Shown here: in pieces, positions 1-64,000 of the stretch | Position numbering within the stretch: position 1 is the first letter of the stretch | How the letters are laid out: every line of letters begins with the position of its first letter | Assembly: GCF_900115955.1 (NCBI RefSeq) | Contig: NZ_FOYL01000008.1 | Coordinates: forward strand, 62,001 to 126,000 | Length of the DNA: 64,000 bases | DNA from: Lentzea waywayandensis | GTDB lineage: Bacteria; Actinomycetota; Actinomycetes; Mycobacteriales; Pseudonocardiaceae | Direction: 5' to 3' | Position numbers and translations under genes: made by a program | Notes under the pieces: model-generated | Seen by the model: only the letters and a program-made list of their open reading frames with translations | Told to the model about the DNA's origin: nothing | Databases searched by the model: none

Positions 1-1019
1 AGTTCGGTCAGTGACTCGGTCACGCGGTCGAGCGTGAGTTTCGGGTCGGTGCTTCCGGGGCCGGGGAACGGATCGACGACGAGGATCACGCCGCCGGCCA
101 GGCCGAGGAACGCGGCGTGTTCGAAGGTGTCGCCGGCGGTGTCGTAGAGGTGTACCAGGCGCCGGGAGTTCTTTTCTCCCAAGAGGATTCTGTGCACGGG
201 CGCGGGCTGCCGAGGGGAGAGCACGGCGTGCAGGAAGGCTGACCGTCCTTCCGTCGTGCCGCCCACCACCGGGAGGTGCACGGCGGGGACCGACTGCGCC
301 AGAGGTGGCAACGGGCTGTGGCAGCGGCCGCAGCTCGCGGGCAGGGAGTGCTTGCCGTTGAGCAGAAGCGCCGGCAAACGGTGGCCGCACAGGCAGGTGC
401 GCCGGAAGACGCCCTGGGCGCCGGGGACGAGGTTGTGGTGGACCCGTCCGCACGCGCAGGTGAACGCGGGGCGGGCCCGCTGCTCGCACGTGCCGCACTC
501 GGTGGTGATTCCGCGCAGGGTCAGCGTGATGATCTCGAACCAGCGCAGGCCGCACGCCGTCGCGCGCACGGCCAGGACGACCGTGCCCGCCAGCACCGCG
601 TGCAGTGCCGTGACGAACGCGATCAGCAGCGTCACCGTCAGGAAACCCAGCGCGTACCCGCCCGCCAGGCCCGCGGGCGGCAGGACTAGCGGTCCGTCCA
701 GGTTCCTGATCGACCGCCTGCGCCACATCCGGGCGAACATCGAGTCCGGGAGATCCTCGTCCGGCAGGGCCACGAGCCGGTGATAGGTCGCGAGAACGGC
801 GGCGCCGCTCAGCCGCCAGACGTCCTGGAAAGCGGGGCCCGCCAGGTAGAGCCGGTGCGCGGGGTCCTCGCCGGCCCGGTGCGCCACCGGTTCCAGGCGG
901 GTAGGGCTGCCGACCGCGGTCGCGACGCCGATCGCCGTGCTCGCCGCAAACGCCACGACGAACGCCACGAGGGCGAACGGCGCGAGGACGACGAATCCCA
1001 CCACAGCCAAGGCGCCCAC
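1..1019 (-). CDS. Membrane-anchored zinc-ribbon GTPase-like protein (3' end beyond window)
   Basis: The frame is open from a GTG at 1019 to the left edge (339 residues seen). It starts with a hydrophobic stretch (about residues 4-36) and has a second one at 118-152. Cysteine/histidine pairs follow (C175/C178, C188/C190, C209/C211, C230/C233), suggesting two zinc ribbons. A P-loop-like GGTTEGRS lies at 253-260 and a G3-like DTAG at 293-296. The canonical P-loop lysine is arginine, so nucleotide binding may be altered. It starts 3 nt after the upstream GTPase stop and is therefore probably cotranscribed with it. The fold assignment rests on motifs only. The C-terminal half, including any NKxD motif, is not visible. 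Confidence 0.72.
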   Translation of the reverse strand, partial: MGALAVVGFVVLAPFALVAFVVAFAASTAIGVATAVGSPTRLEPVAHRAGEDPAHRLYLAGPAFQDVWRLSGAAVLATYHRLVALPDEDLPDSMFARMWRRRSIRNLDGPLVLPPAGLAGGYALGFLTVTLLIAFVTALHAVLAGTVVLAVRATACGLRWFEIITLTLRGITTECGTCEQRARPAFTCACGRVHHNLVPGAQGVFRRTCLCGHRLPALLLNGKHSLPASCGRCHSPLPPLAQSVPAVHLPVVGGTTEGRSAFLHAVLSPRQPAPVHRILLGEKNSRRLVHLYDTAGDTFEHAAFLGLAGGVILVVDPFPGPGSTDPKLTLDRVTESLTE

Positions 1020-1022
1020 GGC

Positions 1023-1883
1023 TCAGGTCCTCGTCGCGCGGAGCCGGGAGAGCAGCCACAGCAACGGTTCCGCCACCCGCTGTCCGTCTGCTGCGGACAG
1101 TGCGAAGCAGCGGTGATCACGTGGGACGTCGATGCCGCCCCAGCGGGCCAGCCAGGCCTCGACCTCGTGGTGCACGTCCAGGCTGTCCGACTCCACGTGA
1201 CCACGGTCCTGAAGACCGGGGCGCCGCAGGGGAGAGCCGTGGGTGAACATGTCGCGGATCAGGTCCAGCTTGCTCACCGTCAACGCCGTCGGGACGTGGT
1301 GCGCCCACGGCGCGGGTCGCGTCGGCCGAGGCTCCAGGCCGAACAGGGTGCGGACGCCGGGAAGCCACATCGGGTCGATCACGCGCACCACTCCCGCCGC
1401 GGTGGCCATGATGTCCGGTGGGCAGTCGTCCTCCGGCAGTTCGTACAGCGCGAGCACCGCCGGCTTGGCACTCACCGACCGGATGCTCATCAACATCGGC
1501 TCTGTCGTAGGTGTGCGCAGATCCGCGTACCGGTTGCGGGAGCTCTCGCCGAGCAGGTGCAAGGACAGTCCCGCCAGCGCGGCCTCGCCGGTCTCGAACT
1601 GGCGGACGGCCGCCGAGATCCACGTGCTCTTGCCCGCTTCACGTTCTCCCACGACGACGATCGCGCGGCCCGGTGCCTCGGCGTACTCACGCGGAACGGC
1701 TCGTCCGCAGGCCGGGCATACGCGGCGGGCCAGCGGAACGCGGCCGTGCGGGCATCGGTTGCGGCGCAAGGTCTTCGCCGGGAACGGTGGCGCGGACGCG
1801 CACAGCGGACCGCAGCTCATCAGCAGCTGGTCGGCAGAGCACCGAGTCCGGCAGTACGGGCAGATCACGGCGTCCCCGATCAC
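1023..1883 (-). CDS. Zinc-ribbon P-loop GTPase-like protein
   Basis: The protein has 286 aa. The N-terminus carries cysteine motifs (C8/C11/C15, C24/C28, C44, C56/C59) like tandem zinc ribbons. A Walker A motif GEREAGKST lies at 79-87, and SKLD at 204-207 matches the G4 (N/T)KxD motif, so a small GTPase fold is likely. The GTG at 1883 is chosen because it overlaps the upstream stop (GTGA); a longer in-frame start exists at 1970 but would overlap the FN3 gene heavily. The neighbour on each side is part of the same operon. It probably acts as a regulatory GTPase with the membrane GTPase encoded next. Substrate or partner is unknown. Confidence 0.75.
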   Translation of the reverse strand: MIGDAVICPYCRTRCSADQLLMSCGPLCASAPPFPAKTLRRNRCPHGRVPLARRVCPACGRAVPREYAEAPGRAIVVVGEREAGKSTWISAAVRQFETGEAALAGLSLHLLGESSRNRYADLRTPTTEPMLMSIRSVSAKPAVLALYELPEDDCPPDIMATAAGVVRVIDPMWLPGVRTLFGLEPRPTRPAPWAHHVPTALTVSKLDLIRDMFTHGSPLRRPGLQDRGHVESDSLDVHHEVEAWLARWGGIDVPRDHRCFALSAADGQRVAEPLLWLLSRLRATRT

Positions 1884-4351
1884 CGCACGACGAGGTCGCG
1901 CGGGTCGGGATGGCACACCCACATCGAGTCGTCCAGCGCGAACGCCCGCAGGTGCACCGGTCCGCGCCACTCGGCGGGCACGGTGAACTCGGCCCGGCCG
2001 GCCCGTTGGCCTCCCGGCACCGTCGCGAGCACGACACCGTCGTCGGGAGCCAGTGGCCGGAGGGCCTCCTTCCCGAGAACGACGACGTCGGGAAGGTCGG
2101 CGTCACACTCGACCTCCACCGCGAGTGCGCGCGCTCGTCCGTGCAGCCGGTAGCGCAGCTGGACCGGGCACGGCGACTCGACCGTCGCAAGTGGACCGAG
2201 TTGCCCGTCGCCGACGACGCACACCCCGAACCAGTGACTGCCCGGCTCAGCCGCGTTCAGTCGCGTTCCACGGCTCAGGTAGGCCGTTCTCGTGACGCGC
2301 CAACGGTGTGCCGCCGGGTCGGCCGGGTCGGCGAGCGGGCCGCCGTGCCGCCACACCACCAGCACCTCCCGCGCCCAGGCGGGCCAGTGCCAGGAGAGCT
2401 GGACCTGCGGGCCGAGCCGGACCGCGCTCAGTCCGGTCACGTGCACGGACGAGATGTCGACGGTCACCGGTGTGCCGATGGTGGCGACCGGTCCGGACAC
2501 GGTCACCGGTACCAGGGTGCGCCCGCCCGCGAGGTCGGCGGCGGGCACCCGGACGCGTCCGCACCGGCTCGTGGCGACGACCGGTCCCGCCACGGCGGCC
2601 TGGTCGAGCCGGACCACGCCCGCGGGCGCGGCCTCGGGGCTGGTGAGCAGCCGGATCTCGACCTCGTCGCCGCGCGGAGGTGTCCAGGTGAGGTCGACGA
2701 CGTCGCCCGCCGCCACGGCCAGGAGGTCGGTGACGACGTCCGGCTCGCCGAGGCAGACCACCGGGATGTCGATGCCGTGGCTGCGGAGTGCCGCGTACTC
2801 GACCAGCACCCGGTAGGTGTACGCGGTCCAGGGCTCCACGTCCCGATCGGTGAAGCCGTTCTCGTGCACGGGAACTTCGGAGTCCGAACCGGTGCGCCGG
2901 ACGACCGCCCGCAACGCCCCCGGCGGCAGCCGCCACTGCCCGAAGACGACTCCGGGCTCGGTGACCAGCCGCAGGTCCGTCACCTCGGGCAGCACGGCGA
3001 CCGGCTCGGACGACGTGGCTCCTCCCGGAGCGCCATCACGTGCCGCCGTCACGGTGTAGGTCAGGGGCAGCCCGACCGGAGCCTCGAGGTCGACGAGCGG
3101 CGCGGTCGCCTTCTCGGACAACACCGTCGACCCGCGACACACCCGGTAGGTGATGTTGCCCGCGGTGGACGGCGACGGCTGCCAGTCCACGACGACCGCG
3201 GCACCGTCCACAGTGGCCGAGACCGCGGGAGGAGCGGCGGCCGGGCAACGGCGAAGGCCCTCGTCGACAGCCGGGTCCGTCAGCTCGCGGCCGATCGCCA
3301 GGTAACGGGCGGCGGCGTCCTCCGGGTCGGCGTCCTCTGCCTCGCGGGCCTGGGTCAGCGAGGCGCGCAGGCGGTCGAGGTCGGCGCGCAGCCCGTCCCG
3401 GACGCGGGCCCACGACTCGGGCAAAGGGCGTGACTCCAGCACGTCCAGCGCGGCGGGGAGGCGGTGTGCGTCGACCGCCTCGAAGTAGGTCTCCGCCCAC
3501 GCCGCCTCCTCGCGGGCACACCACACGGCGTACGCGACGGCATCGGGATCGGTGGAAAGGGTTGCGGCACAACGTTGTGGGGTGGCCAGCTCCCGCACGG
3601 CCCGATAGCCGCACACCGTCGCGGCGGCGAGCGCGGCCAGCAGGTCGTGGGCGAGTGCGGCGGACAGGCCGCCGGGCGTTGCCGCCCACAGCCGGACGAG
3701 TGCGAGAACGGCCCGTTCGGCGTCCGCGGCCCGGTCTCGCGAGACCCGCAGACGTTGTCGTCGCGTCTCCACCTCGGCGGGCGTGGTGTCCGCGCCGCGC
3801 AGTTCCGCCGTGCGGGACAGGTACTCCCACAACGAGTCGTGCGGAAGGTCGGCCAGGTGCTCGCGCAACGTCGGCCAGCGCTTCGGCCGGGGGATGCGCG
3901 GCAGCGGGACGGGCTCGCGTACGACGGCGCCGGCGGCGTCCAGCGCGGCCACCACGTCGGGAGTGCTCCACCGGCCACCGGCGACGCGCACCACGGCGGC
4001 GACGTCGTCGCGGGTCATGGCGGGCGCTCCGTGCAGGCGATGGCGGACGACCTCGACGAGGGCCTGGTGCTCCTGTTCGACGAACTCCCGGTGCCGGGTG
4101 CGGGCGGCCGGGTCGCCGAGCACCGCGACGGCCGTGGAATGACACGCGTGCAGGCGTTCGCAGGCCACGGCGTGCAGACGCAGCTCGAGTGTTCCCCACC
4201 GTGCGGGCAGGTCGGTCAGCGCCGCGTCGACCTCGGCCTGACGGGGGTGTGGCGGGAGGCGGTACACCCGGAAGTAGTTGCGGTGCGGGGACCAGCCGGT
4301 CCGCACCGGCACGAGGACGTCGTCCACATAGGACTCTTCGGCGAAGGTCAT
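1880..4351 (-). CDS. Large protein with helical N-terminus and FN3-like repeats
   Basis: The protein has 823 aa. The first ~370 residues are mostly alanine/arginine-rich helix with no recognised motif. From about residue 385 there are repeated beta-sandwich-like modules with the spacing and aromatic pattern of fibronectin type III (V.W.P......Y.V....), at least four in number. No signal peptide is seen, so these FN3 modules are probably cytoplasmic, which is typical of actinobacterial NTP-dependent conflict loci rather than of secreted enzymes. The ATG lies 1 nt after the Hsp70 stop and the 3' end overlaps the next GTPase, so it is translated with both. A scaffold or client-binding role beside Hsp70 is inferred. 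Confidence 0.7.
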   Translation of the reverse strand: MTFAEESYVDDVLVPVRTGWSPHRNYFRVYRLPPHPRQAEVDAALTDLPARWGTLELRLHAVACERLHACHSTAVAVLGDPAARTRHREFVEQEHQALVEVVRHRLHGAPAMTRDDVAAVVRVAGGRWSTPDVVAALDAAGAVVREPVPLPRIPRPKRWPTLREHLADLPHDSLWEYLSRTAELRGADTTPAEVETRRQRLRVSRDRAADAERAVLALVRLWAATPGGLSAALAHDLLAALAAATVCGYRAVRELATPQRCAATLSTDPDAVAYAVWCAREEAAWAETYFEAVDAHRLPAALDVLESRPLPESWARVRDGLRADLDRLRASLTQAREAEDADPEDAAARYLAIGRELTDPAVDEGLRRCPAAAPPAVSATVDGAAVVVDWQPSPSTAGNITYRVCRGSTVLSEKATAPLVDLEAPVGLPLTYTVTAARDGAPGGATSSEPVAVLPEVTDLRLVTEPGVVFGQWRLPPGALRAVVRRTGSDSEVPVHENGFTDRDVEPWTAYTYRVLVEYAALRSHGIDIPVVCLGEPDVVTDLLAVAAGDVVDLTWTPPRGDEVEIRLLTSPEAAPAGVVRLDQAAVAGPVVATSRCGRVRVPAADLAGGRTLVPVTVSGPVATIGTPVTVDISSVHVTGLSAVRLGPQVQLSWHWPAWAREVLVVWRHGGPLADPADPAAHRWRVTRTAYLSRGTRLNAAEPGSHWFGVCVVGDGQLGPLATVESPCPVQLRYRLHGRARALAVEVECDADLPDVVVLGKEALRPLAPDDGVVLATVPGGQRAGRAEFTVPAEWRGPVHLRAFALDDSMWVCHPDPRDLVVR

Positions 4352-4352
4352 G

Positions 4353-5909
4353 TCAGTGGCGGATTCCCGGCAGCGGCGCGCTCATCTCGCTCTCGGTCAT
4401 CGCCCCGGCCACCTCCGCCTCGAGCCGCAGCGACGCGCCGTTGCCCGCGCGGGCGTGCACCTTCAGGACGCCGTCGCCCCTCAGTTCGAAGCCGATCTCC
4501 ACCGGCGCGCCCTTCGGCAGACCGGCGGGCAGCCCGGTGATCTCGCCCGCGACCAGGCTGACGTGGTCCGCCGGATCGTCCGCGAGGTCTCCGTGCACGA
4601 AGCCGGTGGCCGACTCGTAGACCCGGATCGCCATGCGGCGCTGGTCGTCGCGGATCGTGCAGACCTGGTGCCGGCGCACCGCCGGGGCGTCCGCACCGGG
4701 CGGGATCATCCACAGCATCCCGTGCCCGAGCGCGGGACGGGCCGCGTCGCGCACCACCGCCACCCCGTATCCCTTCGCGGTGACCGTGGCGATCTCGTCG
4801 GTGGTGTCGTGTCCCAGGGCGTGCCACGCCAGCCGGGCCGCGCCCTTGGCGACGGTGTGGTCGGCGTCGTGCGCCAGCCGGGCGGCGGGCAGCTCGGGCA
4901 GCTCCTCGGCGAGCCTGCGCGCCACGGCCGGCGTGCGGGACATACCGCCGGACAGCAGCAGGTCGTCGATCTTCTCGACGCCGTGCGGGCGCGCCTTCTC
5001 CAGCGCGTCCCGGGTCAGCTCGACGGTGCGGCCGAGCAGGTCGGCGGTGGCCTCCTCGTACTCGTCGCGGGTGATCGTCACGACGTGCTCCGCGCCGCCG
5101 GGAACGGTGACCAGCGCGGTGTGGCGCTCGGCCCCGGTCAGGGCGATCTTGAGCTGTTCCACCTGCCGCACCAGGCCGCCCATCAGCTTCGGGTCGCCGC
5201 GCAACGAGTCCGCGGCCGAGTTCAGCCGGCCGAGCAGCAGTTCGGTCAGCTGCCGGTCCCAGTCGGCCCCGCCGAGGCGGTGGTTCCCCTCGATGGCGAC
5301 GACCTTGGCCGCGCCGTCCGCCTTGACCCGGATGACGGTCACGTCGAACGTCCCGCCGCCGAGGTCGTACACCATCGCGGTGCGCTCGCCGCCGCGATGC
5401 AGGCCGTGAGCCACCGCCGCGGCAACGGGCTCGTTGACCAGGTCGAGCAGGTTGAGCCGCGCCAGCTGGGCCGCCTGGGCGGTGGCCTTGCGCTCGGCCG
5501 CGCCGAAGTAGGCGGGCACGGCGACCACCGCGTCGGCGACCGGTCCGGTCGCGGGCATCGGGCGGCCGAGGTGCGCCAGCGCGTCCTGGACGACCTTGAG
5601 CAGGATCACCGCCGACACCTGCTGCGGGTGGTACCGGCGCCCGCCCGCGTCCACCGTGACGTCGGCCCTGCCCATCTCGCGTTTGATCAGCGAGACGACC
5701 CGGCCGGGTTCCTGGTCGCGCCGGGCCACGGCGGCGCTGCCGACCAGAGCCGTGCCGTCGTCGGCGAAGTAGACCACCGACGGGGTGATCGACTCGCCGT
5801 CGGCGTTGGGCAGCACGATCTCGCCTAGCCGGCCCATCGCGGCCACGCACGTGTAGGTGGTGCCGAGATCGATGCCCAGCACCGGCCGGGCCTGCTCATT
5901 CGGGGGCAC
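4353..5909 (-). CDS. Hsp70/DnaK-like chaperone, short form
   Basis: The protein has 518 aa. It shows the actin-like ATPase signatures of Hsp70: GIDLGTTYTCVA near the N-terminus (phosphate 1), YDLGGGTFDVTVI (phosphate 2) and LLLSGGMSRTPAV (adenosine). After the ATPase there is only a beta-type substrate-binding region; the alpha-helical lid and tail of a normal ~620-aa DnaK are missing. The GTG at 5909 is chosen because LGIDLGTT then lies at the usual distance from the start; it overlaps the SPFH gene by 14 nt. No DnaJ or GrpE gene is nearby, so this is a dedicated Hsp70 of the cluster, not the housekeeping chaperone. It probably remodels the FN3 protein or the GTPases. Confidence 0.88.
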   Translation of the reverse strand: MPPNEQARPVLGIDLGTTYTCVAAMGRLGEIVLPNADGESITPSVVYFADDGTALVGSAAVARRDQEPGRVVSLIKREMGRADVTVDAGGRRYHPQQVSAVILLKVVQDALAHLGRPMPATGPVADAVVAVPAYFGAAERKATAQAAQLARLNLLDLVNEPVAAAVAHGLHRGGERTAMVYDLGGGTFDVTVIRVKADGAAKVVAIEGNHRLGGADWDRQLTELLLGRLNSAADSLRGDPKLMGGLVRQVEQLKIALTGAERHTALVTVPGGAEHVVTITRDEYEEATADLLGRTVELTRDALEKARPHGVEKIDDLLLSGGMSRTPAVARRLAEELPELPAARLAHDADHTVAKGAARLAWHALGHDTTDEIATVTAKGYGVAVVRDAARPALGHGMLWMIPPGADAPAVRRHQVCTIRDDQRRMAIRVYESATGFVHGDLADDPADHVSLVAGEITGLPAGLPKGAPVEIGFELRGDGVLKVHARAGNGASLRLEAEVAGAMTESEMSAPLPGIRH

Positions 5910-7437
5910 CGGTCTCGGTCCTTTCGTCCGGGGACAGCAGACCGGGGCTGATGTCGAACACGTCCAGCCCCTCCGCGGCGTCGAAAACGGGGATCGCGAT
6001 CCGCTCCGAAGGCTGCGACGGGCCGACCGGAACGGCGGCGGGCATGCCACCCGTGAGGATGATCGGAGCGTGGGTCGCCCCGGCCCGGATCCTCTCCGCT
6101 TCCATCCGCTTGACGTGATCGGGCCCCATCAGGTCGATCAGCACCTCCAGCTTGGCTGCGAGCTTCTCCTTGTGCACCTCCAGCTGGACGCGCTCGATGT
6201 TGTTCGTGACGTGCTGGTTCAGCAGTTCCTGCTCGAGCTGCCGGAACCGCTGCTGGAGCCGCACGTACTCCCGGTACTCCTTGTTGAGCTCGTCGGAGGC
6301 GAAGCGGATCTCGCCGATCGTCGTCTCGCGGGCGTCGACCTGGACCTCGGCCAGCGCCTGGGTGATCTGGACCCTCAGCTTCCCGCGCATCTCGGCGAGC
6401 TCGTGGAGGAACCTGTCGATCTCGCCGCCGCTGGCGCGTTCGTTGAAGTAGCCCCTGACCTTCTCGCCGAGCACCCGGCCCACGAACCGCTTGACCGCGG
6501 TGGACTTCTGGACGCCGACGTCGCCGTAGGCGTCTTCACCGAACCGCTTGACCAGGAAAGGCGCGGCGTACGGAGGGATGGACAGCGTCTGGGTCAGCTC
6601 GACCTCCAGCTCGAAGCCCTGGATGATCACCTTGAGCGGGCCCAGTTCCGAGTCGTAGCGGTCCTCTTTGACGGACTTGGTGCCCCAGGTCAGGGTCAGC
6701 TCGCGGGTCGGGATGTGCACGACCCTGGCGAACAGCGGGTTGATGGCGTAGGTCGCGCCGCCCGGCAGGACGTCGGTCTGCGGTCCGCTGCGCCCACCGT
6801 TCCAGAGAAACTCCCACGGTTTCTGGAAGTTGTTGTGCCCCTTCACCGTGGGCGCGGGCACGCGCAGGTCGTCGGGTGGCGGCGCGTCGGTGACGACGAC
6901 GACACCGACGTCCTCGGCGTCGATGGCGACCAGCCTCAGGTCGTCCGGCTTGGCCGGGAAGTCGGCGGGCAGAGTGTCCACTGTGTACACATCGAACACC
7001 TGCGGGTCGATGGCGTACGCTTCGCCGCCGCGCAGCAGTTCCGGCTGCACACCCTGCTCGCAGTCGCCCTTGAGGAACTTCGTGACGTTCTGGAAGCGGT
7101 CGCAGTCGACGTACCTGGACAGCCGGCGGCCTGCCGGAGCGTTGGCACCGATCTTGGCCTTGACCAGTCCCACGGTGCCCGTCGGGATGGTGACGTAGTC
7201 GTACTCGTGGATGTCGTACAGCCACGACCACGGCGGGACCGTCTGCCCGCCGCGCACGATCCGCGTGCGGCGGAGCAGGAACTCCTCCCGCGTCTGGTTC
7301 GGCGCGGGCAGGCCCCACCTGCGGGTCGCGACGGCGTACCGGTGCAGCGGGAGGTACCGCAACCTGCGCAGGATCGGCACCGCCGCGCCGACGAACACGA
7401 CGGCCAGCACGACGAGGACAACGATGACCACGATCAT
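5896..7437 (-). CDS. SPFH/band-7 (flotillin-like) membrane protein
   Basis: The protein has 513 aa. A single N-terminal hydrophobic helix (about 1-22) is followed by an SPFH-type region beginning around the YDYVTIPTGTVGLVKAKIG segment, then a charged, coiled-coil-rich tract (about 345-450) and a short C-terminal tail. Proteins of this kind oligomerise at the membrane and organise microdomains. The ATG overlaps the stop of the upstream kinase (ATGA), and the Hsp70 start lies inside its 3' end, so expression is coupled to both. Within this locus it could provide the membrane platform for the kinase and GTPases. Family membership is inferred from layout and sequence flavour. Confidence 0.72.
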   Translation of the reverse strand: MIVVIVVLVVLAVVFVGAAVPILRRLRYLPLHRYAVATRRWGLPAPNQTREEFLLRRTRIVRGGQTVPPWSWLYDIHEYDYVTIPTGTVGLVKAKIGANAPAGRRLSRYVDCDRFQNVTKFLKGDCEQGVQPELLRGGEAYAIDPQVFDVYTVDTLPADFPAKPDDLRLVAIDAEDVGVVVVTDAPPPDDLRVPAPTVKGHNNFQKPWEFLWNGGRSGPQTDVLPGGATYAINPLFARVVHIPTRELTLTWGTKSVKEDRYDSELGPLKVIIQGFELEVELTQTLSIPPYAAPFLVKRFGEDAYGDVGVQKSTAVKRFVGRVLGEKVRGYFNERASGGEIDRFLHELAEMRGKLRVQITQALAEVQVDARETTIGEIRFASDELNKEYREYVRLQQRFRQLEQELLNQHVTNNIERVQLEVHKEKLAAKLEVLIDLMGPDHVKRMEAERIRAGATHAPIILTGGMPAAVPVGPSQPSERIAIPVFDAAEGLDVFDISPGLLSPDERTETGAPE

Positions 7438-9038
7438 GAGAACTCACTCCGGATTCGCCCGTAGAGTGCGGAAACAGTGACGTTCCAGTCGTCGAACCAG
7501 GCGCCTGACGGGACTTCGTGGCGCAGGGTCGGGAAGAAGCCGGGTCCCGCGCCCGTCACCCAGGCCGGGTAGTCGGCGGGAATGCTCGCCGGGTCGCCCC
7601 AGCCGAACAGGTGTGCCAGGTCGGCGACCTCGGTTCCGTTGCCGTCCGCCATGAGCAGGCGCTGCGCTCGGAAGCCGTGCTTGCCGTCGGTGCCTTCGTG
7701 CCAGACGCGCGCGCAGTCCCGCAGAAGTCGTTCGCCGATGGACGCGACCTCGTCCAGCCCTGCCCAGCCGAGGCTCGCACAGCCCGCCGCGGCCAGCAGT
7801 GCCGCCGTGGTGTGCAGATCCGCCGTCACCAGGTCGCCTTCGGCGAGTGCGGCGGCGATCTCGGCCACCGCCGGGTCGGTCGTCGCTTCACGAGGTGTTG
7901 TCGTGACCGAGTCGTTCCGGCCCGCTGCGAGCTCACGCAAGGCTCGCAGCTGAGCGTCATCGGGCAGCGCACCCGTGCGGGCGTCGAGGAAGACGTCCGT
8001 TTCGTGGTGACCGCCGACGAGCACCACGAGCACGGTCACCCCGCGCTGCACCGCCGCGAGTCGCATGTCCCGCACCGCCGCGTCCGGCCGTTCGGACACG
8101 ACCACGACCAGAACCCGCGCATCGGCAAGGGAATCCGGGTCGGCGGAGACCCGCACCGCAAGTCCGAAGTTGACGAGCCGGGACAGCAGTTGTGCGGTGT
8201 AGCTTCTGCCTTTCCCGCCGCACAGCACCACTTCCGCGCCCACGGTGGCCAGCTCGTCCAGGATGCTCCGCACCGACGGGCGCTGTTCGGGACGCTTGTC
8301 GAGGGTGCGCGCGACCAGTTCGCGCACGACGCCCGGAACCGCGACGAGGTCCGGGATCGGTTGGGTGAGCGTGGTTCCCACGCCGGAGAACGCGGCCCGG
8401 CCGGTGGCGGCGAAGTAGAGCAGGCAGCCCCAGGAGAACACGTCGGAGGCGGGCGACGCCTGCGCGGTCCGCCGCGGGTCCACCAGTTCGGGCGCGAGGT
8501 ACGGCAGCGTCCCGACGACGTGGTCCGTAGTGGTCACGCGGACGAGGTCGGACAGGTCGGCGGCGATCCCGAAGTCGATCACGATCGCCCGTTCTCCCGC
8601 CATCATCACGTTGGAGGGCTTGAGATCGCGGTGAACGATCTGGTGCGCGTGGATGTCGAGGAGCGCCTGCGCGGTGTCCCTCGCCACGGTCAGCAGCCGA
8701 TCCGCGGTGAGCCCGCGCTCCAGGCCCGCGAGACTCGTGCCGCGGACCACCTCGGTCACCACGTACGGCTCGTCGGACTCCAGGTTCGAGTCCAGCAACT
8801 GGGGGACGTGCGGGGACCTGATCAACGTCGCGGTCCGGACCTCGCGTTCGAACCGGGTGCGGTACTTCGGGACCTCCGCGTAGGACCGGTTGATCACCTT
8901 GATCGCGACCTGCCGGTCGGTGCCGGGCCAGACGGCGAGGTACACGACGCCCATGCCGCCCGCGCCGAGCCTGCCGAGCAGCCGGTACGGCCCCAGTCGT
9001 CGTGGATCACCGGGCCCCAGGCCGGTCACCTCACTCAT
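7434..9038 (-). CDS. Ser/Thr protein kinase fused to TIR-like and GUN4-like domains
   Basis: The protein has 534 aa. The kinase domain spans about 16-265 with the glycine loop GRLGAGGMGVVY, lysine K47, HRDLKPSN at 136-143, DFG at 155-157 and APE near 180, so it should be active. Residues 265-370 look like a Rossmann or TIR-like domain (VVLCGGKGRSY, then a VLVVVVSE strand). Residues 390-534 resemble GUN4: an EGDLVTADLHTTAALL helix and a later HGFRAQRLL motif matching the GFS(V)Q signature. No membrane helix is seen. The ATG at 9038 removes a 29-residue extension that lies in the gap after the STAND gene. The TIR-like and GUN4-like calls need profile searches. Confidence 0.82.
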   Translation of the reverse strand: MSEVTGLGPGDPRRLGPYRLLGRLGAGGMGVVYLAVWPGTDRQVAIKVINRSYAEVPKYRTRFEREVRTATLIRSPHVPQLLDSNLESDEPYVVTEVVRGTSLAGLERGLTADRLLTVARDTAQALLDIHAHQIVHRDLKPSNVMMAGERAIVIDFGIAADLSDLVRVTTTDHVVGTLPYLAPELVDPRRTAQASPASDVFSWGCLLYFAATGRAAFSGVGTTLTQPIPDLVAVPGVVRELVARTLDKRPEQRPSVRSILDELATVGAEVVLCGGKGRSYTAQLLSRLVNFGLAVRVSADPDSLADARVLVVVVSERPDAAVRDMRLAAVQRGVTVLVVLVGGHHETDVFLDARTGALPDDAQLRALRELAAGRNDSVTTTPREATTDPAVAEIAAALAEGDLVTADLHTTAALLAAAGCASLGWAGLDEVASIGERLLRDCARVWHEGTDGKHGFRAQRLLMADGNGTEVADLAHLFGWGDPASIPADYPAWVTGAGPGFFPTLRHEVPSGAWFDDWNVTVSALYGRIRSEFS

Positions 9039-9140
9039 CGGTCGTCCTCGTCGTGATGTCGCAACAGGTGCCGCCTGATGGGTGAATCGTAGGATCAAAC
9101 GATTCTGAACTGGGCTTTTGTCCACTTATTGGCCACTGGG
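9039..9140. other. Only sizeable gap inside the minus-strand operon
   Basis: This 102-nt stretch between the STAND gene and the kinase-TIR-GUN4 gene is the one clear break in an otherwise overlapping series. It is AT-richer than its surroundings and could carry an internal promoter, but I cannot identify convincing -35/-10 boxes. It may divide the block into two transcription units. Confidence 0.4.
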
Positions 9141-11843
9141 TCACGGCCACCACCGGTGCACGTCGTGCAGCGCCGCCGCGAGCCGCTCGGCCGCGTCGTC
9201 CCCGGCGAGGCCCTCGATCCTGGGCAGTGCCGCGGCCAGGATCGCCGTGCAGGTGACGCGGCCGCCGCTGTTCAGCGCGTGGCGGAGCAGGGCGACGAAG
9301 GCCTTGTCGTCAGCCACCACGTCGCCGGCTCGCTGCACCACCGCGCAGAGCAGGTCCCGGTCCCCGTACGGCGTCGCGGCGAGCGCTTCGGCGAGTTGGG
9401 CGGGTGCGGACAGGTGCGGCACCAGCTTGGTCAGCGCGCGGGACCGGGAGCGGTTGTCGGTGGCGGCCGCCGCGTCCGCCAGCAGACTGTCGAGTTGATC
9501 TCGTTGCGGGACAACGGCTTTTTGTCTTCTGTGAGTTCCCACGTAGGTCGACACGGTCGTCAGGGTGATCGGCCGGTTGCGGGTCGCGGTGAGGCCCGGC
9601 CAGTCCAGCCTCGCGGGGAGGTCCCGGCCGCCGTCGTCCGGCGCGGTGGCAGCGGCGAGCGCTTCGGCCAGCGCTTCTCGTCGCTGCGCGATGGGCAACA
9701 TGGGTGCCAGTCGTGTCAACGCTTCGGCACGGTCGTGTGGATCGGTGATCGCGGAGGCCGCTTCCAGTGCTTCGCGGACCGGCGTGGGATCGGGTGTCGT
9801 CAGTGCGTCGGCCTGGGTCAGCGCTGCCACGGCGGCGACGCGGTGGTGCCCGGTGATGGTGTCGGCCACGGCCAGGGCTTCGGCGAATTGGGGGTCGGAC
9901 AGGCGGGGCGCGAGGGCGGCCAGTGCCTCGGCCCGGTCCTGCTCGCCGCTGATCGCGCGAATCGCTTGCAGGGCACCAGTCTGGTCGTCCAGCGCGGTCA
10001 ACGCCCGTGCGCGGGCGTGGGGACTGGTGAGGTCCTCCGCCAGCGTCCGCGCGGTGCCGAGATCGCTCAGCCACGGAGCCAGGTCCGCGATGGCGCCTGC
10101 CCGTTCGTGCTCGCCGGTGATGTCCGTGATGGTGCGCAACGCCTCCGGGACGAGGCTTCGGCGGTGGGGGACCAGCTTGAGCAGCACCTCGGCGCGCGGG
10201 TACGGGGCGGTGACCTGCTCGGCCTGGGCGAGCGCCAGGTCCAGGACGTCGTCGTCGCCGGTCTCGGCTGCGAGCACGGCCAGCACGTGTGCTCGCGCGG
10301 TGGCCGTGGGCAATCTGAGCGCGTGCGCGACCGCACGGGCCTGCGTCCACAGACCGCCGGCGACGAGTGCGGCGACCAGTTCGGCGGGGATCGCGTTGGT
10401 GCGGCTGGTGACCGAAGCCGTGACCAGGTCGTAGAACAGCTCGTCGCACAGCGTCAGCGCGGGCTGGTTCTCCGCCAGTGCCTGGTCGGTCGTCCAGGCG
10501 CGAAGGTCGCGTGCGACCGCGATGTCGGACAGGAAACCGTCGACCGTACCGGCGCGGTCGTGCGCGGCGAACCACTCGGGCCGTCCGCTCTCGTCGTCCG
10601 CGCGCAGCAGGCGGTGCAGGTCCTCGTCACGGCCCGCGCCCACGAGATGGCGTGCCAGGTGTCTGAGCGGGTAGCCGTCGTCGACCGTCCCGGTCAGGTA
10701 GTGCTCGGCGATCCGGTCATGCGCGGCGATGGTGGCCGACCGCAGGACGTCCCACCACTTCCAGTCCTGCTCCGGACTCTCGTCGCCGGGACGCACGCCG
10801 GCGAGGAATTCCCGCAGACTGGCGTGGTACAGCGCGAAACCGCGCCCGGCCTGCCCGTCGACCGCGCCGAGGAACGGCCGCAGCGTCCGGTGGACGTGTT
10901 CCCTCACCGCGCGTTCGTCCACATCGGACAGTGCGGCCAGGGTTCCCGCGTCAACCGGTTCGCCCGCGACGCCCAGGGTCGCGAGGAGTGGCAGCAGTGC
11001 GTCCGTCCGGCTCCACCGCTCCAGTGTGTCGACGTAGTACCGGAACAGGTCCTTCGGCAGCGGGCCGGCGGTCGTACGGGTGCCTTGCTGGATCTCGTTG
11101 AGGACGTACCGCAGATAGACCCACACGCCGCCGCAGCGTTCGACGAGTTCGGCGGCGTCGGGCCGGACCTGGGCCACGTGCTCCGCCACGTCGGCGACGT
11201 TGCGGGGATCGCTCGCGGAGAGCCGCACCACCGACGCGGGTGCCGTGGACCTCGGCGGCGGACTGCCCGTCCGGTAGGTGCCCACCACGAAGACGCCGTG
11301 CGGCAGCTCCATCGGCAGTCCCCACGGCTGTGCTCCCGCCATCTGTTCGGCCTCGTCGGCGCCGTCCACGACCAGGACGAGCGGAGGGGTGATCTTGGAG
11401 AGCAACCCCGGGAACCCTTCCGGCGTGCACCACCGTTCGGGCAGCAGACCACCGCGCGCGAGATCGTGATCGCGTGCGATCTGTCCCGCCAGGTTGCGCA
11501 GCGCGACGCGAGCCGAACCGCCGAGCGTCAGCCGCGAGAAGTGCCCGGCCCAGCCCCGTTCCTCGACGAGATGCGCGGCGAGCGCGGTCTTCCCGACCCC
11601 CGCATCACCCTCCACCCACAGATAACCGCACGGCTGCTCGGCCACGAACCGGTCGATCTGCTCGATCAGCCACCGCCGCCCGGTGAACCCGCCGGCGAGC
11701 ACGTCGGCGAACAGCGGCGCGAGGTCGCGCACCGCCTCGTCGACCGGCACGTCCCCGGACGCGTCGAACCGCACGGTCCGCACATAGCCCGCCTGCAACA
11801 CCGTGTCGGCGGTTCCTTTGAAGACGCTCCGGTACTCAGTCAC
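9141..11843 (-). CDS. STAND-type NTPase with helical repeat C-terminus
   Basis: The protein has 900 aa. A short N-terminal tag (EYRSVFKGTADTVLQAG) resembles the leader peptides found before actinobacterial STAND modules. Walker A is GDAGVGKTA at 79-87 and Walker B is LVLVVDGAD at about 155-163. The C-terminal half consists of alanine/leucine-rich helical repeats of the form A..RAEALA.LAP.L, like HEAT or TPR arrays. STAND proteins act as ATP switches that oligomerise after sensing a ligand with their repeats. The GTG at 11843 overlaps the preceding gene by 8 nt. No effector domain is fused, so output is probably through neighbours such as the kinase-TIR protein. Confidence 0.85.
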   Translation of the reverse strand: MTEYRSVFKGTADTVLQAGYVRTVRFDASGDVPVDEAVRDLAPLFADVLAGGFTGRRWLIEQIDRFVAEQPCGYLWVEGDAGVGKTALAAHLVEERGWAGHFSRLTLGGSARVALRNLAGQIARDHDLARGGLLPERWCTPEGFPGLLSKITPPLVLVVDGADEAEQMAGAQPWGLPMELPHGVFVVGTYRTGSPPPRSTAPASVVRLSASDPRNVADVAEHVAQVRPDAAELVERCGGVWVYLRYVLNEIQQGTRTTAGPLPKDLFRYYVDTLERWSRTDALLPLLATLGVAGEPVDAGTLAALSDVDERAVREHVHRTLRPFLGAVDGQAGRGFALYHASLREFLAGVRPGDESPEQDWKWWDVLRSATIAAHDRIAEHYLTGTVDDGYPLRHLARHLVGAGRDEDLHRLLRADDESGRPEWFAAHDRAGTVDGFLSDIAVARDLRAWTTDQALAENQPALTLCDELFYDLVTASVTSRTNAIPAELVAALVAGGLWTQARAVAHALRLPTATARAHVLAVLAAETGDDDVLDLALAQAEQVTAPYPRAEVLLKLVPHRRSLVPEALRTITDITGEHERAGAIADLAPWLSDLGTARTLAEDLTSPHARARALTALDDQTGALQAIRAISGEQDRAEALAALAPRLSDPQFAEALAVADTITGHHRVAAVAALTQADALTTPDPTPVREALEAASAITDPHDRAEALTRLAPMLPIAQRREALAEALAAATAPDDGGRDLPARLDWPGLTATRNRPITLTTVSTYVGTHRRQKAVVPQRDQLDSLLADAAAATDNRSRSRALTKLVPHLSAPAQLAEALAATPYGDRDLLCAVVQRAGDVVADDKAFVALLRHALNSGGRVTCTAILAAALPRIEGLAGDDAAERLAAALHDVHRWWP

Positions 11844-12444
11844 CGCCCACCACCGCGTTCTCCGGGACACTCCGGAGCAGGACCGCCTCGACGATCGACT
11901 CCGGCGGCGGCCAGAACAGCCGCGTCTCGTCCCCGTGGTCGGCTACCTGCGCGGTGATGTCGTGCAGTGCCAACGGGTCCACCGCGTCGAGGTCGGTGAG
12001 GAACCCCTCGACTGCCTTGCCGCCGATCCGCCGCGCCGACATGAGCTCGCGCACCTGCCGGTCCCGGCACCGCACCGCGTCGAACGGCGTGGCGTGCCGC
12101 ACCAGCTCCCGCTGCCAGCTGGTGCCGAGCAGCAACGCGGCGTGGTTCCCGGCGGTGGCGGCCACCTTGGCGCGAACGCGGTTCGGCACGTGCCACGCCA
12201 CCACGAACCGCCCCCGGAACCGGCCGCGCAGCCCGGCCACCACGGACAGCACGTGATGCCCGTCGTCCGGCAGCTCGTCGACGGGCATCAGCAACAGCAC
12301 GCACGCCCAGGGATCCGCCTTGATGTCCAACGCGGACATCGCCTCCGCGCGCAGTCCGTTTCGCCCCAAGGCTGAGCACAGCGCAGGGCCTCGTTCCGCA
12401 CCTGACCCGTCGACCACGACGACGTCCGGACCGCGCGGGCGCAT
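11836..12444 (-). CDS. Unknown 202-aa protein, receiver-like fold possible
   Basis: I do not recognise this family. The protein is 202 aa, soluble, with alternating hydrophobic strands (DVVVVDGSG near the N-terminus, ACVLLLMPVDEL, FVVAWHVPN, AALLLGTSW) that resemble a flavodoxin or receiver-like alpha/beta fold. No phosphoacceptor pattern is conclusive. The ATG shares one base with the stop of the MotB-like gene (TGATG) and the 3' end overlaps the STAND gene by 8 nt, so it is firmly part of the operon. It may be an adaptor between the membrane pair and the STAND protein; that is inference from position only. Confidence 0.65.
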   Translation of the reverse strand: MRPRGPDVVVVDGSGAERGPALCSALGRNGLRAEAMSALDIKADPWACVLLLMPVDELPDDGHHVLSVVAGLRGRFRGRFVVAWHVPNRVRAKVAATAGNHAALLLGTSWQRELVRHATPFDAVRCRDRQVRELMSARRIGGKAVEGFLTDLDAVDPLALHDITAQVADHGDETRLFWPPPESIVEAVLLRSVPENAVVGGD

Positions 12445-12944
12445 CAGCGGCCTCCGTTGAACAGGAACAGCTCGACCTTGGCGTCACCCGGCGCACCTTC
12501 CGAGCCGAGGTAGGCGCGCATGTCGTTCATGGTGCTCAGCTGAGGCAGGCCAGCCGCCACCACCAGGTCCTTGAGCTGTTGCGAGACCAGGGTTCCCTGC
12601 GTCGGCACGGACGGGTCGCGGGACTTCCCGAACACCAGGATCAACCCGACGCGCCCGTCCGGCCCGACCTCGTCGAGAAGCCTGCGGCGGAACTCGTCCA
12701 CCACGCCCGTGCCGGACCCGTCCACGGACATGATGAACGACCTAGTGGTCAGCGAGAGACCTTCCGGCGCGGCAGCGGCGCTCGTGGTCGTAGGGGTTAG
12801 CGATGCCGACGCGGACGGGGTGCTCGATTCGGCCGCCGGCACGTGTTCGTCCGACCCGAGGGCGACGATCATCAGCACCAGGGCCAGCTCCGCGAAGAGC
12901 CAGCCGGCCACGCCCAGCGCGTTGACCGGTTGCCTGCGCGCCAT
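12444..12944 (-). CDS. One-TM protein with MotB/ZorB-like helix
   Basis: The protein has 166 aa. A single membrane helix spans about 10-30 and contains WLFAELALVLMIVAL, with Glu19 in the place where MotB, TolR and ZorB proteins carry a conserved Asp (FADL-type motif). A low-complexity Ser/Thr/Ala linker follows, then a ~100-residue extracytoplasmic alpha/beta domain that could be a degenerate OmpA-like peptidoglycan-binding domain (LILVFGKSRDPSVP, then VELFLFN). Its ATG is fused to the stop of the two-TM gene upstream, as in motA-motB pairs. An ion-driven or wall-sensing role is inferred; the similarity is short and should be tested by structure prediction. Confidence 0.68.
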   Translation of the reverse strand: MARRQPVNALGVAGWLFAELALVLMIVALGSDEHVPAAESSTPSASASLTPTTTSAAAAPEGLSLTTRSFIMSVDGSGTGVVDEFRRRLLDEVGPDGRVGLILVFGKSRDPSVPTQGTLVSQQLKDLVVAAGLPQLSTMNDMRAYLGSEGAPGDAKVELFLFNGGR

Positions 12945-14302
12945 CACGCCACCTGGCCCGGACGCCTGAACCGGCCCGGACGCCGGGGCTGATCCGCGGG
13001 GGTCGGCGGCGTGGAGTGGTCCGGTCCCGTCGCGTGGTCCGGATATGCCGTGAAGTCCGGACGTGGCGCCTCGTCCGGAGAGGTGGTGCGGCCGGGATGT
13101 GGTTCGTGGTCGGCAGGTGCGGCCGGGTCCGCCGGCGGCTGGCCGGGCTGGATGTGATCCGGGTGTTCGGTCGGATGGCGCAGCCCGTCGGACACCATCG
13201 CGAGCCAGTTCACCTCGCGGATCGCCTCGCGCAGCTTGGAGGTGGTCTCCTGGAGCGTGGACACGGTGGCCTGGAAGCGATCCGCCGCGCCCGCGACCGA
13301 GTCGGCGGCCGCGGAGAACGGTTTCTGGGCCTCCTCCAGCAGTTCGCGGTGTGCCGCGTTGCGGGTCGAGAGGTCGTGCGCCAGCGAGTTCTGCACGGCC
13401 GCCGCGCGCACCACCTCCCCGGAGGTGGCCGAGGCCTCGCGGGCCAGGCCCGCCGCGGCGCCGACGTCGGCCACCACGGTCTCGAGGGGTGCCACCGCGG
13501 CGACGATCTGGCCGGCCTGCTCGCCGAACCGTTTCTGGACCCCGGAGAACGCCTCCACCTGGCGGGCGAGGTCGGGCAGGGCGGCCACGAGCTCCCTGGC
13601 CACCGCGCCCAGGCGGTCCACCACCTCGGAGGCGGCGGCCAGGCGGGAGGAGGCCTCGCCGAGCCGTCCCGCGGCGCCTGCCAGGGTGGCGGCCGCCTCG
13701 CGCGTCTGTTGTTCCGGCGACGAGGTGCTCAGCTGGGCGCGCAGGATGGCGAGCGGCGGGAGCAGGTCCACCTCGAGCTGGTGGGCGATCCGGTCGATCG
13801 TGTCGGCGCGGCGGTGGGACGACCAGGTGCGGCGGTGGTTGAGCATGACCCACAGCACCGTCACGACGATCACGAGCGACAGCATGACCGGACCGAGGTA
13901 CCAGGGCTGGGAGAGCCAGTCCGCGAAGAACGACGGGCGGGCACCGGGATCGCTCGACGTGTACTGCTCGACGTAGCGCCATTCCGCGAAACCGAGCGCG
14001 GACCAGGTGAGGACGACCGGCAGCAGCACCAGCACGTTGCTCGGGTGTGCGGGCGGGTGTTCGCAGATCGCGCGCAGGTAGCCGGGTTCGCGCAACCGCC
14101 ACAGGTCGGCGTCGCGGTCGGCGGTCGCCGGGTTCGACTCGACCTGCTTGGCCTGCTGCGCGGCCACCTGCAGGACGCCGTGCAACTGGGCGAGGTGCGG
14201 AGGGCGGTTCTTGGCGGACACCCCGGCCGCATTGTCCATTGTGGACATCGCGGTCTTGGCCAGCGCGGCCACCTGCCGGGCCGCGGACAACGGTTCGGTC
14301 AT
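12944..14302 (-). CDS. Two-TM protein with long coiled-coil (MotA/ZorA-like layout)
   Basis: The protein has 452 aa. Two hydrophobic helices lie at about 88-108 and 136-155. They are followed by some 220 residues of Ala/Glu/Leu-rich heptad sequence predicted to form a long cytoplasmic coiled coil, then a Pro/Asp/His-rich disordered tail (about 400-452). The ATG at 14302 comes 2 nt after the GAP1-like stop. ZorA and MotA proteins also combine membrane helices with a cytoplasmic extension and pair with a one-TM peptidoglycan-binding partner, which is what the next gene could encode. It has no recognisable MotA signature, so an unrelated methyl-accepting-like or scaffold protein is the main alternative. 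Confidence 0.65.
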   Translation of the reverse strand: MTEPLSAARQVAALAKTAMSTMDNAAGVSAKNRPPHLAQLHGVLQVAAQQAKQVESNPATADRDADLWRLREPGYLRAICEHPPAHPSNVLVLLPVVLTWSALGFAEWRYVEQYTSSDPGARPSFFADWLSQPWYLGPVMLSLVIVVTVLWVMLNHRRTWSSHRRADTIDRIAHQLEVDLLPPLAILRAQLSTSSPEQQTREAAATLAGAAGRLGEASSRLAAASEVVDRLGAVARELVAALPDLARQVEAFSGVQKRFGEQAGQIVAAVAPLETVVADVGAAAGLAREASATSGEVVRAAAVQNSLAHDLSTRNAAHRELLEEAQKPFSAAADSVAGAADRFQATVSTLQETTSKLREAIREVNWLAMVSDGLRHPTEHPDHIQPGQPPADPAAPADHEPHPGRTTSPDEAPRPDFTAYPDHATGPDHSTPPTPADQPRRPGRFRRPGQVA

Positions 14303-14304
14303 CA

Positions 14305-16227
14305 CTACCCCAATCGGCCGAGCACGGCGCTCACCACGAGGAAGAGCACGACGACCACCGTCGTCGCCATCACCGCGGACATGGCCCACCCCGAGCCCTG
14401 CGCTTCGTCGGCGGGGTCGTCCTCCTGCGGAGCCTCGGGAACGAACGCCAGCGACCGGGCCGGTTCCTCGCGCACCGGCCAGTGGTCGTCGTGCCGCGGC
14501 GCCGGTCGGGGTGCGCTTCCGGTAGATGGCTTGGGAAGCAACAGAACACCCGCGTCGCGCAGCACCACGTGCGCGACGGGCTCCTTCTCCGACAGCTCGC
14601 TCCAGAACTCCAGCACCGAGGCCAGGAACGCGGCGGGCAGCGGCCCGGAAGTGGTCTTCTCGAGGTGCTGGGTCCCGGCGATGACGACCGCCTCCTTCAC
14701 CCGGCTGGAGCCGGCCGTCGTGATGAGCTTGACGAGCCACGCCGCGGGCTCCGACTCGCCGAAGGTGTTGTGCGCGAGCACGATCTTGAGCACCTGGATC
14801 CTGCTCTCGACGTTGTCGGGCACCGCCATCAGCACGTTGGCGCCCGTCGGGGTCACCTCGTTCATGCGCCCCACGACCAACCTGATCGCCTCGACCGGAT
14901 CGCCCGCCCGCAGGAACTGCTGGTGCGCGTCGGTGATCCGGCCGTTCTGGATCAGAGCAGCCGCGATGTCCTTGACGGGCAACGGGAAGATGGACGGGTC
15001 GTTCGGTGCGACGCCGAGGTTCACCAGCCAGCTCCGCCAGTGCTGCACGAGATCGGGTGTGCCGAGCGGCTTGCCGGGCGCGACCACGTGGTCGCGCACG
15101 AACCGCTGGATCTCCTCCTGCCCCTGGTAACGCGCACGGAGGAGGTCGGCGAGCAACGTGTGCCACCTGCCGTCGACGGCGTGCGCGGGCGGGAAGAGCG
15201 CTGGGTTCTGCCCGTGCCCGGCCCGCAGCTGCGCGTGCATCAACCCGTCGAACAGCAGCTCCTCCAGCCACTGCGGCGGGTTGCGGAGCAGTTCGCTGAT
15301 CGCGGAGCCGCTCTGCTGGGCCGCCCAGCGCACGACCATGTCCGGGTTGGTGCCGTTGCGCAGCCGCGGGTCGTGCACGTGCACCAGGCCCGCGATGTCC
15401 GCCTCGGTGATGCCCAGCTCCTCGGCGATGATCAGGTCCAGCAACGCCCGCATCGACGCCGAACCGCGGTGCGCCGGGGTACGGCGCCCGGCTGCGGCGA
15501 GCTGCGCCAGCCACCCGAGCGCCTCGTCCGCGCGGCGCGGAAGGGACTCCGGCAGCTCGTCACGATCCGGCTCCAGCCAGCGCGCGACCCGGCGGGCGCT
15601 CAGGTTGTCCGACTGCTCGGCGGGCCACTGCCCGGTGACGCTCGGACGCTTGTCCAGCACCGGCGTGCTCAGCGGGAACGTCATCCAGATGTGCTCGCCC
15701 ACCACCGCGCTCGGCAACGCCGTGACGAGGCGGCCGATCACGGCCGCGACCTCGGCGGGGGAGCCGGCCACCGCGACGCGTCTGCGGCGTTCGGCCAGCG
15801 CCGTGAGCGGACCCAGCAGCACGGACGGTTCCACCTCGGGCAGGGAGACGGGGCGCGGTTCGTGACCGAGCCTGCCGTCCTGGCCCACCAGCGCGACGCC
15901 GTACGCCCACACCTCGGCGGGATCCACCGCGGCGGGCGCGAACAGGAACTGGCAGCTGCCCGCCCGCCCGAACGCGCCACCCCGGCCCTGCACGGTGAAG
16001 CACCAGTGCGGACCGTGGTCCTCGACGTCGACCTTCTGCAGTCCCCACACCGGGAACCGGTCGTTGTCGCGCGCGTCCTCCGGCGGCTGGTGCACGACGT
16101 CGTCCTGAAGGTCGTGCGCCGCCCTCACGAACGCGGGCGCGGGCGCCGTGCCCCGCCGCGAATCGGTGTACAGCGCGAAGCCGCCACCGGCATGGTCACC
16201 CCACTCAACGACGACGTGTTCGGTCAC
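14305..16227 (-). CDS. GTPase-associated protein 1 (GAP1)-like protein
   Basis: The protein has 640 aa. It begins with a beta-rich region (EHVVVEWGDHAGGGFALYTDSR) that I associate with the N-terminal domain of actinobacterial GTPase-associated protein 1. A long middle helical region and a C-terminal segment follow, ending in a membrane helix (MSAVMATTVVVVLFLVV) that tail-anchors it. The GTG at 16227 overlaps the stop of the zinc-ribbon GTPase by 4 nt (GTGA), so the pair is translationally coupled, which is the hallmark arrangement of such systems. It probably holds or regulates the GTPase at the membrane. The family name comes from memory and should be confirmed by a profile search. Confidence 0.72.
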   Translation of the reverse strand: MTEHVVVEWGDHAGGGFALYTDSRRGTAPAPAFVRAAHDLQDDVVHQPPEDARDNDRFPVWGLQKVDVEDHGPHWCFTVQGRGGAFGRAGSCQFLFAPAAVDPAEVWAYGVALVGQDGRLGHEPRPVSLPEVEPSVLLGPLTALAERRRRVAVAGSPAEVAAVIGRLVTALPSAVVGEHIWMTFPLSTPVLDKRPSVTGQWPAEQSDNLSARRVARWLEPDRDELPESLPRRADEALGWLAQLAAAGRRTPAHRGSASMRALLDLIIAEELGITEADIAGLVHVHDPRLRNGTNPDMVVRWAAQQSGSAISELLRNPPQWLEELLFDGLMHAQLRAGHGQNPALFPPAHAVDGRWHTLLADLLRARYQGQEEIQRFVRDHVVAPGKPLGTPDLVQHWRSWLVNLGVAPNDPSIFPLPVKDIAAALIQNGRITDAHQQFLRAGDPVEAIRLVVGRMNEVTPTGANVLMAVPDNVESRIQVLKIVLAHNTFGESEPAAWLVKLITTAGSSRVKEAVVIAGTQHLEKTTSGPLPAAFLASVLEFWSELSEKEPVAHVVLRDAGVLLLPKPSTGSAPRPAPRHDDHWPVREEPARSLAFVPEAPQEDDPADEAQGSGWAMSAVMATTVVVVLFLVVSAVLGRLG

Positions 16228-17963
16228 GGCCGCATCCTCCGGAGCAGGCAGAGCAGCAACTGGGACAGTGCCGCTGATCTCTCGTCGACATCGGGGAAGA
16301 CCGCGCTCGCGTCCTGCGGCTCGATCAGCTCGCTCGTCGCGGCGACCCGGACGGGCGCGTGCTCCAACGGGGAGCACAGGAAGAACCGGACGTCGCGCCA
16401 CTTCTGCCCGAGCATCGACTCGACGCGTTGCTCGAACCCGAGCGCGAACGCGATGCCGCACCCCAGCGCGGACATCACCAGGTCCCTGGTGCGCAGCACC
16501 GCCGACTGGTACGGGGTGAGCGCGCCCGCGATGTGCGAGTCCAGCGACGGCAACAGGATCCGGCTCGCGGGCAGCACCGACGAGTGCTCACCCTCGCGCA
16601 CCTGGATCACCGCGCCGCCACCGACGTGCACCAGGTTCCACCACGCGTCGGGGTTCGCGTGGTGTTCCACGATCGCCGTGGCGAACTGCCGCACGGTCGC
16701 CTCGAACAGGTTCGGCTCGTGCCGCGTCCGGTCGATCGGGTCGAGGATCGAGTGCAGGGCCGCGTCCTCGACCATCCTGCGGTCCGGCCCGCTGAACCGG
16801 ACCGCGAGCTCCGCGAGGTACCGCGCGGCACCCTTGACGATCGCCCCCGGCGCGCCGAGTTCGTCGAGCCTCTTGCCCCGCCGCAACCCCAGGTGGACGA
16901 GGTCCATCTTGGTGATGCACACCAGCACGTGCTGCCGGGCCCCGATGTTGGCGGCGAACGCGCCCGCCTCCTGCGCGAGCGTGCCCGCGACCCGGCGCTG
17001 CACCGCGTTGCGCTGGTTCAGCACGCCGCGCAGGTCGTTGTTCACGCTCTCACCCGGCCGGACGCTGGCCGCGATCGTCTCCTCGGCGGTGTCCTCGGGC
17101 ATGAACGCGGCGAACGGCTTCGCGATCGCCGGGTCGATCACCCAGGTGAGGGTGCCGTAGTTGCGCAGCAGCCGCTGGTGGTAGTCGTCCTCCAGCGCCG
17201 ACTTCGCGAACTGCTCACCCGCGAGGTCGGCGATCGCGACGAGCACCCGCCTGCCGCCGATCTGGTACCGGCACAGGATCGGCTGGCGGATCCGCCGTCC
17301 CCACGACGACCGGTCGAGGTGGCCCTCACCGCCGAGCTTCTCCTGCAGTTCCAGGAGAGCGGGCACGACGTCGGGGGAGATGTTGGCGCTGAGGAAGTGG
17401 AACGGCACCGTGGTGCGCAGCACCGTCGGCCCGAGCGGGAGCCCCTTCTCCTCGGTCTCGCGGTAGTTCTGGAGCAGCACCTGCAACGGCGTGTCCTCCA
17501 GCCAGTCCACGGTGAGGCTGTTGACCTGCATCGGCCGGTCCGGCGAGGTGATGTGCGGCAGGCCGCTCACCGACAGCTGCTGGTGCAGGGTGCGCAGGAC
17601 CAGGTAGCTCTTGCCGGCCGCCACACCGCCGATCGTGGCGGCCACGTCGAAGTCGTCGACCGTCCACTCCGTACCGACGCTCTCGCCGGTCATCCTGATG
17701 TGGTCGAGGAAGACGTGCCCGTCACCGCACATCCGGTAGACCCAGCCGGGCCGGGACCGGTGGTAGCCCTTCGACTGCGACTCGACGGCGTTGTCGAACG
17801 AGCTGAGCCGCCACTCCATCGCGCCGCGCTCGGTGCCGCACACCTCCAGCAGGAGGCTCGGCCGTCGCCAGGCACCGTCCTCGGCGTGCGACGGCGGCAC
17901 ACCCAGGTCGTCGTCGCACGCGGGACATCGCTTGAGCTGGTTGAGGTTGTGGGACCACGTCAT
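16224..17963 (-). CDS. Zinc-ribbon GTPase (double-GTPase-like)
   Basis: The protein has 579 aa. An N-terminal CPAC knuckle (C13/C16) suggests a zinc ribbon. The P-loop is GGVAAGKSY at 112-120, a G3-like DLAGEQF follows, and a G4 TKMD motif lies around residue 350. All three support a TRAFAC-like GTPase. Its length and pairing with the GAP1-like protein fit the double-GTPase class of actinobacterial conflict systems. It starts 13 nt after the small tail-anchored gene. It probably switches conformation with GTP and passes the state to the GAP1-like partner. Substrate and trigger are unknown. Confidence 0.78.
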   Translation of the reverse strand: MTWSHNLNQLKRCPACDDDLGVPPSHAEDGAWRRPSLLLEVCGTERGAMEWRLSSFDNAVESQSKGYHRSRPGWVYRMCGDGHVFLDHIRMTGESVGTEWTVDDFDVAATIGGVAAGKSYLVLRTLHQQLSVSGLPHITSPDRPMQVNSLTVDWLEDTPLQVLLQNYRETEEKGLPLGPTVLRTTVPFHFLSANISPDVVPALLELQEKLGGEGHLDRSSWGRRIRQPILCRYQIGGRRVLVAIADLAGEQFAKSALEDDYHQRLLRNYGTLTWVIDPAIAKPFAAFMPEDTAEETIAASVRPGESVNNDLRGVLNQRNAVQRRVAGTLAQEAGAFAANIGARQHVLVCITKMDLVHLGLRRGKRLDELGAPGAIVKGAARYLAELAVRFSGPDRRMVEDAALHSILDPIDRTRHEPNLFEATVRQFATAIVEHHANPDAWWNLVHVGGGAVIQVREGEHSSVLPASRILLPSLDSHIAGALTPYQSAVLRTRDLVMSALGCGIAFALGFEQRVESMLGQKWRDVRFFLCSPLEHAPVRVAATSELIEPQDASAVFPDVDERSAALSQLLLCLLRRMRP

Positions 17964-17976
17964 TCGCGTCTTCCGT

Positions 17977-18261
17977 TCACAGCAGGGCCAGCAGGACGAA
18001 CAACATCAGCAGCAGCACCGTGACCGGCAGCAGGACGATCCGGGCGAACGCCCTGCCGCAGGTCGCTCCCGCCGCCGCGGCCCGCTCGAGATAGCCGTGC
18101 ACGTGCGGCTCGGCCTCCCGCCGCGCGACCGTCGCGGTCGGCTCCTCCCACAGCACCCAGTCGCCGATCACGTGCCGGATCGACTCGTCGAAGTCCGGCG
18201 GCGGGCACACCTTTCGCACCGCGTCGCGCAACGCACCGGGCAGCGTCTCCTCGTAGCGCAC
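17977..18261 (-). CDS. Small tail-anchored protein
   Basis: The protein has 94 aa: a soluble N-terminus with an acidic-to-basic helix and one C-terminal membrane helix (about 72-93, rich in Leu/Val/Phe) ending at the stop. No family is recognised. It lies 4 nt after the kinase gene and 13 nt before the GTPase gene. Tail anchors are also present in the GAP1-like protein and the kinase of this cluster, so a shared membrane site is likely. Confidence 0.65.
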   Translation of the reverse strand: MRYEETLPGALRDAVRKVCPPPDFDESIRHVIGDWVLWEEPTATVARREAEPHVHGYLERAAAAGATCGRAFARIVLLPVTVLLLMLFVLLALL

Positions 18262-18265
18262 GACA

Positions 18266-20359
18266 TCACCTCCCCATCAACAGGCCGAACAGCAGGATCA
18301 GCGGGATGGCCATCGGCAGCAGGCCGCGCACCGCGACCTCCCGCCAGTACGCGTGCCGTGCCACGGACATCTGGTGCCGCTGCACCGCCGCGGCGACCGC
18401 CGGGACGCGGTTCTTGTGCCCTGTCGCGTCGGCTCGCACCTCCGCGCGGATCTCGTCCACGTGCCGCGCGTGCCTGCCGACCGGGGGCAGCGGTTCGTCC
18501 TCGGGTCGATCGTCCTTTGTGGATGGACGGGCTCGGATGAGCGACTGGAGCTCGTCGATCCACTTGGTCGCGCTCCACTCGTCGCCGCCCAGCGCGCTCG
18601 GCTGGAACGGCGCCGCGAGCATCCTGGCGAACGGCCGCCAGTGCTCCGGCCAGTAGGCCGCGAGCGCACCCGCCACGACGTCCGGCGAGTCGACCGTGCG
18701 CCTGCCGTCGTCGTCCTGCGTGAGCATCGGCGCGACCCGGTCCTCGCCCGCGACGGCGGTGAGCACGACCAGCGCGAAGCCGAACCGGTCGTGCTCGCGC
18801 AGGTCGATCTCCTGCCGTTCCCTGCCGGGCGCCCGCATGCGGTGCCGCTGGTAGAGCACCTCCGGCGAGGCGTAGGCGGCGCTGAACCTCAGCTCGGGCA
18901 ACTGCGCGGTGGCACGCGCCACCGAGTCGCCGTCGATCAGCACGTACCCGCTGCGGTTGTTCGCGGTGAGGTAGCGGCAGACGTTCGCCGGCTTGATGTC
19001 GCAGTGCGCGATGTCCCGTTTGTGCATCGCGTCCAGGCCGATGGCGAGTGTGCGCAGCTCGGGCAGTTGCTCGACGCCCGGCGCGACCGTGCGCATGTCC
19101 GCCCTGGGCCAGCCGACCGGCGTCAGCAGCGGTGACACCACCAGGACGAAACAGGCGGGCTGCGGCCGGTCGGCGACGCCGAACCACGCGGACAGCCGGT
19201 TCTCCGGATCGGACACCACCTCGTGTTCCGGCATCGAGAGATCCGTCGCCTGCGGTGGTCCGGTCAGGCCGGTCCGGCCGGACAGCACGTGCACCGGCGT
19301 GATCACCCACGGCGGTGCCTGCGCGGTGCCGCCGACCGAGGCGTTGACCTGCTCGATGAGCACGGCCTGGGTGCGCAGGTACCGGCGCAGCTGGGCGGCG
19401 TGCTGCGGGGTCGCGCAGCGGTACATCTTGACGTGCCAACGGTTCGCGGGCCGGTCCTGCTCGGTGGCCACGGAGTAGAGCACCTGCGTCACCAGGTGCC
19501 GCATCGGCCGTTCCGGGCTGCTCGACGGCACCGGGAAGAGCCGTTCCTCCGGCTTGGTCGCGGTGGACGGCGGTTCGATCAGCAGGATCCGGCCCGTCTC
19601 GTGCACGGTGGGGTGCGGTGAGCCGTCCAGGTGGTCGGGTTCGCCTGGCACGCTCGGCTGGCCGACCAGCCAGTCCTGGAGCTCGTAGTCGAGCGTGCAG
19701 CCTTCGCCGGTGTTGACGTCGGTGAAGGTGATCCGGCCGCGGCGGCCGACGACGTGCGGGCTCTGGTCGGTGATCAGCAGGTGGTCGTCGGCGGACACCG
19801 CGATGTGCGGGCCGTGCGGGAACCGGCGCAGCTCCAGGTCCCCGTTGTGGAAGCGGAAGTCCAGCAGCCTGCCCGACGGCACGGCGAGCATCGAGCGGGG
19901 GAGCACCACGCCGGGCCCGTAGTCGTCCCTGGCGTGCGGGCGGCCGAACGGCAGCCACTTCGGGCTCGCCGACAGCACGAACTCGAACCGCAGGGCGCCC
20001 CAGCTCAGCACCAGCAGCTCGGACTGGTCGTCGTCGTCGAACTCCGGCGGCGGCTCGGAGACCTCGTCCCTGCCGGTCTCCGCCGCGTCGCAGCGCACCT
20101 CGCAGCCGCGCGGCACGCTCGGGTCGACGGTGAACGTGACCCTGGTGCGGATGTCGCGGTGGCCGCCGCGCACGTCGAGGAGCGACTCGCGGATCTTCGC
20201 GCGGACCGGGTCGGACAGCGGGCGCGAGGTCGCGATCCGGATCTTGACCAGCCACACGCCGTTCGCCGGGGCCTTCTGGCGCACCAGGAACTCGTGGAAC
20301 CTCGTGGTGGCCTCGATCCGCGCCGCCTCTTCGAAGCGGGGGTCGATGTCGGCGGTCAT
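18266..20359 (-). CDS. Membrane-anchored Ser/Thr kinase with N-terminal beta domain
   Basis: The protein has 697 aa. Residues ~100-230 are beta-rich and could be FHA-like. The kinase region lacks an obvious glycine loop, but keeps a lysine (HVKMYR), the catalytic loop HCDIKPANV with Cys replacing the Arg of HRD, and DGD in place of DFG. The core catalytic Asp and Asn are present, so activity is plausible. A C-terminal hydrophobic helix (about 676-695) anchors it. The ATG at 20359 overlaps the stop of the FtsW-PBP fusion (ATGA), so a cell-wall synthase and a kinase are made together. It may phosphorylate the synthase or sense its state; this is inference. Confidence 0.78.
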   Translation of the reverse strand: MTADIDPRFEEAARIEATTRFHEFLVRQKAPANGVWLVKIRIATSRPLSDPVRAKIRESLLDVRGGHRDIRTRVTFTVDPSVPRGCEVRCDAAETGRDEVSEPPPEFDDDDQSELLVLSWGALRFEFVLSASPKWLPFGRPHARDDYGPGVVLPRSMLAVPSGRLLDFRFHNGDLELRRFPHGPHIAVSADDHLLITDQSPHVVGRRGRITFTDVNTGEGCTLDYELQDWLVGQPSVPGEPDHLDGSPHPTVHETGRILLIEPPSTATKPEERLFPVPSSSPERPMRHLVTQVLYSVATEQDRPANRWHVKMYRCATPQHAAQLRRYLRTQAVLIEQVNASVGGTAQAPPWVITPVHVLSGRTGLTGPPQATDLSMPEHEVVSDPENRLSAWFGVADRPQPACFVLVVSPLLTPVGWPRADMRTVAPGVEQLPELRTLAIGLDAMHKRDIAHCDIKPANVCRYLTANNRSGYVLIDGDSVARATAQLPELRFSAAYASPEVLYQRHRMRAPGRERQEIDLREHDRFGFALVVLTAVAGEDRVAPMLTQDDDGRRTVDSPDVVAGALAAYWPEHWRPFARMLAAPFQPSALGGDEWSATKWIDELQSLIRARPSTKDDRPEDEPLPPVGRHARHVDEIRAEVRADATGHKNRVPAVAAAVQRHQMSVARHAYWREVAVRGLLPMAIPLILLFGLLMGR

Positions 20360-23300
20360 CCGCGCACCTCCGTGACCTTGTCGATCGCCTGCTGCGCCAG
20401 CAGGCGGACTCGCGCGGCGCCGGCCTTCTCGTCGCCCGTCTCGACGGCGACGGCGAACGACACCGGCCCCTTCGGGGTCGGCATGGCGCCGACGAGCCAC
20501 GCGATCTGCCGGACGAACTGTCCCGCCGGCGTCGCCACGTCGTCCTCGACCAGCACGTGCGTGCCGGTCTTCACCCACAGCTCTCGTCCATCCACTGTGG
20601 ACAGTTCGGCCGCGGTGCCGGTGGTGGCGGTGGCGGACAAAGCGAGTCGAAGCTGTTCGGCCTGCGCGGGTTCGAGGACCTCGCGCGTCTCGCCGGTGAC
20701 CGGGCGGTGCTCGCCGCCGTTCGGATCGGTGACCGAGGTGACCAGCGACGGCTGGACCGTCGTGCCGTTGTTGGCGACCGCGGCCATGACCGCGGCCATC
20801 TGCAATGGCGTGCCCTCGACCGCGCCGCCGCCGAGCACCGGGTTGCCGATGTCTGAGGCCGCGAGGCCGTGCGGCACAACGGAGTCGACCCCCGCGACCA
20901 CCCCGGCGAGCCACGCGTGCCCCGGCTCGGACCCGGCGAGCGAGAACCCGAACGCCTTCGCCGTGTCCTCGATGCTCTGCCACCCGATCTTGCCCGCGAG
21001 CTGGACGAACGCGGTGTTGCAGGAGACCGCGAGCGCCTGGGTCAGCGAGATCTGCCCGTCGGAGGTCGTGCCGGGGCAGGCGACCTTGTCGTAGTTGTTG
21101 ATCCGCTGGCCTCCGAGTTGCAGGAACAGCGGCGCCGGGATCAGGTCCTGGGCGGTCGTGCCCGGCTGGCGCAGGTACGCCGCCGCGACGACCACCTTGA
21201 ACGTGGAGCCGAGTCCGTACCGGTTGCCGAGCGCCCGGTTGACCGTCGGACCCGGCAGCGTCACGCCCTCCAGACCGCCCACGTAGGCACGCAGACCCGC
21301 CTGCTCCTCGGGTGAACGCGGGCCGGGGTCCGTGCGCAGGCCCCAGCGAACGCAGTTCGTTCGTTCCTCGGCGGTCGGCTGTGCCGTGTCGCAGGGGCGC
21401 GTCTCGTCCGGAGTGCCGTCCGACCTGGGGTGGTAGTACGTCCGGTGCGCGGCGAGGAAGTTCTCCATCTCCTGCGTGACCGTGATGCCGGGGGTGGCGC
21501 GGGCGGTCTCGGTCGGCGCGCTGGCCGACGTGAGCACGTGCCCGGAGCGCGCGTCCAGCACGACCAGTCCGCCGGCGAGCGGGCCGACGCCTTGTGTCGG
21601 TGTCCGCAGCGCCGTCGCCATGGCGGCCTGAAGTACCGGGTCGACGGACAGCTCGACCGAACCCGGTGTCGCGGGCGCCGCCGGGCCGACGCGTTCGCCG
21701 AGCGACGTGCCGGATCCGCTCGACAGCGCGTCGTTCAACGCACTGCCGTCGACGATCCCGGCGAGATCGGCCAGCGTGACGGTGGGTTGCCCCACCGGTG
21801 CCCAGGTCGGGTCCGCGCCCTTGCGCACGTACTGCACCTTGCCGCCGACGACGAGTTCGACCGACGTGCGCGCGTTCGCGATCCGGTCGGTCGAACACCG
21901 CTCGGCGTCGACCACGGCCGACGTCGTGGCGCAGAAGGGCCGGTTCTCCGCGAGACCGGTGTAGGGCCAGACCGTGACGCCCCACGCGAGCATCAGACAG
22001 GTCAGGAAAGCCAGCAGCGAGGGGGAGAGACTCAGGCTCAGCGCCTGTTTCGGTCTTGGTTGCGGCTGGGGTCGCGGTTCCGACCGGTAGTGCAGCGCGA
22101 CCGCGATGATCACGCCGAGGCCGAGCGCCACCGTCGACTGCACGCCGTAGGACAGGAACGGCGCGGTGATGCCCGAGTGCGGCACGGCGTTGACCGTCGC
22201 GGCCAGCACGAAGAGGAACTGCACCAGCACCATGCCCGCGAACCCGCCGATGAACAGCCGTTCCGGCGAGGCCGCCTTGCCCGTGGTGCGCGACAGCTTC
22301 GCGAGCGCCGAGGCCAGCAGCGCCAGCAACGCGCTGAGCAACAGCACCACGAAACCGCCGAGCTTGCTCCAGATCACCGCGAGCACGAGGTCGGAACTGC
22401 CCGCGGGCAACCCACGTGAGGTCGTGTCGGCGAGCCCGCGACCCCACATACCGCCGTCGGCGATGGTGGCGAGCGACTGCGCGATCTGCGAGTTCGTGCT
22501 GGCGAAGCCACCGGCGAGCGTCTCCCGGCACGCCGCCGTGCCCGCGGGAACCGCGGGTGCCACCGCGCCCTCCGGAGCGTCCACACAGGACTGAGCCCAG
22601 TTGTAGACCCACGGGTTGCGCTGCGTCTCCCAGCGCGTCGTGATGTACGAGGTGCTCAACATGACGAGAAAACCCAGCGCCGCCAGCGCGAGCAGCGGCA
22701 CGACCGCCGGCTTGACGAACGTCCACGCGGTCTGGGTAGCGGCCACCGACCGCTTCGCCCCGCGCTGCCCGCTCACGTACAGCGACTTCGACACCTCGGC
22801 GCGGACCACGAGCCACACCATGGTCACGGTCGCCGCGAACACGGGGATCAACGGCCCGATGTCGGACTTGAGCGTGCTGGCGACGCCGACCACGCCGAAC
22901 AACGCGAACGGGTACAGCAGATGCCGCCGTGCCTTGATCGCGAGCTTCGGATCGGTCTTCGCGTTCCGCAGCCGGTCGCGCTCGATCCGGAACCCGTAAG
23001 CGTGGTCCGCCAGCATCATCGCGAGCACCGCGAGATAAACGATCTTCCCGTACTCCGGCGTGGCGATCCCGGCCAGCGTGAGCTGCCCGTCGCCCAGCAA
23101 CGGCGCCGCGAACAGCAGAAAGACCACGACCAGCCCGCCGGCGTGCCACCGGTCGTGCCGCGGCCGCTCGAACCGAATCCGCCCAGGCCGAACCTTCAAC
23201 GCCAGCAGCCCCAACGCCGCCGCGAGCACCGCGGCAGGCAACAGAACCTTGGTCAGCGCAGCCGTCGGCGCATCCCCTGCGAGCGCACCGAGAAACCCGA

Positions 23301-23775
23301 CGGCCGGATCGCGCACGACCTCCAGCCGCACGGTCAGCAACAACCCGAAAAGAACCAGCACCCCCGTCGTCAGCAACACCGCCAACGCCGGCCCGGACAC
23401 CACTTCGTCCCCGCGCCGCCCATGCGCCGCCCGCAACAGATGCAGCCCGCAGGCCACCGCGACCAGCACGAGCACCAGCACCGCAAGAGACCAATGCGTG
23501 GTCCGGAACCCGGTGCCGAACCAGAACCCCAGCCACAACAACCCGAAGGGCCACCACAGGCTGGGCACGCCACCACGCACCAGCACCGCGGGCACGGTGA
23601 AGAACTGCCCCGGCTGCGGCGAACCGGCCGCACCGATCGCGGCCGAGGGCCTGCTGGTCAGGAACCGCAGCCCGTTGCCGACGGCCAGCGCCAGCCCGAG
23701 CAGCACGAACAGCCGGCTGAAACCTGCCGTCCCGCCGAAAAACATCGACAAGTACGCGGAGAGGCCGTTACTCAT
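20356..23775 (-). CDS. FtsW/RodA (SEDS) glycosyltransferase fused to a class B penicillin-binding protein
   Basis: The protein has 1139 aa. The first ~560 residues hold about a dozen membrane helices with SEDS-type features, including an SGITAPFLSYG-like segment typical of FtsW/RodA. After a Pro/Gln-rich linker and one more helix, residues ~620-1139 form a transpeptidase with all three active-site motifs: STFK (Ser857, Lys860), SCN (Ser918) and KTG (Lys1069). SEDS proteins polymerise lipid II and class B PBPs crosslink it; normally they are separate interacting proteins. Here both are fused, and the gene heads a signalling operon. A GGAGGG ribosome site precedes ATG 23775. Confidence 0.9.
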   Translation of the reverse strand: MSNGLSAYLSMFFGGTAGFSRLFVLLGLALAVGNGLRFLTSRPSAAIGAAGSPQPGQFFTVPAVLVRGGVPSLWWPFGLLWLGFWFGTGFRTTHWSLAVLVLVLVAVACGLHLLRAAHGRRGDEVVSGPALAVLLTTGVLVLFGLLLTVRLEVVRDPAVGFLGALAGDAPTAALTKVLLPAAVLAAALGLLALKVRPGRIRFERPRHDRWHAGGLVVVFLLFAAPLLGDGQLTLAGIATPEYGKIVYLAVLAMMLADHAYGFRIERDRLRNAKTDPKLAIKARRHLLYPFALFGVVGVASTLKSDIGPLIPVFAATVTMVWLVVRAEVSKSLYVSGQRGAKRSVAATQTAWTFVKPAVVPLLALAALGFLVMLSTSYITTRWETQRNPWVYNWAQSCVDAPEGAVAPAVPAGTAACRETLAGGFASTNSQIAQSLATIADGGMWGRGLADTTSRGLPAGSSDLVLAVIWSKLGGFVVLLLSALLALLASALAKLSRTTGKAASPERLFIGGFAGMVLVQFLFVLAATVNAVPHSGITAPFLSYGVQSTVALGLGVIIAVALHYRSEPRPQPQPRPKQALSLSLSPSLLAFLTCLMLAWGVTVWPYTGLAENRPFCATTSAVVDAERCSTDRIANARTSVELVVGGKVQYVRKGADPTWAPVGQPTVTLADLAGIVDGSALNDALSSGSGTSLGERVGPAAPATPGSVELSVDPVLQAAMATALRTPTQGVGPLAGGLVVLDARSGHVLTSASAPTETARATPGITVTQEMENFLAAHRTYYHPRSDGTPDETRPCDTAQPTAEERTNCVRWGLRTDPGPRSPEEQAGLRAYVGGLEGVTLPGPTVNRALGNRYGLGSTFKVVVAAAYLRQPGTTAQDLIPAPLFLQLGGQRINNYDKVACPGTTSDGQISLTQALAVSCNTAFVQLAGKIGWQSIEDTAKAFGFSLAGSEPGHAWLAGVVAGVDSVVPHGLAASDIGNPVLGGGAVEGTPLQMAAVMAAVANNGTTVQPSLVTSVTDPNGGEHRPVTGETREVLEPAQAEQLRLALSATATTGTAAELSTVDGRELWVKTGTHVLVEDDVATPAGQFVRQIAWLVGAMPTPKGPVSFAVAVETGDEKAGAARVRLLAQQAIDKVTEVRG

Positions 23776-24431
23776 CGCCGCTGCAGCCCTCCGATTCCTG
23801 AACAGGGGTTATTGCTGAATGGGGAGACACGGCGATCCACGCTCCCCTCGAACCACATTGCTGATCGGCCTGTTGCCGATCCGCGTTACGGCACCAGGAA
23901 ACATTCTTGGTTCACTCACTTGGAGTCGTAACGCGGCGTCGTACGTCGCCGATGATGACGGCCCAACCGCCGTTCCGGATATTCCCGGCGACTTAGACTC
24001 GACATTCTTCTGCGCGTCAAAAGGCCTTTGAGCGCCGCTTATTGGCGACTCCTATGGCCTCGTTGGCCCGGCGGAGTTCGTTGTGCCGCAACGAGTCGAC
24101 GTCACAGCAGGGACCGCAGGTGCCGGCTGACGAGAGGGTCGGCTGGGTTCCGGGTCATCCCGACAGATTGCGCGCCAACAGAACGCGCCTTCGGGTTCGT
24201 TGTCAGAAGGTGGACAATTTCCTCCCTGTCGACAGGTCGTTGCCAGTGCGACGCCGAGGGCGGCCTCCGCACGCTGCTTGAACGCACTGTCCCCCGTCCT
24301 TGTTGCACCCGAAGTTCAACTCATTCGGGTGACGGCGCGCAGGTTGGTGAGCGTGCTGTCGTCAGGGTCTGCCGAGTTCCGCGGAAATGCGGTTCCGGCA
24401 CGCGCACGTGATCAGCGAAGCGTGGCAAGCC
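23776..24431. other. Intergenic region upstream of the large operon
   Basis: This 656-nt stretch separates the 14-gene minus-strand block from the MerR gene on the same strand. It should contain the promoter of the block, but I cannot place -35/-10 boxes with confidence. Short reading frames on both strands show no recognisable product and no consistent codon bias. No tRNA, repeat or clear terminator is seen. Confidence 0.5.
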
Positions 24432-25247
24432 TCAGCCGGCGGTGACGCGGAAGATGGGCCAGCCGATCTCGGTGCGCCACTGTGCGGGCGAGGCGGTGTC
24501 GCGTGGACCGACGAGGTAGGTCTCGTGAATCGGCCCGACGACGGTGAGCGCATGCTCGACCACCCACGCGCCGAGGCGGCCGTAGGTGACGTCGATGCTG
24601 TCGTGAGATCCAGTGTGGACGGTCACCGCGAGATCCACGGCAGGCAGTTCGAGGACGTCGATCCGGCCAGATCGACGAGGCCGGCGTACGGGCCGGAGAA
24701 CAGACATCCGGCCAGAGCCTTCAGCGAACAACTCGTTGTCGTAGCGGCCACCGGGCGGCCCGGTCCGTTCGGCCGGCGGGTAGGCCGCATCGAGCTCCGC
24801 CATGGCCGCGTCGTACCACGCCACCACATGTTCGAGCTCCACGTCGCCGGTGATGGCCGCGACCGTGCGAGCGGGCACCGTCCGCAACTCGACCTCGAAC
24901 TGACCGCCGTGGTCAGGACTCAGGAGCTTCCGGAGGGAGACCACGGCGGCCTGGGTGCGGTTCAGGGACTCCTCGAGCCGACGCAGATGATCTGCGACCA
25001 GGTCCGCGCGCCGGTGCGGATCATCGGTGGCGAGAATGGACTTCACCTCGGCCAAAGGCACGTCGAGCTGACGCAGCTGATGAATGACCTGTGCGGGCGG
25101 AATCTGCGCGGCCGTGTAGTACCGGTAGCCGGTGCCCGCGTCGACCGTGGCGGGTTCGAGCAGACCAGCCTCGTGGTACCGGCGCAGCGTGCGCACGCTC
25201 AAGTGAGTCAGCGCGGCGAACTGCCCGATGGTGAGTCCCTCTCGCAT
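24432..25247 (-). CDS. MerR-family regulator with GyrI-like effector domain
   Basis: The protein has 271 aa. The N-terminal ~70 residues are a MerR winged helix (LTIGQFAALTHLSVRTLRRYHEAGLL) followed by a coiled-coil dimer helix. The C-terminal ~150 residues resemble the GyrI-like ligand-binding domain of BmrR-type regulators. It probably senses a small hydrophobic molecule and twists the promoter facing it. The divergent NTF2-like gene begins 77 nt away and has a 19-bp-spaced MerR promoter. Confidence 0.87.
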   Translation of the reverse strand: MREGLTIGQFAALTHLSVRTLRRYHEAGLLEPATVDAGTGYRYYTAAQIPPAQVIHQLRQLDVPLAEVKSILATDDPHRRADLVADHLRRLEESLNRTQAAVVSLRKLLSPDHGGQFEVELRTVPARTVAAITGDVELEHVVAWYDAAMAELDAAYPPAERTGPPGGRYDNELFAEGSGRMSVLRPVRRPRRSGRIDVLELPAVDLAVTVHTGSHDSIDVTYGRLGAWVVEHALTVVGPIHETYLVGPRDTASPAQWRTEIGWPIFRVTAG

Positions 25248-25287
25248 GGTGCCAGTGTCCCCTCATCCAGCGAGAGAGCCGGGTGAC

Positions 25288-25318
25288 TTGACCCTCTCCC
25301 CGGGGGAGACCGCACAGT
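25288..25318 (+). promoter_or_regulatory. MerR-type promoter and operator, probably leaderless
   Basis: A -35 box TTGACC (25288-25293) and a -10-like CACAGT (25313-25318) are separated by 19 bp, the long spacer that MerR activators correct by DNA untwisting. The spacer holds the palindrome TCTCCCCGGGGGAGA (7-bp arms around one G). The expected start of transcription falls on the ATG at 25325, so the mRNA may have no leader. Confidence 0.75.
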
Positions 25319-25324
25319 CGGGGA

Positions 25325-25687
25325 ATGAGCGAAGCCGATCGGACCAAGGGCATCCCGCCGGAACACCTGCCCGCAGCGGTCTCCAACTACCTGTCCGCGC
25401 ACCGCGTCAACGACGTGGACAAGGCAATCACGTCGTTCACCGCCGACGCCGAGGTGACCGACGACGGCCGCACGCATAACGGCATCGACGAGATCCGGAC
25501 CTGGCTGGCCCACGCGGCGACCGAGTACACCTACTCCACGGAACTGCGCGCCGTCACGCAAATCAGCGACCTGCACTATGACGTCGTTCAACACTTGGAA
25601 GGCAATTTCCCCGGCGGGGTGATCGACCTGCACTACCGGTTCGTGCTGCGGGACGCCTCGATCGCTAGGCTGGCCATCGAGCCTTGA
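25325..25687 (+). CDS. SnoaL/NTF2-like protein
   Basis: The protein has 120 aa, the usual length of a single NTF2/SnoaL domain. It shows the typical start (helices, then FTADAEVTDDGRTHNG and IDEIRTWLAHA) and later antiparallel strands. Such folds serve as small-molecule-binding proteins, cyclases or isomerases. It is the likely target of the divergent MerR regulator. The ATG lies about 7 nt after the predicted -10 box, so translation may start on a leaderless mRNA. Substrate is unknown. Confidence 0.8.
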   Translation: MSEADRTKGIPPEHLPAAVSNYLSAHRVNDVDKAITSFTADAEVTDDGRTHNGIDEIRTWLAHAATEYTYSTELRAVTQISDLHYDVVQHLEGNFPGGVIDLHYRFVLRDASIARLAIEP

Positions 25688-25813
25688 CCGCAGGTCGGCG
25701 CGGTTCCGTTCAGGTCCATTGAGGACCGTTCCGGCACGTTCAACGCTCCCAAGGCTCATCGCCTCTGACTCGGCGGATGCCGGCGGTCCTGCGGCGATCA
25801 GACCGCTGAGGTT

Positions 25814-26386
25814 CTACAGCCCCGCGGGGTGCGCGGAGAGCCAGTCGGTGTGCCGCGAGCGCAGTTGGTCGCGTTCGGCGCTCGTGGTGAGGATGACGTC
25901 GGCGCCGCCGTCGTACGGGCAGTAGATCCGTTGCAGGCCGGTATCGGTGATCAGCACTCCCGCGGTGGCGTCGTCAGCGACGGCACGCAGCAGTGCGTCG
26001 ATGCGGCCGCGTTCCCATGGGATCTGGCTGACGTACACGTGCGTGTAGATCGGATCGTCCGGATCCGGATCTGTGTGGATCGAAGTCCAGTGATGGGCCC
26101 CTGGGTGCCACTGTGTCCGTTCGTGCGGGCGTTCGGGCGGCACCGGGGTCCCGGACCAGTCCGATGTGGCGACGTAGACGTCAATGCCTGCGAACAGTTC
26201 GTCGAGGACAGTGTTGTAGCGGTCCAGCACGATCGCCCACTCGTCCTCGGTGTCCGGGTAGCGCTTGGACTCCGGCAGGCTGTGGAAACGCACCCATCGG
26301 TCCCGCTCACAGCGCAGTTCGTGGCCGATGGGCGGGCAGTCCGGCCATCGTTTCTCCCATCGGCGCAGCAGTTCTTCGTCGGGCAT
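25814..26386 (-). CDS. DUF3885-like protein
   Basis: The protein has 190 aa, soluble, Trp- and Pro-rich, with the pattern WPDCPPIGHELR, RWVRFHSLPESKRYP and RYNTVLDELF that I associate with the DUF3885 family. The function of that family is not known to me. It is a stand-alone gene convergent with the NTF2-like gene and has no obvious partner. Confidence 0.75.
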   Translation of the reverse strand: MPDEELLRRWEKRWPDCPPIGHELRCERDRWVRFHSLPESKRYPDTEDEWAIVLDRYNTVLDELFAGIDVYVATSDWSGTPVPPERPHERTQWHPGAHHWTSIHTDPDPDDPIYTHVYVSQIPWERGRIDALLRAVADDATAGVLITDTGLQRIYCPYDGGADVILTTSAERDQLRSRHTDWLSAHPAGL

Positions 26387-26578
26387 TGGGACACGCTATC
26401 CCGCCGACCGTCGCCCGCTCATCAGGTTTACGCCCAGAACTGGGCCATCGCGCGGCGACCGCCGGCCGCATCAGCAGTCATTCCTTGTTGTCGGATCTGC
26501 ATGACGAGGCCACTCACCTCACAGCGGCATGAGCGGATGGTCGGGTGTAGGCCTGGCAGGCGGTGCAGCACCGGTGCG

Positions 26579-26908
26579 GTGAACGGCTACTCCTGGCGTG
26601 ATGACGGCCAGCGGCTCGCGAAACGCAGCAGCGCTGCGTGGAGCACGACAGTCGAGCAACTCCCTGTTGGAACTGCGATTGCCGGTGAGGTGATCGGGCG
26701 GCAGCACTTTGAGATCTTCATCTGCATCGACGGCTTACCTGATGCCGTCGGCTTGGCCCGGATCACCGCGATGCCCCGCGACGCTGGACTTCCGCAGCAG
26801 TCGGCATGCGGCACGATGATCTGGTGTTGGTTCAGGTGGAGAGGGTCGTCCGTTCTTCGGATGATGTTGTGCTGGCCTACGTGCGGACTTCGGTCGGGTT
26901 GGTGGTAG
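26579..26908 (+). pseudogene. Degenerate S1-like small protein gene
   Basis: From GTG 26579 the frame encodes a plausible S1/OB-like segment (LPVGTAIAGEVIGRQHFEIF, then GLPDAVGLARITAMPRD). After about residue 75 the sequence becomes Cys/Trp-rich and unlike a protein, and it overlaps the next gene in another frame. This looks like a frameshifted or truncated copy of a small S1-domain protein. An intact short gene cannot be excluded. Confidence 0.4.
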
Positions 26909-27231
26909 CCCGCTGGTGCGGGGAGCTGGAGGCGACGCCGGGCGCGCACCACGTTGAATGGGAACTGGACGAGGAGTTCCGGTGGGGACTCAACTGCTCG
27001 GAGGTCGAGGTCGGGGAACCCCTTGTGCGCGAGAACGAGCGTGGGATCTTCGTCCAGGGCCAGCTGGGCCTTGAAGCAGCTGATCAGGGATCGGCATTTG
27101 CGCACCTGGAGTTCGCCGACGCGTTGATCCTTCTCGGGCACATCAACGGCCTGCCCGAAGGAATGGCTGGTTCATGGGTCGAACTTCACCTTCCACACGA
27201 GAAGGTCAAGGTCTACCCATACCTGGCGTGA
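26806..27231 (+). CDS. Hypothetical protein (141 aa)
   Basis: The protein has 141 aa with even codon use and balanced composition. It contains VVLAYVRTSVGLVVARW and an acidic stretch WELDEEFRWGLNC. I do not recognise the family. It overlaps the degenerate S1-like gene in a different frame; an internal GTG at about residue 10 is an alternative start. It may have been translationally coupled to the ancestral S1 gene. Confidence 0.5.
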   Translation: MRHDDLVLVQVERVVRSSDDVVLAYVRTSVGLVVARWCGELEATPGAHHVEWELDEEFRWGLNCSEVEVGEPLVRENERGIFVQGQLGLEAADQGSAFAHLEFADALILLGHINGLPEGMAGSWVELHLPHEKVKVYPYLA

Positions 27232-27484
27232 TCAGTCACCGCCTGGCCTGTCCGATCATCGGCAAGACAGTGCGTCCGGTGTCAGGTTGCGGAGGCCATG
27301 TACGCAGCCGGGATGTAGTTCGGGTGTCGATCACAGCATGTGTGGATGCATCCGCGGTAGCCGTACCACCGATACCTCGGACAGCCTGAGCAGCCGTCGG
27401 GTTGCGCAGTGCCGGTCCATGCGCACGCTTCGCAGGTTGAGCAGGATCGGGCCGCCCGACGACGAACTCGCGCCGGCGACCAAC

Positions 27485-27532
27485 CGGCCTGAGCACCGTT
27501 TTAACGGTCGTCTCAGGTCCGCTCGGTATGAA
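27485..27532 (+). repeat. Copy 1 of a ~47-bp regulatory repeat
   Basis: The segment GCCTGAGCACCG, then TTAACGGTC, TCTCAG and GCTCGGTA recurs at 30935-30981 with only about six differences. Copy 1 holds the perfect palindrome ACCGTTTTAACGGT and an outer CTGAG/CTCAG pair. At 30.9 kb the element lies upstream of the MMPL gene; here it lies just before a histidine-kinase remnant. It is probably a promoter/operator carried along by recombination. Confidence 0.65.
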
Positions 27533-27672
27533 CTAGGCATCGCCGGGCGACGCGGTGTCGGCCTCGGCGGCACGGCCGAACTCGCTGCGGCTACGGCGGC
27601 ACGGTCAGCGCCGGCCCCGCACCGGACGGCGGCTGGACCGTCCACGCGACCCTGAAAGGCAGCCGTTCATGA
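27530..27672 (+). pseudogene. Frameshifted tail of a NarL-type histidine kinase
   Basis: Frame 1 from 27548 reads RRGVGLGGTAE, matching the G2 box region of a NarX/LiaS-like kinase. After a frame change the sequence reads GGTVSAGPAPDGGWTVHATL, the usual last strand of the ATPase domain, and stops at 27670-27672. That stop overlaps the ATG of the response regulator (ATGA), as in an intact kinase-regulator pair. The rest of the kinase is absent. A deletion has apparently joined a promoter copy to this tail. Confidence 0.7.
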
Positions 27673-28334
27673 TCTCTGTGCTCGTGGTGGACGCCCAGCC
27701 GCTGCAGCGCTTCGGGTTTCGCATGCTGCTGGAGAGCACCCCCGACACCAAGATCGTCGGCGAGGCCGAGAGCGGCGCCGAGGCCGTTCGGCGGACCACC
27801 GAGCTGCAACCCGACGTGGTGCTGATGGACATCCGCATGCCGGGCGTCGACGGGATCGAGGCCACCCGGCGCATCGTCGCCGCAGGTGGGCGTTCGCGAA
27901 TCCTTGTGCTGACGACGTTCGACGTGGACCGGTACGCGTTCGCCGTGCTGCGAGCCGGGGCGAGCGGTTTCCTGCTCAAGGACACCCGCCCGGAGGAACT
28001 GCTCGCCGGCATCCGGGCCGTCGCCGCCGGGGACGCGGTGATCGCGCCGGTGCTGACTCGGCGGCTGCTCGACACGTTCGCCGACCAACTCGACGATGAC
28101 CTCTGCGAGACCGTGCGGAAGGATGCCCGGCTGGACTCCCTGACCGGCCGCGAGCGCGAGATCCTCGTCGCCATCGGCCACGGCCTCACCAACGGCGAGA
28201 TCGCGCACCGGTTCACGCTGTCGGAGTCGACGGTGAAGACCCACGTCGGGCGGGTTCTCGCCAAGATCGGCGCGCGGGACCGGATCCAGGCCGTCATCCT
28301 CGCCTACGACCTGAGACTCACCCGGCCGATTTAG
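27669..28334 (+). CDS. NarL/LuxR-family response regulator, now orphan
   Basis: The protein has 221 aa. The receiver domain (about 1-120) carries the acidic pocket, phosphoacceptor Asp in VVLMDIRMPGVDG, Thr in VLTTF and Lys in LLKDTRPEELL. The C-terminal LuxR helix-turn-helix (LTGREREILVAIGHGLTNGEIA) follows. The ATG overlaps the stop of the degraded kinase. Without that kinase it may be controlled by another sensor or by acetyl phosphate. Confidence 0.93.
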   Translation: MISVLVVDAQPLQRFGFRMLLESTPDTKIVGEAESGAEAVRRTTELQPDVVLMDIRMPGVDGIEATRRIVAAGGRSRILVLTTFDVDRYAFAVLRAGASGFLLKDTRPEELLAGIRAVAAGDAVIAPVLTRRLLDTFADQLDDDLCETVRKDARLDSLTGREREILVAIGHGLTNGEIAHRFTLSESTVKTHVGRVLAKIGARDRIQAVILAYDLRLTRPI

Positions 28335-28496
28335 CGCTTCGTCAGGAATTGAAGACGACATCATCGTTGCCGGTCATCGCCTACCGAACAGGACTGGTCA
28401 GCCCAACCACGTGGCCTCGATCTCGTTCGCGGCATCGGAGCACCGCTCACGCACACCCGGCCACGGTGTCTGACTGATCCGCCGGAGCTCCGAAGA

Positions 28497-29450
28497 TCAG
28501 GCGAGCACGACCTGGCCCTCAACGACCTTGATCGGGATTTTGATCAGCGGTGCGGGTGCCGGCCCTCCGGTCACCTGTCCGTTCTCGTCGTAGGTGGCGC
28601 CGTGGCATGGGCACCGGAATCCAGGGCCGACGTAGGAGACCGGGCAGCCCTGATGACTGCAGGTGGCGTTGAACGCCAGGAAGGTGTCCGGCGCCGGGCG
28701 CAGGAGATGGGCGGGCGTCCCGTTCGGCATCGTGAAGCTCTTCGACGAGCCGACGACGATGTCGTCGACCGCAGCGATCACCGCGCCGTGGGTCACCGAG
28801 TCCGCAGGCGGGCCGGCAGGGCGCCGGGCGAGCGCCAGCACGCTGCCCGCGGTGACTCCGGCAGCGGTCGCCGCCCCCGCGATCAGACCGCTCCGCAGCA
28901 CGGTGCGCCGCTCGACGTCGTCCTGCACTGTCCCGTCTTCGCCCGGCGTGGGGTGCACTGGCAGGCCGAGCCCGTGCCGCACTTTCGCACGCAGCCGGGC
29001 ACTCAGTGACAACACCCCGGCGTCGCCCACGATCAGCAACGGGGTCCAGGCGAAGGCGAACACGATGTCGGCCCCGACGTAGTACGGCCGAGTCGTCCAG
29101 CTCACCGTCAGGAAGAAGCCGAGCGAGAGGAGGACACCGCCGAGTGCGGCGAGCCGGGTGAACAGCCCGAGCAGGGTGGCGAGCCCGACCGCGATCTCCC
29201 CGAAAGCGATCGCCAGCCCGGCGACGGTCGCGTGGTCGGCGGCCAGCGAGACCAGCGGGCCGATCGGGGAGGTCGCGGCGGCGTTCACCATCTGCGCGTG
29301 GACACCGAGTGGCGAGGTGCCATCCAAGTAGTGCGTGTCGAGGAGCTTGGAGAGACCGGCGTAGGAGAAGGTGCCACCGAGAAAAGCACGCAGCGGCAGC
29401 AGTACCCAGACCGGCGACCGCCTCGGGGAATCCAAACGCAACCGGGTCAT
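28497..29450 (-). CDS. DoxX/DoxD-like membrane protein fused to a Rieske [2Fe-2S] domain
   Basis: The protein has 317 aa. The N-terminal ~160 residues hold about four membrane helices of the DoxX/DoxD type (thiosulfate:quinone oxidoreductase small subunit or related). A Tat-like RR segment and another helix follow, then a C-terminal Rieske domain with CSHQGC and CPCHG ligand motifs. It is probably an electron-transfer component of the membrane. The ATG at 29450 overlaps the stop of a decayed monooxygenase copy, so it was once coupled to that gene. Confidence 0.85.
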   Translation of the reverse strand: MTRLRLDSPRRSPVWVLLPLRAFLGGTFSYAGLSKLLDTHYLDGTSPLGVHAQMVNAAATSPIGPLVSLAADHATVAGLAIAFGEIAVGLATLLGLFTRLAALGGVLLSLGFFLTVSWTTRPYYVGADIVFAFAWTPLLIVGDAGVLSLSARLRAKVRHGLGLPVHPTPGEDGTVQDDVERRTVLRSGLIAGAATAAGVTAGSVLALARRPAGPPADSVTHGAVIAAVDDIVVGSSKSFTMPNGTPAHLLRPAPDTFLAFNATCSHQGCPVSYVGPGFRCPCHGATYDENGQVTGGPAPAPLIKIPIKVVEGQVVLA

Positions 29451-29611
29451 GTCGTGGCCGAGGACATCATCTGGCTCGCACACATCTCGTCGTCGGAGCC
29501 GTCGCCCCAGACCACATGGCGCGGCGGGAGCTTGCTCAACTGGAGCATGTGCATGTGTCCCAACGCCGAGTGCACCGTCGTGGGATGCGATACCTCAATG
29601 AGTTCACGCAC
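29447..29611 (-). pseudogene. C-terminal remnant of a duplicated copper monooxygenase gene
   Basis: A 54-codon frame from GTG 29611 ends at 29447 and contains GHMHM followed directly by LQLSKLPPRHVVWGDGSDDE. This matches the C-terminus of the intact neighbour (LPQLSKLPPRYVVWGDGTSDE) with an internal deletion. Its stop overlaps the DoxX-Rieske start (ATGA). It records a tandem duplication of the monooxygenase gene, one copy of which was lost. Confidence 0.75.
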
Positions 29612-29625
29612 GTTCGACCCTTACG

Positions 29626-30822
29626 TCAGGACTTGCGGGGGGAGACCGTCATGATGCCCGTGCACATCTCGTCGCTGGTGCCGTCGCCCCACACCACGTA
29701 GCGAGGCGGCAGCTTGCTCAGCTGCGGCAACCGTTTGCGCAACCCCGCGTCGTGCGTGCACGTCACCCGCAGCGTGTCCTCCGGGCCGATCTCCACCGGT
29801 GACGGCATCTTCAGCAGCCGTTGGTTGTCGAAGTCGAACTGCGGCACGTCCAGCACGACCTTGGCGTTCGGCGTACCTGGGTTGAGTTCGACCTTGATGG
29901 CCCGCCCGAGCAGGTGCATGTGGCCGAAGCCGGCGAACAGCGTCATCGGCTCCGGCACCTTGTGGTCGCAGGTCTGGGTGTTGCCTGGCTTCGGCGCGCT
30001 CTGGCCGCACTCCTCCAGCTGCTCGTCCGCGGTGCCGCCGACCTCCGGCCCGAACCGCTTCGTCACGTCCGCGATCGAGGCTGCCCGGTCACAGAGCGGA
30101 CCCGACTCGTCGGGGGCGCAGGGCAGATCGGTCGGCGCGTCGAGCGGCCATGTCACGAATTCCCGGGTCTGTGGCGTGCCGTCCGTCAGCCGCAGCCGCA
30201 CCGCCGAGCGGTCGGACCCGGCCGGTTTGCCGTCGGTCGCGAGCAGGTTGTAGTGGAGCTGGAGGACGATCAGGCTGCCCGGCTCCAGCTTGAAGCCGGC
30301 GTCCTCGGTGAACAGCGTCTCCGCGGCGCCCGGTGCCCAGGTGTCCACCCACGCCGCTTCCCCCTCTTCCACTTCGGCGCCGGCCACACCGGTCCCGCCG
30401 AAACACTGCCAGCCGAGGCCGGGGGTCTTCGCGTCCTGCTCGTGCACGGCGGCGGCGCCACCTGGCGGCACCGCGTACACGATGGCGTGGTGCGCGATGG
30501 CGACGTTCTCAGGCGTGACCTGGGTCCCGGTCAGGAACGCCGCCTTGGTCAGGCCCGGATCGATCACCTGGCACCGGTACTCGTCCGTGCCGCCGCCCTC
30601 CGGCGGCGCGGGCGTGTAGGCCTCGGCCATCTTCAGGTCGACGAACCGCTCGCCGGCGCGCAACGGCTGCGTTGGAGCCGGCGGTTGACCCGCGTGCGCG
30701 TTGTGCGGAACGGGCGCCGCGCCGCCGCCGGCGTTCGACCCGCAGGCGACGACAGCGAACGCCGTTGCCAGCGCCACGGTGGTCGCCCCGAACCTCCACA
30801 GTGGACTTTCAGTTCTCGTCAT
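29626..30822 (-). CDS. Lipoprotein, type II copper ascorbate-dependent monooxygenase-like
   Basis: The protein has 398 aa with a lipobox (VVAC at about residues 23-26), so it is exported and membrane-bound. It retains the copper-ligand pattern of the PHM/DBM family: IAHHAIVY (CuA His pair), QLHYN (third CuA His), GHMHLLG (CuB HxH) and DEMC (CuB Met). Such enzymes hydroxylate C-H bonds using ascorbate or another reductant. The DoxX-Rieske protein downstream could supply electrons. It is divergent from the MMPL transporter. Substrate is unknown. Confidence 0.8.
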   Translation of the reverse strand: MTRTESPLWRFGATTVALATAFAVVACGSNAGGGAAPVPHNAHAGQPPAPTQPLRAGERFVDLKMAEAYTPAPPEGGGTDEYRCQVIDPGLTKAAFLTGTQVTPENVAIAHHAIVYAVPPGGAAAVHEQDAKTPGLGWQCFGGTGVAGAEVEEGEAAWVDTWAPGAAETLFTEDAGFKLEPGSLIVLQLHYNLLATDGKPAGSDRSAVRLRLTDGTPQTREFVTWPLDAPTDLPCAPDESGPLCDRAASIADVTKRFGPEVGGTADEQLEECGQSAPKPGNTQTCDHKVPEPMTLFAGFGHMHLLGRAIKVELNPGTPNAKVVLDVPQFDFDNQRLLKMPSPVEIGPEDTLRVTCTHDAGLRKRLPQLSKLPPRYVVWGDGTSDEMCTGIMTVSPRKS

Positions 30823-30934
30823 GGTCTCAACGCTAGGACGAAATCCGTCCCGTTTCGTCGTACCTCGGTCGTCACTTCGGGAGGGAGGCGGTACGACGGT
30901 ACTACTCCGTTGGGTCCTCTTAGGACTGCCGACG

Positions 30935-30981
30935 GGCCTGAGCACCGCGTTAACGGTCCTCTCAGATTCGCTCGGTAGGAA
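30935..30981 (+). repeat. Copy 2 of the ~47-bp regulatory repeat (MMPL promoter region)
   Basis: This copy holds GCCTGAGCACCG, TTAACGGTC, TCTCAG and GCTCGGTA, about 87% identical to 27485-27532. It lies 46 bp before the MMPL ATG, between divergent genes, and is well placed to be an operator or promoter. The likely regulator is the MprA-like or the NarL-like protein of this region. Confidence 0.65.
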
Positions 30982-31026
30982 GTCGGCGCCAGACAGGCGA
31001 AGCAACACGTATGGAGGAGGCTGGTA

Positions 31027-33174
31027 ATGGCAGTCAACGCAGCGCCGTCCGGGAGAACACCGGCCGGTCGGTTGGCAGGCCGGTGGGTGCCGTGGTTGGT
31101 GATCGGCTTGTGGTTGGTGCTGACGGTGGTCATGGGGCCGTTGAGCGGAAAGCTGAGTTCGGTCACCACCGACAGCGCCGCGGACACCCTGCCGGCCAGT
31201 GCCGAGTCCACCAAGGTCGCGGTGCTGGAGGACAGTCTCCCTGGCGGGGACGACAACACGTTCGTCTTCGTGTACCACCGCGCCAGCGGCATCACCGACG
31301 CCGACCGCGCGATGGTCGAGCGCCACTACAACACCCTTGCCACGCGGTACCCGCCGAAGGTGGTGGCCCCGACCGGTGAGGACGACGAGGGCCCGCAGAC
31401 AAGCCCCTCCAGCGACGGCAAGGCGATGATGTTCACCCTCGACGTGAGCACGACCTACGGCGCACCGGAGGCCATCGTCGGCCCGTTGCGCGACGCCGCG
31501 AAGGACCGCCCCGCCGGCCTGGAACTCGACGTCACCGGCCCGGCCGCGGTCGACGGCGACATGGACGCCGTCTTCGACGGCATCGACCTGCAGGTCCTCC
31601 TCACCACCATCGTCGTCGTCACGCTCCTGCTCATCATCACCTACCGCAGCCCGGTGTTGTGGCTCATCCCGCTGGTGGCCGTGGGCGCGGCCGCCTTGAC
31701 CTCGATGGCGACCGTTTACTTGCTCGTCAAGGGCTTCGGCATCGTGGTCAACGACCAGAACTCGGCGCTGCTGACGATCCTGGTGTTCGGTGTCGGCACG
31801 GACTACGCGCTGTTGCTCATCGCCCGATACCGGGAAGCGTTGCACCACCACGAGAACGTCCGGGTCGCGATGATCCACGCGCTGCGCGGTGCGGCGCCGG
31901 CCATCATCGCGTCCGCGGCCACCGTGATCGCCGGCCTGCTCTGCCTGCTCGTCGCGGACCTCAACAGCACCAGCGGGTTGGGCCCGATCGGCGCGGCCGG
32001 CATCCTGTGCGCGCTGGTGGCCATGCTGACGCTGTTCCCGGCGCTGCTGGTGGTCCTCGGCAGGCGGATCTTCTGGCCGGCCATCCCGCGGTTCAGCACG
32101 GCCGTGGTGGAGAAGCCGGGGCTGTGGGTCCGGCTCGGCGCCGCCATCAACCGCCGCCGGTGGGTGGCGACGCTCGGCTCGCTCGGCGTCCTGGGCGTGC
32201 TCGCCCTCGGGCTGACCGGCAACACCGGTGCCCTGCGGGAGCAGGACCAGTTCGTGTCCGCGCCGGAGTCGGTCACCGGCTTCACCGTTCTCCGCCAGCA
32301 CTTCCCGGAGCTCGGCGGCCAGCCGATGACGATCTTCACGCGGCCTGCGCACCAGGAGCGGGTGCTCGACGTCGTCAAGGGCACTCCCGGCGTGGCAGTG
32401 GCCATCCCGGGTCAGACCAGCGGTGGCTGGGCCGACATCTCCGTGTTCCCGACGGACGCGCCGGACACCGCCGCGGAGTACGACACGATCAAGCGGGTGC
32501 GCACCGCCGTGCACGCGGTGAGCGGGGCCGAGGCGATGGTCGGTGGGCCGAGCGCGGAGAACCTCGACACCGAGGTGACCGCCAGCCAGGACGAGAAGCT
32601 GGTGATCCCGTTGGTGCTCGCCGTCGTCCTGATCGTCCTCGCGCTGCTGCTCCGGGCGATCGTGGCGCCGCTGATCCTGATGGCCACCGTGGTCGTCTCG
32701 TTCGCGGCGGCCTTCGGCGGCAGCGTGTTCGTCTTCGACACGATCCTCGGGTTCAAGGGCATCGACTACTCGGTGCCGCTGCTGGCGTTCCTGTTCCTGG
32801 TGGCGCTCGGCGTCGACTACAACATCTTCCTGGCCAGCCGGGCGCGGGAGGAGACCGCGCGTCTGGGCACCAGAGAGGGCATGCTCAAAGCCCTCTCCGC
32901 CACCGGTGGCGTCATCACCTCGGCAGGCCTGGTCCTGGCGGCCACGTTCGCGGTCCTCACCACGCTTCCGCTGGTGATGCTGATCGAGGTCGGGTTCCTG
33001 GTCGCCTTCGGCGTGCTGCTCGACGCCCTGCTGGTGCGGTCGGTCCTGGTGCCCGCCCTCACCCTGCTGATCGGCCGGCGGATGTGGTGGCCGAGCCGGC
33101 TGTCCCGGCCGGTGGAGCCGCCGGACGGTCAACGGCCGCGCGCCGACGACGAGGAGCCCGCGCTGCAACGGTGA
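31027..33174 (+). CDS. MMPL/RND-superfamily transporter
   Basis: The protein has 715 aa with the MMPL layout: one N-terminal helix, a ~150-residue extracytoplasmic loop, five to six helices including the DYALLLIARYRE motif, then the repeat with a second loop and the DYNIFLASRAREE motif. Such proteins move lipids or drugs by proton flux. The gene has a strong GGAGGAGG ribosome site. It converges on the MprAB-like operon, whose homologues control mmpL genes in mycobacteria, and both end at a shared terminator. Confidence 0.92.
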   Translation: MAVNAAPSGRTPAGRLAGRWVPWLVIGLWLVLTVVMGPLSGKLSSVTTDSAADTLPASAESTKVAVLEDSLPGGDDNTFVFVYHRASGITDADRAMVERHYNTLATRYPPKVVAPTGEDDEGPQTSPSSDGKAMMFTLDVSTTYGAPEAIVGPLRDAAKDRPAGLELDVTGPAAVDGDMDAVFDGIDLQVLLTTIVVVTLLLIITYRSPVLWLIPLVAVGAAALTSMATVYLLVKGFGIVVNDQNSALLTILVFGVGTDYALLLIARYREALHHHENVRVAMIHALRGAAPAIIASAATVIAGLLCLLVADLNSTSGLGPIGAAGILCALVAMLTLFPALLVVLGRRIFWPAIPRFSTAVVEKPGLWVRLGAAINRRRWVATLGSLGVLGVLALGLTGNTGALREQDQFVSAPESVTGFTVLRQHFPELGGQPMTIFTRPAHQERVLDVVKGTPGVAVAIPGQTSGGWADISVFPTDAPDTAAEYDTIKRVRTAVHAVSGAEAMVGGPSAENLDTEVTASQDEKLVIPLVLAVVLIVLALLLRAIVAPLILMATVVVSFAAAFGGSVFVFDTILGFKGIDYSVPLLAFLFLVALGVDYNIFLASRAREETARLGTREGMLKALSATGGVITSAGLVLAATFAVLTTLPLVMLIEVGFLVAFGVLLDALLVRSVLVPALTLLIGRRMWWPSRLSRPVEPPDGQRPRADDEEPALQR

Positions 33175-33184
33175 GCACGGACGA

Positions 33185-33217
33185 GATCCGGGACGGGCCC
33201 CGTGCCCGTCCCGGATC
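33185..33217. terminator. Bidirectional terminator hairpin
   Basis: A 13-bp perfect stem (GATCCGGGACGGG, 7-nt loop, CCCGTCCCGGATC) lies between the convergent MMPL and histidine-kinase genes and just touches the kinase stop codon. Confidence 0.8.
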
Positions 33218-34655
33218 AGCGCACCGCGGTGTCCTCCCCGGCGGTGAGCCGCGCGATCGGGACGGCCGGAAGGTCGACCCGAAGCAACGCGCCACCGCGT
33301 GCGGAGCGGCCCACGGTGGCCCGGCCGCCGTGGGCGTCGACGACCCGCTGCACGATCGACAGCCCCAGACCGGATCCCGGCAACGCCCTGGCGCTGTCGG
33401 CACGGTAGAACCGGTCGAACACCCGCGGTACGTCGGCGGCGTCGATGCCCGGCCCGGCGTCGTCGACCTCGAGCACCGCCGACGCGTCCTGGGCACGGAG
33501 CCGGACCTGGACCGGCTGGTCCGCGGGGGACCACTTACCGGCGTTGTCGATGAGGTTGAGCACCGCCCGTTGGAGCGCAGCGGGACGCCCGCTCACCCAC
33601 ACGGAGGTCACGTCGAGCGCGACCTCGATGTCGGGCACGCGGGAACACGCCTGGGTCGCGGCGGCCACCACCACGTCGGCGAGGTCGAGCAGTTCGGTGC
33701 TCTCGTCGCTGACGTCACCGCGCGCCAGGTCGGTCAGCTCGGCGGCAAGGGTGCTCAACTCGACCACCTGGGCGCCGAGATCGTTGAGCAGCCGGGTCCG
33801 GCTCTCCGAGGGCAGTGCGCTGTCCAGGATGCCGCGCCGATCGAGCCGGATCAGCAGTTCGATGTTGAGGCGCAGGCTGGTGAGCGGGGTCTTGAGCTCG
33901 TGGGCGGCGTCCTCGGCGAGCAGCCGCTGGGCCTGCCGGGAGTCCCGGAGCGCGGCGAGCATGTCGTTGATCGACTGGATCAGCTGCCGGATCTCCCCAC
34001 CGCCCTCATCCGGGATGTCGGCGTCGAGATCCCGGGTGTGCGCGACACGTACCGCGGCGGCGGTCAGCCGGTCGATCGGTGCCAGCCCGGTCCGCGCCAC
34101 GGCCCGCCCGACGAGGGCGCCGCAGACCACGCAGAACAGCCCGATCAGCAGCATACCCAACCCGAACCGGTTGATCGGGGTGTCGTCGGCGGCGCGGGCG
34201 ACCTGGACCGCGCCGCCGCCTGCCCGCAGCGTGTAGATGAGGTAGCCGTCGTCGTCGCTGTCGCCCGACTCCATCAGGTCGGCCGACGCGCCCTGCGCCA
34301 CGCGCCCGGCGTGCTCGCTGACCGGGGGCAGCGCGGGTTGACCGACCGGCGTCCGGATCGAGCCGTCGGGCAGGATGACCCGCACCAGCCGACCGGCTCC
34401 GGGATACGGCGGTAGCTGGACCTGCGCCAGACCGGCGCGCTCCGCGTTCGCCGCCAGGGCGCGGGAGTCGGCGCGCAGCTGGTCCTCCGCGGTAGCTCGC
34501 AGCTCCCAGTCCAGCAGCTCGCTGGCCACCTGGAACGCCATGAACACGCTGGCCGCGATGGCCGTCGCCGCGATCACCGTCAGCCTGGTCCGCAGGGACC
34601 GCCGACGCCACCAGCGGGTCAGCCGCCGCGAGCCCCGGCCCGCGGGCCTGTTCAC
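33216..34655 (-). CDS. MprB/BaeS-like sensor histidine kinase
   Basis: The protein has 479 aa. Two membrane helices (about 24-45 and 165-187) flank a ~120-residue extracytoplasmic sensor. HAMP, then a HisKA box ([19 protein letters not shown]) and HATPase N box ([11 protein letters not shown]) with DAGPGID and GSGLGLSIV follow. All catalytic motifs are intact. Its GTG overlaps the stop of the response regulator (GTGA). It probably senses envelope stress, as MprB does. Confidence 0.94.
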
Positions 34656-35374
34656 GGAGGAGTCTCCCGCAACGTGTACCCCAAGCCGCGCCGCGTGTAG
34701 ATCAATCGCGGCTCACCCTCGGCCTCCATCTTGCGGCGCAGGTAGCTCACGTACACCTGGAGGTTGTTGGAGGTGACGCTCATGTCGAAGCCCCAGATCG
34801 CCCCGAACAGCTCGCCTCGGGTCAACACGCGGGTCGCGTTGCGCACGAGGACCTCCAGCAGGAAGAACTCGGTCCGCGTCAGGCGGAGCGGCCGCCCGCC
34901 CCGCCACGCCTCGAACCTGTCGGGATCGACCCGGACGTCGGCGAACGTCAGGATCTGCGACTCGTCGTCGCCCGGCGCGCGACGGCGCAGCAGCGCCCGG
35001 ACCCTGGCCAGCAACTCCTCGGTGGCGAACGGCTTGGGCAGGTAGTCGTCGGCGCCCGCGTCCAGCCCCGCGACCCGGTCGGAGACCTGATCCCGGGCGG
35101 TCAGCATCAGCACCGGCAGATCCCGACCCGCTGCCCGCAACCGCCGGCAGGTCTCCACCCCACCGAGGCGGGGCATCATCACGTCGAGGATCAGCAGATC
35201 CGGCTCTTCGCCGTCGACCCCGTCGAGCACGGCGAGACCGTTGGCGACGGTGCTGGTGTCGTAACCCTCGACCTGGAGCACCCGCTCCAGCGACTCGCGG
35301 ATGGCCGCCTCGTCATCCGCGATCATGATCCGCACGCCGGCCCGCCCCTTCCAGTCGATGCTTTTGCCGCTCAT
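34652..35374 (-). CDS. OmpR-family (MprA-like) response regulator
   Basis: The protein has 240 aa. The receiver domain carries DDE near the N-terminus, the phosphoacceptor in [13 protein letters not shown], Thr in LMLTARD and Lys in [13 protein letters not shown]. The winged-helix C-terminus ([20 protein letters not shown]) is OmpR-type. It is the first gene of a two-gene operon with the kinase. It probably regulates the convergent MMPL gene. Confidence 0.94.
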
Positions 35375-35985
35375 GGTCCCCGATCAACCTGAGGCCAGGG
35401 TTAGAGCGTCACCGCTGTGGCCACGGCTGTAGTGGGCTGGACCAGCCACGCTTGCCGCAGCTGTCGATCTTGGCGGATGACACCGCAGTAGGCGACGCAG
35501 CGGCCGCAGGTCGACATGCCGGAAGAGGTCCGCGGTGGGAGCTCGAGTACCGGCTCGCCCAGACCCGTGCACGGGTCGCGGCAGGGTCGAGGCATGGGGC
35601 CGGACTGGTACTGCGACGAGGTAATCCCAGGCAAGTGAAGATCGAGGTACTCGCACAGACCGAGAACACGCTCGCGTTCCGCCCACCTCTGCCCAGCTTC
35701 GATCGAGGATCACCCCGGCCACGTGCGGCGGGTTCGGCCACGCGGTGAACGGGCTGCCCGCGACCGTCGCCTGGCCGTGGTCCGGCCGGGTCAGCCCGGT
35801 GATCATGCGCAATGTCGACGACCCTGCGTCCCTCGTGCGCCTTGGTCAGCCCCACGCTGTCAGCACGCACTCACCGTAGCGGTAGTCACTGTCCGTCGTA
35901 GGCTGAATCGTCGTGTCGCGCCCCTGCTCGAAACCTTCGGGCGAATGGTCTTGCGCGGTGAAGGCCGGGTGGCGAGGCCGAGGCG
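35375..35985. other. Intergenic stretch with an ABC ATPase remnant
   Basis: Besides the ABC ATPase fragment at 35690-35876 I see a Cys-containing frame at 35401-35634 with no recognised family, and nothing else of note. Confidence 0.4.
35690..35876 (-). pseudogene. Remnant of an ABC transporter ATPase, Walker A deleted
   Basis: One frame reads SVGLTKAHEGRRVVDI, the start of an ABC ATPase. After a deletion and frame change the next part reads LRMITGLTRPDHGQATVAG, the sequence normally just after the Walker A loop, followed by PPHVAGVILD. The P-loop and everything after the first ~100 residues are gone. This is a decayed antibiotic- or lipid-exporter gene. Confidence 0.65.
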
Positions 35986-37404
35986 TCAGTGGGCTTGCTG
36001 GAAGGCCAGGTGCAGCCGGGCAGAGATCTCGTCGGCCACCTCGGCCGGGTGAGCGAGCAGCGTGGTGAACGGCACCATGTCCGCGGGAAGAACCCTGACA
36101 TGCGGTGCGACGCGAGAGCTGCCCGCGTGTCGCCTGGGTGTGTGGGCGTCGTCCTCGGTGAGTCCGGCCACTGGCTCCAGTCCCGCGGCCAGCGCTACCG
36201 AGGCGGGCGTGGGGAGATCCGGGATCTCCGCCAGCAGCCGCAGCGCCTGTTCGATTCGCTCGGCCAGGTCGTCGCGGTCGAGCATCGAGCCGAGGTGGTC
36301 GTTGGGAAGGGGCGACCACGTCGTGCGCTGGCCAGTGCGATGCACCGCGAGCCCGCTGTGGCCGTACGGGCTCGGTGCCGAACGCACCCAGACGACCTGG
36401 CTCGTGACGGCGGTGGTCAGCTGGTCGGTGCCCTTGAACAGCAGGCGCGCCCTGCCATGAGCAGGAAGCATGTCGCGCAGGAGGTCCAGCCCGTGGTCTT
36501 CCAGTCGTCCGAAGTCGTCCACCGGCACGATGTGGAGCTCCACCGCGCAGCGTTCGACAGCGGATCTGCTGCCGGTGAGATCCGTGCGCCAGTTGACGTC
36601 CACGGGCCTGAGGAGGCTGCTCCACGCAATGGCTTTGGGAGGGAGGGATTTCCGCTCGCTCGGCAGCAGTACCTGGGTCACGACGGCGATGGTGAACGCG
36701 GCGGCGTTCCTGGCGGCGACGGACCGCCAGCCCTTGGCGTCGGTCTTGTGCTTGTCGCCGTCCGCCTTGTCGCTGATGCCGCGGACGGTCAGGAACGGGG
36801 TGCGGTTCAGCTGTGCGGCTTTCGCGGACCCCGCGCTTTCCAGTTCGACGGCGGCGGCGTCCCCGTAGGTCCGGCGCAGGTGCTCGGCCAGGGCCGTGTC
36901 CCGGGAGTTGATCACCACTTCGCCGGCCGCGATCGGGCGGAAGTGCACGGCCGGCGCGTCAGGTAGTCCAGCGTGCCAGGAGTCGTCCCGGCTCACGGCG
37001 CGGGCGATCTCCTCGAGCTCGTGATCCGCGTCCCAGGCCTGGGGCCGGGCGGAGAAGCCCGCGCTCTCCTCGAAACCGCCGTGATAGGCGTACACCTTGG
37101 TGCCGACGACCACCGCGCCGAGATCCAGGTCGTCGTGCAGCGCACCGGCGATTCCGGCGAAGAACACCGCGCGTGGCTGGAACCTCGAGATCGCGCGTTC
37201 GGCCAGCGCCGCCGCGGACTGGTTGCCGACACCGACCAGCGCCAGGACGACTCGCCCCGCGCGGCCCCGGATCGACCCCGTCGCGAACCGGGTGCCGGCG
37301 GCGTGGCCCTGCACCTCCGGGGACTCGATCAGGTCCCGCACCGCGATGTACTCGGGCTCCAGGGCGGTCAGCACCAGAACTGTGTCTGTCGGTTCCGTCG
37401 TCAC
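35986..37404 (-). CDS. Nucleoside phosphorylase/MTAN-like domain protein with unknown C-terminus
   Basis: The protein has 472 aa. Residues ~1-250 match the purine nucleoside phosphorylase/MTA-SAH nucleosidase fold: LTALEPEYIAVRDLI, VALVGVGNQSAA, AVFFAGIAGAL, and VELESAG followed by VRGISDKADGDK. The C-terminal ~220 residues are unassigned. Such domains occur in bacterial conflict proteins as sensors or N-glycoside-cleaving effectors. The GTG at 37404 is preferred over 37428 for its better AGGA spacing. It lies 80 nt after the TIR-macro gene on the same strand and may act on nucleotides that gene produces or removes. Confidence 0.82.
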   Translation of the reverse strand: MTTEPTDTVLVLTALEPEYIAVRDLIESPEVQGHAAGTRFATGSIRGRAGRVVLALVGVGNQSAAALAERAISRFQPRAVFFAGIAGALHDDLDLGAVVVGTKVYAYHGGFEESAGFSARPQAWDADHELEEIARAVSRDDSWHAGLPDAPAVHFRPIAAGEVVINSRDTALAEHLRRTYGDAAAVELESAGSAKAAQLNRTPFLTVRGISDKADGDKHKTDAKGWRSVAARNAAAFTIAVVTQVLLPSERKSLPPKAIAWSSLLRPVDVNWRTDLTGSRSAVERCAVELHIVPVDDFGRLEDHGLDLLRDMLPAHGRARLLFKGTDQLTTAVTSQVVWVRSAPSPYGHSGLAVHRTGQRTTWSPLPNDHLGSMLDRDDLAERIEQALRLLAEIPDLPTPASVALAAGLEPVAGLTEDDAHTPRRHAGSSRVAPHVRVLPADMVPFTTLLAHPAEVADEISARLHLAFQQAH

Positions 37405-37484
37405 CGTGATCCTGCCTAGACAGTTCACTCCTGCCGGGAAGGTACCTGCTCCGCGGGTGTTCTCCTTGCGGTGTCAGGTTTCTG

Positions 37485-38636
37485 TCAATGAAGTGGGCTG
37501 AGCGGGAGCCGGTGGAACGTACTCGTCAGGGCTTCGTGCTCGCGGCGTGTGTAGCCGAGGAACTGAATGCGACGCAACCTCGTGTCCGGGTGATCGACGA
37601 GATGATCGATCGCGGCGGCGACCATCGCCTCGGTGGTGCTGAGAACGTCCGCGCGTGCGGCGCCTGTGCCCAGCAAGGGGAACAGAACACCGCGCAGGGG
37701 CAGGGGATCCAGTTCTTCCACCACCGATAGGACATTGCGCACGCAGCGGCCGACGTCGCCCACCTGGCGGTAGCCGGCGCCGGGTTCGCCGTGCACCGCG
37801 GCAACGTGGATCACGTGCCGAACGTTGTGCGTGCGCACCAGCTCCCCGGCCCCGGTGGCGATCACCGTGCCGGGCGCCACCGGCCGCCTTCCCACCTTCG
37901 CGTCGAGCTCGGCGGAGATCAGATCGTCGACCACCTGCCCGGACTCCTCGCGGACGGACCCCCAGAACCGGATGACACCCGACACGCTGAAGTCCGTCGG
38001 CCTGGCCATGCGCATGTCGGTGTTCTCGCTGTTGGCCCAGACGTCGGCGGTGGTGCAACGCAGGATGTCGCCGGGCACGATCGCGAGCTCGCACTCGGGC
38101 CCGTCGGTGAGGCGGAAGACGGAGGCCGCGCCCGACGCCCTGGTCTCGTCGGGCGGAGGTGGCAGGAGATCGCGCAGCTCCTGCACCAGATGAGCCAGAT
38201 CGTCGTCGATGGTGTAGTGCCTCAGCCTGAGGCGCTGGCAACGTGCCAGTGCCGCGATGCCGTCGGGAAGGTCCTCCTCGCAGGGGACCTCCGCGTCCTC
38301 GATGAGAACCGGTATCACCCTTACTCCGCGGGAAAACGCATCACTGATCTCCCGCTGGACCCAGTCGTGGCGGGGATCGCCGAGCAGGTCTCGCCACGCC
38401 GAGCCGATGACGGCGATCAGCACCCGGCACGTCCGCAGGGTGTCGAAGACCTGGTCGACGAAGTCGTCGCCGAGCCTGATCGACCGCGGGGCGAGGAACA
38501 CCTGGCTTCCGCCGAGGTGCTGGGCCAGCGCCTGGTGGACCAGCGTTGCGTATCCGGGCTGGTCCTGGACGCGGTAGTTGACGAAGACGGCGGCCACACC
38601 TCCAGCGTACGGCGGTCGCGCGCGATCTCTGTCCAC
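37485..38636 (-). CDS. TIR-macro domain fusion protein
   Basis: The protein has 383 aa. Residues ~14-150 form a TIR domain (AVFVNYRVQD, RVIPVLIED strand). Residues ~180-370 form a macro domain with the ADP-ribose-binding pattern (AIVPGDILRCTTADVWANSEN, VSGVIRFWG, VLFPLLGTGAA). TIR domains often cleave NAD+ or make cyclic ADP-ribose; macro domains bind or hydrolyse ADP-ribose species. The two in one protein suggest self-limited NAD+ signalling. Start is uncertain: GTG 38636 or GTG 38597. The nucleosidase-like gene downstream makes a likely two-gene module. Confidence 0.85.
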   Translation of the reverse strand: MDRDRARPPYAGGVAAVFVNYRVQDQPGYATLVHQALAQHLGGSQVFLAPRSIRLGDDFVDQVFDTLRTCRVLIAVIGSAWRDLLGDPRHDWVQREISDAFSRGVRVIPVLIEDAEVPCEEDLPDGIAALARCQRLRLRHYTIDDDLAHLVQELRDLLPPPPDETRASGAASVFRLTDGPECELAIVPGDILRCTTADVWANSENTDMRMARPTDFSVSGVIRFWGSVREESGQVVDDLISAELDAKVGRRPVAPGTVIATGAGELVRTHNVRHVIHVAAVHGEPGAGYRQVGDVGRCVRNVLSVVEELDPLPLRGVLFPLLGTGAARADVLSTTEAMVAAAIDHLVDHPDTRLRRIQFLGYTRREHEALTSTFHRLPLSPLH

Positions 38637-38704
38637 TTAGGACGTGTGAGCCCTGGTGCGGTAGATCGACTGACCCGGTTCGGTACTGTTGGTGCAGGGG
38701 TGTC

Positions 38705-39199
38705 ATGCGTGGCTTGAGGATCAGACCGGCGCAACCCGAGGACCTGCCGTCCCTGGCCGGGAGCCTGGGGCAGGCGGGGTACTTCGCCGACCGCCTCGAC
38801 CGGCAGCTCGACGACCGCGGGATCCTGCTCACGGCGTGGCACGCCGGTGTGGTGATCGGTGCCGTCTACCTGTGGCTGGAGCCGGCCGAGGAACGGGAGA
38901 TCCGGACACACCTGCCGGGCACCCCGCTGGTCACCCACCTGGAGGTCCACCCCGACCATCAGGGCCGGGGTGCGGGGACGAGTCTTCTCCACGCCTCGGA
39001 GTGGTTGCTGGCGTGCAAGGGCTACCGCGAGGTGGCGCTCGCGGTCGAGGTCGGAAATGAGCGCGCGGAGAGGCTCTACACCCGGCTCGGCTTCCGGGAG
39101 TGGCCGCATTCGCAGGTGAAGTGCTACAGCTCCGCCGAAGGCAACGGGCACCGGATCGTGGAGACCTGCAAGGTCCTCGTCAAACCCCTGCCGGGATAA
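38705..39199 (+). CDS. GNAT N-acetyltransferase
   Basis: The protein has 164 aa, a single GNAT domain with the acetyl-CoA motif HPDHQGRGAGTSLL and the later ALAVEVGNERAERLYTRLGF. Substrate unknown; small molecules or proteins are possible. It is divergent from the TIR-macro gene and converges on the glycosyltransferase gene, overlapping its end by 20 nt. Confidence 0.9.
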   Translation: MRGLRIRPAQPEDLPSLAGSLGQAGYFADRLDRQLDDRGILLTAWHAGVVIGAVYLWLEPAEEREIRTHLPGTPLVTHLEVHPDHQGRGAGTSLLHASEWLLACKGYREVALAVEVGNERAERLYTRLGFREWPHSQVKCYSSAEGNGHRIVETCKVLVKPLPG

Positions 39200-40352
39200 A
39201 CGCCTGCTGCCGGGGCAGGTACCTGCTGCGCACCGCGAGACCCAGTTCGCTCAGCACCTTGCCGACGTCACCCGCGCGGGGGTTCTGCTTCCTGCTCGGC
39301 TGGTGCCGTTCGAGATGGCACTGCCACGTGCTCTGATCGGCACACCAGGACCGCACGTACTCCCTGCACAGCTCGGGCTTGATGTACTGGGACTGTTCGC
39401 ACGCCGCCCTCAACGAGCTGAGCATCCTGTCCCGCCGCTCGGAGTCCTTCTTCAAGCGCCGCACCATGGTGATGGTCTCCATGATGAAGCTCTGCCGCTT
39501 GGCCAGGTAGTGCCGCCAGTAGGTCATGTCGGCCTCACGAAGTGACCGTCCTTCGTCCAGCAGCCAGAACAGCCCTTCCGCGAGAACGTCGCCGAGCTCC
39601 TCCTTCCGGGCCCGATCGTCGCAGGCGAACGGGTCGTACGGCTTCTGCACCGCGACGCCCGTGACGGCTGTCGGAGGGAGCCGTTCGTTCTTGGTCAGGA
39701 AGAGCCAGTCCTCGTTGTAGATGTTGGGGAAGAACGAGGAATTCGACGTCGAGTGGACTACGAGCGCGCCGCCGCCGACGAACACGTCCTGTGCGCCGCC
39801 GGCTTCGCGATAGGCGTGGCACACCACGGAGTTGTCCGGAAATCCGTGGATGTTGAGGCCGACTCCGGCGAACTCCTCGGTGAGTGCCGCCGCTCTGCTC
39901 AGATCGAGTGGTTCCGGGATCAGGATGTCGTCGTCGAGGAAGACGATTCGTTCCCAGCCTGCCATCCGTGCGATCAGCAAGCCGAGGTTCCGCTTCTGGC
40001 TGGTGTCGGCGTGCCGGCTGAACCTGGTGCCCTCCAGCAGATCGCACGTGCGGAACCGCGGCAGCAGGTTCGTGGGGAGTTTGTGCGCGTCGATGGCGAG
40101 CAGTTCCACGTCGGCATCGACTGCGCGGTCGGCCACGCCGTCGGCTGACGACTGCTTGCTGCACAGGGCTACCAGGATGCATCGGAGCTCTGCGGCCAGA
40201 TTGATGGCGTGCTCCATCGCCCGCGGGTCGCGGGCGGTGGGCACGATGATCGCGTCCACCGGCGCCAGAGGTGAGTCCCTCTGGGCGGGGTACAGCAGAC
40301 CGCGGTGTGAGCCGTGGTGGTGCTGGGAACGGATCCGGATGGATTTGGTCAC
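39180..40352 (-). CDS. GT-A-type glycosyltransferase-like protein
   Basis: The protein has 390 aa. It holds an N-terminal nucleotide-sugar-like fold (VDAIIVPTARDPRAMEHAINLA) and the metal-binding triad in IVFLDDDILIPEPLDL, consistent with a GT-A fold. The C-terminus is helical and charged. Its GTG overlaps the stop of the HTH protein (GTGA), so the two are coupled. A regulator-transferase pair may modify a secondary product or surface glycan, but acceptor and donor are unknown. Confidence 0.7.
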   Translation of the reverse strand: MTKSIRIRSQHHHGSHRGLLYPAQRDSPLAPVDAIIVPTARDPRAMEHAINLAAELRCILVALCSKQSSADGVADRAVDADVELLAIDAHKLPTNLLPRFRTCDLLEGTRFSRHADTSQKRNLGLLIARMAGWERIVFLDDDILIPEPLDLSRAAALTEEFAGVGLNIHGFPDNSVVCHAYREAGGAQDVFVGGGALVVHSTSNSSFFPNIYNEDWLFLTKNERLPPTAVTGVAVQKPYDPFACDDRARKEELGDVLAEGLFWLLDEGRSLREADMTYWRHYLAKRQSFIMETITMVRRLKKDSERRDRMLSSLRAACEQSQYIKPELCREYVRSWCADQSTWQCHLERHQPSRKQNPRAGDVGKVLSELGLAVRSRYLPRQQAFIPAGV

Positions 40353-41425
40353 GTGGTGGTCTCAGGCCATTCATGCAGGAGGAAATCGGGACTGGTCCAA
40401 TCGGGCGTCACGACGGACCCCGCCAGAACCTGAACCCGGCTGATGATGCTGAACGTGTCGTGGCCCGCGAAGCGTCTGTGCACGTGGGCGTTGTTGCGGA
40501 CGCGGAATCGCGCGTCGGTGAGGGCGCGGACCGCGCCGAGGGTTCCCCGGGAGAACATGCCGTTGCAGATGGTGACCGTGCGGTTCCTGTTGAACGGGTT
40601 GGGCGAACGGTAGAAGTGTGCGACGTCTTCCTCGAGGACCCTTTGACCGCCCATGTCGCGCAACACGGGCCTGAACGTTCTGCGGACTCCGTTCTCCGTG
40701 ACCTCGAATCCGCTGAGGTTCGTGTCGTCGGGCCGGTTCTGCTGCTTGATCGGTAGGTCGATGCGGTGCAGAACCTCGGCGGTGACCTGGTTCCAGTCGA
40801 CACCGCCCAGCAGCACGAGATGGCTCGAGTAGTCGTCCGGGGTGAGCGAGAGCGAGCCCGCGCGGATGTACACGTTGTTGTCGGGGTTCAGCGCCCGGAT
40901 GTGTCCGTGCAGTTCCAGCAGCGAGTCCAGGTCCGAGTACCGGTAGAGCTCCACGTAGTCGGGATCTTCCGGGTCCGTGAAGGGAAGCGGGGCGAGAAGA
41001 TATTCCGGCAGCTCGGAGCAGACGATCGTGATGTTCTCGTCGGTCGGGAACTTCCAGAGGTTGTCGGTGACCGACGGGGGACTGGCGGCGGGAGCCGCTT
41101 CCGTCACCTGGTTGCGCAGTCCGGTGAGTTCCGCGATCAGCGAGTCCCTGCGCGCTTCTTCGTCCTCGGTCAGCGGGTCGATCAGCCGGAACTGCTTCTG
41201 GTCGACGGAACGGGCGGTCGCGAAGAAGATCGCGTAGGCGTCGAGCCGGTGCTGGGGAGGCAGAACCGGGTCCTTCGTCCGTTCCCAGGAGGAGATCAGC
41301 GGAACGCTGACGTCGAACGCCTTGGCCAGCTGTTCCTGCGTGATGCGCTTACCCGGCCAGCACGACTTGCGCAGCGACCGCAGTCGCCGCGCGAGTTCCA
41401 GTGCCGGATCCTCAGCGGAGGTCAC
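40349..41425 (-). CDS. XRE-family regulator with large C-terminal domain
   Basis: The protein has 358 aa. The N-terminal ~60 residues are an XRE helix-turn-helix (KRITQEQLAKAFDVSVPLISSWERT). The remaining ~250 residues hold an alpha/beta domain (VTDNLWKFPTDENITIVCSELPEYL) that I do not recognise. Such modular HTH proteins sense ligands through the C-terminal part. An 11-bp palindrome CTGAAATTCAG lies 18 nt upstream of its GTG and may be an autoregulatory site. Confidence 0.78.
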   Translation of the reverse strand: MTSAEDPALELARRLRSLRKSCWPGKRITQEQLAKAFDVSVPLISSWERTKDPVLPPQHRLDAYAIFFATARSVDQKQFRLIDPLTEDEEARRDSLIAELTGLRNQVTEAAPAASPPSVTDNLWKFPTDENITIVCSELPEYLLAPLPFTDPEDPDYVELYRYSDLDSLLELHGHIRALNPDNNVYIRAGSLSLTPDDYSSHLVLLGGVDWNQVTAEVLHRIDLPIKQQNRPDDTNLSGFEVTENGVRRTFRPVLRDMGGQRVLEEDVAHFYRSPNPFNRNRTVTICNGMFSRGTLGAVRALTDARFRVRNNAHVHRRFAGHDTFSIISRVQVLAGSVVTPDWTSPDFLLHEWPETTT

Positions 41426-41442
41426 GCCATCACGTCCTTCAG

Positions 41443-41453
41443 CTGAAATTCAG
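41443..41453. promoter_or_regulatory. Palindrome upstream of the XRE gene
   Basis: CTGAAATTCAG is a perfect 11-bp palindrome immediately upstream of the XRE regulator. It shares the TGAA/TTCA core with the nearby TGAAGT repeats and may be an operator. Confidence 0.45.
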
Positions 41454-41508
41454 TGAAAGGTACCGCAACGCTGATTTGTCGCCGCTCGCCACGCCAGCAT
41501 TACAGCCG

Positions 41509-41636
41509 ACTTCAGTCATCCTGGTCATCGGCCGGTCCGTCCGTGGCAACTCGTCTAGCCTCTTGCCTCCGACTTCACACGGGCCTTACTCTGAAGTCTA
41601 GACCTAAACCTAGATCAAACTGAAGTTTTCTGAAGT
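41509..41636. promoter_or_regulatory. Cluster of five TGAAGT/ACTTCA motifs in a divergent promoter region
   Basis: ACTTCA occurs at 41509 and 41572 and TGAAGT at 41592, 41621 and 41631. The 41571 and 41592 copies form an inverted repeat GACTTCA-N14-TGAAGTC. The cluster precedes the cyclase-like gene and lies between it and the XRE regulator, so it is a candidate operator array for that regulator. Confidence 0.55.
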
Positions 41637-41671
41637 GCCCTCCCAGCTGACGAGGTCAGGAGGCGGGGAGC

Positions 41672-42268
41672 ATGAGTACCCTGTCGTCGATTCAGCCGAT
41701 CTACCCGATTCCGCGCGTGATCCTCGTGGCGGCCATCCAGGGCACCGCGGTGAGCACCAACTCGGTGAAAGCTCACCAGCGGTCGGACACGTACGACCTG
41801 TTCGAGCAGGCGTTGCTGGACAGTGGGAGCACGACCGATCTCCGCGACCGGTACGTCGACCGGGTCGACGGGCCGATGGCGCTGCTGCACCCCTCGGACA
41901 GCTTCCCGAAGACCTGGCTGCTGACCAGGTTCGCGCCGCGGCTGCGGGCACTGCTCGACGAGCGCAACGCCGGCGAGCGCCAGCCGTTGCGGCTCGCGGT
42001 CGCCATCCACTCCGGGGACGTGGCCTGCGACTACGCGGGATGGTTCGGCGAGGAGATCGAGATCGCCAACCGGTTGCTCGCCGCTCCAGCTCTCAAAGCC
42101 CGCCTCCAGCAGACTTCCTCGCCGCTCGTTCTGGTGGTGTCCGAACAGATCCACCGCTCGGTCGTCAGGCACGGCTACGACGGCATCGACGCGGGCGCGT
42201 TCACACCGCTGATCGAACTCCGGGTCGCGGGTCTGCAGTGCCGCGGCTGGGTGCACGTGCCCGGCTGA
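41672..42268 (+). CDS. Class III nucleotide cyclase-like protein
   Basis: The protein has 198 aa. The fold and motifs follow adenylate/guanylate cyclase catalytic domains: RVILVAAIQGT near the N-terminus, LAVAIHSGDVACDYAGWFGEEIEIANRLLAAP in the middle, and LVLVVSEQIHRSVV later. Catalytic metal-binding aspartates are not clearly conserved, so it may be a regulatory or nucleotide-binding variant. It is divergent from the XRE gene and may share its operator region. Confidence 0.7.
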   Translation: MSTLSSIQPIYPIPRVILVAAIQGTAVSTNSVKAHQRSDTYDLFEQALLDSGSTTDLRDRYVDRVDGPMALLHPSDSFPKTWLLTRFAPRLRALLDERNAGERQPLRLAVAIHSGDVACDYAGWFGEEIEIANRLLAAPALKARLQQTSSPLVLVVSEQIHRSVVRHGYDGIDAGAFTPLIELRVAGLQCRGWVHVPG

Positions 42269-42279
42269 AGGTTTTCGGA

Positions 42280-42560
42280 CTACCCGGCTGTGGTCGCGTT
42301 CTCGAAGACGACCTGAATGTTGCTGCCTGGCAGTCGTTTCGGCAGACCGGGTGGCAGCGCCCGTGCAACGGCGCGGAACACCTCGCGCATCGCGGTCTCG
42401 TCGTACTCGGCGGGAGTCTCGGTGGCCTGCAGGATCAGGCCACCGCCCGGGAGTGCGACGGATTTGTGCATTGTGGACGGATCCACGAGGTCGACCAGTT
42501 CGGCTGGGACGACGGTGATCCAGGAGTAGCCGCGCAGCGCGGTCCGGCCCGCGACGACCG
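42280..42560 (-). pseudogene. Truncated C-terminal fragment of an unknown gene
   Basis: Codons for RTALRGYSWITVVPAELVDL and a following PGGGLILQATETPAEYD segment look like a real protein end, but upstream of about 42560 the frame becomes random and meets a transposase fragment on the other strand. The gene was probably cut by insertion of the IS element. Family not recognised. Confidence 0.5.
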
Positions 42561-42692
42561 AGTCGGTCGTCGGCGGCGAAGGACGTGGAGTTGTTGGTGT
42601 TGCGGCACGAGATGACCTCGGTGTTACGCCGAGGTCATCGTCGTCCGCGGTTGGACTGGGCTGATCGTGCGGTGCTGGCCGCATTGGTGACG
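42560..42692 (+). mobile_element. Transposase N-terminal fragment
   Basis: The frame reads KDVELLVLRHEM, then LRRGHRRPRLDWADRAVLAALV, typical of the first residues of integrase-type transposases in actinobacteria (ELLVLRHEVAVLRR pattern). It ends after ~45 codons and runs straight into an AfsR-like remnant. No terminal repeats are visible. Confidence 0.6.
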
Positions 42693-42719
42693 TGCATCTG
42701 CACTCGACCCCGCCGCCAC

Positions 42720-43080
42720 CTGGACCAGTTCCCCGACGGGCAACTGTTCATGGACCTCCACGGGTTCAGCTCCGCGGAAGAGCCGATGGCCCCGGCGGTG
42801 GCGGTGCGCAGGTTCCTCGACGCTCTGGGGATCGATCCAAGCTGGATCCCGACCGACCTGGACGCGCAAGCCGCGCTGTACCGGAGTTTGGTCGCCGACC
42901 GGCGGATGCTGATCGTGCTGGACAACGCCGCCACCGCCGACCAAGTCGTCCCACTGCTGCCCGGCCTGCACCGTGCTGGTCACCGGCCGCGCCAGGCTGG
43001 CCTCTCTGATTGACAGGCACGGCACCCGACACCTGCAACTGGACGTGTTCAGCCGCGCCGAGGCGCGTGCCCACGGCAAC
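42720..43080 (+). pseudogene. NB-ARC fragment of an AfsR/SARP-type regulator
   Basis: Residues FPDGQLFMDLHGFSSAEEP, then AVRRFLDALGIDPSWIPTDL, AQAALYRSLVADRRMLIVL and DNAATADQV match the STAND module of AfsR-like proteins. A +1 frame change near 42960 is needed to continue into TVLVTGRARLASLIDRHGT and LQLDVFSRAEARA. Flanking N- and C-termini are absent. It is a decayed piece in an IS-disturbed region. Confidence 0.7.
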
Positions 43081-43141
43081 TCGACGATCTCGGCTCGCGC
43101 CACGACGCTGATCAGCCACCTCGGAATGCCGAATCCGCCAA

Positions 43142-43310
43142 CTAGCCCCTGGTCACTTCAGCTCGCCGCCGCTCGGGCGCAGCCGGCTCAGCTCCGCTGC
43201 ACAAGACCGCGTAGACCAGGGTGCGGCCGAAGATCGGCAGGAATGCCGGGGCGAGCGCCGTCAGGTAGGTCTGCGCCATCCACGGCGGCACCCGCTCGGC
43301 GTGCTGATCA
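43142..43310 (-). pseudogene. Possible C-terminal gene fragment
   Basis: A minus-strand frame ending at 43142 reads ERVPPWMAQTYLTALAPAFL and continues to a basic tail. It looks protein-like but has no start nearby and no recognised family. It probably belongs to the same decayed patch. Confidence 0.35.
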
Positions 43311-43450
43311 GCGGTGTGGTGGTCGCTTCCTGGCGTGCGTGCAGGACGGGCTTTGCCGCGCGGCTGGTGTGACTTCGCGTCGGAGCTGTATCTCCGCCGG
43401 GGTGCGGATGACTTCTCAGGTGGAGGTCACGGCGGCTCTGGGGGGCGGAC

Positions 43451-44443
43451 ATGCCGCAGTTGCGCATCCACTTCACCGATCGGGACTTCGCGCGCACGCG
43501 GCTGAGGCTGAAACCGGACCTGATGTGGGAGATCGTCAGCAGCGCGCAGATCCTGCAGCACAAGGACGGCGACCTGTCGTTCGGTGCGTGGCGCCGCAGT
43601 GTGCGCGAGCTCGCCGCGCGTGATCCGGAGCTGCGAGCGGCGCTGCACACCGTGGTGACGGTGGCGCCGCACGCGGCCTACTTCCCGGATCTGCTCACGC
43701 CGCCGGAAGACCTGTGCGGCATCGACCAGTGCGTTGACGCGGTCCTGTCGACGGAGTCGGACCGCCTGCGCGCGGAGATCGATCTGATTCGCCCCGGGTC
43801 GGGGCCGGAGGCGAGCTGGCTGGACGACCTCGCCAGGGGGAGATCCCCAGCACTCCGGCAGCTGCGTGAGGCCTTGCGCGTCTACTTCAGGTCCGTGATC
43901 GCGCCGCACCTGCCGATGATCGAGGAAGGGCTGTGCTCCGACGTGGCGCCCTGGATCCAGCGGTACCTGCACGACGGCCCGGAGGGGCTGCTGGACGCGC
44001 TGGGGCGCGGCACCCGGTGGGACCTGCCTGTGCTGTTCGTCGACTACCCCGTCGACCGGGACCTGCACCTGGACGGCAGAGGCCTGGTGCTGATCCCGTG
44101 CTACTTCGTCCTGCACCACCCGGTGGCCCTGGCGGATCCCCAGCTGCCTCCCGCGCTGGCGTTTCCCATCCGCACCGAGTCACGGCTCCTGGCGGCCGGG
44201 CGAGCCGGCGGCGACCACCTGACGGCGCTGCTGGGCTCCACCAGGGCGTCGATCCTGCGGTCGGTGGTCGGCGGGAGCACCACCACCAGGCTCGCGAAGC
44301 TGGTGGGCGTCGCCCCGGCCACGGTGAGCCACCACACCGGCGTCCTGCGCGAGGCCGGTCTCATCGCCACGGAGCGCGAGGAGAACTTCGCCCATCACCT
44401 GATCACGCCGCTGGGGCTGAGGATGCTCGCCGCCGATCGCTGA
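43451..44443 (+). CDS. ArsR-type winged-helix regulator with N-terminal DUF5937-like domain
   Basis: The protein has 330 aa. The N-terminal ~230 residues match the layout of the DUF5937-like sensor found in actinobacterial ArsR proteins (IHFTDRDFARTRL at the start). The C-terminal winged helix contains TTTRLAKLVGVAPATVSHHT and GLIATEREENFAHHLITPLG. The ligand is unknown. It lies alone between the decayed patch and the I36-like genes. Confidence 0.83.
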   Translation: MPQLRIHFTDRDFARTRLRLKPDLMWEIVSSAQILQHKDGDLSFGAWRRSVRELAARDPELRAALHTVVTVAPHAAYFPDLLTPPEDLCGIDQCVDAVLSTESDRLRAEIDLIRPGSGPEASWLDDLARGRSPALRQLREALRVYFRSVIAPHLPMIEEGLCSDVAPWIQRYLHDGPEGLLDALGRGTRWDLPVLFVDYPVDRDLHLDGRGLVLIPCYFVLHHPVALADPQLPPALAFPIRTESRLLAAGRAGGDHLTALLGSTRASILRSVVGGSTTTRLAKLVGVAPATVSHHTGVLREAGLIATEREENFAHHLITPLGLRMLAADR

Positions 44444-44452
44444 GCGCGGCGT

Positions 44453-44845
44453 TCAGCGGAAGCACTCGTTCGCCTCCTCGACCCACCGGTGGGAGCGGAC
44501 GATCACTCCCGGCCACCCCTGGGCCTGCCCGCCGTGGCGGAGGAAGTAGGCGATGTACGGGGCCGAGTGCAAGCACACCCCGGCCGAGTTCGGACTCGTG
44601 TTGTTGTCGACGACCCGCACCGGCTTGGACCGCGACCACGAACAGAGCCAGTTTGGGGTCGACGGCATCCCAGCTGCGGCGGTTGCCGCTGCCGGCGATG
44701 GCCGGCCACACACACAAGTCGCCGCTGGGGCACGACAACACCTGCACCGAGACGTCCTGCGGTTTCGCCGCCGCGATACCCGCCGACGACGACAGCGCGA
44801 ATGCTGCGGCGAACAAGCACGCACAGTGCTTTTCCCTTGTTCATC
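44453..44845 (-). pseudogene. Frameshifted I36-type peptidase inhibitor gene
   Basis: Frames must be joined at two places to restore homology with the intact neighbour: an initial MNKGKALCVL, then FAAAFALSSSAGIAAAKP with LSCPSGDLCVWP, then SWSRSKPVRVVDNN with IVRSHRWVEEANECF. Each piece matches the paralog at 44931-45404. Two frame changes make a sequencing error unlikely, so it is called a pseudogene. Confidence 0.72.
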
Positions 44846-44930
44846 CTTGAGACGTGGAGGCGGCCGAGGGCCACCCCGCCGCGTTGAGCGCACTCTGTCG
44901 GCGCGGCGGAGTAGCCCTGTACGACGTCGG

Positions 44931-45404
44931 CTAGGAGTTGAAGCACTCGTTGCCAGAACTCACCCAGCGGTGTGACCTGACGATGTACTGGGGGCCGGGC
45001 ACGTACTGTTGGCCTTGGGGTACGTAGTACAGCCAGTGGCTGTAGTTCGCGTTGGCGTACAGGCAGACACCGCTGAAACTCGAGCTGGTGCCGTTGTTGT
45101 AGATGGCTTTCACCGTCTGGCTGGACGACCAGCTGCACACGACGGGGGTGTTCCACCAGTCGTTGTCCCTGTTCAGCCAACTGCAGCGGTTGCGGCTGCC
45201 ATCGGTGACCGGCCAGACGCAGAGGTTGCCCGAGGAACAGCTCAGAGCCTGCGGCGTGACACCGGAATCGGGCGTTTGCGCCCTGCCCGTCGTGGCGGGC
45301 CGGGTCGTGGCGGTGTCGGTGGGGCTGGTGTCGGCGGTGGCGGTGCTCACCAGGCTGGCCAAGGCTCCGAGAACAACCAACAGCACACACAATGCTTTTC
45401 TCAT
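44931..45404 (-). CDS. Secreted peptidase inhibitor I36-like protein
   Basis: The protein has 157 aa with a signal peptide (MRKALCVLLVVLGALASLVS...ATA). The mature part has paired cysteines and Gly/Asn/Trp-rich beta structure (LSCSSGNLCVWP, VCSWSSSQTVKAIYNNGTS), as in I36 inhibitors and beta/gamma-crystallin-like proteins of actinomycetes. The ATG at 45404 follows a GGGGG ribosome site and restores the signal peptide. The next gene copy is broken. Target protease unknown. Confidence 0.75.
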   Translation of the reverse strand: MRKALCVLLVVLGALASLVSTATADTSPTDTATTRPATTGRAQTPDSGVTPQALSCSSGNLCVWPVTDGSRNRCSWLNRDNDWWNTPVVCSWSSSQTVKAIYNNGTSSSFSGVCLYANANYSHWLYYVPQGQQYVPGPQYIVRSHRWVSSGNECFNS

Positions 45405-45962
45405 CTTGCCCCCTGAGATTGATGTGCGGGACGCGGAGTATGCCGAGACCGCCACGCGCCGAGAGGGTCCTTCGAACCTGGTCGAAGCCCTTCCACCCGA
45501 CCCGGACTGACCGCGGCGTCAACTTTCGTCGCGCGAAATTCGATACTCCAGCGTGCCGCGCGAACTTGGGCTTCTCGTAGCTTGAGGGCGGGATTACCGC
45601 TGTGCGGACCAGGCCGAGGCGCTGCCGGCGACGACCATGATCGGAGATGCGGCGATCCCGTTCCGCGGGCACGCGCTGATGGTCGTGCCGGCGTCTTCGA
45701 CTTCGATACCCGGTAGGGGTAGGGCTGGATGCCGAGGCCCATATCGATGGAAGAGGCATGTCGACGCGTGGCCGCCGGTAGCCGTCATCGGGTTCCCTTT
45801 GATCCCGGTGGGCGCTGTTGTCGGGGCCACGGTCGGTGCAATCGCCGCAGACCTTCTGGTGGCACGTGCTCGCCCCGTGCTGGCCGGTGTCGCTGTGGGC
45901 GGGCGCGATCGTGCTCGCTGGATCAACTGGTGCGGCCGTCGGCTTGTTCGCGTCGGCGACCG
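45405..45962. other. Intergenic stretch with a CsoR-like box and a small plus-strand frame
   Basis: The region between the I36-like gene and the M56 gene holds one copper-box-like palindrome (45706-45721) and the small hydrophobic frame at 45836-45997. No other feature is supported. Confidence 0.45.
45706..45721 (+). promoter_or_regulatory. CsoR-like operator
   Basis: ATACCCGGTAGGGGTA contains TACCC and GGGTA arms and resembles the two copper boxes at 55.3 kb. It precedes a small possible membrane-protein frame by about 115 bp. Confidence 0.4.
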
Positions 45963-45997
45963 TCAGTTCGGCGAACAGGTCAGCAGCATCAGTGTGA
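45836..45997 (+). CDS. Possible small membrane protein (53 aa)
   Basis: A GTG-initiated frame with high GC3 encodes FWWHVLAPCWPVSLWAGAIV followed by a Gly/Ala-rich helix. It overlaps the 3' end of the M56 gene by 35 nt. Upstream in-frame stops suggest it may be the tail of a decayed gene linked to the CsoR-like box. Evidence is weak. Confidence 0.3.
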   Translation: MQSPQTFWWHVLAPCWPVSLWAGAIVLAGSTGAAVGLFASATVSSANRSAASV

Positions 45998-46892
45998 ACA
46001 TCGCCGCGGACGCGCCGGCGAGGGGGAGCGCCATGGCGGTGATGCTGGCGATCCCGCCCGAAACCAGCCTGCGCGTGCGATTCGGCAGCCGGTGCCGCTG
46101 CAGGCGGTCCAGACGCACCTCCAATGCGTCCCTGCTCATCGCGAGGGCGGAGTTCGGAGCGCCGTGGCACGACACGCGCAAGAGGGCGGCTCGGACGGTG
46201 TCGGCGCCGTGGGTGCGCGCGGCGGTCAGGTCGGCTGACATCTCGACGAGTTCGCCGATCGCGTTCGCCGCGCGCTTGAACAGCGGCAGGATCGGCAGTG
46301 CGGCGGCTACCGCGTTCGCGGCGGCGACCAGCAGGTGATGACGTCCGTCGAGGTGCGCTCGCTCGTGATCGAGGACGGCGTCGACCTCGTCGGGGTTCAG
46401 GTGGCGGTGTAGTCCTTCTGTGGCGACAACGATGCCGGGTTTGCCCGCGAGGCTGAACGCGAGCGGGCGGTCGTGGTCGAGCCACACCGTGGGGTGCGCG
46501 CCGGGTTCGCGTCGTCCGGCGAGGCGCAGGACGGAGAGGTGTTCCTCGCGGGCGCGGGCCCTTTGCCGGGCGCCGCGTGCGCCGACGATCGCGCACCGAA
46601 TGAGCAGCGCGGTCACCAGAGTGCCGCCGGCGATGCCGCTGATCGCTTCGATCGTGGGTGTGGTGCCGTGGGTCACCGACTCCCAGCAGTGGTGCAGGTT
46701 GTCGAGGGCGGCGAGGCCGTGCTCGGGCAGCAGGAGCAGCACCATGGCGACGGCCGAGGTAGCCACGACCGCGATGATCGAGCTGAGCCAGGCGGCGACG
46801 GCGACCGCAGGGTCGCTGAGTCGCCGCAGCAGGCGCGGTGCCAGCCAGCCCACCGCGGCGGACCCGAGCAGCAGGGCCAGCGCGACAGTCAT
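45963..46892 (-). CDS. M56-family (BlaR1-like) membrane metallopeptidase, copy 1
   Basis: The protein has 309 aa with four or more membrane helices and the zinc motif HERAH (LDHERAHLDGRHHL), as in M56/BlaR1. Such proteases cleave the BlaI repressor to induce target genes. The ATG overlaps the BlaI stop (ATGA). The sensor domain of BlaR1 is missing, so the inducing signal must be read by membrane helices or a partner. It is a paralog of the pair at 60.5-61.8 kb. Confidence 0.85.
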   Translation of the reverse strand: MTVALALLLGSAAVGWLAPRLLRRLSDPAVAVAAWLSSIIAVVATSAVAMVLLLLPEHGLAALDNLHHCWESVTHGTTPTIEAISGIAGGTLVTALLIRCAIVGARGARQRARAREEHLSVLRLAGRREPGAHPTVWLDHDRPLAFSLAGKPGIVVATEGLHRHLNPDEVDAVLDHERAHLDGRHHLLVAAANAVAAALPILPLFKRAANAIGELVEMSADLTAARTHGADTVRAALLRVSCHGAPNSALAMSRDALEVRLDRLQRHRLPNRTRRLVSGGIASITAMALPLAGASAAMFTLMLLTCSPN

Positions 46893-47251
46893 TTCCCGGT
46901 GGCCTTTTTGCGGAAGGCCCGGCGCAGCACCGCGGACTCCTCGGCGGTCGCGGACTGCGCGAAGTGCAGCAGTGCTGCCTCGGGATCGCCGGAGGCCACG
47001 AGCACGTCGCGCACGGCGTTGGTAGCGGCTTCGACGCGGCTGATGGTGGGCTGGTACGAGTAGGCCTTGCCCTCGAGCTCGCGGGACACCCAGCCCTTGC
47101 GGTGCAGGTTGTCCAGCACGGTGAGCACGGTGGTGTAGGCGAGTTGTTTGCCGGTGTCCAGCCGTTCGAGCACCTGGCGCACCTTGAGCGGCTCTCGGGC
47201 GTGCCACAGCACGTCCATCACCGCGGCTTCCAGCTCACCCAGTCCGCGCAT
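46889..47251 (-). CDS. BlaI/MecI-family repressor, copy 1
   Basis: The protein has 120 aa with the winged helix of BlaI (GLGELEAAVMDVLW, KQLAYTTVLTVLDNLHRKGW) and the cleavage/dimer helix after SRVEAATN. ATG 47251 matches copy 2 (61848). It heads a two-gene operon with the M56 protease and is divergent from the MFS pump. Confidence 0.9.
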   Translation of the reverse strand: MRGLGELEAAVMDVLWHAREPLKVRQVLERLDTGKQLAYTTVLTVLDNLHRKGWVSRELEGKAYSYQPTISRVEAATNAVRDVLVASGDPEAALLHFAQSATAEESAVLRRAFRKKATGK

Positions 47252-47311
47252 CGTCGATACCCCTTCCGCAGATGGGAAGTATGCCTGGGCATCGAGACAG
47301 CACACTAAACT

Positions 47312-47325
47312 GAACATCACTGTTC
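47312..47325. promoter_or_regulatory. GAACA-N4-TGTTC palindrome 1
   Basis: GAACATCACTGTTC lies between the BlaI and MFS genes. A near-identical copy lies at 47358-47371. Together they look like operator sites of a TetR-type or BlaI-type repressor. Confidence 0.6.
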
Positions 47326-47357
47326 GACTTATGGCTTGCCTTGGCGTACGTTAACTC

Positions 47358-47371
47358 GAACATACGTGTTC
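47358..47371. promoter_or_regulatory. GAACA-N4-TGTTC palindrome 2
   Basis: CGAACATACGTGTTCG is a perfect 6-bp-arm palindrome just upstream of the MFS ATG. The downstream TetR protein (48812) is the likely ligand-controlled repressor. Confidence 0.65.
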
Positions 47372-47387
47372 GGGTTAAGGGGTAGGT

Positions 47388-48791
47388 ATGAGTCAGATCG
47401 CCGTGCGAACGAACTGGTGGGTGTTGGTGCTGCTGTGCTTGGCCCAGTTCATGGTGATCCTGGACGTGACGGTCGTGAACGTCGCGCTTCCGGTCATCGC
47501 GACCGATCTCGGACTGGACCGCGCAGCGCTGACGTGGGTGGTCACGGCGTACACGCTGTGCTTCGGCGGGCTGATGCTGCTGGGCGGCCGGCTGGCCGAC
47601 ACGATCAGCAGACGGGGCGTGTTCCTCGTCGGGTTGGCCGTGTTCACGGTCGCGTCGCTGGCGTCCGGGTTCGCCGGGAACGCGACCACACTGGTGGTCG
47701 CGCGCGCCGCACAGGGCGTCGGTGCGGCATTGCTGTCCCCGGCGGCGATGTCGATCGTCACCACGACCTTCCACGGGAAGGAGCGCAACCGTGCGCTCGG
47801 CGTGTGGGCGGCGATCGCCGGAGCGGGCGCCGCAGTCGGAGTTCTTCTGGGCGGCCTGTTCACCGCCGGGCCCGGTTGGGAGTGGGTGTTCTTCATCAAC
47901 GTGCCCGTCGGCGTCTTCGTCGCTGTGCTGCTGCCGCGATTGGTGCCGTCCGGCCGAAGTGGACGGACACCGGGGAAGGTCGACATTCCAGGTGCGCTGA
48001 TCGTGGTGCTGGCGATCGGCGCGTTGATCTACGCGCTGGTGCGCGCGGGGGACACCGGCTGGGGTGGCGGCAGCACACCGTACTTCCTCGCCGCCGGCCT
48101 TGGGCTGCTCGTGATGTTCGTCGTCGTCGAACGCAGGGTCGCCGAGCCGTTGGTGCGGCTGGAGCTGCTTGCCCGGCGCCCCGTGGTGGCCGGCAACCTG
48201 GTCATGCTGGCCGCCTCCGGCCTGCTGCTGGCGAACTTCTTCCTCAACTCCCAGTACCTCCAGCACGTGCTGCGCCTCGACGCCCTCGAGACCGGGCTGA
48301 TCTTCCTGCCGGTGGCGCTGGTGATCGGGCTCGGCACCCACCTCGGTGTTCGTGTCGTGAACCGGTTCGGCGGACGCCCGGCCGTCGCCGTCGGGTTCGG
48401 CCTCGCTGCGGTGGGTGCGGTGCTGCTGGCCCAGGTGCCGGCCTCCGGGAACGCCCTGACGGCGGTCCTGCCCGGCTTCCTGATCTCCGGTCTGGGCCTC
48501 GGGGCCACGTTCGTCACGGCGACGACTACGGCGATGGCGCACGTCGGTCCCCATGACGCGGGCACGACGTCGGGCCTGATCAACACCGGGCACGAGCTCG
48601 GGGCCACCCTCGGCATCGCGTTCGTGTCGACCATCGCCGCCCAGAGCCTGCAGGGAGGCGGCCCAATCGCCGGCTTTGGTGCCGCGTTCACCGCGACCGC
48701 GATCGCGGCAGCCGTGGCCGCGGTGGGCGCGACGCTGCTCGTTCCGGCAGGCCGTCCGCCCGCGACCGATGGTCCGGTGTTCGCGCACTGA
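47388..48791 (+). CDS. MFS multidrug efflux transporter (EmrB/QacA type, 14 TM)
   Basis: The protein has 467 aa. It shows the DHA2 signature (QFMVILDVTVVNVALPVI, then LTWVVTAYTLCFGGLMLLGG) and a GRLAD motif A, with about fourteen helices. It pumps drugs using the proton gradient. It is followed 20 nt later by a TetR gene, its probable repressor. Operators are visible upstream. Confidence 0.93.
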   Translation: MSQIAVRTNWWVLVLLCLAQFMVILDVTVVNVALPVIATDLGLDRAALTWVVTAYTLCFGGLMLLGGRLADTISRRGVFLVGLAVFTVASLASGFAGNATTLVVARAAQGVGAALLSPAAMSIVTTTFHGKERNRALGVWAAIAGAGAAVGVLLGGLFTAGPGWEWVFFINVPVGVFVAVLLPRLVPSGRSGRTPGKVDIPGALIVVLAIGALIYALVRAGDTGWGGGSTPYFLAAGLGLLVMFVVVERRVAEPLVRLELLARRPVVAGNLVMLAASGLLLANFFLNSQYLQHVLRLDALETGLIFLPVALVIGLGTHLGVRVVNRFGGRPAVAVGFGLAAVGAVLLAQVPASGNALTAVLPGFLISGLGLGATFVTATTTAMAHVGPHDAGTTSGLINTGHELGATLGIAFVSTIAAQSLQGGGPIAGFGAAFTATAIAAAVAAVGATLLVPAGRPPATDGPVFAH

Positions 48792-48811
48792 TCGGCCGTA
48801 GGCTTCCGGAC

Positions 48812-49387
48812 GTGGCCACTACGGAGACCCGGCGCCGCGCTGACGCCGAACGCAACATCGCCGCCATCCTCGACGCCGCCCTGGTGCTGTTCACCGAGGA
48901 ACCGCAGTCGAGCATGGTGGCGATCGCGCGTGCCGCGGGCGTCGGCCGGGTCACCCTCTATGCCCACTTCCCGTCCCGCGAGGTGCTGCTCGAAGCAGTG
49001 CTGGACCGGACAATCGCTGAGGCAGGCGAGGTCATCAGGAAAGCGGCGCCAGAGGAAGGCTCCGCGACCGAGGCGTTCGGGCGGCTGCTGCGGACGTCCT
49101 GGCACGTGCTCAACCAGCACCGCAAGCTCTTCGAACTCGCCCAGCGCGAGCTTGGCCCGGTCCGGCTGCGGCAACGGCATCGCGAGGTCGTCGACCACGT
49201 CGAGGGCCTGCTCGCACGGGGCCGGCTGGAGGGCGTGATCCGGTCCGACCTGCCGATGACCTGGCTCGTGACCACCGTCTACAGCCTGCTGCACGCGGCC
49301 GCGGAGGACGTCAACACCGGACAGCTCAAGGCAGACGACGCAGCCGATGTGCTGGAGGCGACCCTGCTGCCCGCCCTCAAATCCTGA
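48812..49387 (+). CDS. TetR-family regulator
   Basis: The protein has 191 aa. The N-terminal helix-turn-helix reads VAIARAAGVGRVTLYAHFPSREVLLEA. The ligand domain follows. Cotranscribed with the MFS pump and probably binds the GAACA palindromes upstream of it. Confidence 0.9.
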   Translation: MATTETRRRADAERNIAAILDAALVLFTEEPQSSMVAIARAAGVGRVTLYAHFPSREVLLEAVLDRTIAEAGEVIRKAAPEEGSATEAFGRLLRTSWHVLNQHRKLFELAQRELGPVRLRQRHREVVDHVEGLLARGRLEGVIRSDLPMTWLVTTVYSLLHAAAEDVNTGQLKADDAADVLEATLLPALKS

Positions 49388-49856
49388 GCCCGGTCGCACC
49401 GCGTGGCTTGTAGACAGCGAGTGTCAACGCCACGACCAGAACCACGAGGGCTCCACCGGCATGCACCACGAACGTCGGCGACCGCAGCGGCGCCAGGTCG
49501 GAAGCCGGATCAGCCGCGACCGCGGCGAACTGATCCACCGTGCGCGTGTAGATGAGCAGCACCGCGGTGGCGAACACGTTCAGCGCCAGCTTGAAGATCA
49601 CCCAGTAGTGCCGGAACAGGCCCCATGCGGAGCCGAGCGACGAAACCAGGCCGGTCAACAGGGACGCGACCGCGAACGGCAGAACCACGTACCAGACGAT
49701 CGGTTCCGCGATCAGGTTCGCGGCGCGCACTACGCGATCGTCCTGAGTGGTCACCCCGACGACCGCCACGGCCAGAAACGTGAGCACGGCGCCGAACCAG
49801 CCCACCGAGGACGCGATGTGCAGGGCCAGGGCGAGCTTGCGCAGGCGCGGCTTCAT
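49377..49856 (-). CDS. Four-TM membrane protein (DUF2269-like)
   Basis: The protein has 159 aa with four hydrophobic helices and a conserved-looking WFGAVLTFLAVA start, like small DUF2269 proteins. ATG 49856 overlaps the stop of a 38-aa membrane peptide gene. The function is unknown. Its 3' end overlaps the TetR gene by 11 nt, on the opposite strand. Confidence 0.68.
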   Translation of the reverse strand: MKPRLRKLALALHIASSVGWFGAVLTFLAVAVVGVTTQDDRVVRAANLIAEPIVWYVVLPFAVASLLTGLVSSLGSAWGLFRHYWVIFKLALNVFATAVLLIYTRTVDQFAAVAADPASDLAPLRSPTFVVHAGGALVVLVVALTLAVYKPRGATGLRI

Positions 49857-49969
49857 CGGTGCATGCCTGGGCCGTGCTCGATGGGGAGACCGAGCAAGAC
49901 GAGGAACAACACGATCACCACGGCAATGACGATGCCCATGATCTTCACCCAACGCGGTGTGTCAGCCAT
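49853..49969 (-). CDS. Small membrane peptide (38 aa)
   Basis: The frame MADTPRWVKIMGIVIAVVIV continues with Leu/Phe-rich helix and ends HGPGMHR. It has one membrane helix, and its stop overlaps the next ATG. The gene is short but has correct codon bias and translational coupling, so it is probably real. It shares a promoter with the divergent TetR at 50037. Confidence 0.7.
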   Translation of the reverse strand: MADTPRWVKIMGIVIAVVIVLFLVLLGLPIEHGPGMHR

Positions 49970-49982
49970 GAACGACAGTTTA

Positions 49983-50018
49983 CGAGACACTCTGTATTTA
50001 TCAAGACGTAGTGTCTCG
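49983..50018. promoter_or_regulatory. TetR operator: 9-bp inverted repeat
   Basis: CGAGACACT and AGTGTCTCG are perfect inverted arms separated by 18 nt. They lie between the divergent 38-aa peptide gene and the TetR gene. A -10-like TAGGAT at 50025-50030 lies 7 nt before GTG 50037, so a leaderless mRNA is likely. On the minus strand TTGATA and TAAACT form a plausible promoter. Confidence 0.8.
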
Positions 50019-50036
50019 ATCCCGTAGGATGTGAAC

Positions 50037-50615
50037 GTGCCGAAGCTGTGGAACGAGACGATCGAGACACACCGCCGCGACGTGCGTCACGCGATCCTGG
50101 CCACCACTGCGGCGTTGGTGGCCGAGCGTGGCCTGCTGAACGTGACGATGTCGCAGATCGCGGAGCAGACTGGCATCGGGCGCGCGACGCTCTACAAGTA
50201 CTTCCCGGATGTCGAGGCGATCCTGCGCGCCTGGCATGCGGAGCGGATCGCTCACCACCTCGCCCATCTGATCGACGTTCGCGACCAGGCGGTCGGGCCT
50301 GCCCAGCGCCTCGAAGCAGTCCTCGAGGCGTTCGCTGTGATCTCGCACGGCTCGCATGGCCACTTCGACACCGACCTCGTGGCGCTCCTGCACCGCGACG
50401 AGCAGGTCGGTCACGCACAGGAGCAGGTTCGTCACGTGATCCGCGACCTGCTGGCCGAGGCCGCGGCGGCCGGTGAGGTCAGAGCAGACGTGGCTCCTGC
50501 GGAACTCGCTGCTTACTGCGTTCACGCACTTGCCGCGGCCGGCACCTTGCCTTCCAAGGCTGCTGTTCGCCGGCTTGTCGCGGTCACGCTCGCCGGCCTT
50601 CGTCCGATCGCCTGA
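50037..50615 (+). CDS. TetR-family regulator
   Basis: The protein has 192 aa. The N-terminal helix-turn-helix reads MSQIAEQTGIGRATLYKYFP. The GTG at 50037 is chosen because it falls at the predicted transcription start; GTG 50031 is an alternative. The divergent small membrane peptide and DUF2269-like gene are its likely targets. Confidence 0.87.
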   Translation: MPKLWNETIETHRRDVRHAILATTAALVAERGLLNVTMSQIAEQTGIGRATLYKYFPDVEAILRAWHAERIAHHLAHLIDVRDQAVGPAQRLEAVLEAFAVISHGSHGHFDTDLVALLHRDEQVGHAQEQVRHVIRDLLAEAAAAGEVRADVAPAELAAYCVHALAAAGTLPSKAAVRRLVAVTLAGLRPIA

Positions 50616-50660
50616 CCTTGTCTCGTTGTTCGCCCCACCTGCCGGTATTCGAGGTAGTTC

Positions 50661-51452
50661 CTAACGAGCCAGGAAGTCGGCGATTCGGGTCGTCCAGGTC
50701 TGCACGTCCGCGACGGTGGTCGACACGTGCAGAGTCGAGTCGGGCAGAAACTCGTGCAGACGTTTCGCAGTCGACACCGGATGCAACGGGTCGGTGTCCC
50801 ACGTGAGGATCAGCGCTGGATGAGCGAGCGTCGCGATCTCTTCCGGCGCCGGAAGGTCCGACTCGCCGATGCCGCGCAGGATCGGGGCGAGCAGCTCGTC
50901 CGGGATGTCGGGCGTCAGGTCGAAGGCCGGGTAGTCGGCGAAGATCGGCAAAGGTTCCCTCCTGGCCCACTCCTGCCGCCAGTGCGCGGCGCCGCGCGAC
51001 TCGATGACCTCGGCGCTGTCGGTGTACCACTGCCGTGCCTGGTTCGGACCTTCCTCCCACGCCACCGGTGGAATGATCAGCACGAGGCTGCGGAAGCGTT
51101 CGGGTTCGGCGAGGGCGGCGCGCAACGCGACGTCGCAGCCCAGCGAGGAGCCCATGAAGTCGATCGGCTCGTCGAGGCTCAGCCCGTCCAGCAGGGCGAG
51201 CAGGTCGAGGGTGAAGTTCTCGAAGCGGTAGTCGTCCGCGATCGGGCGGCCGGTCGAGTGCCCGTGGCCGCGCTGGTCGTAGGTCAGCAGCCGGCGATCG
51301 GCCGCGAGGGCGTCGAAGTCGAGAAGGTGCAGGCGGCGGACTGCGGCGCGGCTGAGGAAGACGCCGTGGGCGTAGCCGAGAAGTGGTCCGGATCCGGTGA
51401 GTTCGTAGGCGATCTTCGCGCCTGCCCTGGTGACGTAGCTGTCCTGCATCAC
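50661..51452 (-). CDS. Alpha/beta-hydrolase
   Basis: The protein has 263 aa. The nucleophile elbow is GSSLGCD (Ser) and the fold has YDQRGHGHSTG near the start of the oxyanion region. A DTDPLHP segment near the C-terminus could hold Asp and His of the triad. Likely an esterase or lactonase; substrate unknown. It is separated from the copper operon by a strong hairpin. Confidence 0.85.
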   Translation of the reverse strand: MMQDSYVTRAGAKIAYELTGSGPLLGYAHGVFLSRAAVRRLHLLDFDALAADRRLLTYDQRGHGHSTGRPIADDYRFENFTLDLLALLDGLSLDEPIDFMGSSLGCDVALRAALAEPERFRSLVLIIPPVAWEEGPNQARQWYTDSAEVIESRGAAHWRQEWARREPLPIFADYPAFDLTPDIPDELLAPILRGIGESDLPAPEEIATLAHPALILTWDTDPLHPVSTAKRLHEFLPDSTLHVSTTVADVQTWTTRIADFLAR

Positions 51453-51467
51453 TGCCCCCTCAGTGTG

Positions 51468-51505
51468 CAGGTGGTCCGGCTCGCGGATGCGAGCCGGACC
51501 ACCTG
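51468..51505. terminator. Strong terminator of the copper operon
   Basis: A perfect 17-bp stem (51468-51484 with 51489-51505) closes a 4-nt GGAT loop directly after the CopA stop. It should terminate the csoR-copZ-copA transcript on the minus strand. Confidence 0.88.
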
Positions 51506-51506
51506 G

Positions 51507-53753
51507 TCAGACGGTGTGCTTGTTCGCGCTGCGGAAGCCCCGCAGGCGCAGGCTGTTGCTCACCACGAACACCGACGAGAACGCCATCGCGGCCCCGGCG
51601 ATCATCGGGTTGAGCAGGCCGAGTGCGGCCAGCGGCAGGGCGGCCACGTTGTAGGCGAAGGCCCAGAACAGGTTGCCCTTGATCGTGCCGAGCGTGCGGC
51701 GCGACAACCGGATCGCGTCCACCGCAGCCCGCAGGTCACCCCGCACGAGCGTGAGGTCGCTGGCCTCGATGGCGACGTCCGTGCCGGTGCCCATCGCGAG
51801 CCCGAGGTTGGCCTGGGCCAGTGCGGCGGCGTCGTTCACGCCGTCGCCGACCATCGCGACCACGCGGCCCTCGGACTGCAGGCGCTTGACCACGTCGACC
51901 TTGTCCTTGGGCAGGACCTCGGCGATGACCTCGTCGATCCCGACTTCTGCGGCCACGGCCTTGGCTACGGCTTCGTTGTCCCCGGTCAGCAGAACCGGAC
52001 GCAGACCGAGCGCTCGCAGTCCGGTGATCGCCTCGGCCGAGGTGGGCTTGACCGTGTCGGCCACGACCAGCACACCGCGTGCCTCGCCGTCCCAGGCCAC
52101 CAGCACGGCGGTACGGCCCTTGTCCTCCGCCTCCTTCTTGGCGGTGGTGAGCTTCTCGCTGAGCCGGACGCTCCACTCCTCGAGCAAGCGAGCGCGGCCG
52201 ACGAGGACGGCGTGCTCGCCGACGACACCCTGGACTCCGAGGCCCTCAAGGTTCTGGAAGCCCTCGACCGCGGGAAGCTCGCCGACGCGTTCGGTGGCAC
52301 CGGTGGCGATCGCCCTGGCGATCGGGTGCTCGGAGGCGTGCTCCAGCGCACCGGCCAGGCGCAGCACCTCCTCCTCGGTCACGTCGTCTGCCGAGTGGAC
52401 CTCGACCAGGCTCATCTGCCCCGAGGTCACCGTGCCGGTCTTGTCCAGCACAACGGTGTCAACCCGCCGGGTGGACTCCAGCACCTCCGGACCCTTGATC
52501 AGGATGCCGAGCTGCGCGCCGCGGCCGGTGCCGACCAGCAACGCGGTGGGCGTGGCGAGACCGAGCGCGCACGGGCAGGCGATGATCAGCACTGCGACCG
52601 CGGCGGTGAACGCCGCCGAGGCACCCGAACCGGCACCGAGCCAGAACGCCAGCGTTCCGACGGCGAGTGCGATCACGATCGGCACGAAGACCGCGGAGAC
52701 CCGGTCGGCCAGGCGCTGGATCTCCGCCTTGCCGCTCTGGGCGTCCTCGACGAGCTTGGCCATCTGCGCCAGCTGCGTGTCCGCGCCGATGCGGGTCGCG
52801 CGTACGACGAGCCGGCCACCCGCGTTGACGGTCGCACCGACGACCGCGTCACCGGTGGTGACCTCGACCGGCACCGACTCGCCGGTGAGCATGCTCGCGT
52901 CGATCGCCGAGCTGCCCTCCTCGATCACGCCGTCCGTGGCGATCTTCTCGCCCGGCCGCACGACGAACCGGTCGCCGACCGACAGGTCGTCGATGCTGAT
53001 GCGCTGCTCGCGTCCATCCCGGAGCACCGCGACTTCCTTGGCGCCGAGTTCGAGCAGGGCACGCAGTGCGGCGCCGGCGCGACGCTTGGAGCGGGCCTCG
53101 AAGTAGCGGCCGGCGAGGATGAACGTCGTCACGCCCGCTGCGACCTCGAGGTAGATGTTGCCCGCGCCGGACATCCGCTCGACGGTGAGGGAGAAGCCGT
53201 GCGTCATGCCCGGTACACCGGCGGTGCCCAGGAACAACGCGTACAGCGACCACAGGAACGCAGCGCCGACGCCGATCGAGATCAGCGTGTCCATCGTCGC
53301 GGCGCCGTGCCGCAGGTTGGTCCACGCGGCCTTGTGGAACGGCCATGCGGCCCACACCACGACGGGTGCGGCGAGCGTGAGCGACAGCCACTGCCAGTAG
53401 GTGAACTGCAGCGCGGGGATCATGGCGAGTGCGATCACCGGCACGGTGAGCACGATCGAAGTGATCAACCGCTGCCGCAACGAGCGCGTCGGATCCTCTT
53501 CGGTCTTCTCCGCGTTCTCGCCGGTCTGCGGGGGAGCGGGCAGCTCGGCCGAGTAGCCGGTGTTCTCGACGACCTTCACCAGGTCCTCGGCGGTCAGCGA
53601 CTCGGGGAAGCTGACCCTGGCCTTCTCGGTGGCGTAGTTGACACTGGCCTGGACGCCTTCGAGCTTGTTGAGCTTGCGCTCGATCCGCGCGGCGCAGGAG
53701 GCGCAGGTCATGCCGCCGATCGACAGCTCGATCTCACTGGTCGGTGAACTCAT
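51507..53753 (-). CDS. copA: Copper-exporting P1B-type ATPase
   Basis: The protein has 748 aa. An N-terminal heavy-metal domain carries [10 protein letters not shown]. The P-type core has [13 protein letters not shown] and [10 protein letters not shown], and the membrane metal site is CPC ([13 protein letters not shown]). These are the marks of a Cu+ exporter. ATG 53753 is preceded by GAGGAGG. It is the last gene of a CsoR-controlled operon. Confidence 0.96.
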
Positions 53754-53781
53754 GGAGCGCGCCTCCTCGAGGGTGCCGGGC

Positions 53782-54729
53782 TCAGCCACCGTGACCGCCG
53801 TGGTCGTCGGCAGGCGGGGTGGCCGGAGCGGATGTGGACGTGGAAGGTGTGGACGGTGCGGGGGCGGTTCCGGTGGTGCCGAGGGTGAACTCGGCGGTGC
53901 GGACCTTGCCCTCGTGCTGGAAGTCCAGGAACAAGCGGTAGCGACCGGAGGTCGGCACCTCGACCACGAACTTCACCTCAGGACCGGCGCCCGGTGCGTC
54001 CATCGGGTGGACGTGCAGGTAGGCGAGGTCGGCCGAGCGCAATGCCACCAGGTGGCCGTTCGCGCCCAGGTAGGGCTGCAGGTCGGTGACCGGCTTGCCG
54101 TCCTTGGTGACGGTCGTGGTCACCATGGCTTCCGCGCCGGGCTTGAGCTCCCCGTCGAGGCGGACCGTGTAACCGTCCACTGTGAATTCACGTGTATCGG
54201 TGTCGTACTGCTTCGGCTCGTAGCCGCCCGCGACCTGGATGTCAGTGCCGAGCGTGGTCTTGGTGCCGTTCTCCGGCTTGAAGTCGGCGAAGACCCGGTA
54301 GCTGCCGGCGGCAGGCAGGGTCAGCGGCACCGACCACGTTCCGTCCGCGGCCATTTCCGGGTGCACGTGCTGGAAACCGGAACCGTCGCGCCGTACCAGC
54401 ACGAGGTGCAGCCGCTTCTCGTGCTCCACGTCGAACTTCGTGATCGTGCCGCCGTCGGGGGTGCCGATCGTGAACTGGAACGGCTGCTGTTCGCCGGCGG
54501 TCGCGGTGGTGCGCAAGGGCTTGAGCACGTAGCCGTTCTCCGCGACGGACAGACCGGGCGGCAGCTCGTCGCCGCTGTTGCTGGAGGGGGTCTGCGCGGC
54601 GCCGTGGTCCGTCGCGGCCGGCGCGGTCGCACCACCGGTCGGGCCAACGGCAGCGCCGGCAGCCCAGGCGCCGCCGAAGACGATCGCCAGCACGCCCGCG
54701 TAGGCGGTCACCTTCGTGGCGGTGTTCAT
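53782..54729 (-). CDS. Exported copper-associated beta-rich protein (YtkA/CopC-like)
   Basis: The protein has 315 aa. A signal peptide covers the first ~28 residues. Two beta-rich modules follow, each with a conserved His ([19 protein letters not shown] and [14 protein letters not shown]), and a His/Gly-rich tail DDHGGHGG. It probably binds copper outside the membrane. It lies between copZ and copA. Confidence 0.75.
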
Positions 54730-54740
54730 CTCCGGTCCTT

Positions 54741-54950
54741 TCAGCTCGCGACGAGCGTGTAGCCGGCCTCGGTGACCGCGGCGCGGACGTTGTCCTCCGC
54801 CACCGGCTGGTCGCTGATGACGGTCACCTTGCCGCTGGCCAGCTCGACGTCGACCTTCTGCACGCCGCCGATCTGGCTGATCTCCTCGGTCACCGAGCTG
54901 ACGCAGTGTCCGCAGGTCATGCCGGTGACGGTGTAGGTGGACTCGGCCAT
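54741..54950 (-). CDS. copZ: CopZ-like copper chaperone
   Basis: The protein has 69 aa, a single heavy-metal-associated domain with GMTCGHCVSSVTEEI and no other domain. It carries Cu+ to CopA. It lies between csoR and the YtkA-like gene. Confidence 0.93.
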   Translation of the reverse strand: MAESTYTVTGMTCGHCVSSVTEEISQIGGVQKVDVELASGKVTVISDQPVAEDNVRAAVTEAGYTLVAS

Positions 54951-54985
54951 GGGGGAACTCCTCGTGTACGGGTGGGACCGGGTGG

Positions 54986-55267
54986 TCAGGAGCGGACGAG
55001 ACGGGCGATGGCGTTGCTGGCCTCGGCGATCTTTTCGTCCGCCTTGGTGCCGCCTTCGGTGATGGCCTCGCTGACGCAGTGCTTCAGGTGCTCGTCGAGC
55101 AGTCCCAGTGAGACGGCCTGGAGTGCGCGCGTCGCCGCGGAGATCTGGGTGAGCACGTCGATGCAGTAGTCGTCGTTCTCGATCATCCGCTGCAGACCGC
55201 GCACCTGGCCCTCGATGCGCTTCAGGCGGCGCAGGTGGGCTTCCTTGTTGTCGGTGTAGCCGTGCAT
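54986..55267 (-). CDS. csoR: Copper-sensing repressor CsoR
   Basis: The protein has 93 aa, all-helical, with the conserved Cys-His-Cys copper site (NDDYCIDVL; EHLKHCV). Copper release from DNA derepresses the copper operon. It is the first gene of the minus-strand operon, upstream of two CsoR boxes. Confidence 0.95.
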   Translation of the reverse strand: MHGYTDNKEAHLRRLKRIEGQVRGLQRMIENDDYCIDVLTQISAATRALQAVSLGLLDEHLKHCVSEAITEGGTKADEKIAEASNAIARLVRS

Positions 55268-55343
55268 CTACCGCTCCTGTCGATCGGTCCGTCGCGCGGC
55301 CGGTCGCAACTGACCGGGGGAACGACGGGCGCTTGCCACCTTT

Positions 55344-55360
55344 ATACCTAAGGGGGGTAT
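55344..55360. promoter_or_regulatory. CsoR box 1
   Basis: ATACCTAAGGGGGGTAT is a typical GC-rich copper-box palindrome (ATACC...GGTAT), 77 bp upstream of csoR. It is suited to autoregulation of the copper operon. Confidence 0.75.
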
Positions 55361-55382
55361 GGGTGTGCAAGAGTCCATGGCT

Positions 55383-55399
55383 ATACGGGGTAGGGGTAT
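55383..55399. promoter_or_regulatory. CsoR box 2
   Basis: ATACGGGGTAGGGGTAT lies between box 1 and the multicopper oxidase gene, about 100 bp from its ATG. It may bring the oxidase under CsoR control as well. Confidence 0.65.
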
Positions 55400-55459
55400 C
55401 TGCTGTGACCTGAGGCACGCATCGGCCAGGTGGCGATGGATGACCGTAGAGTTGCATAA

Positions 55460-55478
55460 CTACTATGCGTCTTAGTAG
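55460..55478. promoter_or_regulatory. TACTA-N7-TAGTA operator A (multicopper oxidase)
   Basis: CTACTATGCGTCTTAGTAG ends 18 nt before the oxidase ATG. It has the same arms and spacing as six further sites in the last 9 kb and is probably a BlaI operator. Confidence 0.75.
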
Positions 55479-55496
55479 ATGATTCTGGAGGACGAC

Positions 55497-57005
55497 ATGA
55501 CTGCTCAGCCCGCATCGTTCGGCCGCCGGGGCCTCTTCCGGCTCGGTTTCGGCCTCGCGGTGGCCACAAGCGCCGCAGGCTGCGCGAGCGGCGGCGGGCC
55601 CTCCGGCGGAACATTGATCGGGCCCAGTTCGCCAAAGGTGGCGGCCGCCGAGCGCGCCCGTCAGATCGAGGGTGCGCGGAAGACGTCGGTCAAGCTCGCC
55701 GCGGTTCAGACCGAAGTCGACCTGGGTGGTGTTACGGCGAGCACCTGGTCGTACGGTGACCTTCCCGGCAAGGAGATCAGGATCAGGCGCGGCGATCTGT
55801 TGAACGTCGAGCTGCGCAACCAGCTGCCCCAGCCGACGAGCATCCACTGGCACGGCCTTGCACTGCGCAACGACATGGACGGCGTACCGGACCTCACTCA
55901 GAGTGAGATCGTGTCGGGTGGTTCCTTCACCTACGAGTTCACCGCGCCAGACCCCGGAACCTATTGGTTCCATCCGCACTCGGGCGTGCAGCTCGATCGC
56001 GGCCTCTATGCGCCGCTGATCGTGGAGGACCCGGAGGACGGCAGTAACTACGACACCGAACTCGTCATCGTGCTCGACGACTGGCTCGACGGACTCGGCC
56101 GGACACCGGATGCCGTGTTCGACGAGCTGCGCGCCAACGGCATGCCCGGCATGGACCACGGCTCGATGCCCGGCATGCCCGCCATGCCCAAGTCCGAGCT
56201 GCTCGGGGGCGATGCCGGCGACGTCATCTATCCGCACGTGCTCGCCAACGGCAAGGTGTGGAAGGCCCCGCGGACCTTCGCCACCAAGCCGGGGCAGCGC
56301 ATCCGGTTGAGGTTGATCAACGCGGCGGCCGACACGGTGTTCCGGGTCGGTGTGCCAGGGGCGCCGATGACCGTGACCCACGCGGACGGCTTCCCCGTGG
56401 TGCCGGTGGAGCTGGACGTCGTGCTGCTGGGCATGGGGGAGCGGCTTGACTGCGTCGTGACCGTGCCTGATCGGACTGTGCCGGTGCTCGCCCTCGCCGA
56501 GGGCCGTGGGTTGTTCGCTCAGGTAACGCTGTCCACCGGAGTGGCGGCGTCAGCGGACAGTGAAGCGCTCGCCGCGGAACTGGCGAAGCTGGTGGTGCCC
56601 GAGATGAACGCACTCCGGGCGGCGGACGGCGTCGCCCTGCCGTTGCGTGAGCCGGACGTGACCCACGATCTCGTCCTGGAAGGCCCCGGTGACAAGTACA
56701 CCTGGACGATCAACGGCAAGGTCTACGACCCGACAGAAGGACTGCCGATCCGCTCCGGGCAGGTGGTACGGCTGCGGATGCAGAACAAGTCGAAGATGTT
56801 CCATCCCATGCACGTGCACGGCCACACGTTCCAGGTGCGGGCGAACGGCAAGATCGGTCCTCGCCGGGACACCGCGATCGTGTTGCCCAACCGGGAACTG
56901 ATCGTGGACTTCGAGGCCGACAACCCCGGCCAGTGGCTCACCCACTGCCACAACGTGTACCACGGCGAGGCAGGGATGATGGCGGTGCTGTCCTATGTGG
57001 AGTGA
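55497..57005 (+). CDS. Secreted multicopper oxidase (CueO/laccase-like)
   Basis: The protein has 502 aa after the ATG at 55497, which follows GGAGG by 5 nt. A Tat-like RRGLFRLG and lipobox-like SAAGC lie near the start. All four copper-ligand blocks are present: HWHG, HPHSG, HPMHVHGHTF and THCHNVYHGEAGMM. A Met-rich insert (GMPGMDHGSMPGMPAMP) suggests cuprous-ion oxidation. It is under both a CsoR-like and a TACTA-N7-TAGTA site. Confidence 0.93.
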   Translation: MTAQPASFGRRGLFRLGFGLAVATSAAGCASGGGPSGGTLIGPSSPKVAAAERARQIEGARKTSVKLAAVQTEVDLGGVTASTWSYGDLPGKEIRIRRGDLLNVELRNQLPQPTSIHWHGLALRNDMDGVPDLTQSEIVSGGSFTYEFTAPDPGTYWFHPHSGVQLDRGLYAPLIVEDPEDGSNYDTELVIVLDDWLDGLGRTPDAVFDELRANGMPGMDHGSMPGMPAMPKSELLGGDAGDVIYPHVLANGKVWKAPRTFATKPGQRIRLRLINAAADTVFRVGVPGAPMTVTHADGFPVVPVELDVVLLGMGERLDCVVTVPDRTVPVLALAEGRGLFAQVTLSTGVAASADSEALAAELAKLVVPEMNALRAADGVALPLREPDVTHDLVLEGPGDKYTWTINGKVYDPTEGLPIRSGQVVRLRMQNKSKMFHPMHVHGHTFQVRANGKIGPRRDTAIVLPNRELIVDFEADNPGQWLTHCHNVYHGEAGMMAVLSYVE

Positions 57006-57008
57006 TGG

Positions 57009-57947
57009 TCACCGGCCAGTGGGGTAGGGCCAGGCGTTGGGCTTGCACACCTTGCCGTCCTTGCTCACCCGGTCAGTGCCCAATGCGGCCAGGTAGTCGT
57101 TCGAGACGCCCCACGACTGCTGCATCATCACGGGCGCCAGCGCACCGTTCTCCTGACAGGACTTGTGGTCGTAGCCCAGGCCGTGGCCGACCTCGTGGTT
57201 GACCACGTACTGCTTGTACTCCGCCAGGGCACCCTGGAACGAGACCGCGCCCCGCACCCAGCGCGTGACGTTGATCGTCACGTTGTCGCCGTTGACGCAC
57301 GAGCCCTCGAACGGGATCGCGAACCCGCACACGTCGCGGGTTGTCATCTGCGAGGTGAGCCTGATCCTCAGGTCGGGCTTGCCGGAGTCGACGCGCTGGA
57401 AGCCGTGCTGCTTGTCGCCGATCCAGCCGCGCGGGTCGGTGAGGATCGTGCTGACGTCGGTGGCGAAGGTCTCGGGGCCGCCGACGAGCTGCACACCGTC
57501 TTCGATCTCGACGGTGTAGGTGACTCGGTTCGGCCCACCCACCGCGGGGCTGGTTCCGGGAACAACCGTCCACTTCTTCCCACCTTGGACGGTGAAGGCT
57601 CCGCCGGGTGGTAGTTCGGCGGACGCGGTCGCCGCACCGAAGACCTTCGGATCGGGGTTCGGTGCGGGAGGTGTCCGGTTGGTGAGCGTGTGTCCAGCTT
57701 GATCGTGCGCGACGGCATTGGGCTGATCGAGTTGCCGCGTCGGAGCTGCTGCCTCGGGAGGCGGGGGTGTCAACGTGTCACGCACGGCCACGGCACTCAG
57801 TCCGAAGAGGGCGAGCACGGCGACCGCCGCCACGATCCACTCTCGGACGGGGCGTCGACGAGACGGCCGGGCTGAACGGCCGCGGACCGGATCCAGCCTG
57901 GCGGCCAGCGGCCTGCCGGCCGGGCGTTCGCGCAGCTGCTGCTTCAT
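57009..57947 (-). CDS. DUF3152 metalloprotease-like secreted protein
   Basis: The protein has 312 aa. A short basic N-terminus is followed by one membrane helix, a Pro-rich linker and a DUF3152-type catalytic domain with the zinc motif HEVGHGLGYDHKSC. It probably acts outside the membrane. ATG 57947 is preferred to GTG 57965, the latter being a possible leaderless start. It converges on the oxidase with 3 nt between stops. Confidence 0.85.
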   Translation of the reverse strand: MKQQLRERPAGRPLAARLDPVRGRSARPSRRRPVREWIVAAVAVLALFGLSAVAVRDTLTPPPPEAAAPTRQLDQPNAVAHDQAGHTLTNRTPPAPNPDPKVFGAATASAELPPGGAFTVQGGKKWTVVPGTSPAVGGPNRVTYTVEIEDGVQLVGGPETFATDVSTILTDPRGWIGDKQHGFQRVDSGKPDLRIRLTSQMTTRDVCGFAIPFEGSCVNGDNVTINVTRWVRGAVSFQGALAEYKQYVVNHEVGHGLGYDHKSCQENGALAPVMMQQSWGVSNDYLAALGTDRVSKDGKVCKPNAWPYPTGR

Positions 57948-57970
57948 CGCGCAACAGCATGCCACAGCAC

Positions 57971-57989
57971 CTACGAAGATCCGTAGTAG
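57971..57989. promoter_or_regulatory. TACTA-N7-TAGTA operator B (DUF3152 gene)
   Basis: CTACGAAGATCCGTAGTAG has the same half-sites and N7 spacing with one change. It lies within 25 bp of the DUF3152 start. Confidence 0.7.
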
Positions 57990-58200
57990 GGAGAGAGGCC
58001 GGTCCCTGGGGGAGAGTGCTGCCGAAGGGCGGATGCCGGAGGTGCCTGCGGCATCGGCCCGCGACCGGTCAATGGCCGGCTGACGCCCCGCCTCGGATCG
58101 CCGCGCTAGATCGCGGCTCTGGCCGCCTGGTTGGTGCTGGACGCGACCGGTGTGTTGTGAGGCAGGAATCTTCTCCGTCGTACTGGCGCCGCCGCGTAGG

Positions 58201-58219
58201 TTACTATTTTCGATAGTAG
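58201..58219. promoter_or_regulatory. TACTA-N7-TAGTA operator C
   Basis: TTACTATTTTCGATAGTAG lies just upstream of the CPxC membrane-protein gene. Confidence 0.75.
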
Positions 58220-58235
58220 ATACGCGGGGGTGTCG

Positions 58236-58691
58236 ATGGACGGCGCTCAGGTGCAGGCCTGGTCGTGGAGTTGGGCTCGCGCGCTCACCGGCGCAGTGCT
58301 GAGCGCTGCGGTCGTCGGTGTGCCGACCGATGTCATCGACAACTCGATGTTCACCCGCATGACCCAGGTCCGGTGGTGGGAACTGCCCGTGCTCCTGCTC
58401 ACGGCGGTCCTCACGGCCACGTGGGCGGGTATCCGGCCAGGTGTTCAGCAGGACCGTGCTGGATCAGCCCGCGTTTACGGCGGCTCATTGCTCAGCGCGC
58501 TCGCGGTCGGGTGCCCCGTCTGCAACAAGATCGTCATGGCGTTGCTGGGAGTGTCCGGCGCGCTCGGTGTCTGGGCTCCGCTGCAACCGCTGCTCGCCTT
58601 GGTGTCGTTGGCCGTGCTCGCCACTGCCGTGGTCGTGAGGTGGCGGCGGCGCGAGTGCGCGACTGTCGAGTGTTCACCCGTAGGGGTCTAG
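58236..58691 (+). CDS. Four-TM membrane protein with CPxC motif
   Basis: The protein has 151 aa with about four helices and a conserved-looking VGCPVCNKIVMALLG motif at a helix start. GGGGG 5 nt before ATG 58236 is a good ribosome site; GTG 58230 is an alternative. The function is unknown; the cysteine pair could bind metal or form a redox disulfide. Confidence 0.75.
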   Translation: MDGAQVQAWSWSWARALTGAVLSAAVVGVPTDVIDNSMFTRMTQVRWWELPVLLLTAVLTATWAGIRPGVQQDRAGSARVYGGSLLSALAVGCPVCNKIVMALLGVSGALGVWAPLQPLLALVSLAVLATAVVVRWRRRECATVECSPVGV

Positions 58692-58701
58692 CCGACCGGA
58701 T

Positions 58702-58720
58702 GTACTACTCGTGATAGTAA
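58702..58720. promoter_or_regulatory. TACTA-N7-TAGTA operator D
   Basis: TACTACTCGTGATAGTA lies about 30 bp before the transglycosylase ATG, right after the CPxC gene. Confidence 0.75.
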
Positions 58721-58750
58721 GTCACGCGTTGATGTCCGGCAGGAGGCTTC

Positions 58751-59932
58751 ATGAGGGTGCCGCACCTGGTGCTGGCGGTGTGCGTGTTCGCCTTGGCGGC
58801 CTTCCTGGCGATTCAGTTCGTGTTCGTGCTGCCGTTCATGGTGCAGAACGGCAACCAAGGTGCAGTCGCCGGAGCAACAACAGGGCAGGCCACCTTCGAC
58901 ATCGCCAAGATTCCACCGCTGGCTCGGGAAATGGCTCCGATCATCACGTCGTTCGTCGCCACGGACTGCCCTGAGCTCAATCCGTTGCGGGTCATCGCCG
59001 AGGTGCAGGCCGAGTCCGGCTGGCGGCCGACCGCGTGGAGCAACGACAGCAACGGTGGTGCGGCCGGTCTGCTCCAGATCAACCAGGCGAACTGGAAGAA
59101 CCTCGGTGGACAGGCGTGGGTGAGCGTTCCGCCTCCGTCCGGTGCGGACATCTTCGATCCGTCCGTCCACATGAGACTTGGACTCAAGTTCCTGTGCGGC
59201 AACTTGCGCGGTATGGCCGCGCACATCAAGCAGACTGGTAAATCACTCGATCCTCACGACGCGATGAGCGTGTGTCACATCGCAGGGTGCGGCCGGGTGA
59301 TGTTGAGCCGCACCGGAATTCCTCAGTCAGGAGAAGCAGGATGCGGCGATGAGTGCGTGTCCCTCATCCGCCGATATCTCGACAACATCCGCAAGTACGA
59401 ACGTGAGTGGGCCGCCGCCCCGAGCGCGCCCTCCGGTGACGGAGGACCGGTACCAGGCGGCGCGGATCTCACCGGGCTGCCCGCACCGGTGCCCTATACC
59501 GGGCCGCCCACAGGATGCGTCGTCGACGACCCCACGACAGCGGGATGCCTCACCGCGGCCACCGCCCACGCGTTGCAGCAGATCCGCAGCGCCTTCGGGC
59601 CGCAGATCGCCTCGGTCACCTGCTATGGAGCGCGACCAGAGACACCGTTCAGCGACCACCCGACCGGCAAGGCCTGCGACGTGTTTCCGGACCGGTTCGG
59701 CGTGTTCCCCGCTGGCGAGCGGCTCGCGGCAGGCTGGCGCATGGCCTCCTGGACGCGGGCCTACGCGGGTCCGTTGAAGATCCGCTACATCATCTGGCAG
59801 GGCCGCTACTGGGATCCGACCACCGGCGACCAGGGCGGGTGGGGCGAGAAGTACACCGGCGCGGGTGTGTACGACGTCACCAATCCCACCGGCGGTCACT
59901 ACGACCACCTGCACATCAGCTTCACCGCGTGA
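58751..59932 (+). CDS. Membrane-anchored lytic transglycosylase with C-terminal ARB_07466-like domain
   Basis: The protein has 393 aa. An N-terminal signal or anchor helix is followed by an SLT domain with the catalytic Glu in IAEVQAESGWRP and AAGLLQIN. The C-terminal domain (YGARPETPFSDHPTGKACDV and GGHYDHLHISF) resembles the ARB_07466-like cell-wall-associated domain. It probably cuts peptidoglycan at the cell surface. Confidence 0.87.
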   Translation: MRVPHLVLAVCVFALAAFLAIQFVFVLPFMVQNGNQGAVAGATTGQATFDIAKIPPLAREMAPIITSFVATDCPELNPLRVIAEVQAESGWRPTAWSNDSNGGAAGLLQINQANWKNLGGQAWVSVPPPSGADIFDPSVHMRLGLKFLCGNLRGMAAHIKQTGKSLDPHDAMSVCHIAGCGRVMLSRTGIPQSGEAGCGDECVSLIRRYLDNIRKYEREWAAAPSAPSGDGGPVPGGADLTGLPAPVPYTGPPTGCVVDDPTTAGCLTAATAHALQQIRSAFGPQIASVTCYGARPETPFSDHPTGKACDVFPDRFGVFPAGERLAAGWRMASWTRAYAGPLKIRYIIWQGRYWDPTTGDQGGWGEKYTGAGVYDVTNPTGGHYDHLHISFTA

Positions 59933-59947
59933 TCGAGGAGCGATGCG

Positions 59948-60535
59948 ATGGCAGCCGGCAGTCCACGAGGTGTTCTGCTGGCCGTACTGGCTGCGGGTGG
60001 TCTGCTGCTGGTGTCCGTGTTGATCGACAGGGACACCAACGGAGAGCAGGCACCGGTGGCCACCTCGGCTCCACCGTCGTTGCAATCGCCGCCGGCGACC
60101 GAGGAACCTGTCGGGCCTGCTGCTCGATCCGCGATAGGCGAAACACCGCCGGCGCCGCTCTCGGGCGCACCGACAGCGGCGGCGGGCACGAACTTCGCCG
60201 ATCCCCGGTCCGTGGCGAGGGTCTACGTCGAGGCCGCGCACTCGGCTGCGCCGGACGAGATCGGCCGTGCCAACCGCCGGGTGCTGCCGTACCTCGCGCC
60301 TGAGAACCCCGACAACCCGCGTGGTTCGCTGGTCGTCGAGGCGACCGGCAAGGCGGTCGTGATCAGCGTGGAGGTGGCTGTCGGCAACGAGGAGCAGTCG
60401 GCGGTGACCACGAAGTCGACATGGCGATCAGGCGACGGCCGGCTCCGCGAAACATTCGTCACGTTGCGTCGCCAACCTGACGGACGCTGGCTTGTCAGGG
60501 CCGAGATGGCGCAGCTACAGCCTGCCGACCGGTGA
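59948..60535 (+). CDS. Membrane-anchored hypothetical protein
   Basis: The protein has 195 aa with one N-terminal helix, a Pro/Ala-rich linker and a compact C-terminal beta domain. It lies 15 nt after the transglycosylase gene and probably works with it. No family is recognised. Confidence 0.72.
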   Translation: MAAGSPRGVLLAVLAAGGLLLVSVLIDRDTNGEQAPVATSAPPSLQSPPATEEPVGPAARSAIGETPPAPLSGAPTAAAGTNFADPRSVARVYVEAAHSAAPDEIGRANRRVLPYLAPENPDNPRGSLVVEATGKAVVISVEVAVGNEEQSAVTTKSTWRSGDGRLRETFVTLRRQPDGRWLVRAEMAQLQPADR

Positions 60536-60544
60536 GCGGCCTGG

Positions 60545-61483
60545 TCAGGCGGGACAAGCCACGGTCACGACGGCGAACATCGCGCCCGCAGCGACCAGGA
60601 CGGGAAGAGCCATGGCGGTGAGGCCTGCCAGGCCGCAGGAGAAGAGCTGACGGCGTCGGCTTGCCGGAGCGGGTCCGTCGAGCAGGCGCTCGACGCGCAC
60701 GTCCATGGAGGTGCCGCTCATCGCCAGTGCCGTGCCCGGCGCACCGTGGCGAGACACCTTGAGCAGGGCACTCCGCACCGCGTCCGCACCGCATTCGCGG
60801 ACAGCCGCCGCGTCAGCGACCAACTCCACCAGCTCACGCAGCATGCCGGGTGCCAGCTTGAACAGCGGCAGGAACGGGAAAGCGCCGGCCATCGCCTCGC
60901 CGATCGCGACGATCAGATGATGGCGACCGGTCAGATGGGCGCGTTCGTGCGCAAGCACGGCGTCCACCTGGGGAGCGGTGAGCTGCTTGGCCAGGCCGTC
61001 GGTCGCCACGATCACACCAGGTCGGCCGGTGAGGCTGAACGCCAGTGGCTCGCCGTGCTCGAGCCACAACGTCTCACCATCGCGACGTGCGGCGATGCGC
61101 AGGACCGCGAGCTGGTCAGCTCGTCTGCGTGCACGTCGTCGCGCACTGCCCACCGCGCCGACGACCAGACGCGCGCTCAGGCCGAGTAGCAACAAGGCGC
61201 CTACGACGCCGCTGACGGCCTCGACACTGGGCGGAGTGCCGTGCTGGACCGAGGACCAGCAGTTGTCCAGTGCGGCAAGCAGGGGTTCCCCGAATCCGTG
61301 GTTCGGGAGGAGGAGAAGGACGACGCCGCCGAGCGCGGCGAGAGCCACAGCCGCCGCAGACGTCAGCCACGCGACTATGGCGACCAGTGGATCGCCGCCG
61401 TTCACGACCCGGCGAGCCAGGACCGTGGGTGCGAGCCAGCTCATCAGCGCCGCGCCGATCAGCAACGAGACCGCGACCGTCAT
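60545..61483 (-). CDS. M56-family (BlaR1-like) membrane metallopeptidase, copy 2
   Basis: The protein has 312 aa with several membrane helices and the zinc motif HERAH in VLAHERAHLTGRHHL. ATG 61483 overlaps the BlaI stop. It is a close paralog of the M56 protein at 45.9 kb and, like it, lacks a penicillin-binding sensor domain. Confidence 0.88.
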   Translation of the reverse strand: MTVAVSLLIGAALMSWLAPTVLARRVVNGGDPLVAIVAWLTSAAAVALAALGGVVLLLLPNHGFGEPLLAALDNCWSSVQHGTPPSVEAVSGVVGALLLLGLSARLVVGAVGSARRRARRRADQLAVLRIAARRDGETLWLEHGEPLAFSLTGRPGVIVATDGLAKQLTAPQVDAVLAHERAHLTGRHHLIVAIGEAMAGAFPFLPLFKLAPGMLRELVELVADAAAVRECGADAVRSALLKVSRHGAPGTALAMSGTSMDVRVERLLDGPAPASRRRQLFSCGLAGLTAMALPVLVAAGAMFAVVTVACPA

Positions 61484-61848
61484 GACGCGGACGACCTCTT
61501 CTTCCTCGGCAGGGCTTGGCGCAGGAGCTCGGACTCGCGTTCGGTCGCTGATTGCGCGAAGTGCATCAGCACGGCTTCGGGATCACCCGACGAGGCGAGG
61601 ACATCGCGGACGGTGCGGGCGGCTGCCTCGGCGCGACTCAACGCAGGCTCGTACCGGTAGGCCTTGCCTTCGAGTTCGCGAGTGACCCAGCCCTTGCGGT
61701 GCAGGTTGTCGAGCACGGTCATCACGGTGGTGTACGCGAGCTTCTTTCCCGTTTCGAGCAGGTCGAGCACCTCGCGCACCTTGAGTGGCTGCTGCTCTTG
61801 CCACAGGACGTTCATCACCGCGGCTTCCAACTCGCCGAGTCCGTGCAT
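61480..61848 (-). CDS. BlaI/MecI-family repressor, copy 2
   Basis: The protein has 122 aa with the same winged-helix pattern as copy 1 (GLGELEAAVMNVLW, KKLAYTTVMTVLDNLHRKGW). It is the likely regulator of the TACTA-N7-TAGTA sites in this part of the window, including one 46 bp upstream of its own gene. Confidence 0.92.
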   Translation of the reverse strand: MHGLGELEAAVMNVLWQEQQPLKVREVLDLLETGKKLAYTTVMTVLDNLHRKGWVTRELEGKAYRYEPALSRAEAAARTVRDVLASSGDPEAVLMHFAQSATERESELLRQALPRKKRSSAS

Positions 61849-61893
61849 CTTTCCTCCTGGCGGAAAGGATACGGCTGGAGAGGCCGGTCCTGA

Positions 61894-61912
61894 CTACGAT
61901 TGGCTATAGTAG
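61894..61912. promoter_or_regulatory. TACTA-N7-TAGTA operator E (BlaI autoregulation)
   Basis: CTACGATTGGCTATAGTAG lies 46 bp upstream of the BlaI start. It matches site B exactly in the half-sites. Confidence 0.75.
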
Positions 61913-61986
61913 TCGCTGGCCGGGGTCCCCCCCGTTCCGGCCTCCAACCTCGTCGAGGACAACCCCCAGGCTCGGCGAGAAGAACG

Positions 61987-62022
61987 TTCAGGCTGGGGCG
62001 GACTCGTCCACCCCAGCCTGAA
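61987..62022. terminator. Terminator of the DUF305 gene
   Basis: A 12-bp stem (TTCAGGCTGGGG and CCCCAGCCTGAA) follows the DUF305 stop on the minus strand with a 12-nt loop. Confidence 0.75.
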
Positions 62023-62041
62023 TGCCTTTGGTGCCTCAGGT

Positions 62042-62653
62042 CTACTTCAGCAGACCCTGCATCTCGGTGATCTCAGCCTGCTGCGCGGTGATGATGTCCT
62101 GCGCGAGCTTCTTGCTGTCGGCGTTGCTGCCCTTTTCGATGTGGGTCTTGGCCATGGTGATCGCACCTTCGTGGTGCTTGATCATCATTTCCATCCACAT
62201 CTTGTCGAACTCGGCGCCCGTGGCCTGCCCGAGCTTGGCCATCTCCTCGGCGGTCATCATGCCGTTGCCGTTGCCCATCGAGCCGTGGTCCATTCCGGGC
62301 ATCGACGACCCCGTCGGAGCGGCACCCCACTTGGAGAGCCACGCCGTCATCGTCTTGATCTCCGGGTCCTGCGCACCCTCGATGCGCTTGGCCAGATCGG
62401 TGACCTTCGGGTTCGTGCTCTTGCCCGGCATCATCTTGGCCATGTCCAGCGCCTGCTGGTGGTGGGCGATCATCTCCTGGGCGAACTGCACGTCGTGATC
62501 GTTGTGGTCCGCCGCCTGCTGGCCCGAAGCCGGGGTCGAGGCAGCGGTCGAGTTGTGCTGCATGCCACCCATGTCGTTGCTGCTACTACACCCCGTGACG
62601 AGTGCGACAGCCGCGACGCCTGCGACGCCGATTCCGATCAGAGACTTCCTCAT
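62042..62653 (-). CDS. DUF305 lipoprotein
   Basis: The protein has 203 aa with a lipobox (VTGCSS). The mature part is Met/His-rich (DMGGMQHN, FAQEMIAHHQQALDMAKMM, MMIKHHEGAI), as in copper-induced DUF305 proteins. It probably binds copper at the outer membrane face. Terminator and operators nearby fit a copper-linked gene. Confidence 0.92.
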   Translation of the reverse strand: MRKSLIGIGVAGVAAVALVTGCSSSNDMGGMQHNSTAASTPASGQQAADHNDHDVQFAQEMIAHHQQALDMAKMMPGKSTNPKVTDLAKRIEGAQDPEIKTMTAWLSKWGAAPTGSSMPGMDHGSMGNGNGMMTAEEMAKLGQATGAEFDKMWMEMMIKHHEGAITMAKTHIEKGSNADSKKLAQDIITAQQAEITEMQGLLK

Positions 62654-62708
62654 TGGTGGTTCTTCCTTTTGTGCTTGGGGAAAGTGACTGCCTCTGGGAT
62701 CGGGCCGA

Positions 62709-63083
62709 TCACAACCTCAACACGCACAGGGAACTGAGCAAGTCACGACCGCCTCTGGGTGGCGGCCGTTCGGGAGTTCGTGGCCACGCCGCGGACGCCA
62801 GGAGGTGACCCGTGGTCGGGCGCGTCGTGCGCAGCAGCAACCACGCGAGCAGGAGCAGTGATACGACGGCGCAGAGCACGGCAACGCACAGGTGCAACAT
62901 CTCGTGCGTCGGCTGCGGTACCGGATCCTCGGAAGGCGGAGCGTGGTGCGCGCTCGCGGACATGGACCCGTGCGCGAGCGACATGTCGTTGCTCACGTTG
63001 ACGTGGTGCATCCCGATGACGCCGAGGAACAGCGCGCACAGCAGGATCCACTGGATCGTCCTGCTGCGCGTGCCCGGAGCCAT
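62709..63083 (-). CDS. DUF6153-like small membrane protein
   Basis: The protein has 124 aa with two hydrophobic helices and a His-rich loop between (HHVNVSNDMSLAHGS), as in small DUF6153 proteins. ATG 63083 is used because the operator at 63086-63102 would otherwise be coding. It is probably copper-responsive. Confidence 0.75.
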   Translation of the reverse strand: MAPGTRSRTIQWILLCALFLGVIGMHHVNVSNDMSLAHGSMSASAHHAPPSEDPVPQPTHEMLHLCVAVLCAVVSLLLLAWLLLRTTRPTTGHLLASAAWPRTPERPPPRGGRDLLSSLCVLRL

Positions 63084-63085
63084 GT

Positions 63086-63102
63086 AACTACCGTACCTAG
63101 TA
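63086..63102. promoter_or_regulatory. TACTA-N7-TAGTA operator F (DUF6153-like gene)
   Basis: AACTACCGTACCTAGTA abuts the ATG of the DUF6153-like gene. One half-site base differs from the others. Confidence 0.7.
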
Positions 63103-63206
63103 GGTTGCATCACTGCTTTGTACGGGTTGCCGCTCCAGTTGGTTCAACAGCGGCAGGAAGACTGCGGCCATCAGCAACACCCGGTCACGAGCGACAGCGC
63201 GGCGAC

Positions 63207-63225
63207 CTACTAGGAGAGATAGTAG
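63207..63225. promoter_or_regulatory. TACTA-N7-TAGTA operator G
   Basis: CTACTAGGAGAGATAGTAG lies between the divergent DUF6153-like and NlpC/P60 genes. Confidence 0.72.
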
Positions 63226-63302
63226 ACAATCTCGTGACGTTGCCGTAATTTGCGCCAAGGCATCGGGGGAGGCCTGTTCCCGACTACGGAGGTATGCGCG
63301 AC

Positions 63303-64000
63303 GTGACGTCGCAACGATTCAAGCGCGGCACACGAGGTGCACTGGCGGCTGCGGCGGTTCTGGCGGTGGTCGGCAACACATCGGGCGCGGCAGGAGCTCA
63401 GCCCGCAGGCGACCCGGTCAAGCAGTACGAGGAGCTGAGCGGGCAGGCGGAGAAGCTCAACGACGACGTGCTCAAGGCCCAGGAGAACCTCGACGCCAAG
63501 AAGGCTGAGCTGACCAAGGCCGGCGCGGACCTGAACCAGGCCAAGCAGGCCGAGGGGCAGCTGCGCGGTCAGGTCGATGTGCTCACGGAGGTCACCTTCC
63601 AGGGTGCACGGTTCAACGGGCTCTCGGCGCTGCTCGTCAGCGACTCCCAGCAGGACTTCCTCAACCGCATGTCCGCGCTCGAAGTGCTGGCGGCCGACAA
63701 CGCGGAGTCGATGGACAAGCTGTCCGCCGCGGTGGCGCAGGCGACCGACGCTCAGCAGCGTGCTGAGAAAGCGGCCAACGAGGCGGCGGCGGTCGCGGAC
63801 GACCTCAAGAAGCGCAAGTCCGACCTGGACGGCCGGATCGTTGAGCTCCGCAAGGCCGTGAACAACCTCAGTTCGACCCAGAAGGCCGGGCTCGGGTTCG
63901 GTCAGGTGAAGGACACCGGCACATACCTGGGGCCTCCCGGTGCGGCCAACACGGCTCTGCAGGCGGCCCTGTCGAAGCGGGGCTCGCAGTACCAGTGGGG
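63303..64000 (+). CDS. NlpC/P60 endopeptidase, N-terminal part (cut by window end)
   Basis: A signal peptide (GALAAAAVLAVVGNTSGAA) is followed by a long coiled-coil region (EKLNDDVLKAQENLDAKKAEL and later) and the start of the NlpC/P60 domain (LSKRGSQYQWG) at the window edge. The layout matches RipA-like cell-wall hydrolases. GTG 63303 has a GGAGG 10 nt upstream; ATG 63294 is too near that site. The catalytic Cys lies beyond the window. Confidence 0.87.
   Translation, partial: MTSQRFKRGTRGALAAAAVLAVVGNTSGAAGAQPAGDPVKQYEELSGQAEKLNDDVLKAQENLDAKKAELTKAGADLNQAKQAEGQLRGQVDVLTEVTFQGARFNGLSALLVSDSQQDFLNRMSALEVLAADNAESMDKLSAAVAQATDAQQRAEKAANEAAAVADDLKKRKSDLDGRIVELRKAVNNLSSTQKAGLGFGQVKDTGTYLGPPGAANTALQAALSKRGSQYQW

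Follow-up and report, generated by a model that had tools for sequence, protein, structure and literature searches.

We propose that a BlaI repressor of the soil bacterium Lentzea waywayandensis and the M56 protease encoded beside it de-repress a response to extracytoplasmic copper or thiol stress, separate from that of CsoR, and we give this reading a probability of roughly 0.6. The pair is encoded in the window, by which we mean the whole 64,000-nucleotide stretch of DNA analyzed, together with copper and cell-wall genes preceded by the dyad TACTA-N7-TAGTA (Table 1). Comparison with other genomes and with plasmids supports a predicted BlaI-type regulon that joins copper handling to peptidoglycan hydrolases and recurs across genera. 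Among the listed matches of a literature search, mostly outside subscription journals, we found no BlaI copper or envelope regulon in actinobacteria.

Seven N7 dyads lie in the interval 55460-63225 of the window, four of them exact and three with one mismatch. A preliminary description of this DNA had claimed seven such palindromes at the starts of seven named genes, and all were recovered at the quoted starts or one base after them, each upstream of the gene named. Pfam bore out the identities given to the multicopper oxidase, DUF3152, SLT and BlaI (Penicillinase_R) genes; the DUF6153 assignment stands only at a sub-threshold score, the CPxC protein belongs to no Pfam family, and NlpC/P60 is named via a homologue because the gene extends past the end of the window. 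At up to two mismatches the window holds 10 matches, against a shuffled mean of 0.32. The description had called for a genome-wide search for the motif: in the organism's own assembly (10,153,412 bases, 33 contigs, 99.6% complete) the exact dyad occurs at four places, all inside the interval, while 7 of 26 places with at most one mismatch (binomial P ~1e-16) and 6 of 8 matches to TACTA-N7-TMGTA fall there. Further one-mismatch dyads, missed by the description, stand upstream of copper-related genes at position 127457 of contig C12 and on contig C30. The pattern read backwards is more frequent than the motif (9 exact matches versus 4, and 211 one-mismatch matches versus 26), but since reversal yields arms made of different words, we regard it as a poor control and relied on position, co-occurrence and permuted palindromes. 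A chance origin of the dyads is ruled out by their position in the genome and by the counts in relatives.

Table 1. Operators, genes and other features of the locus, in window coordinates.
Feature	Position	Strand	Remarks
Operator, exact	55461..55477	+	1 base upstream of the earliest possible oxidase start
Operator, 1 mismatch	57972..57988	-	Upstream of DUF3152 gene
Operator, exact	58202..58218	+	Upstream of CPxC membrane protein gene
Operator, exact	58703..58719	+	Upstream of transglycosylase gene
Operator, 1 mismatch	61895..61911	-	Upstream of BlaI copy 2 (putative autoregulation); kept in near relatives
Operator, 1 mismatch	63086..63102	-	Upstream of DUF6153; present at 18/18 BlaI-associated copies in the genus
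Operator, exact	63208..63224	+	Upstream of NlpC/P60 gene and also of DUF6153
M56 partner of BlaI copy 1	45963..46892	-	Both cysteines present
BlaI copy 1	46889..47251	-	Repressor of second BlaI/M56 pair
CsoR-type copper repressor	54986..55267	-	PF02583 E 1.1e-30; separate regulator
CsoR-like box ATACCTAAGGGGGGTAT	55344..55360		Between csoR and oxidase; resembles box at DUF6153 copies without BlaI
Multicopper oxidase	55479..57005	+	Pfam Cu-oxidase_3 E 7e-37, Cu-oxidase_2 E 1.4e-36
DUF3152 exported protein	57009..57965	-	Putative metallopeptidase-like; Pfam E 3e-73
Small membrane protein, CPVC motif (CPxC)	58230..58691	+	Matches no Pfam family
SLT lytic transglycosylase-like protein	58751..59932	+	Pfam SLT E 5.7e-6
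Uncharacterized protein	59948..60535	+	Directly after transglycosylase; no family matched
M56/M48-like membrane metalloprotease	60545..61483	-	HExxH; lacks sensor domain; Cys75 and Cys310
BlaI copy 2	61480..61848	-	Proposed operator reader; PF03965 E 1.8e-27; PDB 2g9w E 2.2e-18
DUF305 protein	62042..62653	-	After DUF6153 on same strand; Pfam E 3e-51
DUF6153-like small protein	62709..63083	-	Pfam 24.1 bits, below cut-off of 27.7
NlpC/P60 hydrolase, 5' part	63294..64000	+	Homologue at locus L073: Pfam NLPC_P60 E 7.7e-26

In regard to its wider distribution, the dyad co-occurs with BlaI. Across 24 Lentzea genomes, our own included, 47 exact dyads were found in the 16 genomes with a BlaI relative and none in the eight in which a protein search detected no such relative, two of which (G001 and G018) have marginal PF03965 matches of 22.6 and 23.1 bits. 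Eight of the 16 BlaI-bearing genomes have no exact dyad, their retrieved BlaI regions showing one-mismatch dyads only. Thirty-five of the 47 lie on a contig with a BlaI match, every one of these within 20 kb of BlaI; for the remaining 12 the contig, 7-30 kb long, has no such match. Beyond Lentzea, 13 of the 33 exact dyads among the matches listed (33 of 38) have no BlaI match within 20 kb. Upstream regions of 90 BlaI genes (from 105 PF03965 rows, excluding 14 below 30 bits and one 49-residue fragment) contain an exact N7 dyad in 5 cases and a one-mismatch dyad in 16 more (21/90), several other families being represented; in the same regions a reversed-sequence control gave no exact and one one-mismatch match, and N6 gave none.

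The spacing of seven is specific. In 80 named BlaI loci, two of which (L182 and L191) overlap by about 1.6 kb, 98 exact N7 dyads fall in the 38 loci with copper genes, defined as tblastn matches to window-type queries, versus about 0.03 expected; exact dyads with N6 or N8 and exact matches to four permuted or reversed palindromes number zero in all 80. Aligning 114 sites, paralogues included, adds a symmetric C (74%) and G (77%) in the flanks outside the selection, which extends the motif to CTACTA-N7-TAGTAG. The presence of the operator is by itself no indication of copper, because nine exact dyads occur in the 42 loci without recognized copper genes and an N7 dyad precedes 8 of 36 BlaI genes with an M56 partner that is devoid of the cysteine pair described below.

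These patterns strongly suggest that BlaI binds the dyads. The genome encodes two BlaI/M56 pairs, with BlaI copies 72% identical, and four relatives that have BlaI of the copy-1 type alone (G002, G005, G007 and G011) nonetheless carry the dyad upstream of DUF6153; BlaI copy 1 may therefore bind as well. It is conceivable, though in our judgment very improbable, that a different regulator travelling with BlaI reads the dyads, for instance CsoR, which adjoins the oxidase, or a two-component regulator, given that a response regulator is found at five of the seven plasmid loci examined. However, exact N7 dyads are lacking in the Lentzea genomes without a BlaI relative, N7 dyads stand upstream of BlaI genes themselves in several families, and CsoR is the sole other regulator among the interval genes scanned with Pfam. 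CsoR as the reader is further argued against by a promoter swap at DUF6153: within the genus the N7 dyad is found at all BlaI-associated copies, one of which (G014:C44) is on a short BlaI-free contig of a BlaI-bearing genome, and at none of nine other copies, all nine of which carry a different, CsoR-like box, ATACCCCTAGGGGGTA. Exact CsoR-type patterns had no match in the window. Actinobacterial CsoR and RicR copper regulons include multicopper oxidases and P-type ATPases; their gene content thus overlaps that of the predicted regulon, whereas the box differs, and DUF6153 is wired both ways.

BlaI copy 2 is a PF03965 winged-helix repressor (96.4 bits versus a cut-off of 22.6) whose best solved-structure match, PDB 2g9w, is BlaI of Mycobacterium tuberculosis (Rv1846c), a member of the same repressor family. 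The M56 neighbour of the latter, Rv1845c, is not known to carry a sensor domain, and the M. tuberculosis BlaI regulon was reportedly defined by Sala in 2009. According to PMC7924339, ATP-synthase genes are predicted targets of that repressor. Two order-level relatives (G041 and G053) whose BlaI resembles 2g9w by eye have a one-mismatch N7 dyad upstream, but their M56 partners, unlike that of the window, lack the cysteine pair and have no copper gene within 1.5 kb. CopY and CopR share a superfamily with the window BlaI, and both are tied to copper genes. CopY, however, senses copper directly via CxC motifs and binds RNYKACANNYGTMRNY, according to PMC7253601, whereas the 122 residues of BlaI copy 2 include no cysteine and hence no C-terminal CxC copper site. 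With a different operator and a score of 46 bits against the CopY_TcrY equivalog (cut-off 121.95), membership in CopY is excluded. The Staphylococcus aureus BlaI, also of the same family, has a reported operator core of TACA-N2-TGTA (PMC7253601), compared with TACTA-N7-TAGTA here. Closer in form is the DAP-seq motif of Clostridium thermocellum BlaI_0696, given in PMC8457756 as inverted GTCTAT repeats with five bases between; if the repeats are read inward, an orientation we assume, it would be CTA-N7-TAG, like the window dyad. The same paper describes a small regulon, unlike the one predicted here, made up of the repressor's operon, which includes two BlaR1s and a hypothetical gene, plus few other sites, and a gel-shift difference, termed modest, with single repeats.

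The protease contains HExxH, scores below the cut-off for Pfam M56 (23.2 versus 31 bits) and above that for M48 (35.6 versus 20.3), and its top four fold matches are BlaR1 entries, with E values of 0.014-0.044 and TM scores of 0.30-0.34. S. aureus BlaR1 has a sensor domain that is acylated by penicillin (PMC9834060); in the structure model of the 312-residue window protein, by contrast, the chain ends three residues beyond its last helix (276-309) and there is no penicillin-binding domain. BlaR1 proteins are larger than the HExxH frames that follow 85 of 90 BlaI genes in relatives; nearly all of these frames have about 280-340 residues and are therefore too small for a BlaR1-like penicillin sensor. 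A classical beta-lactam-inducible bla regulon could be imagined from the BlaI and M56 families, the wall hydrolases bearing sites and the L,D-transpeptidases near BlaI on two Mycolicibacterium plasmids. We nevertheless consider it the least probable of the explanations weighed here, and the beta-lactam link that the preliminary description proposed to test finds no support, since the protease has no sensor domain and Pfam finds no beta-lactamase or penicillin-binding protein among the seven site-bearing genes.

Where BlaR1 topology places the penicillin sensor, the window protease has two cysteines, Cys75 in an outer loop and Cys310 in the tail, both in low-confidence parts of the structure model. 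Among 49 aligned M56 sequences (the window protein and 48 others, left from 59 candidate frames at the 80 loci after 10 were dropped as incomplete, wrong or doubtful and one more, L191, by hand), 44 have both cysteines, four have neither and one has the tail cysteine only. With equal 1.5-kb flanks, copper or envelope neighbours occur at 32 of 47 loci with the pair versus 1 of 35 without it; with uneven flanks, such a neighbour is absent at 11 of 49 loci with the pair. M56 proteins of relatives were counted with crude windows of 50 and 22 residues. On a tree the association of pair and neighbours reduces to four changes and three independent pairs, too few for significance, and the pair largely marks one clade. 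We hypothesize that Cys75 and Cys310 are the sensor. Alternatively, they may form a constitutive structural disulfide, the true sensor being DUF6153 or the CPxC protein, whose genes recur as site-bearing members in relatives. That four sequences lack the two cysteines together fits a structural bond, but the location of the pair at the BlaR1 sensor position and the enrichment of copper and envelope neighbours among its carriers, phylogenetically non-independent as they are, speak for a sensory role, and we regard the structural explanation as rather unlikely.

The content of the regulon bears on whether the signal is copper. A single BlaI/M56 pair linking copper to peptidoglycan had been suggested for this locus; the shared regulon recurs in relatives and plasmids, but the genome has two pairs, and the gene set, which does include copper and wall genes, is broader in relatives than described. 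There, site-bearing genes encode Lgt, Lnt, DsbD/CcdA, a DsbA-like thioredoxin, sortase, NlpC/P60, Ig-like surface proteins and cytochrome oxidase components. This survey shares several genomes with the 80-locus set (e.g. L174, L175, L179, L180 and L183), and for part of the relatives the genes were called by a GC-position script, with some false frames among them. Plasmids of Rhodococcus, Mycolicibacterium, Tsukamurella and Nocardia bear comparable gene sets with dyads, in seven regions examined from the 30 of 108 plasmid records among the matches listed; a one-mismatch reversed palindrome matched twice in each of two of these regions. The BlaI regulon may be real and its signal not copper, with M56 sensing envelope damage or disulfide stress in secreted proteins and copper genes included because copper proteins are exported. 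The lipoprotein, thiol and surface genes just listed, their counterparts at plasmid loci, and the loci with the cysteine pair that have Trx4/CcdA but no recognized copper gene (L192, L199, L203 and G033) are consistent with this idea. Against it, genes for CsoR, metal ATPases, DUF305, DUF6153 and multicopper oxidase are often found nearby in the 80 loci, and the CsoR-like box at DUF6153 copies elsewhere points to copper; we consider a non-copper signal the less probable account.

In our preferred reading, a copper or thiol response, we infer the following binding, repression, proteolytic switching and signal. BlaI copy 2, and perhaps copy 1 too, would bind CTACTA-N7-TAGTAG, which at several promoters spans the probable stretch from -10 to the start, and would silence dispersed promoters, among them that of its own operon, which drive genes for extracytoplasmic proteins of copper handling and the envelope. 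The M56 protease from that operon would act as the switch. Its cytoplasmic HExxH domain would be activated by a signal arising outside the membrane, probably copper or copper/thiol stress, after which BlaI would be inactivated and the regulon would open. Sensing may take place at the coupled cysteines in place of BlaR1's penicillin sensor, and CsoR would read cytosolic copper separately. A more far-reaching version, which we hold tentatively and at somewhat less than even odds, is that M56 proteins with two external cysteines, copper-binding or disulfide-forming, are a widespread actinobacterial surface receptor for copper or thiol stress that inactivates or cleaves BlaI, opening a plasmid- and island-borne regulon of envelope rebuilding (lipoprotein transferases, disulfide enzymes, peptidoglycan hydrolases, sortase and cytochrome oxidase) and of copper oxidation and export.

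For one large subclass of sensor-less BlaI/M56 pairs, our findings provide a concrete operator, predict a regulon and single out two residues as candidate sensors. Under our proposal, copper met beyond the membrane would prompt cells to remake the envelope in a coordinated way, apart from the cytosolic CsoR response, and similar dyad-bearing gene sets on plasmids would mean a transferable metal-resistance programme. That this arrangement recurs in many related bacteria and on plasmids points to a possible means of detecting trouble beyond the cell membrane.

Each of the seven TACTA-N7-TAGTA palindromes claimed in the preliminary description is present, the majority of the starts given there being one base too low. 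Read in gene orientation, all seven keep an intact TACTA as their upstream half and have mismatches in the downstream half alone, a bias that is weaker over 56 one-mismatch sites from our own and related regions (20 upstream, 36 downstream). Because the dyads lie from directly ahead of the start codon (55461, 57972, 63086) to 69 bases away, several would overlap the -10 to start region of their promoters. The genome-wide search suggested earlier places the exact motif at four positions in the Lentzea waywayandensis assembly, all in this interval; 26 positions match with at most one mismatch (7 in the interval), and 8 when a TCGTA variant is permitted in one half (6 in the interval). The window genes concerned encode a multicopper oxidase, DUF3152, a CPVC membrane protein, an SLT transglycosylase, BlaI-M56, DUF6153-DUF305 and NlpC/P60. 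A single BlaI/M56 pair had also been proposed. By PF03965 the genome carries two BlaI copies, each of them inside the window, with copy 2 belonging to the cluster.

Candidate operators, BlaI genes and exact-dyad counts in plasmid regions
Feature	Position	Detail
Dyad	55461	exact match
Dyad	57972	one mismatch
Dyad	58202	exact match
Dyad	58703	exact match
Dyad	61895	one mismatch
Dyad	63086	one mismatch
Dyad	63208	exact match; 69 bases ahead of start codon
BlaI copy 2	61480-61848	PF03965; inside cluster
BlaI copy 1	near 47 kb of window	PF03965
Plasmid region L254		6 exact dyads
Plasmid region L255		1 exact dyad
Plasmid region L256		7 exact dyads
Plasmid region L257		5 exact dyads
Plasmid region L258		8 exact dyads
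Plasmid region L259		0 exact dyads
Plasmid region L260		1 exact dyad

Comparison across genomes leads us to predict that BlaI reads the dyad (probability about 0.9) and, with only slightly less assurance, that it represses the genes bearing it. In 16 of 24 Lentzea genomes, our own included, BlaI copy 2 has a relative; these 16 contain 47 exact dyads, spread over eight of them, whereas the eight genomes counted as lacking a relative, two of which have a marginal PF03965 match, contain none (genome-level Fisher P 0.02). Thirty-five of the 47 share a contig with a BlaI match, all within 20 kb of it, and the other 12 are on contigs without one. When the regions ahead of 90 BlaI genes (60 genomes, our own among them) are scanned for the arms TACTA/TAGTA at spacing 7, 5 match exactly and a further 16 with a single mismatch, and these hits include four other families of the order; the reversed control gave 0 exact and 1 one-mismatch site, and spacing 6 gave none.

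Spacings were also compared among 80 named BlaI loci. The 38 with copper genes hold 98 exact N7 sites, at least one in each of 33 loci, where base composition expects 0.03, and the 42 without copper genes hold 9, in 8 loci. Spacings 3, 5, 6, 8, 9 and 11 and four permuted or reversed palindromes gave no exact site in these loci; spacings 4 (3 sites) and 10 (9 sites) may overlap N7 sites. No exact dyad is present in the 22 Streptomyces/Kitasatospora loci of this set, where BlaI was the sole query matched. A logo of 114 sites extends the symmetry beyond the selected bases to CTACTA-N7-TAGTAG, the added flanks being a leading C (74%) and a trailing G (77%). In C. thermocellum, the published BlaI_0696 motif is an inverted GTCTAT repeat five bases apart, with modest EMSA support (PMC8457756); provided that this repeat points inward, it would independently set a precedent for a CTA/TAG dyad with wide spacing. 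In another genus (L106:6092-7291), an exact dyad precedes BlaI and a divergent gene that, by reading the sequence, resembles protoheme IX farnesyltransferase (ctaB).

The DUF6153 genes, with 27 copies in 22 of the 24 Lentzea genomes, bear on which regulator reads the dyad. Eighteen copies are BlaI-associated (17 have a BlaI gene no more than 11 kb away on their contig, and one is on a short contig from a genome that has BlaI), and all 18 have a TACTAGGTA-S-S-GTAGT dyad (0-1 mismatch to the motif) immediately ahead of the coding region. The other nine, six of them from genomes lacking a BlaI relative, show no dyad, their best match having 5 mismatches, and each carries a ATACCCCTAGGGGGTA box, which we take to resemble known CsoR boxes; a similar ATACCTAAGGGGGGTAT adjoins csoR at 55344 in the window. 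The family is thus wired either way, which argues against CsoR, the copper repressor encoded beside the oxidase, as the dyad reader. The 27 promoters (L147-L173) look like a promoter swap between two copper regulators. Because the DUF6153 dyad is present in four genomes whose sole BlaI is of the copy-1 type (G002, G005, G007, G011), copy 1 may also recognise it; the dyad is missing from copy 1's own promoter. Two GAACA-N4-TGTTC palindromes between copy 1 and an MFS-type pump (window 47300-47390), with a similar one ahead of copy-1 BlaI in genomes G012 and G017, could be BlaI copy-1 or TetR operators.

Downstream of 139 sites with at most one mismatch (own and related regions; Pfam run on representatives), the recurrent families are DUF6153, NlpC/P60, BlaI, multicopper oxidase, CPxC protein, DUF3152 and SLT. 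In fewer genomes the dyad precedes apolipoprotein N-acyltransferase (Lnt), prolipoprotein diacylglyceryl transferase (Lgt), DsbD/CcdA, DsbA-like thioredoxin, cytochrome oxidase subunit I, DUF326, sortase, DUF3105 and Ig-like surface proteins. Three-dyad arrays before Lnt in two Lentzea genomes (L071:3609-3725, L076:3353-3468) and before an Lgt-family gene on a Tsukamurella plasmid (L254:17171-17259) suggest graded or tight repression. Two other contigs of our assembly have one-mismatch sites of this kind. At C12:127457 the site stands before a DUF2933 small protein, which is itself upstream of a heavy-metal P-type ATPase. On C30, where all names are given by resemblance, such sites stand before a second DUF2933/oxidase/ATPase set and before a DUF6153-like gene. 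This second copper cluster (L006:8600-15100; C30:293600-300100) contains no BlaI gene, and its sole M56 trace is a frame resembling a C-terminal remnant (14632-15045, minus). Both ATPases (L002:3088-5472 on C12; L006 10200-12700 on C30) have an unusual CPD (VVITCPDALGLATP) where CPC or CPH is usual, and an N-terminal stretch ending in HHICDP. Downstream of the C12 DUF2933 gene lies a frame (L002:1944-2171) that resembles a multicopper oxidase in its C-terminal part; by eye it looks like a disrupted paralogue of the oxidase on C30.

BlaI relatives also occur in 108 plasmid records, 55 of them from Rhodococcus. By annotation, six of the seven plasmid regions examined have an M56 or M48 neighbour, none being annotated in L259 (Gordonia); multicopper oxidase occurs in 4, Lgt-type in 3, Lnt in 3, M23 in 5, CcdA in 3 and DUF305 in 5, and RipB/RipC with L,D-transpeptidase in two related Mycolicibacterium plasmids. 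On the Tsukamurella plasmid, exact dyads lie 10 bases ahead of BlaI, as the set of three in front of the Lgt-family gene, and ahead of an Ig-like and a TlpA-CcdA gene.

The partner protease of copy 2 has 312 residues and an HExxH motif; Pfam scores M48 above its cut-off and M56 below. In its structure model (49 sequences, pLDDT 86) four long helices are candidate membrane spans, and the chain stops at residue 312, after helix 276-309, with no sensor domain; the four best PDB fold matches are S. aureus BlaR1 (E 0.014-0.044, TM 0.30-0.34), none reaching 0.001. Applying BlaR1 topology, we assume that the 59-85 loop and the tail face outward; both belong to the regions where the model is least certain. 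Of the 49 sequences, 44 have Cys75 (in this loop) together with Cys310 (in the tail), 4 have neither and 1 has the tail cysteine alone; a cruder count of 85 M56 proteins gives both in 49, neither in 22 and a single one in 8 and 6. Within equal 1.5 kb flanks, copper/envelope neighbours accompany 32 of 47 proteases with the pair versus 1 of 35 without (outside the genus, 15 of 24 versus 1 of 33), an association for which no significance can be claimed because it falls mostly in one clade, with four changes on the tree and three independent pairs.

In the mechanism we propose, BlaI would read the dyad and repress, and the M56 protease would probably relieve that repression, by analogy with its family. 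The signal would, on balance, be extracytoplasmic copper or copper/thiol stress, and more tentatively the cysteine pair might act as its sensor. A BlaI/M56 pair is a known kind of system; so far as the literature searched shows, the N7 operator, the copper/envelope regulon, its plasmid spread and the coupled cysteines are new.
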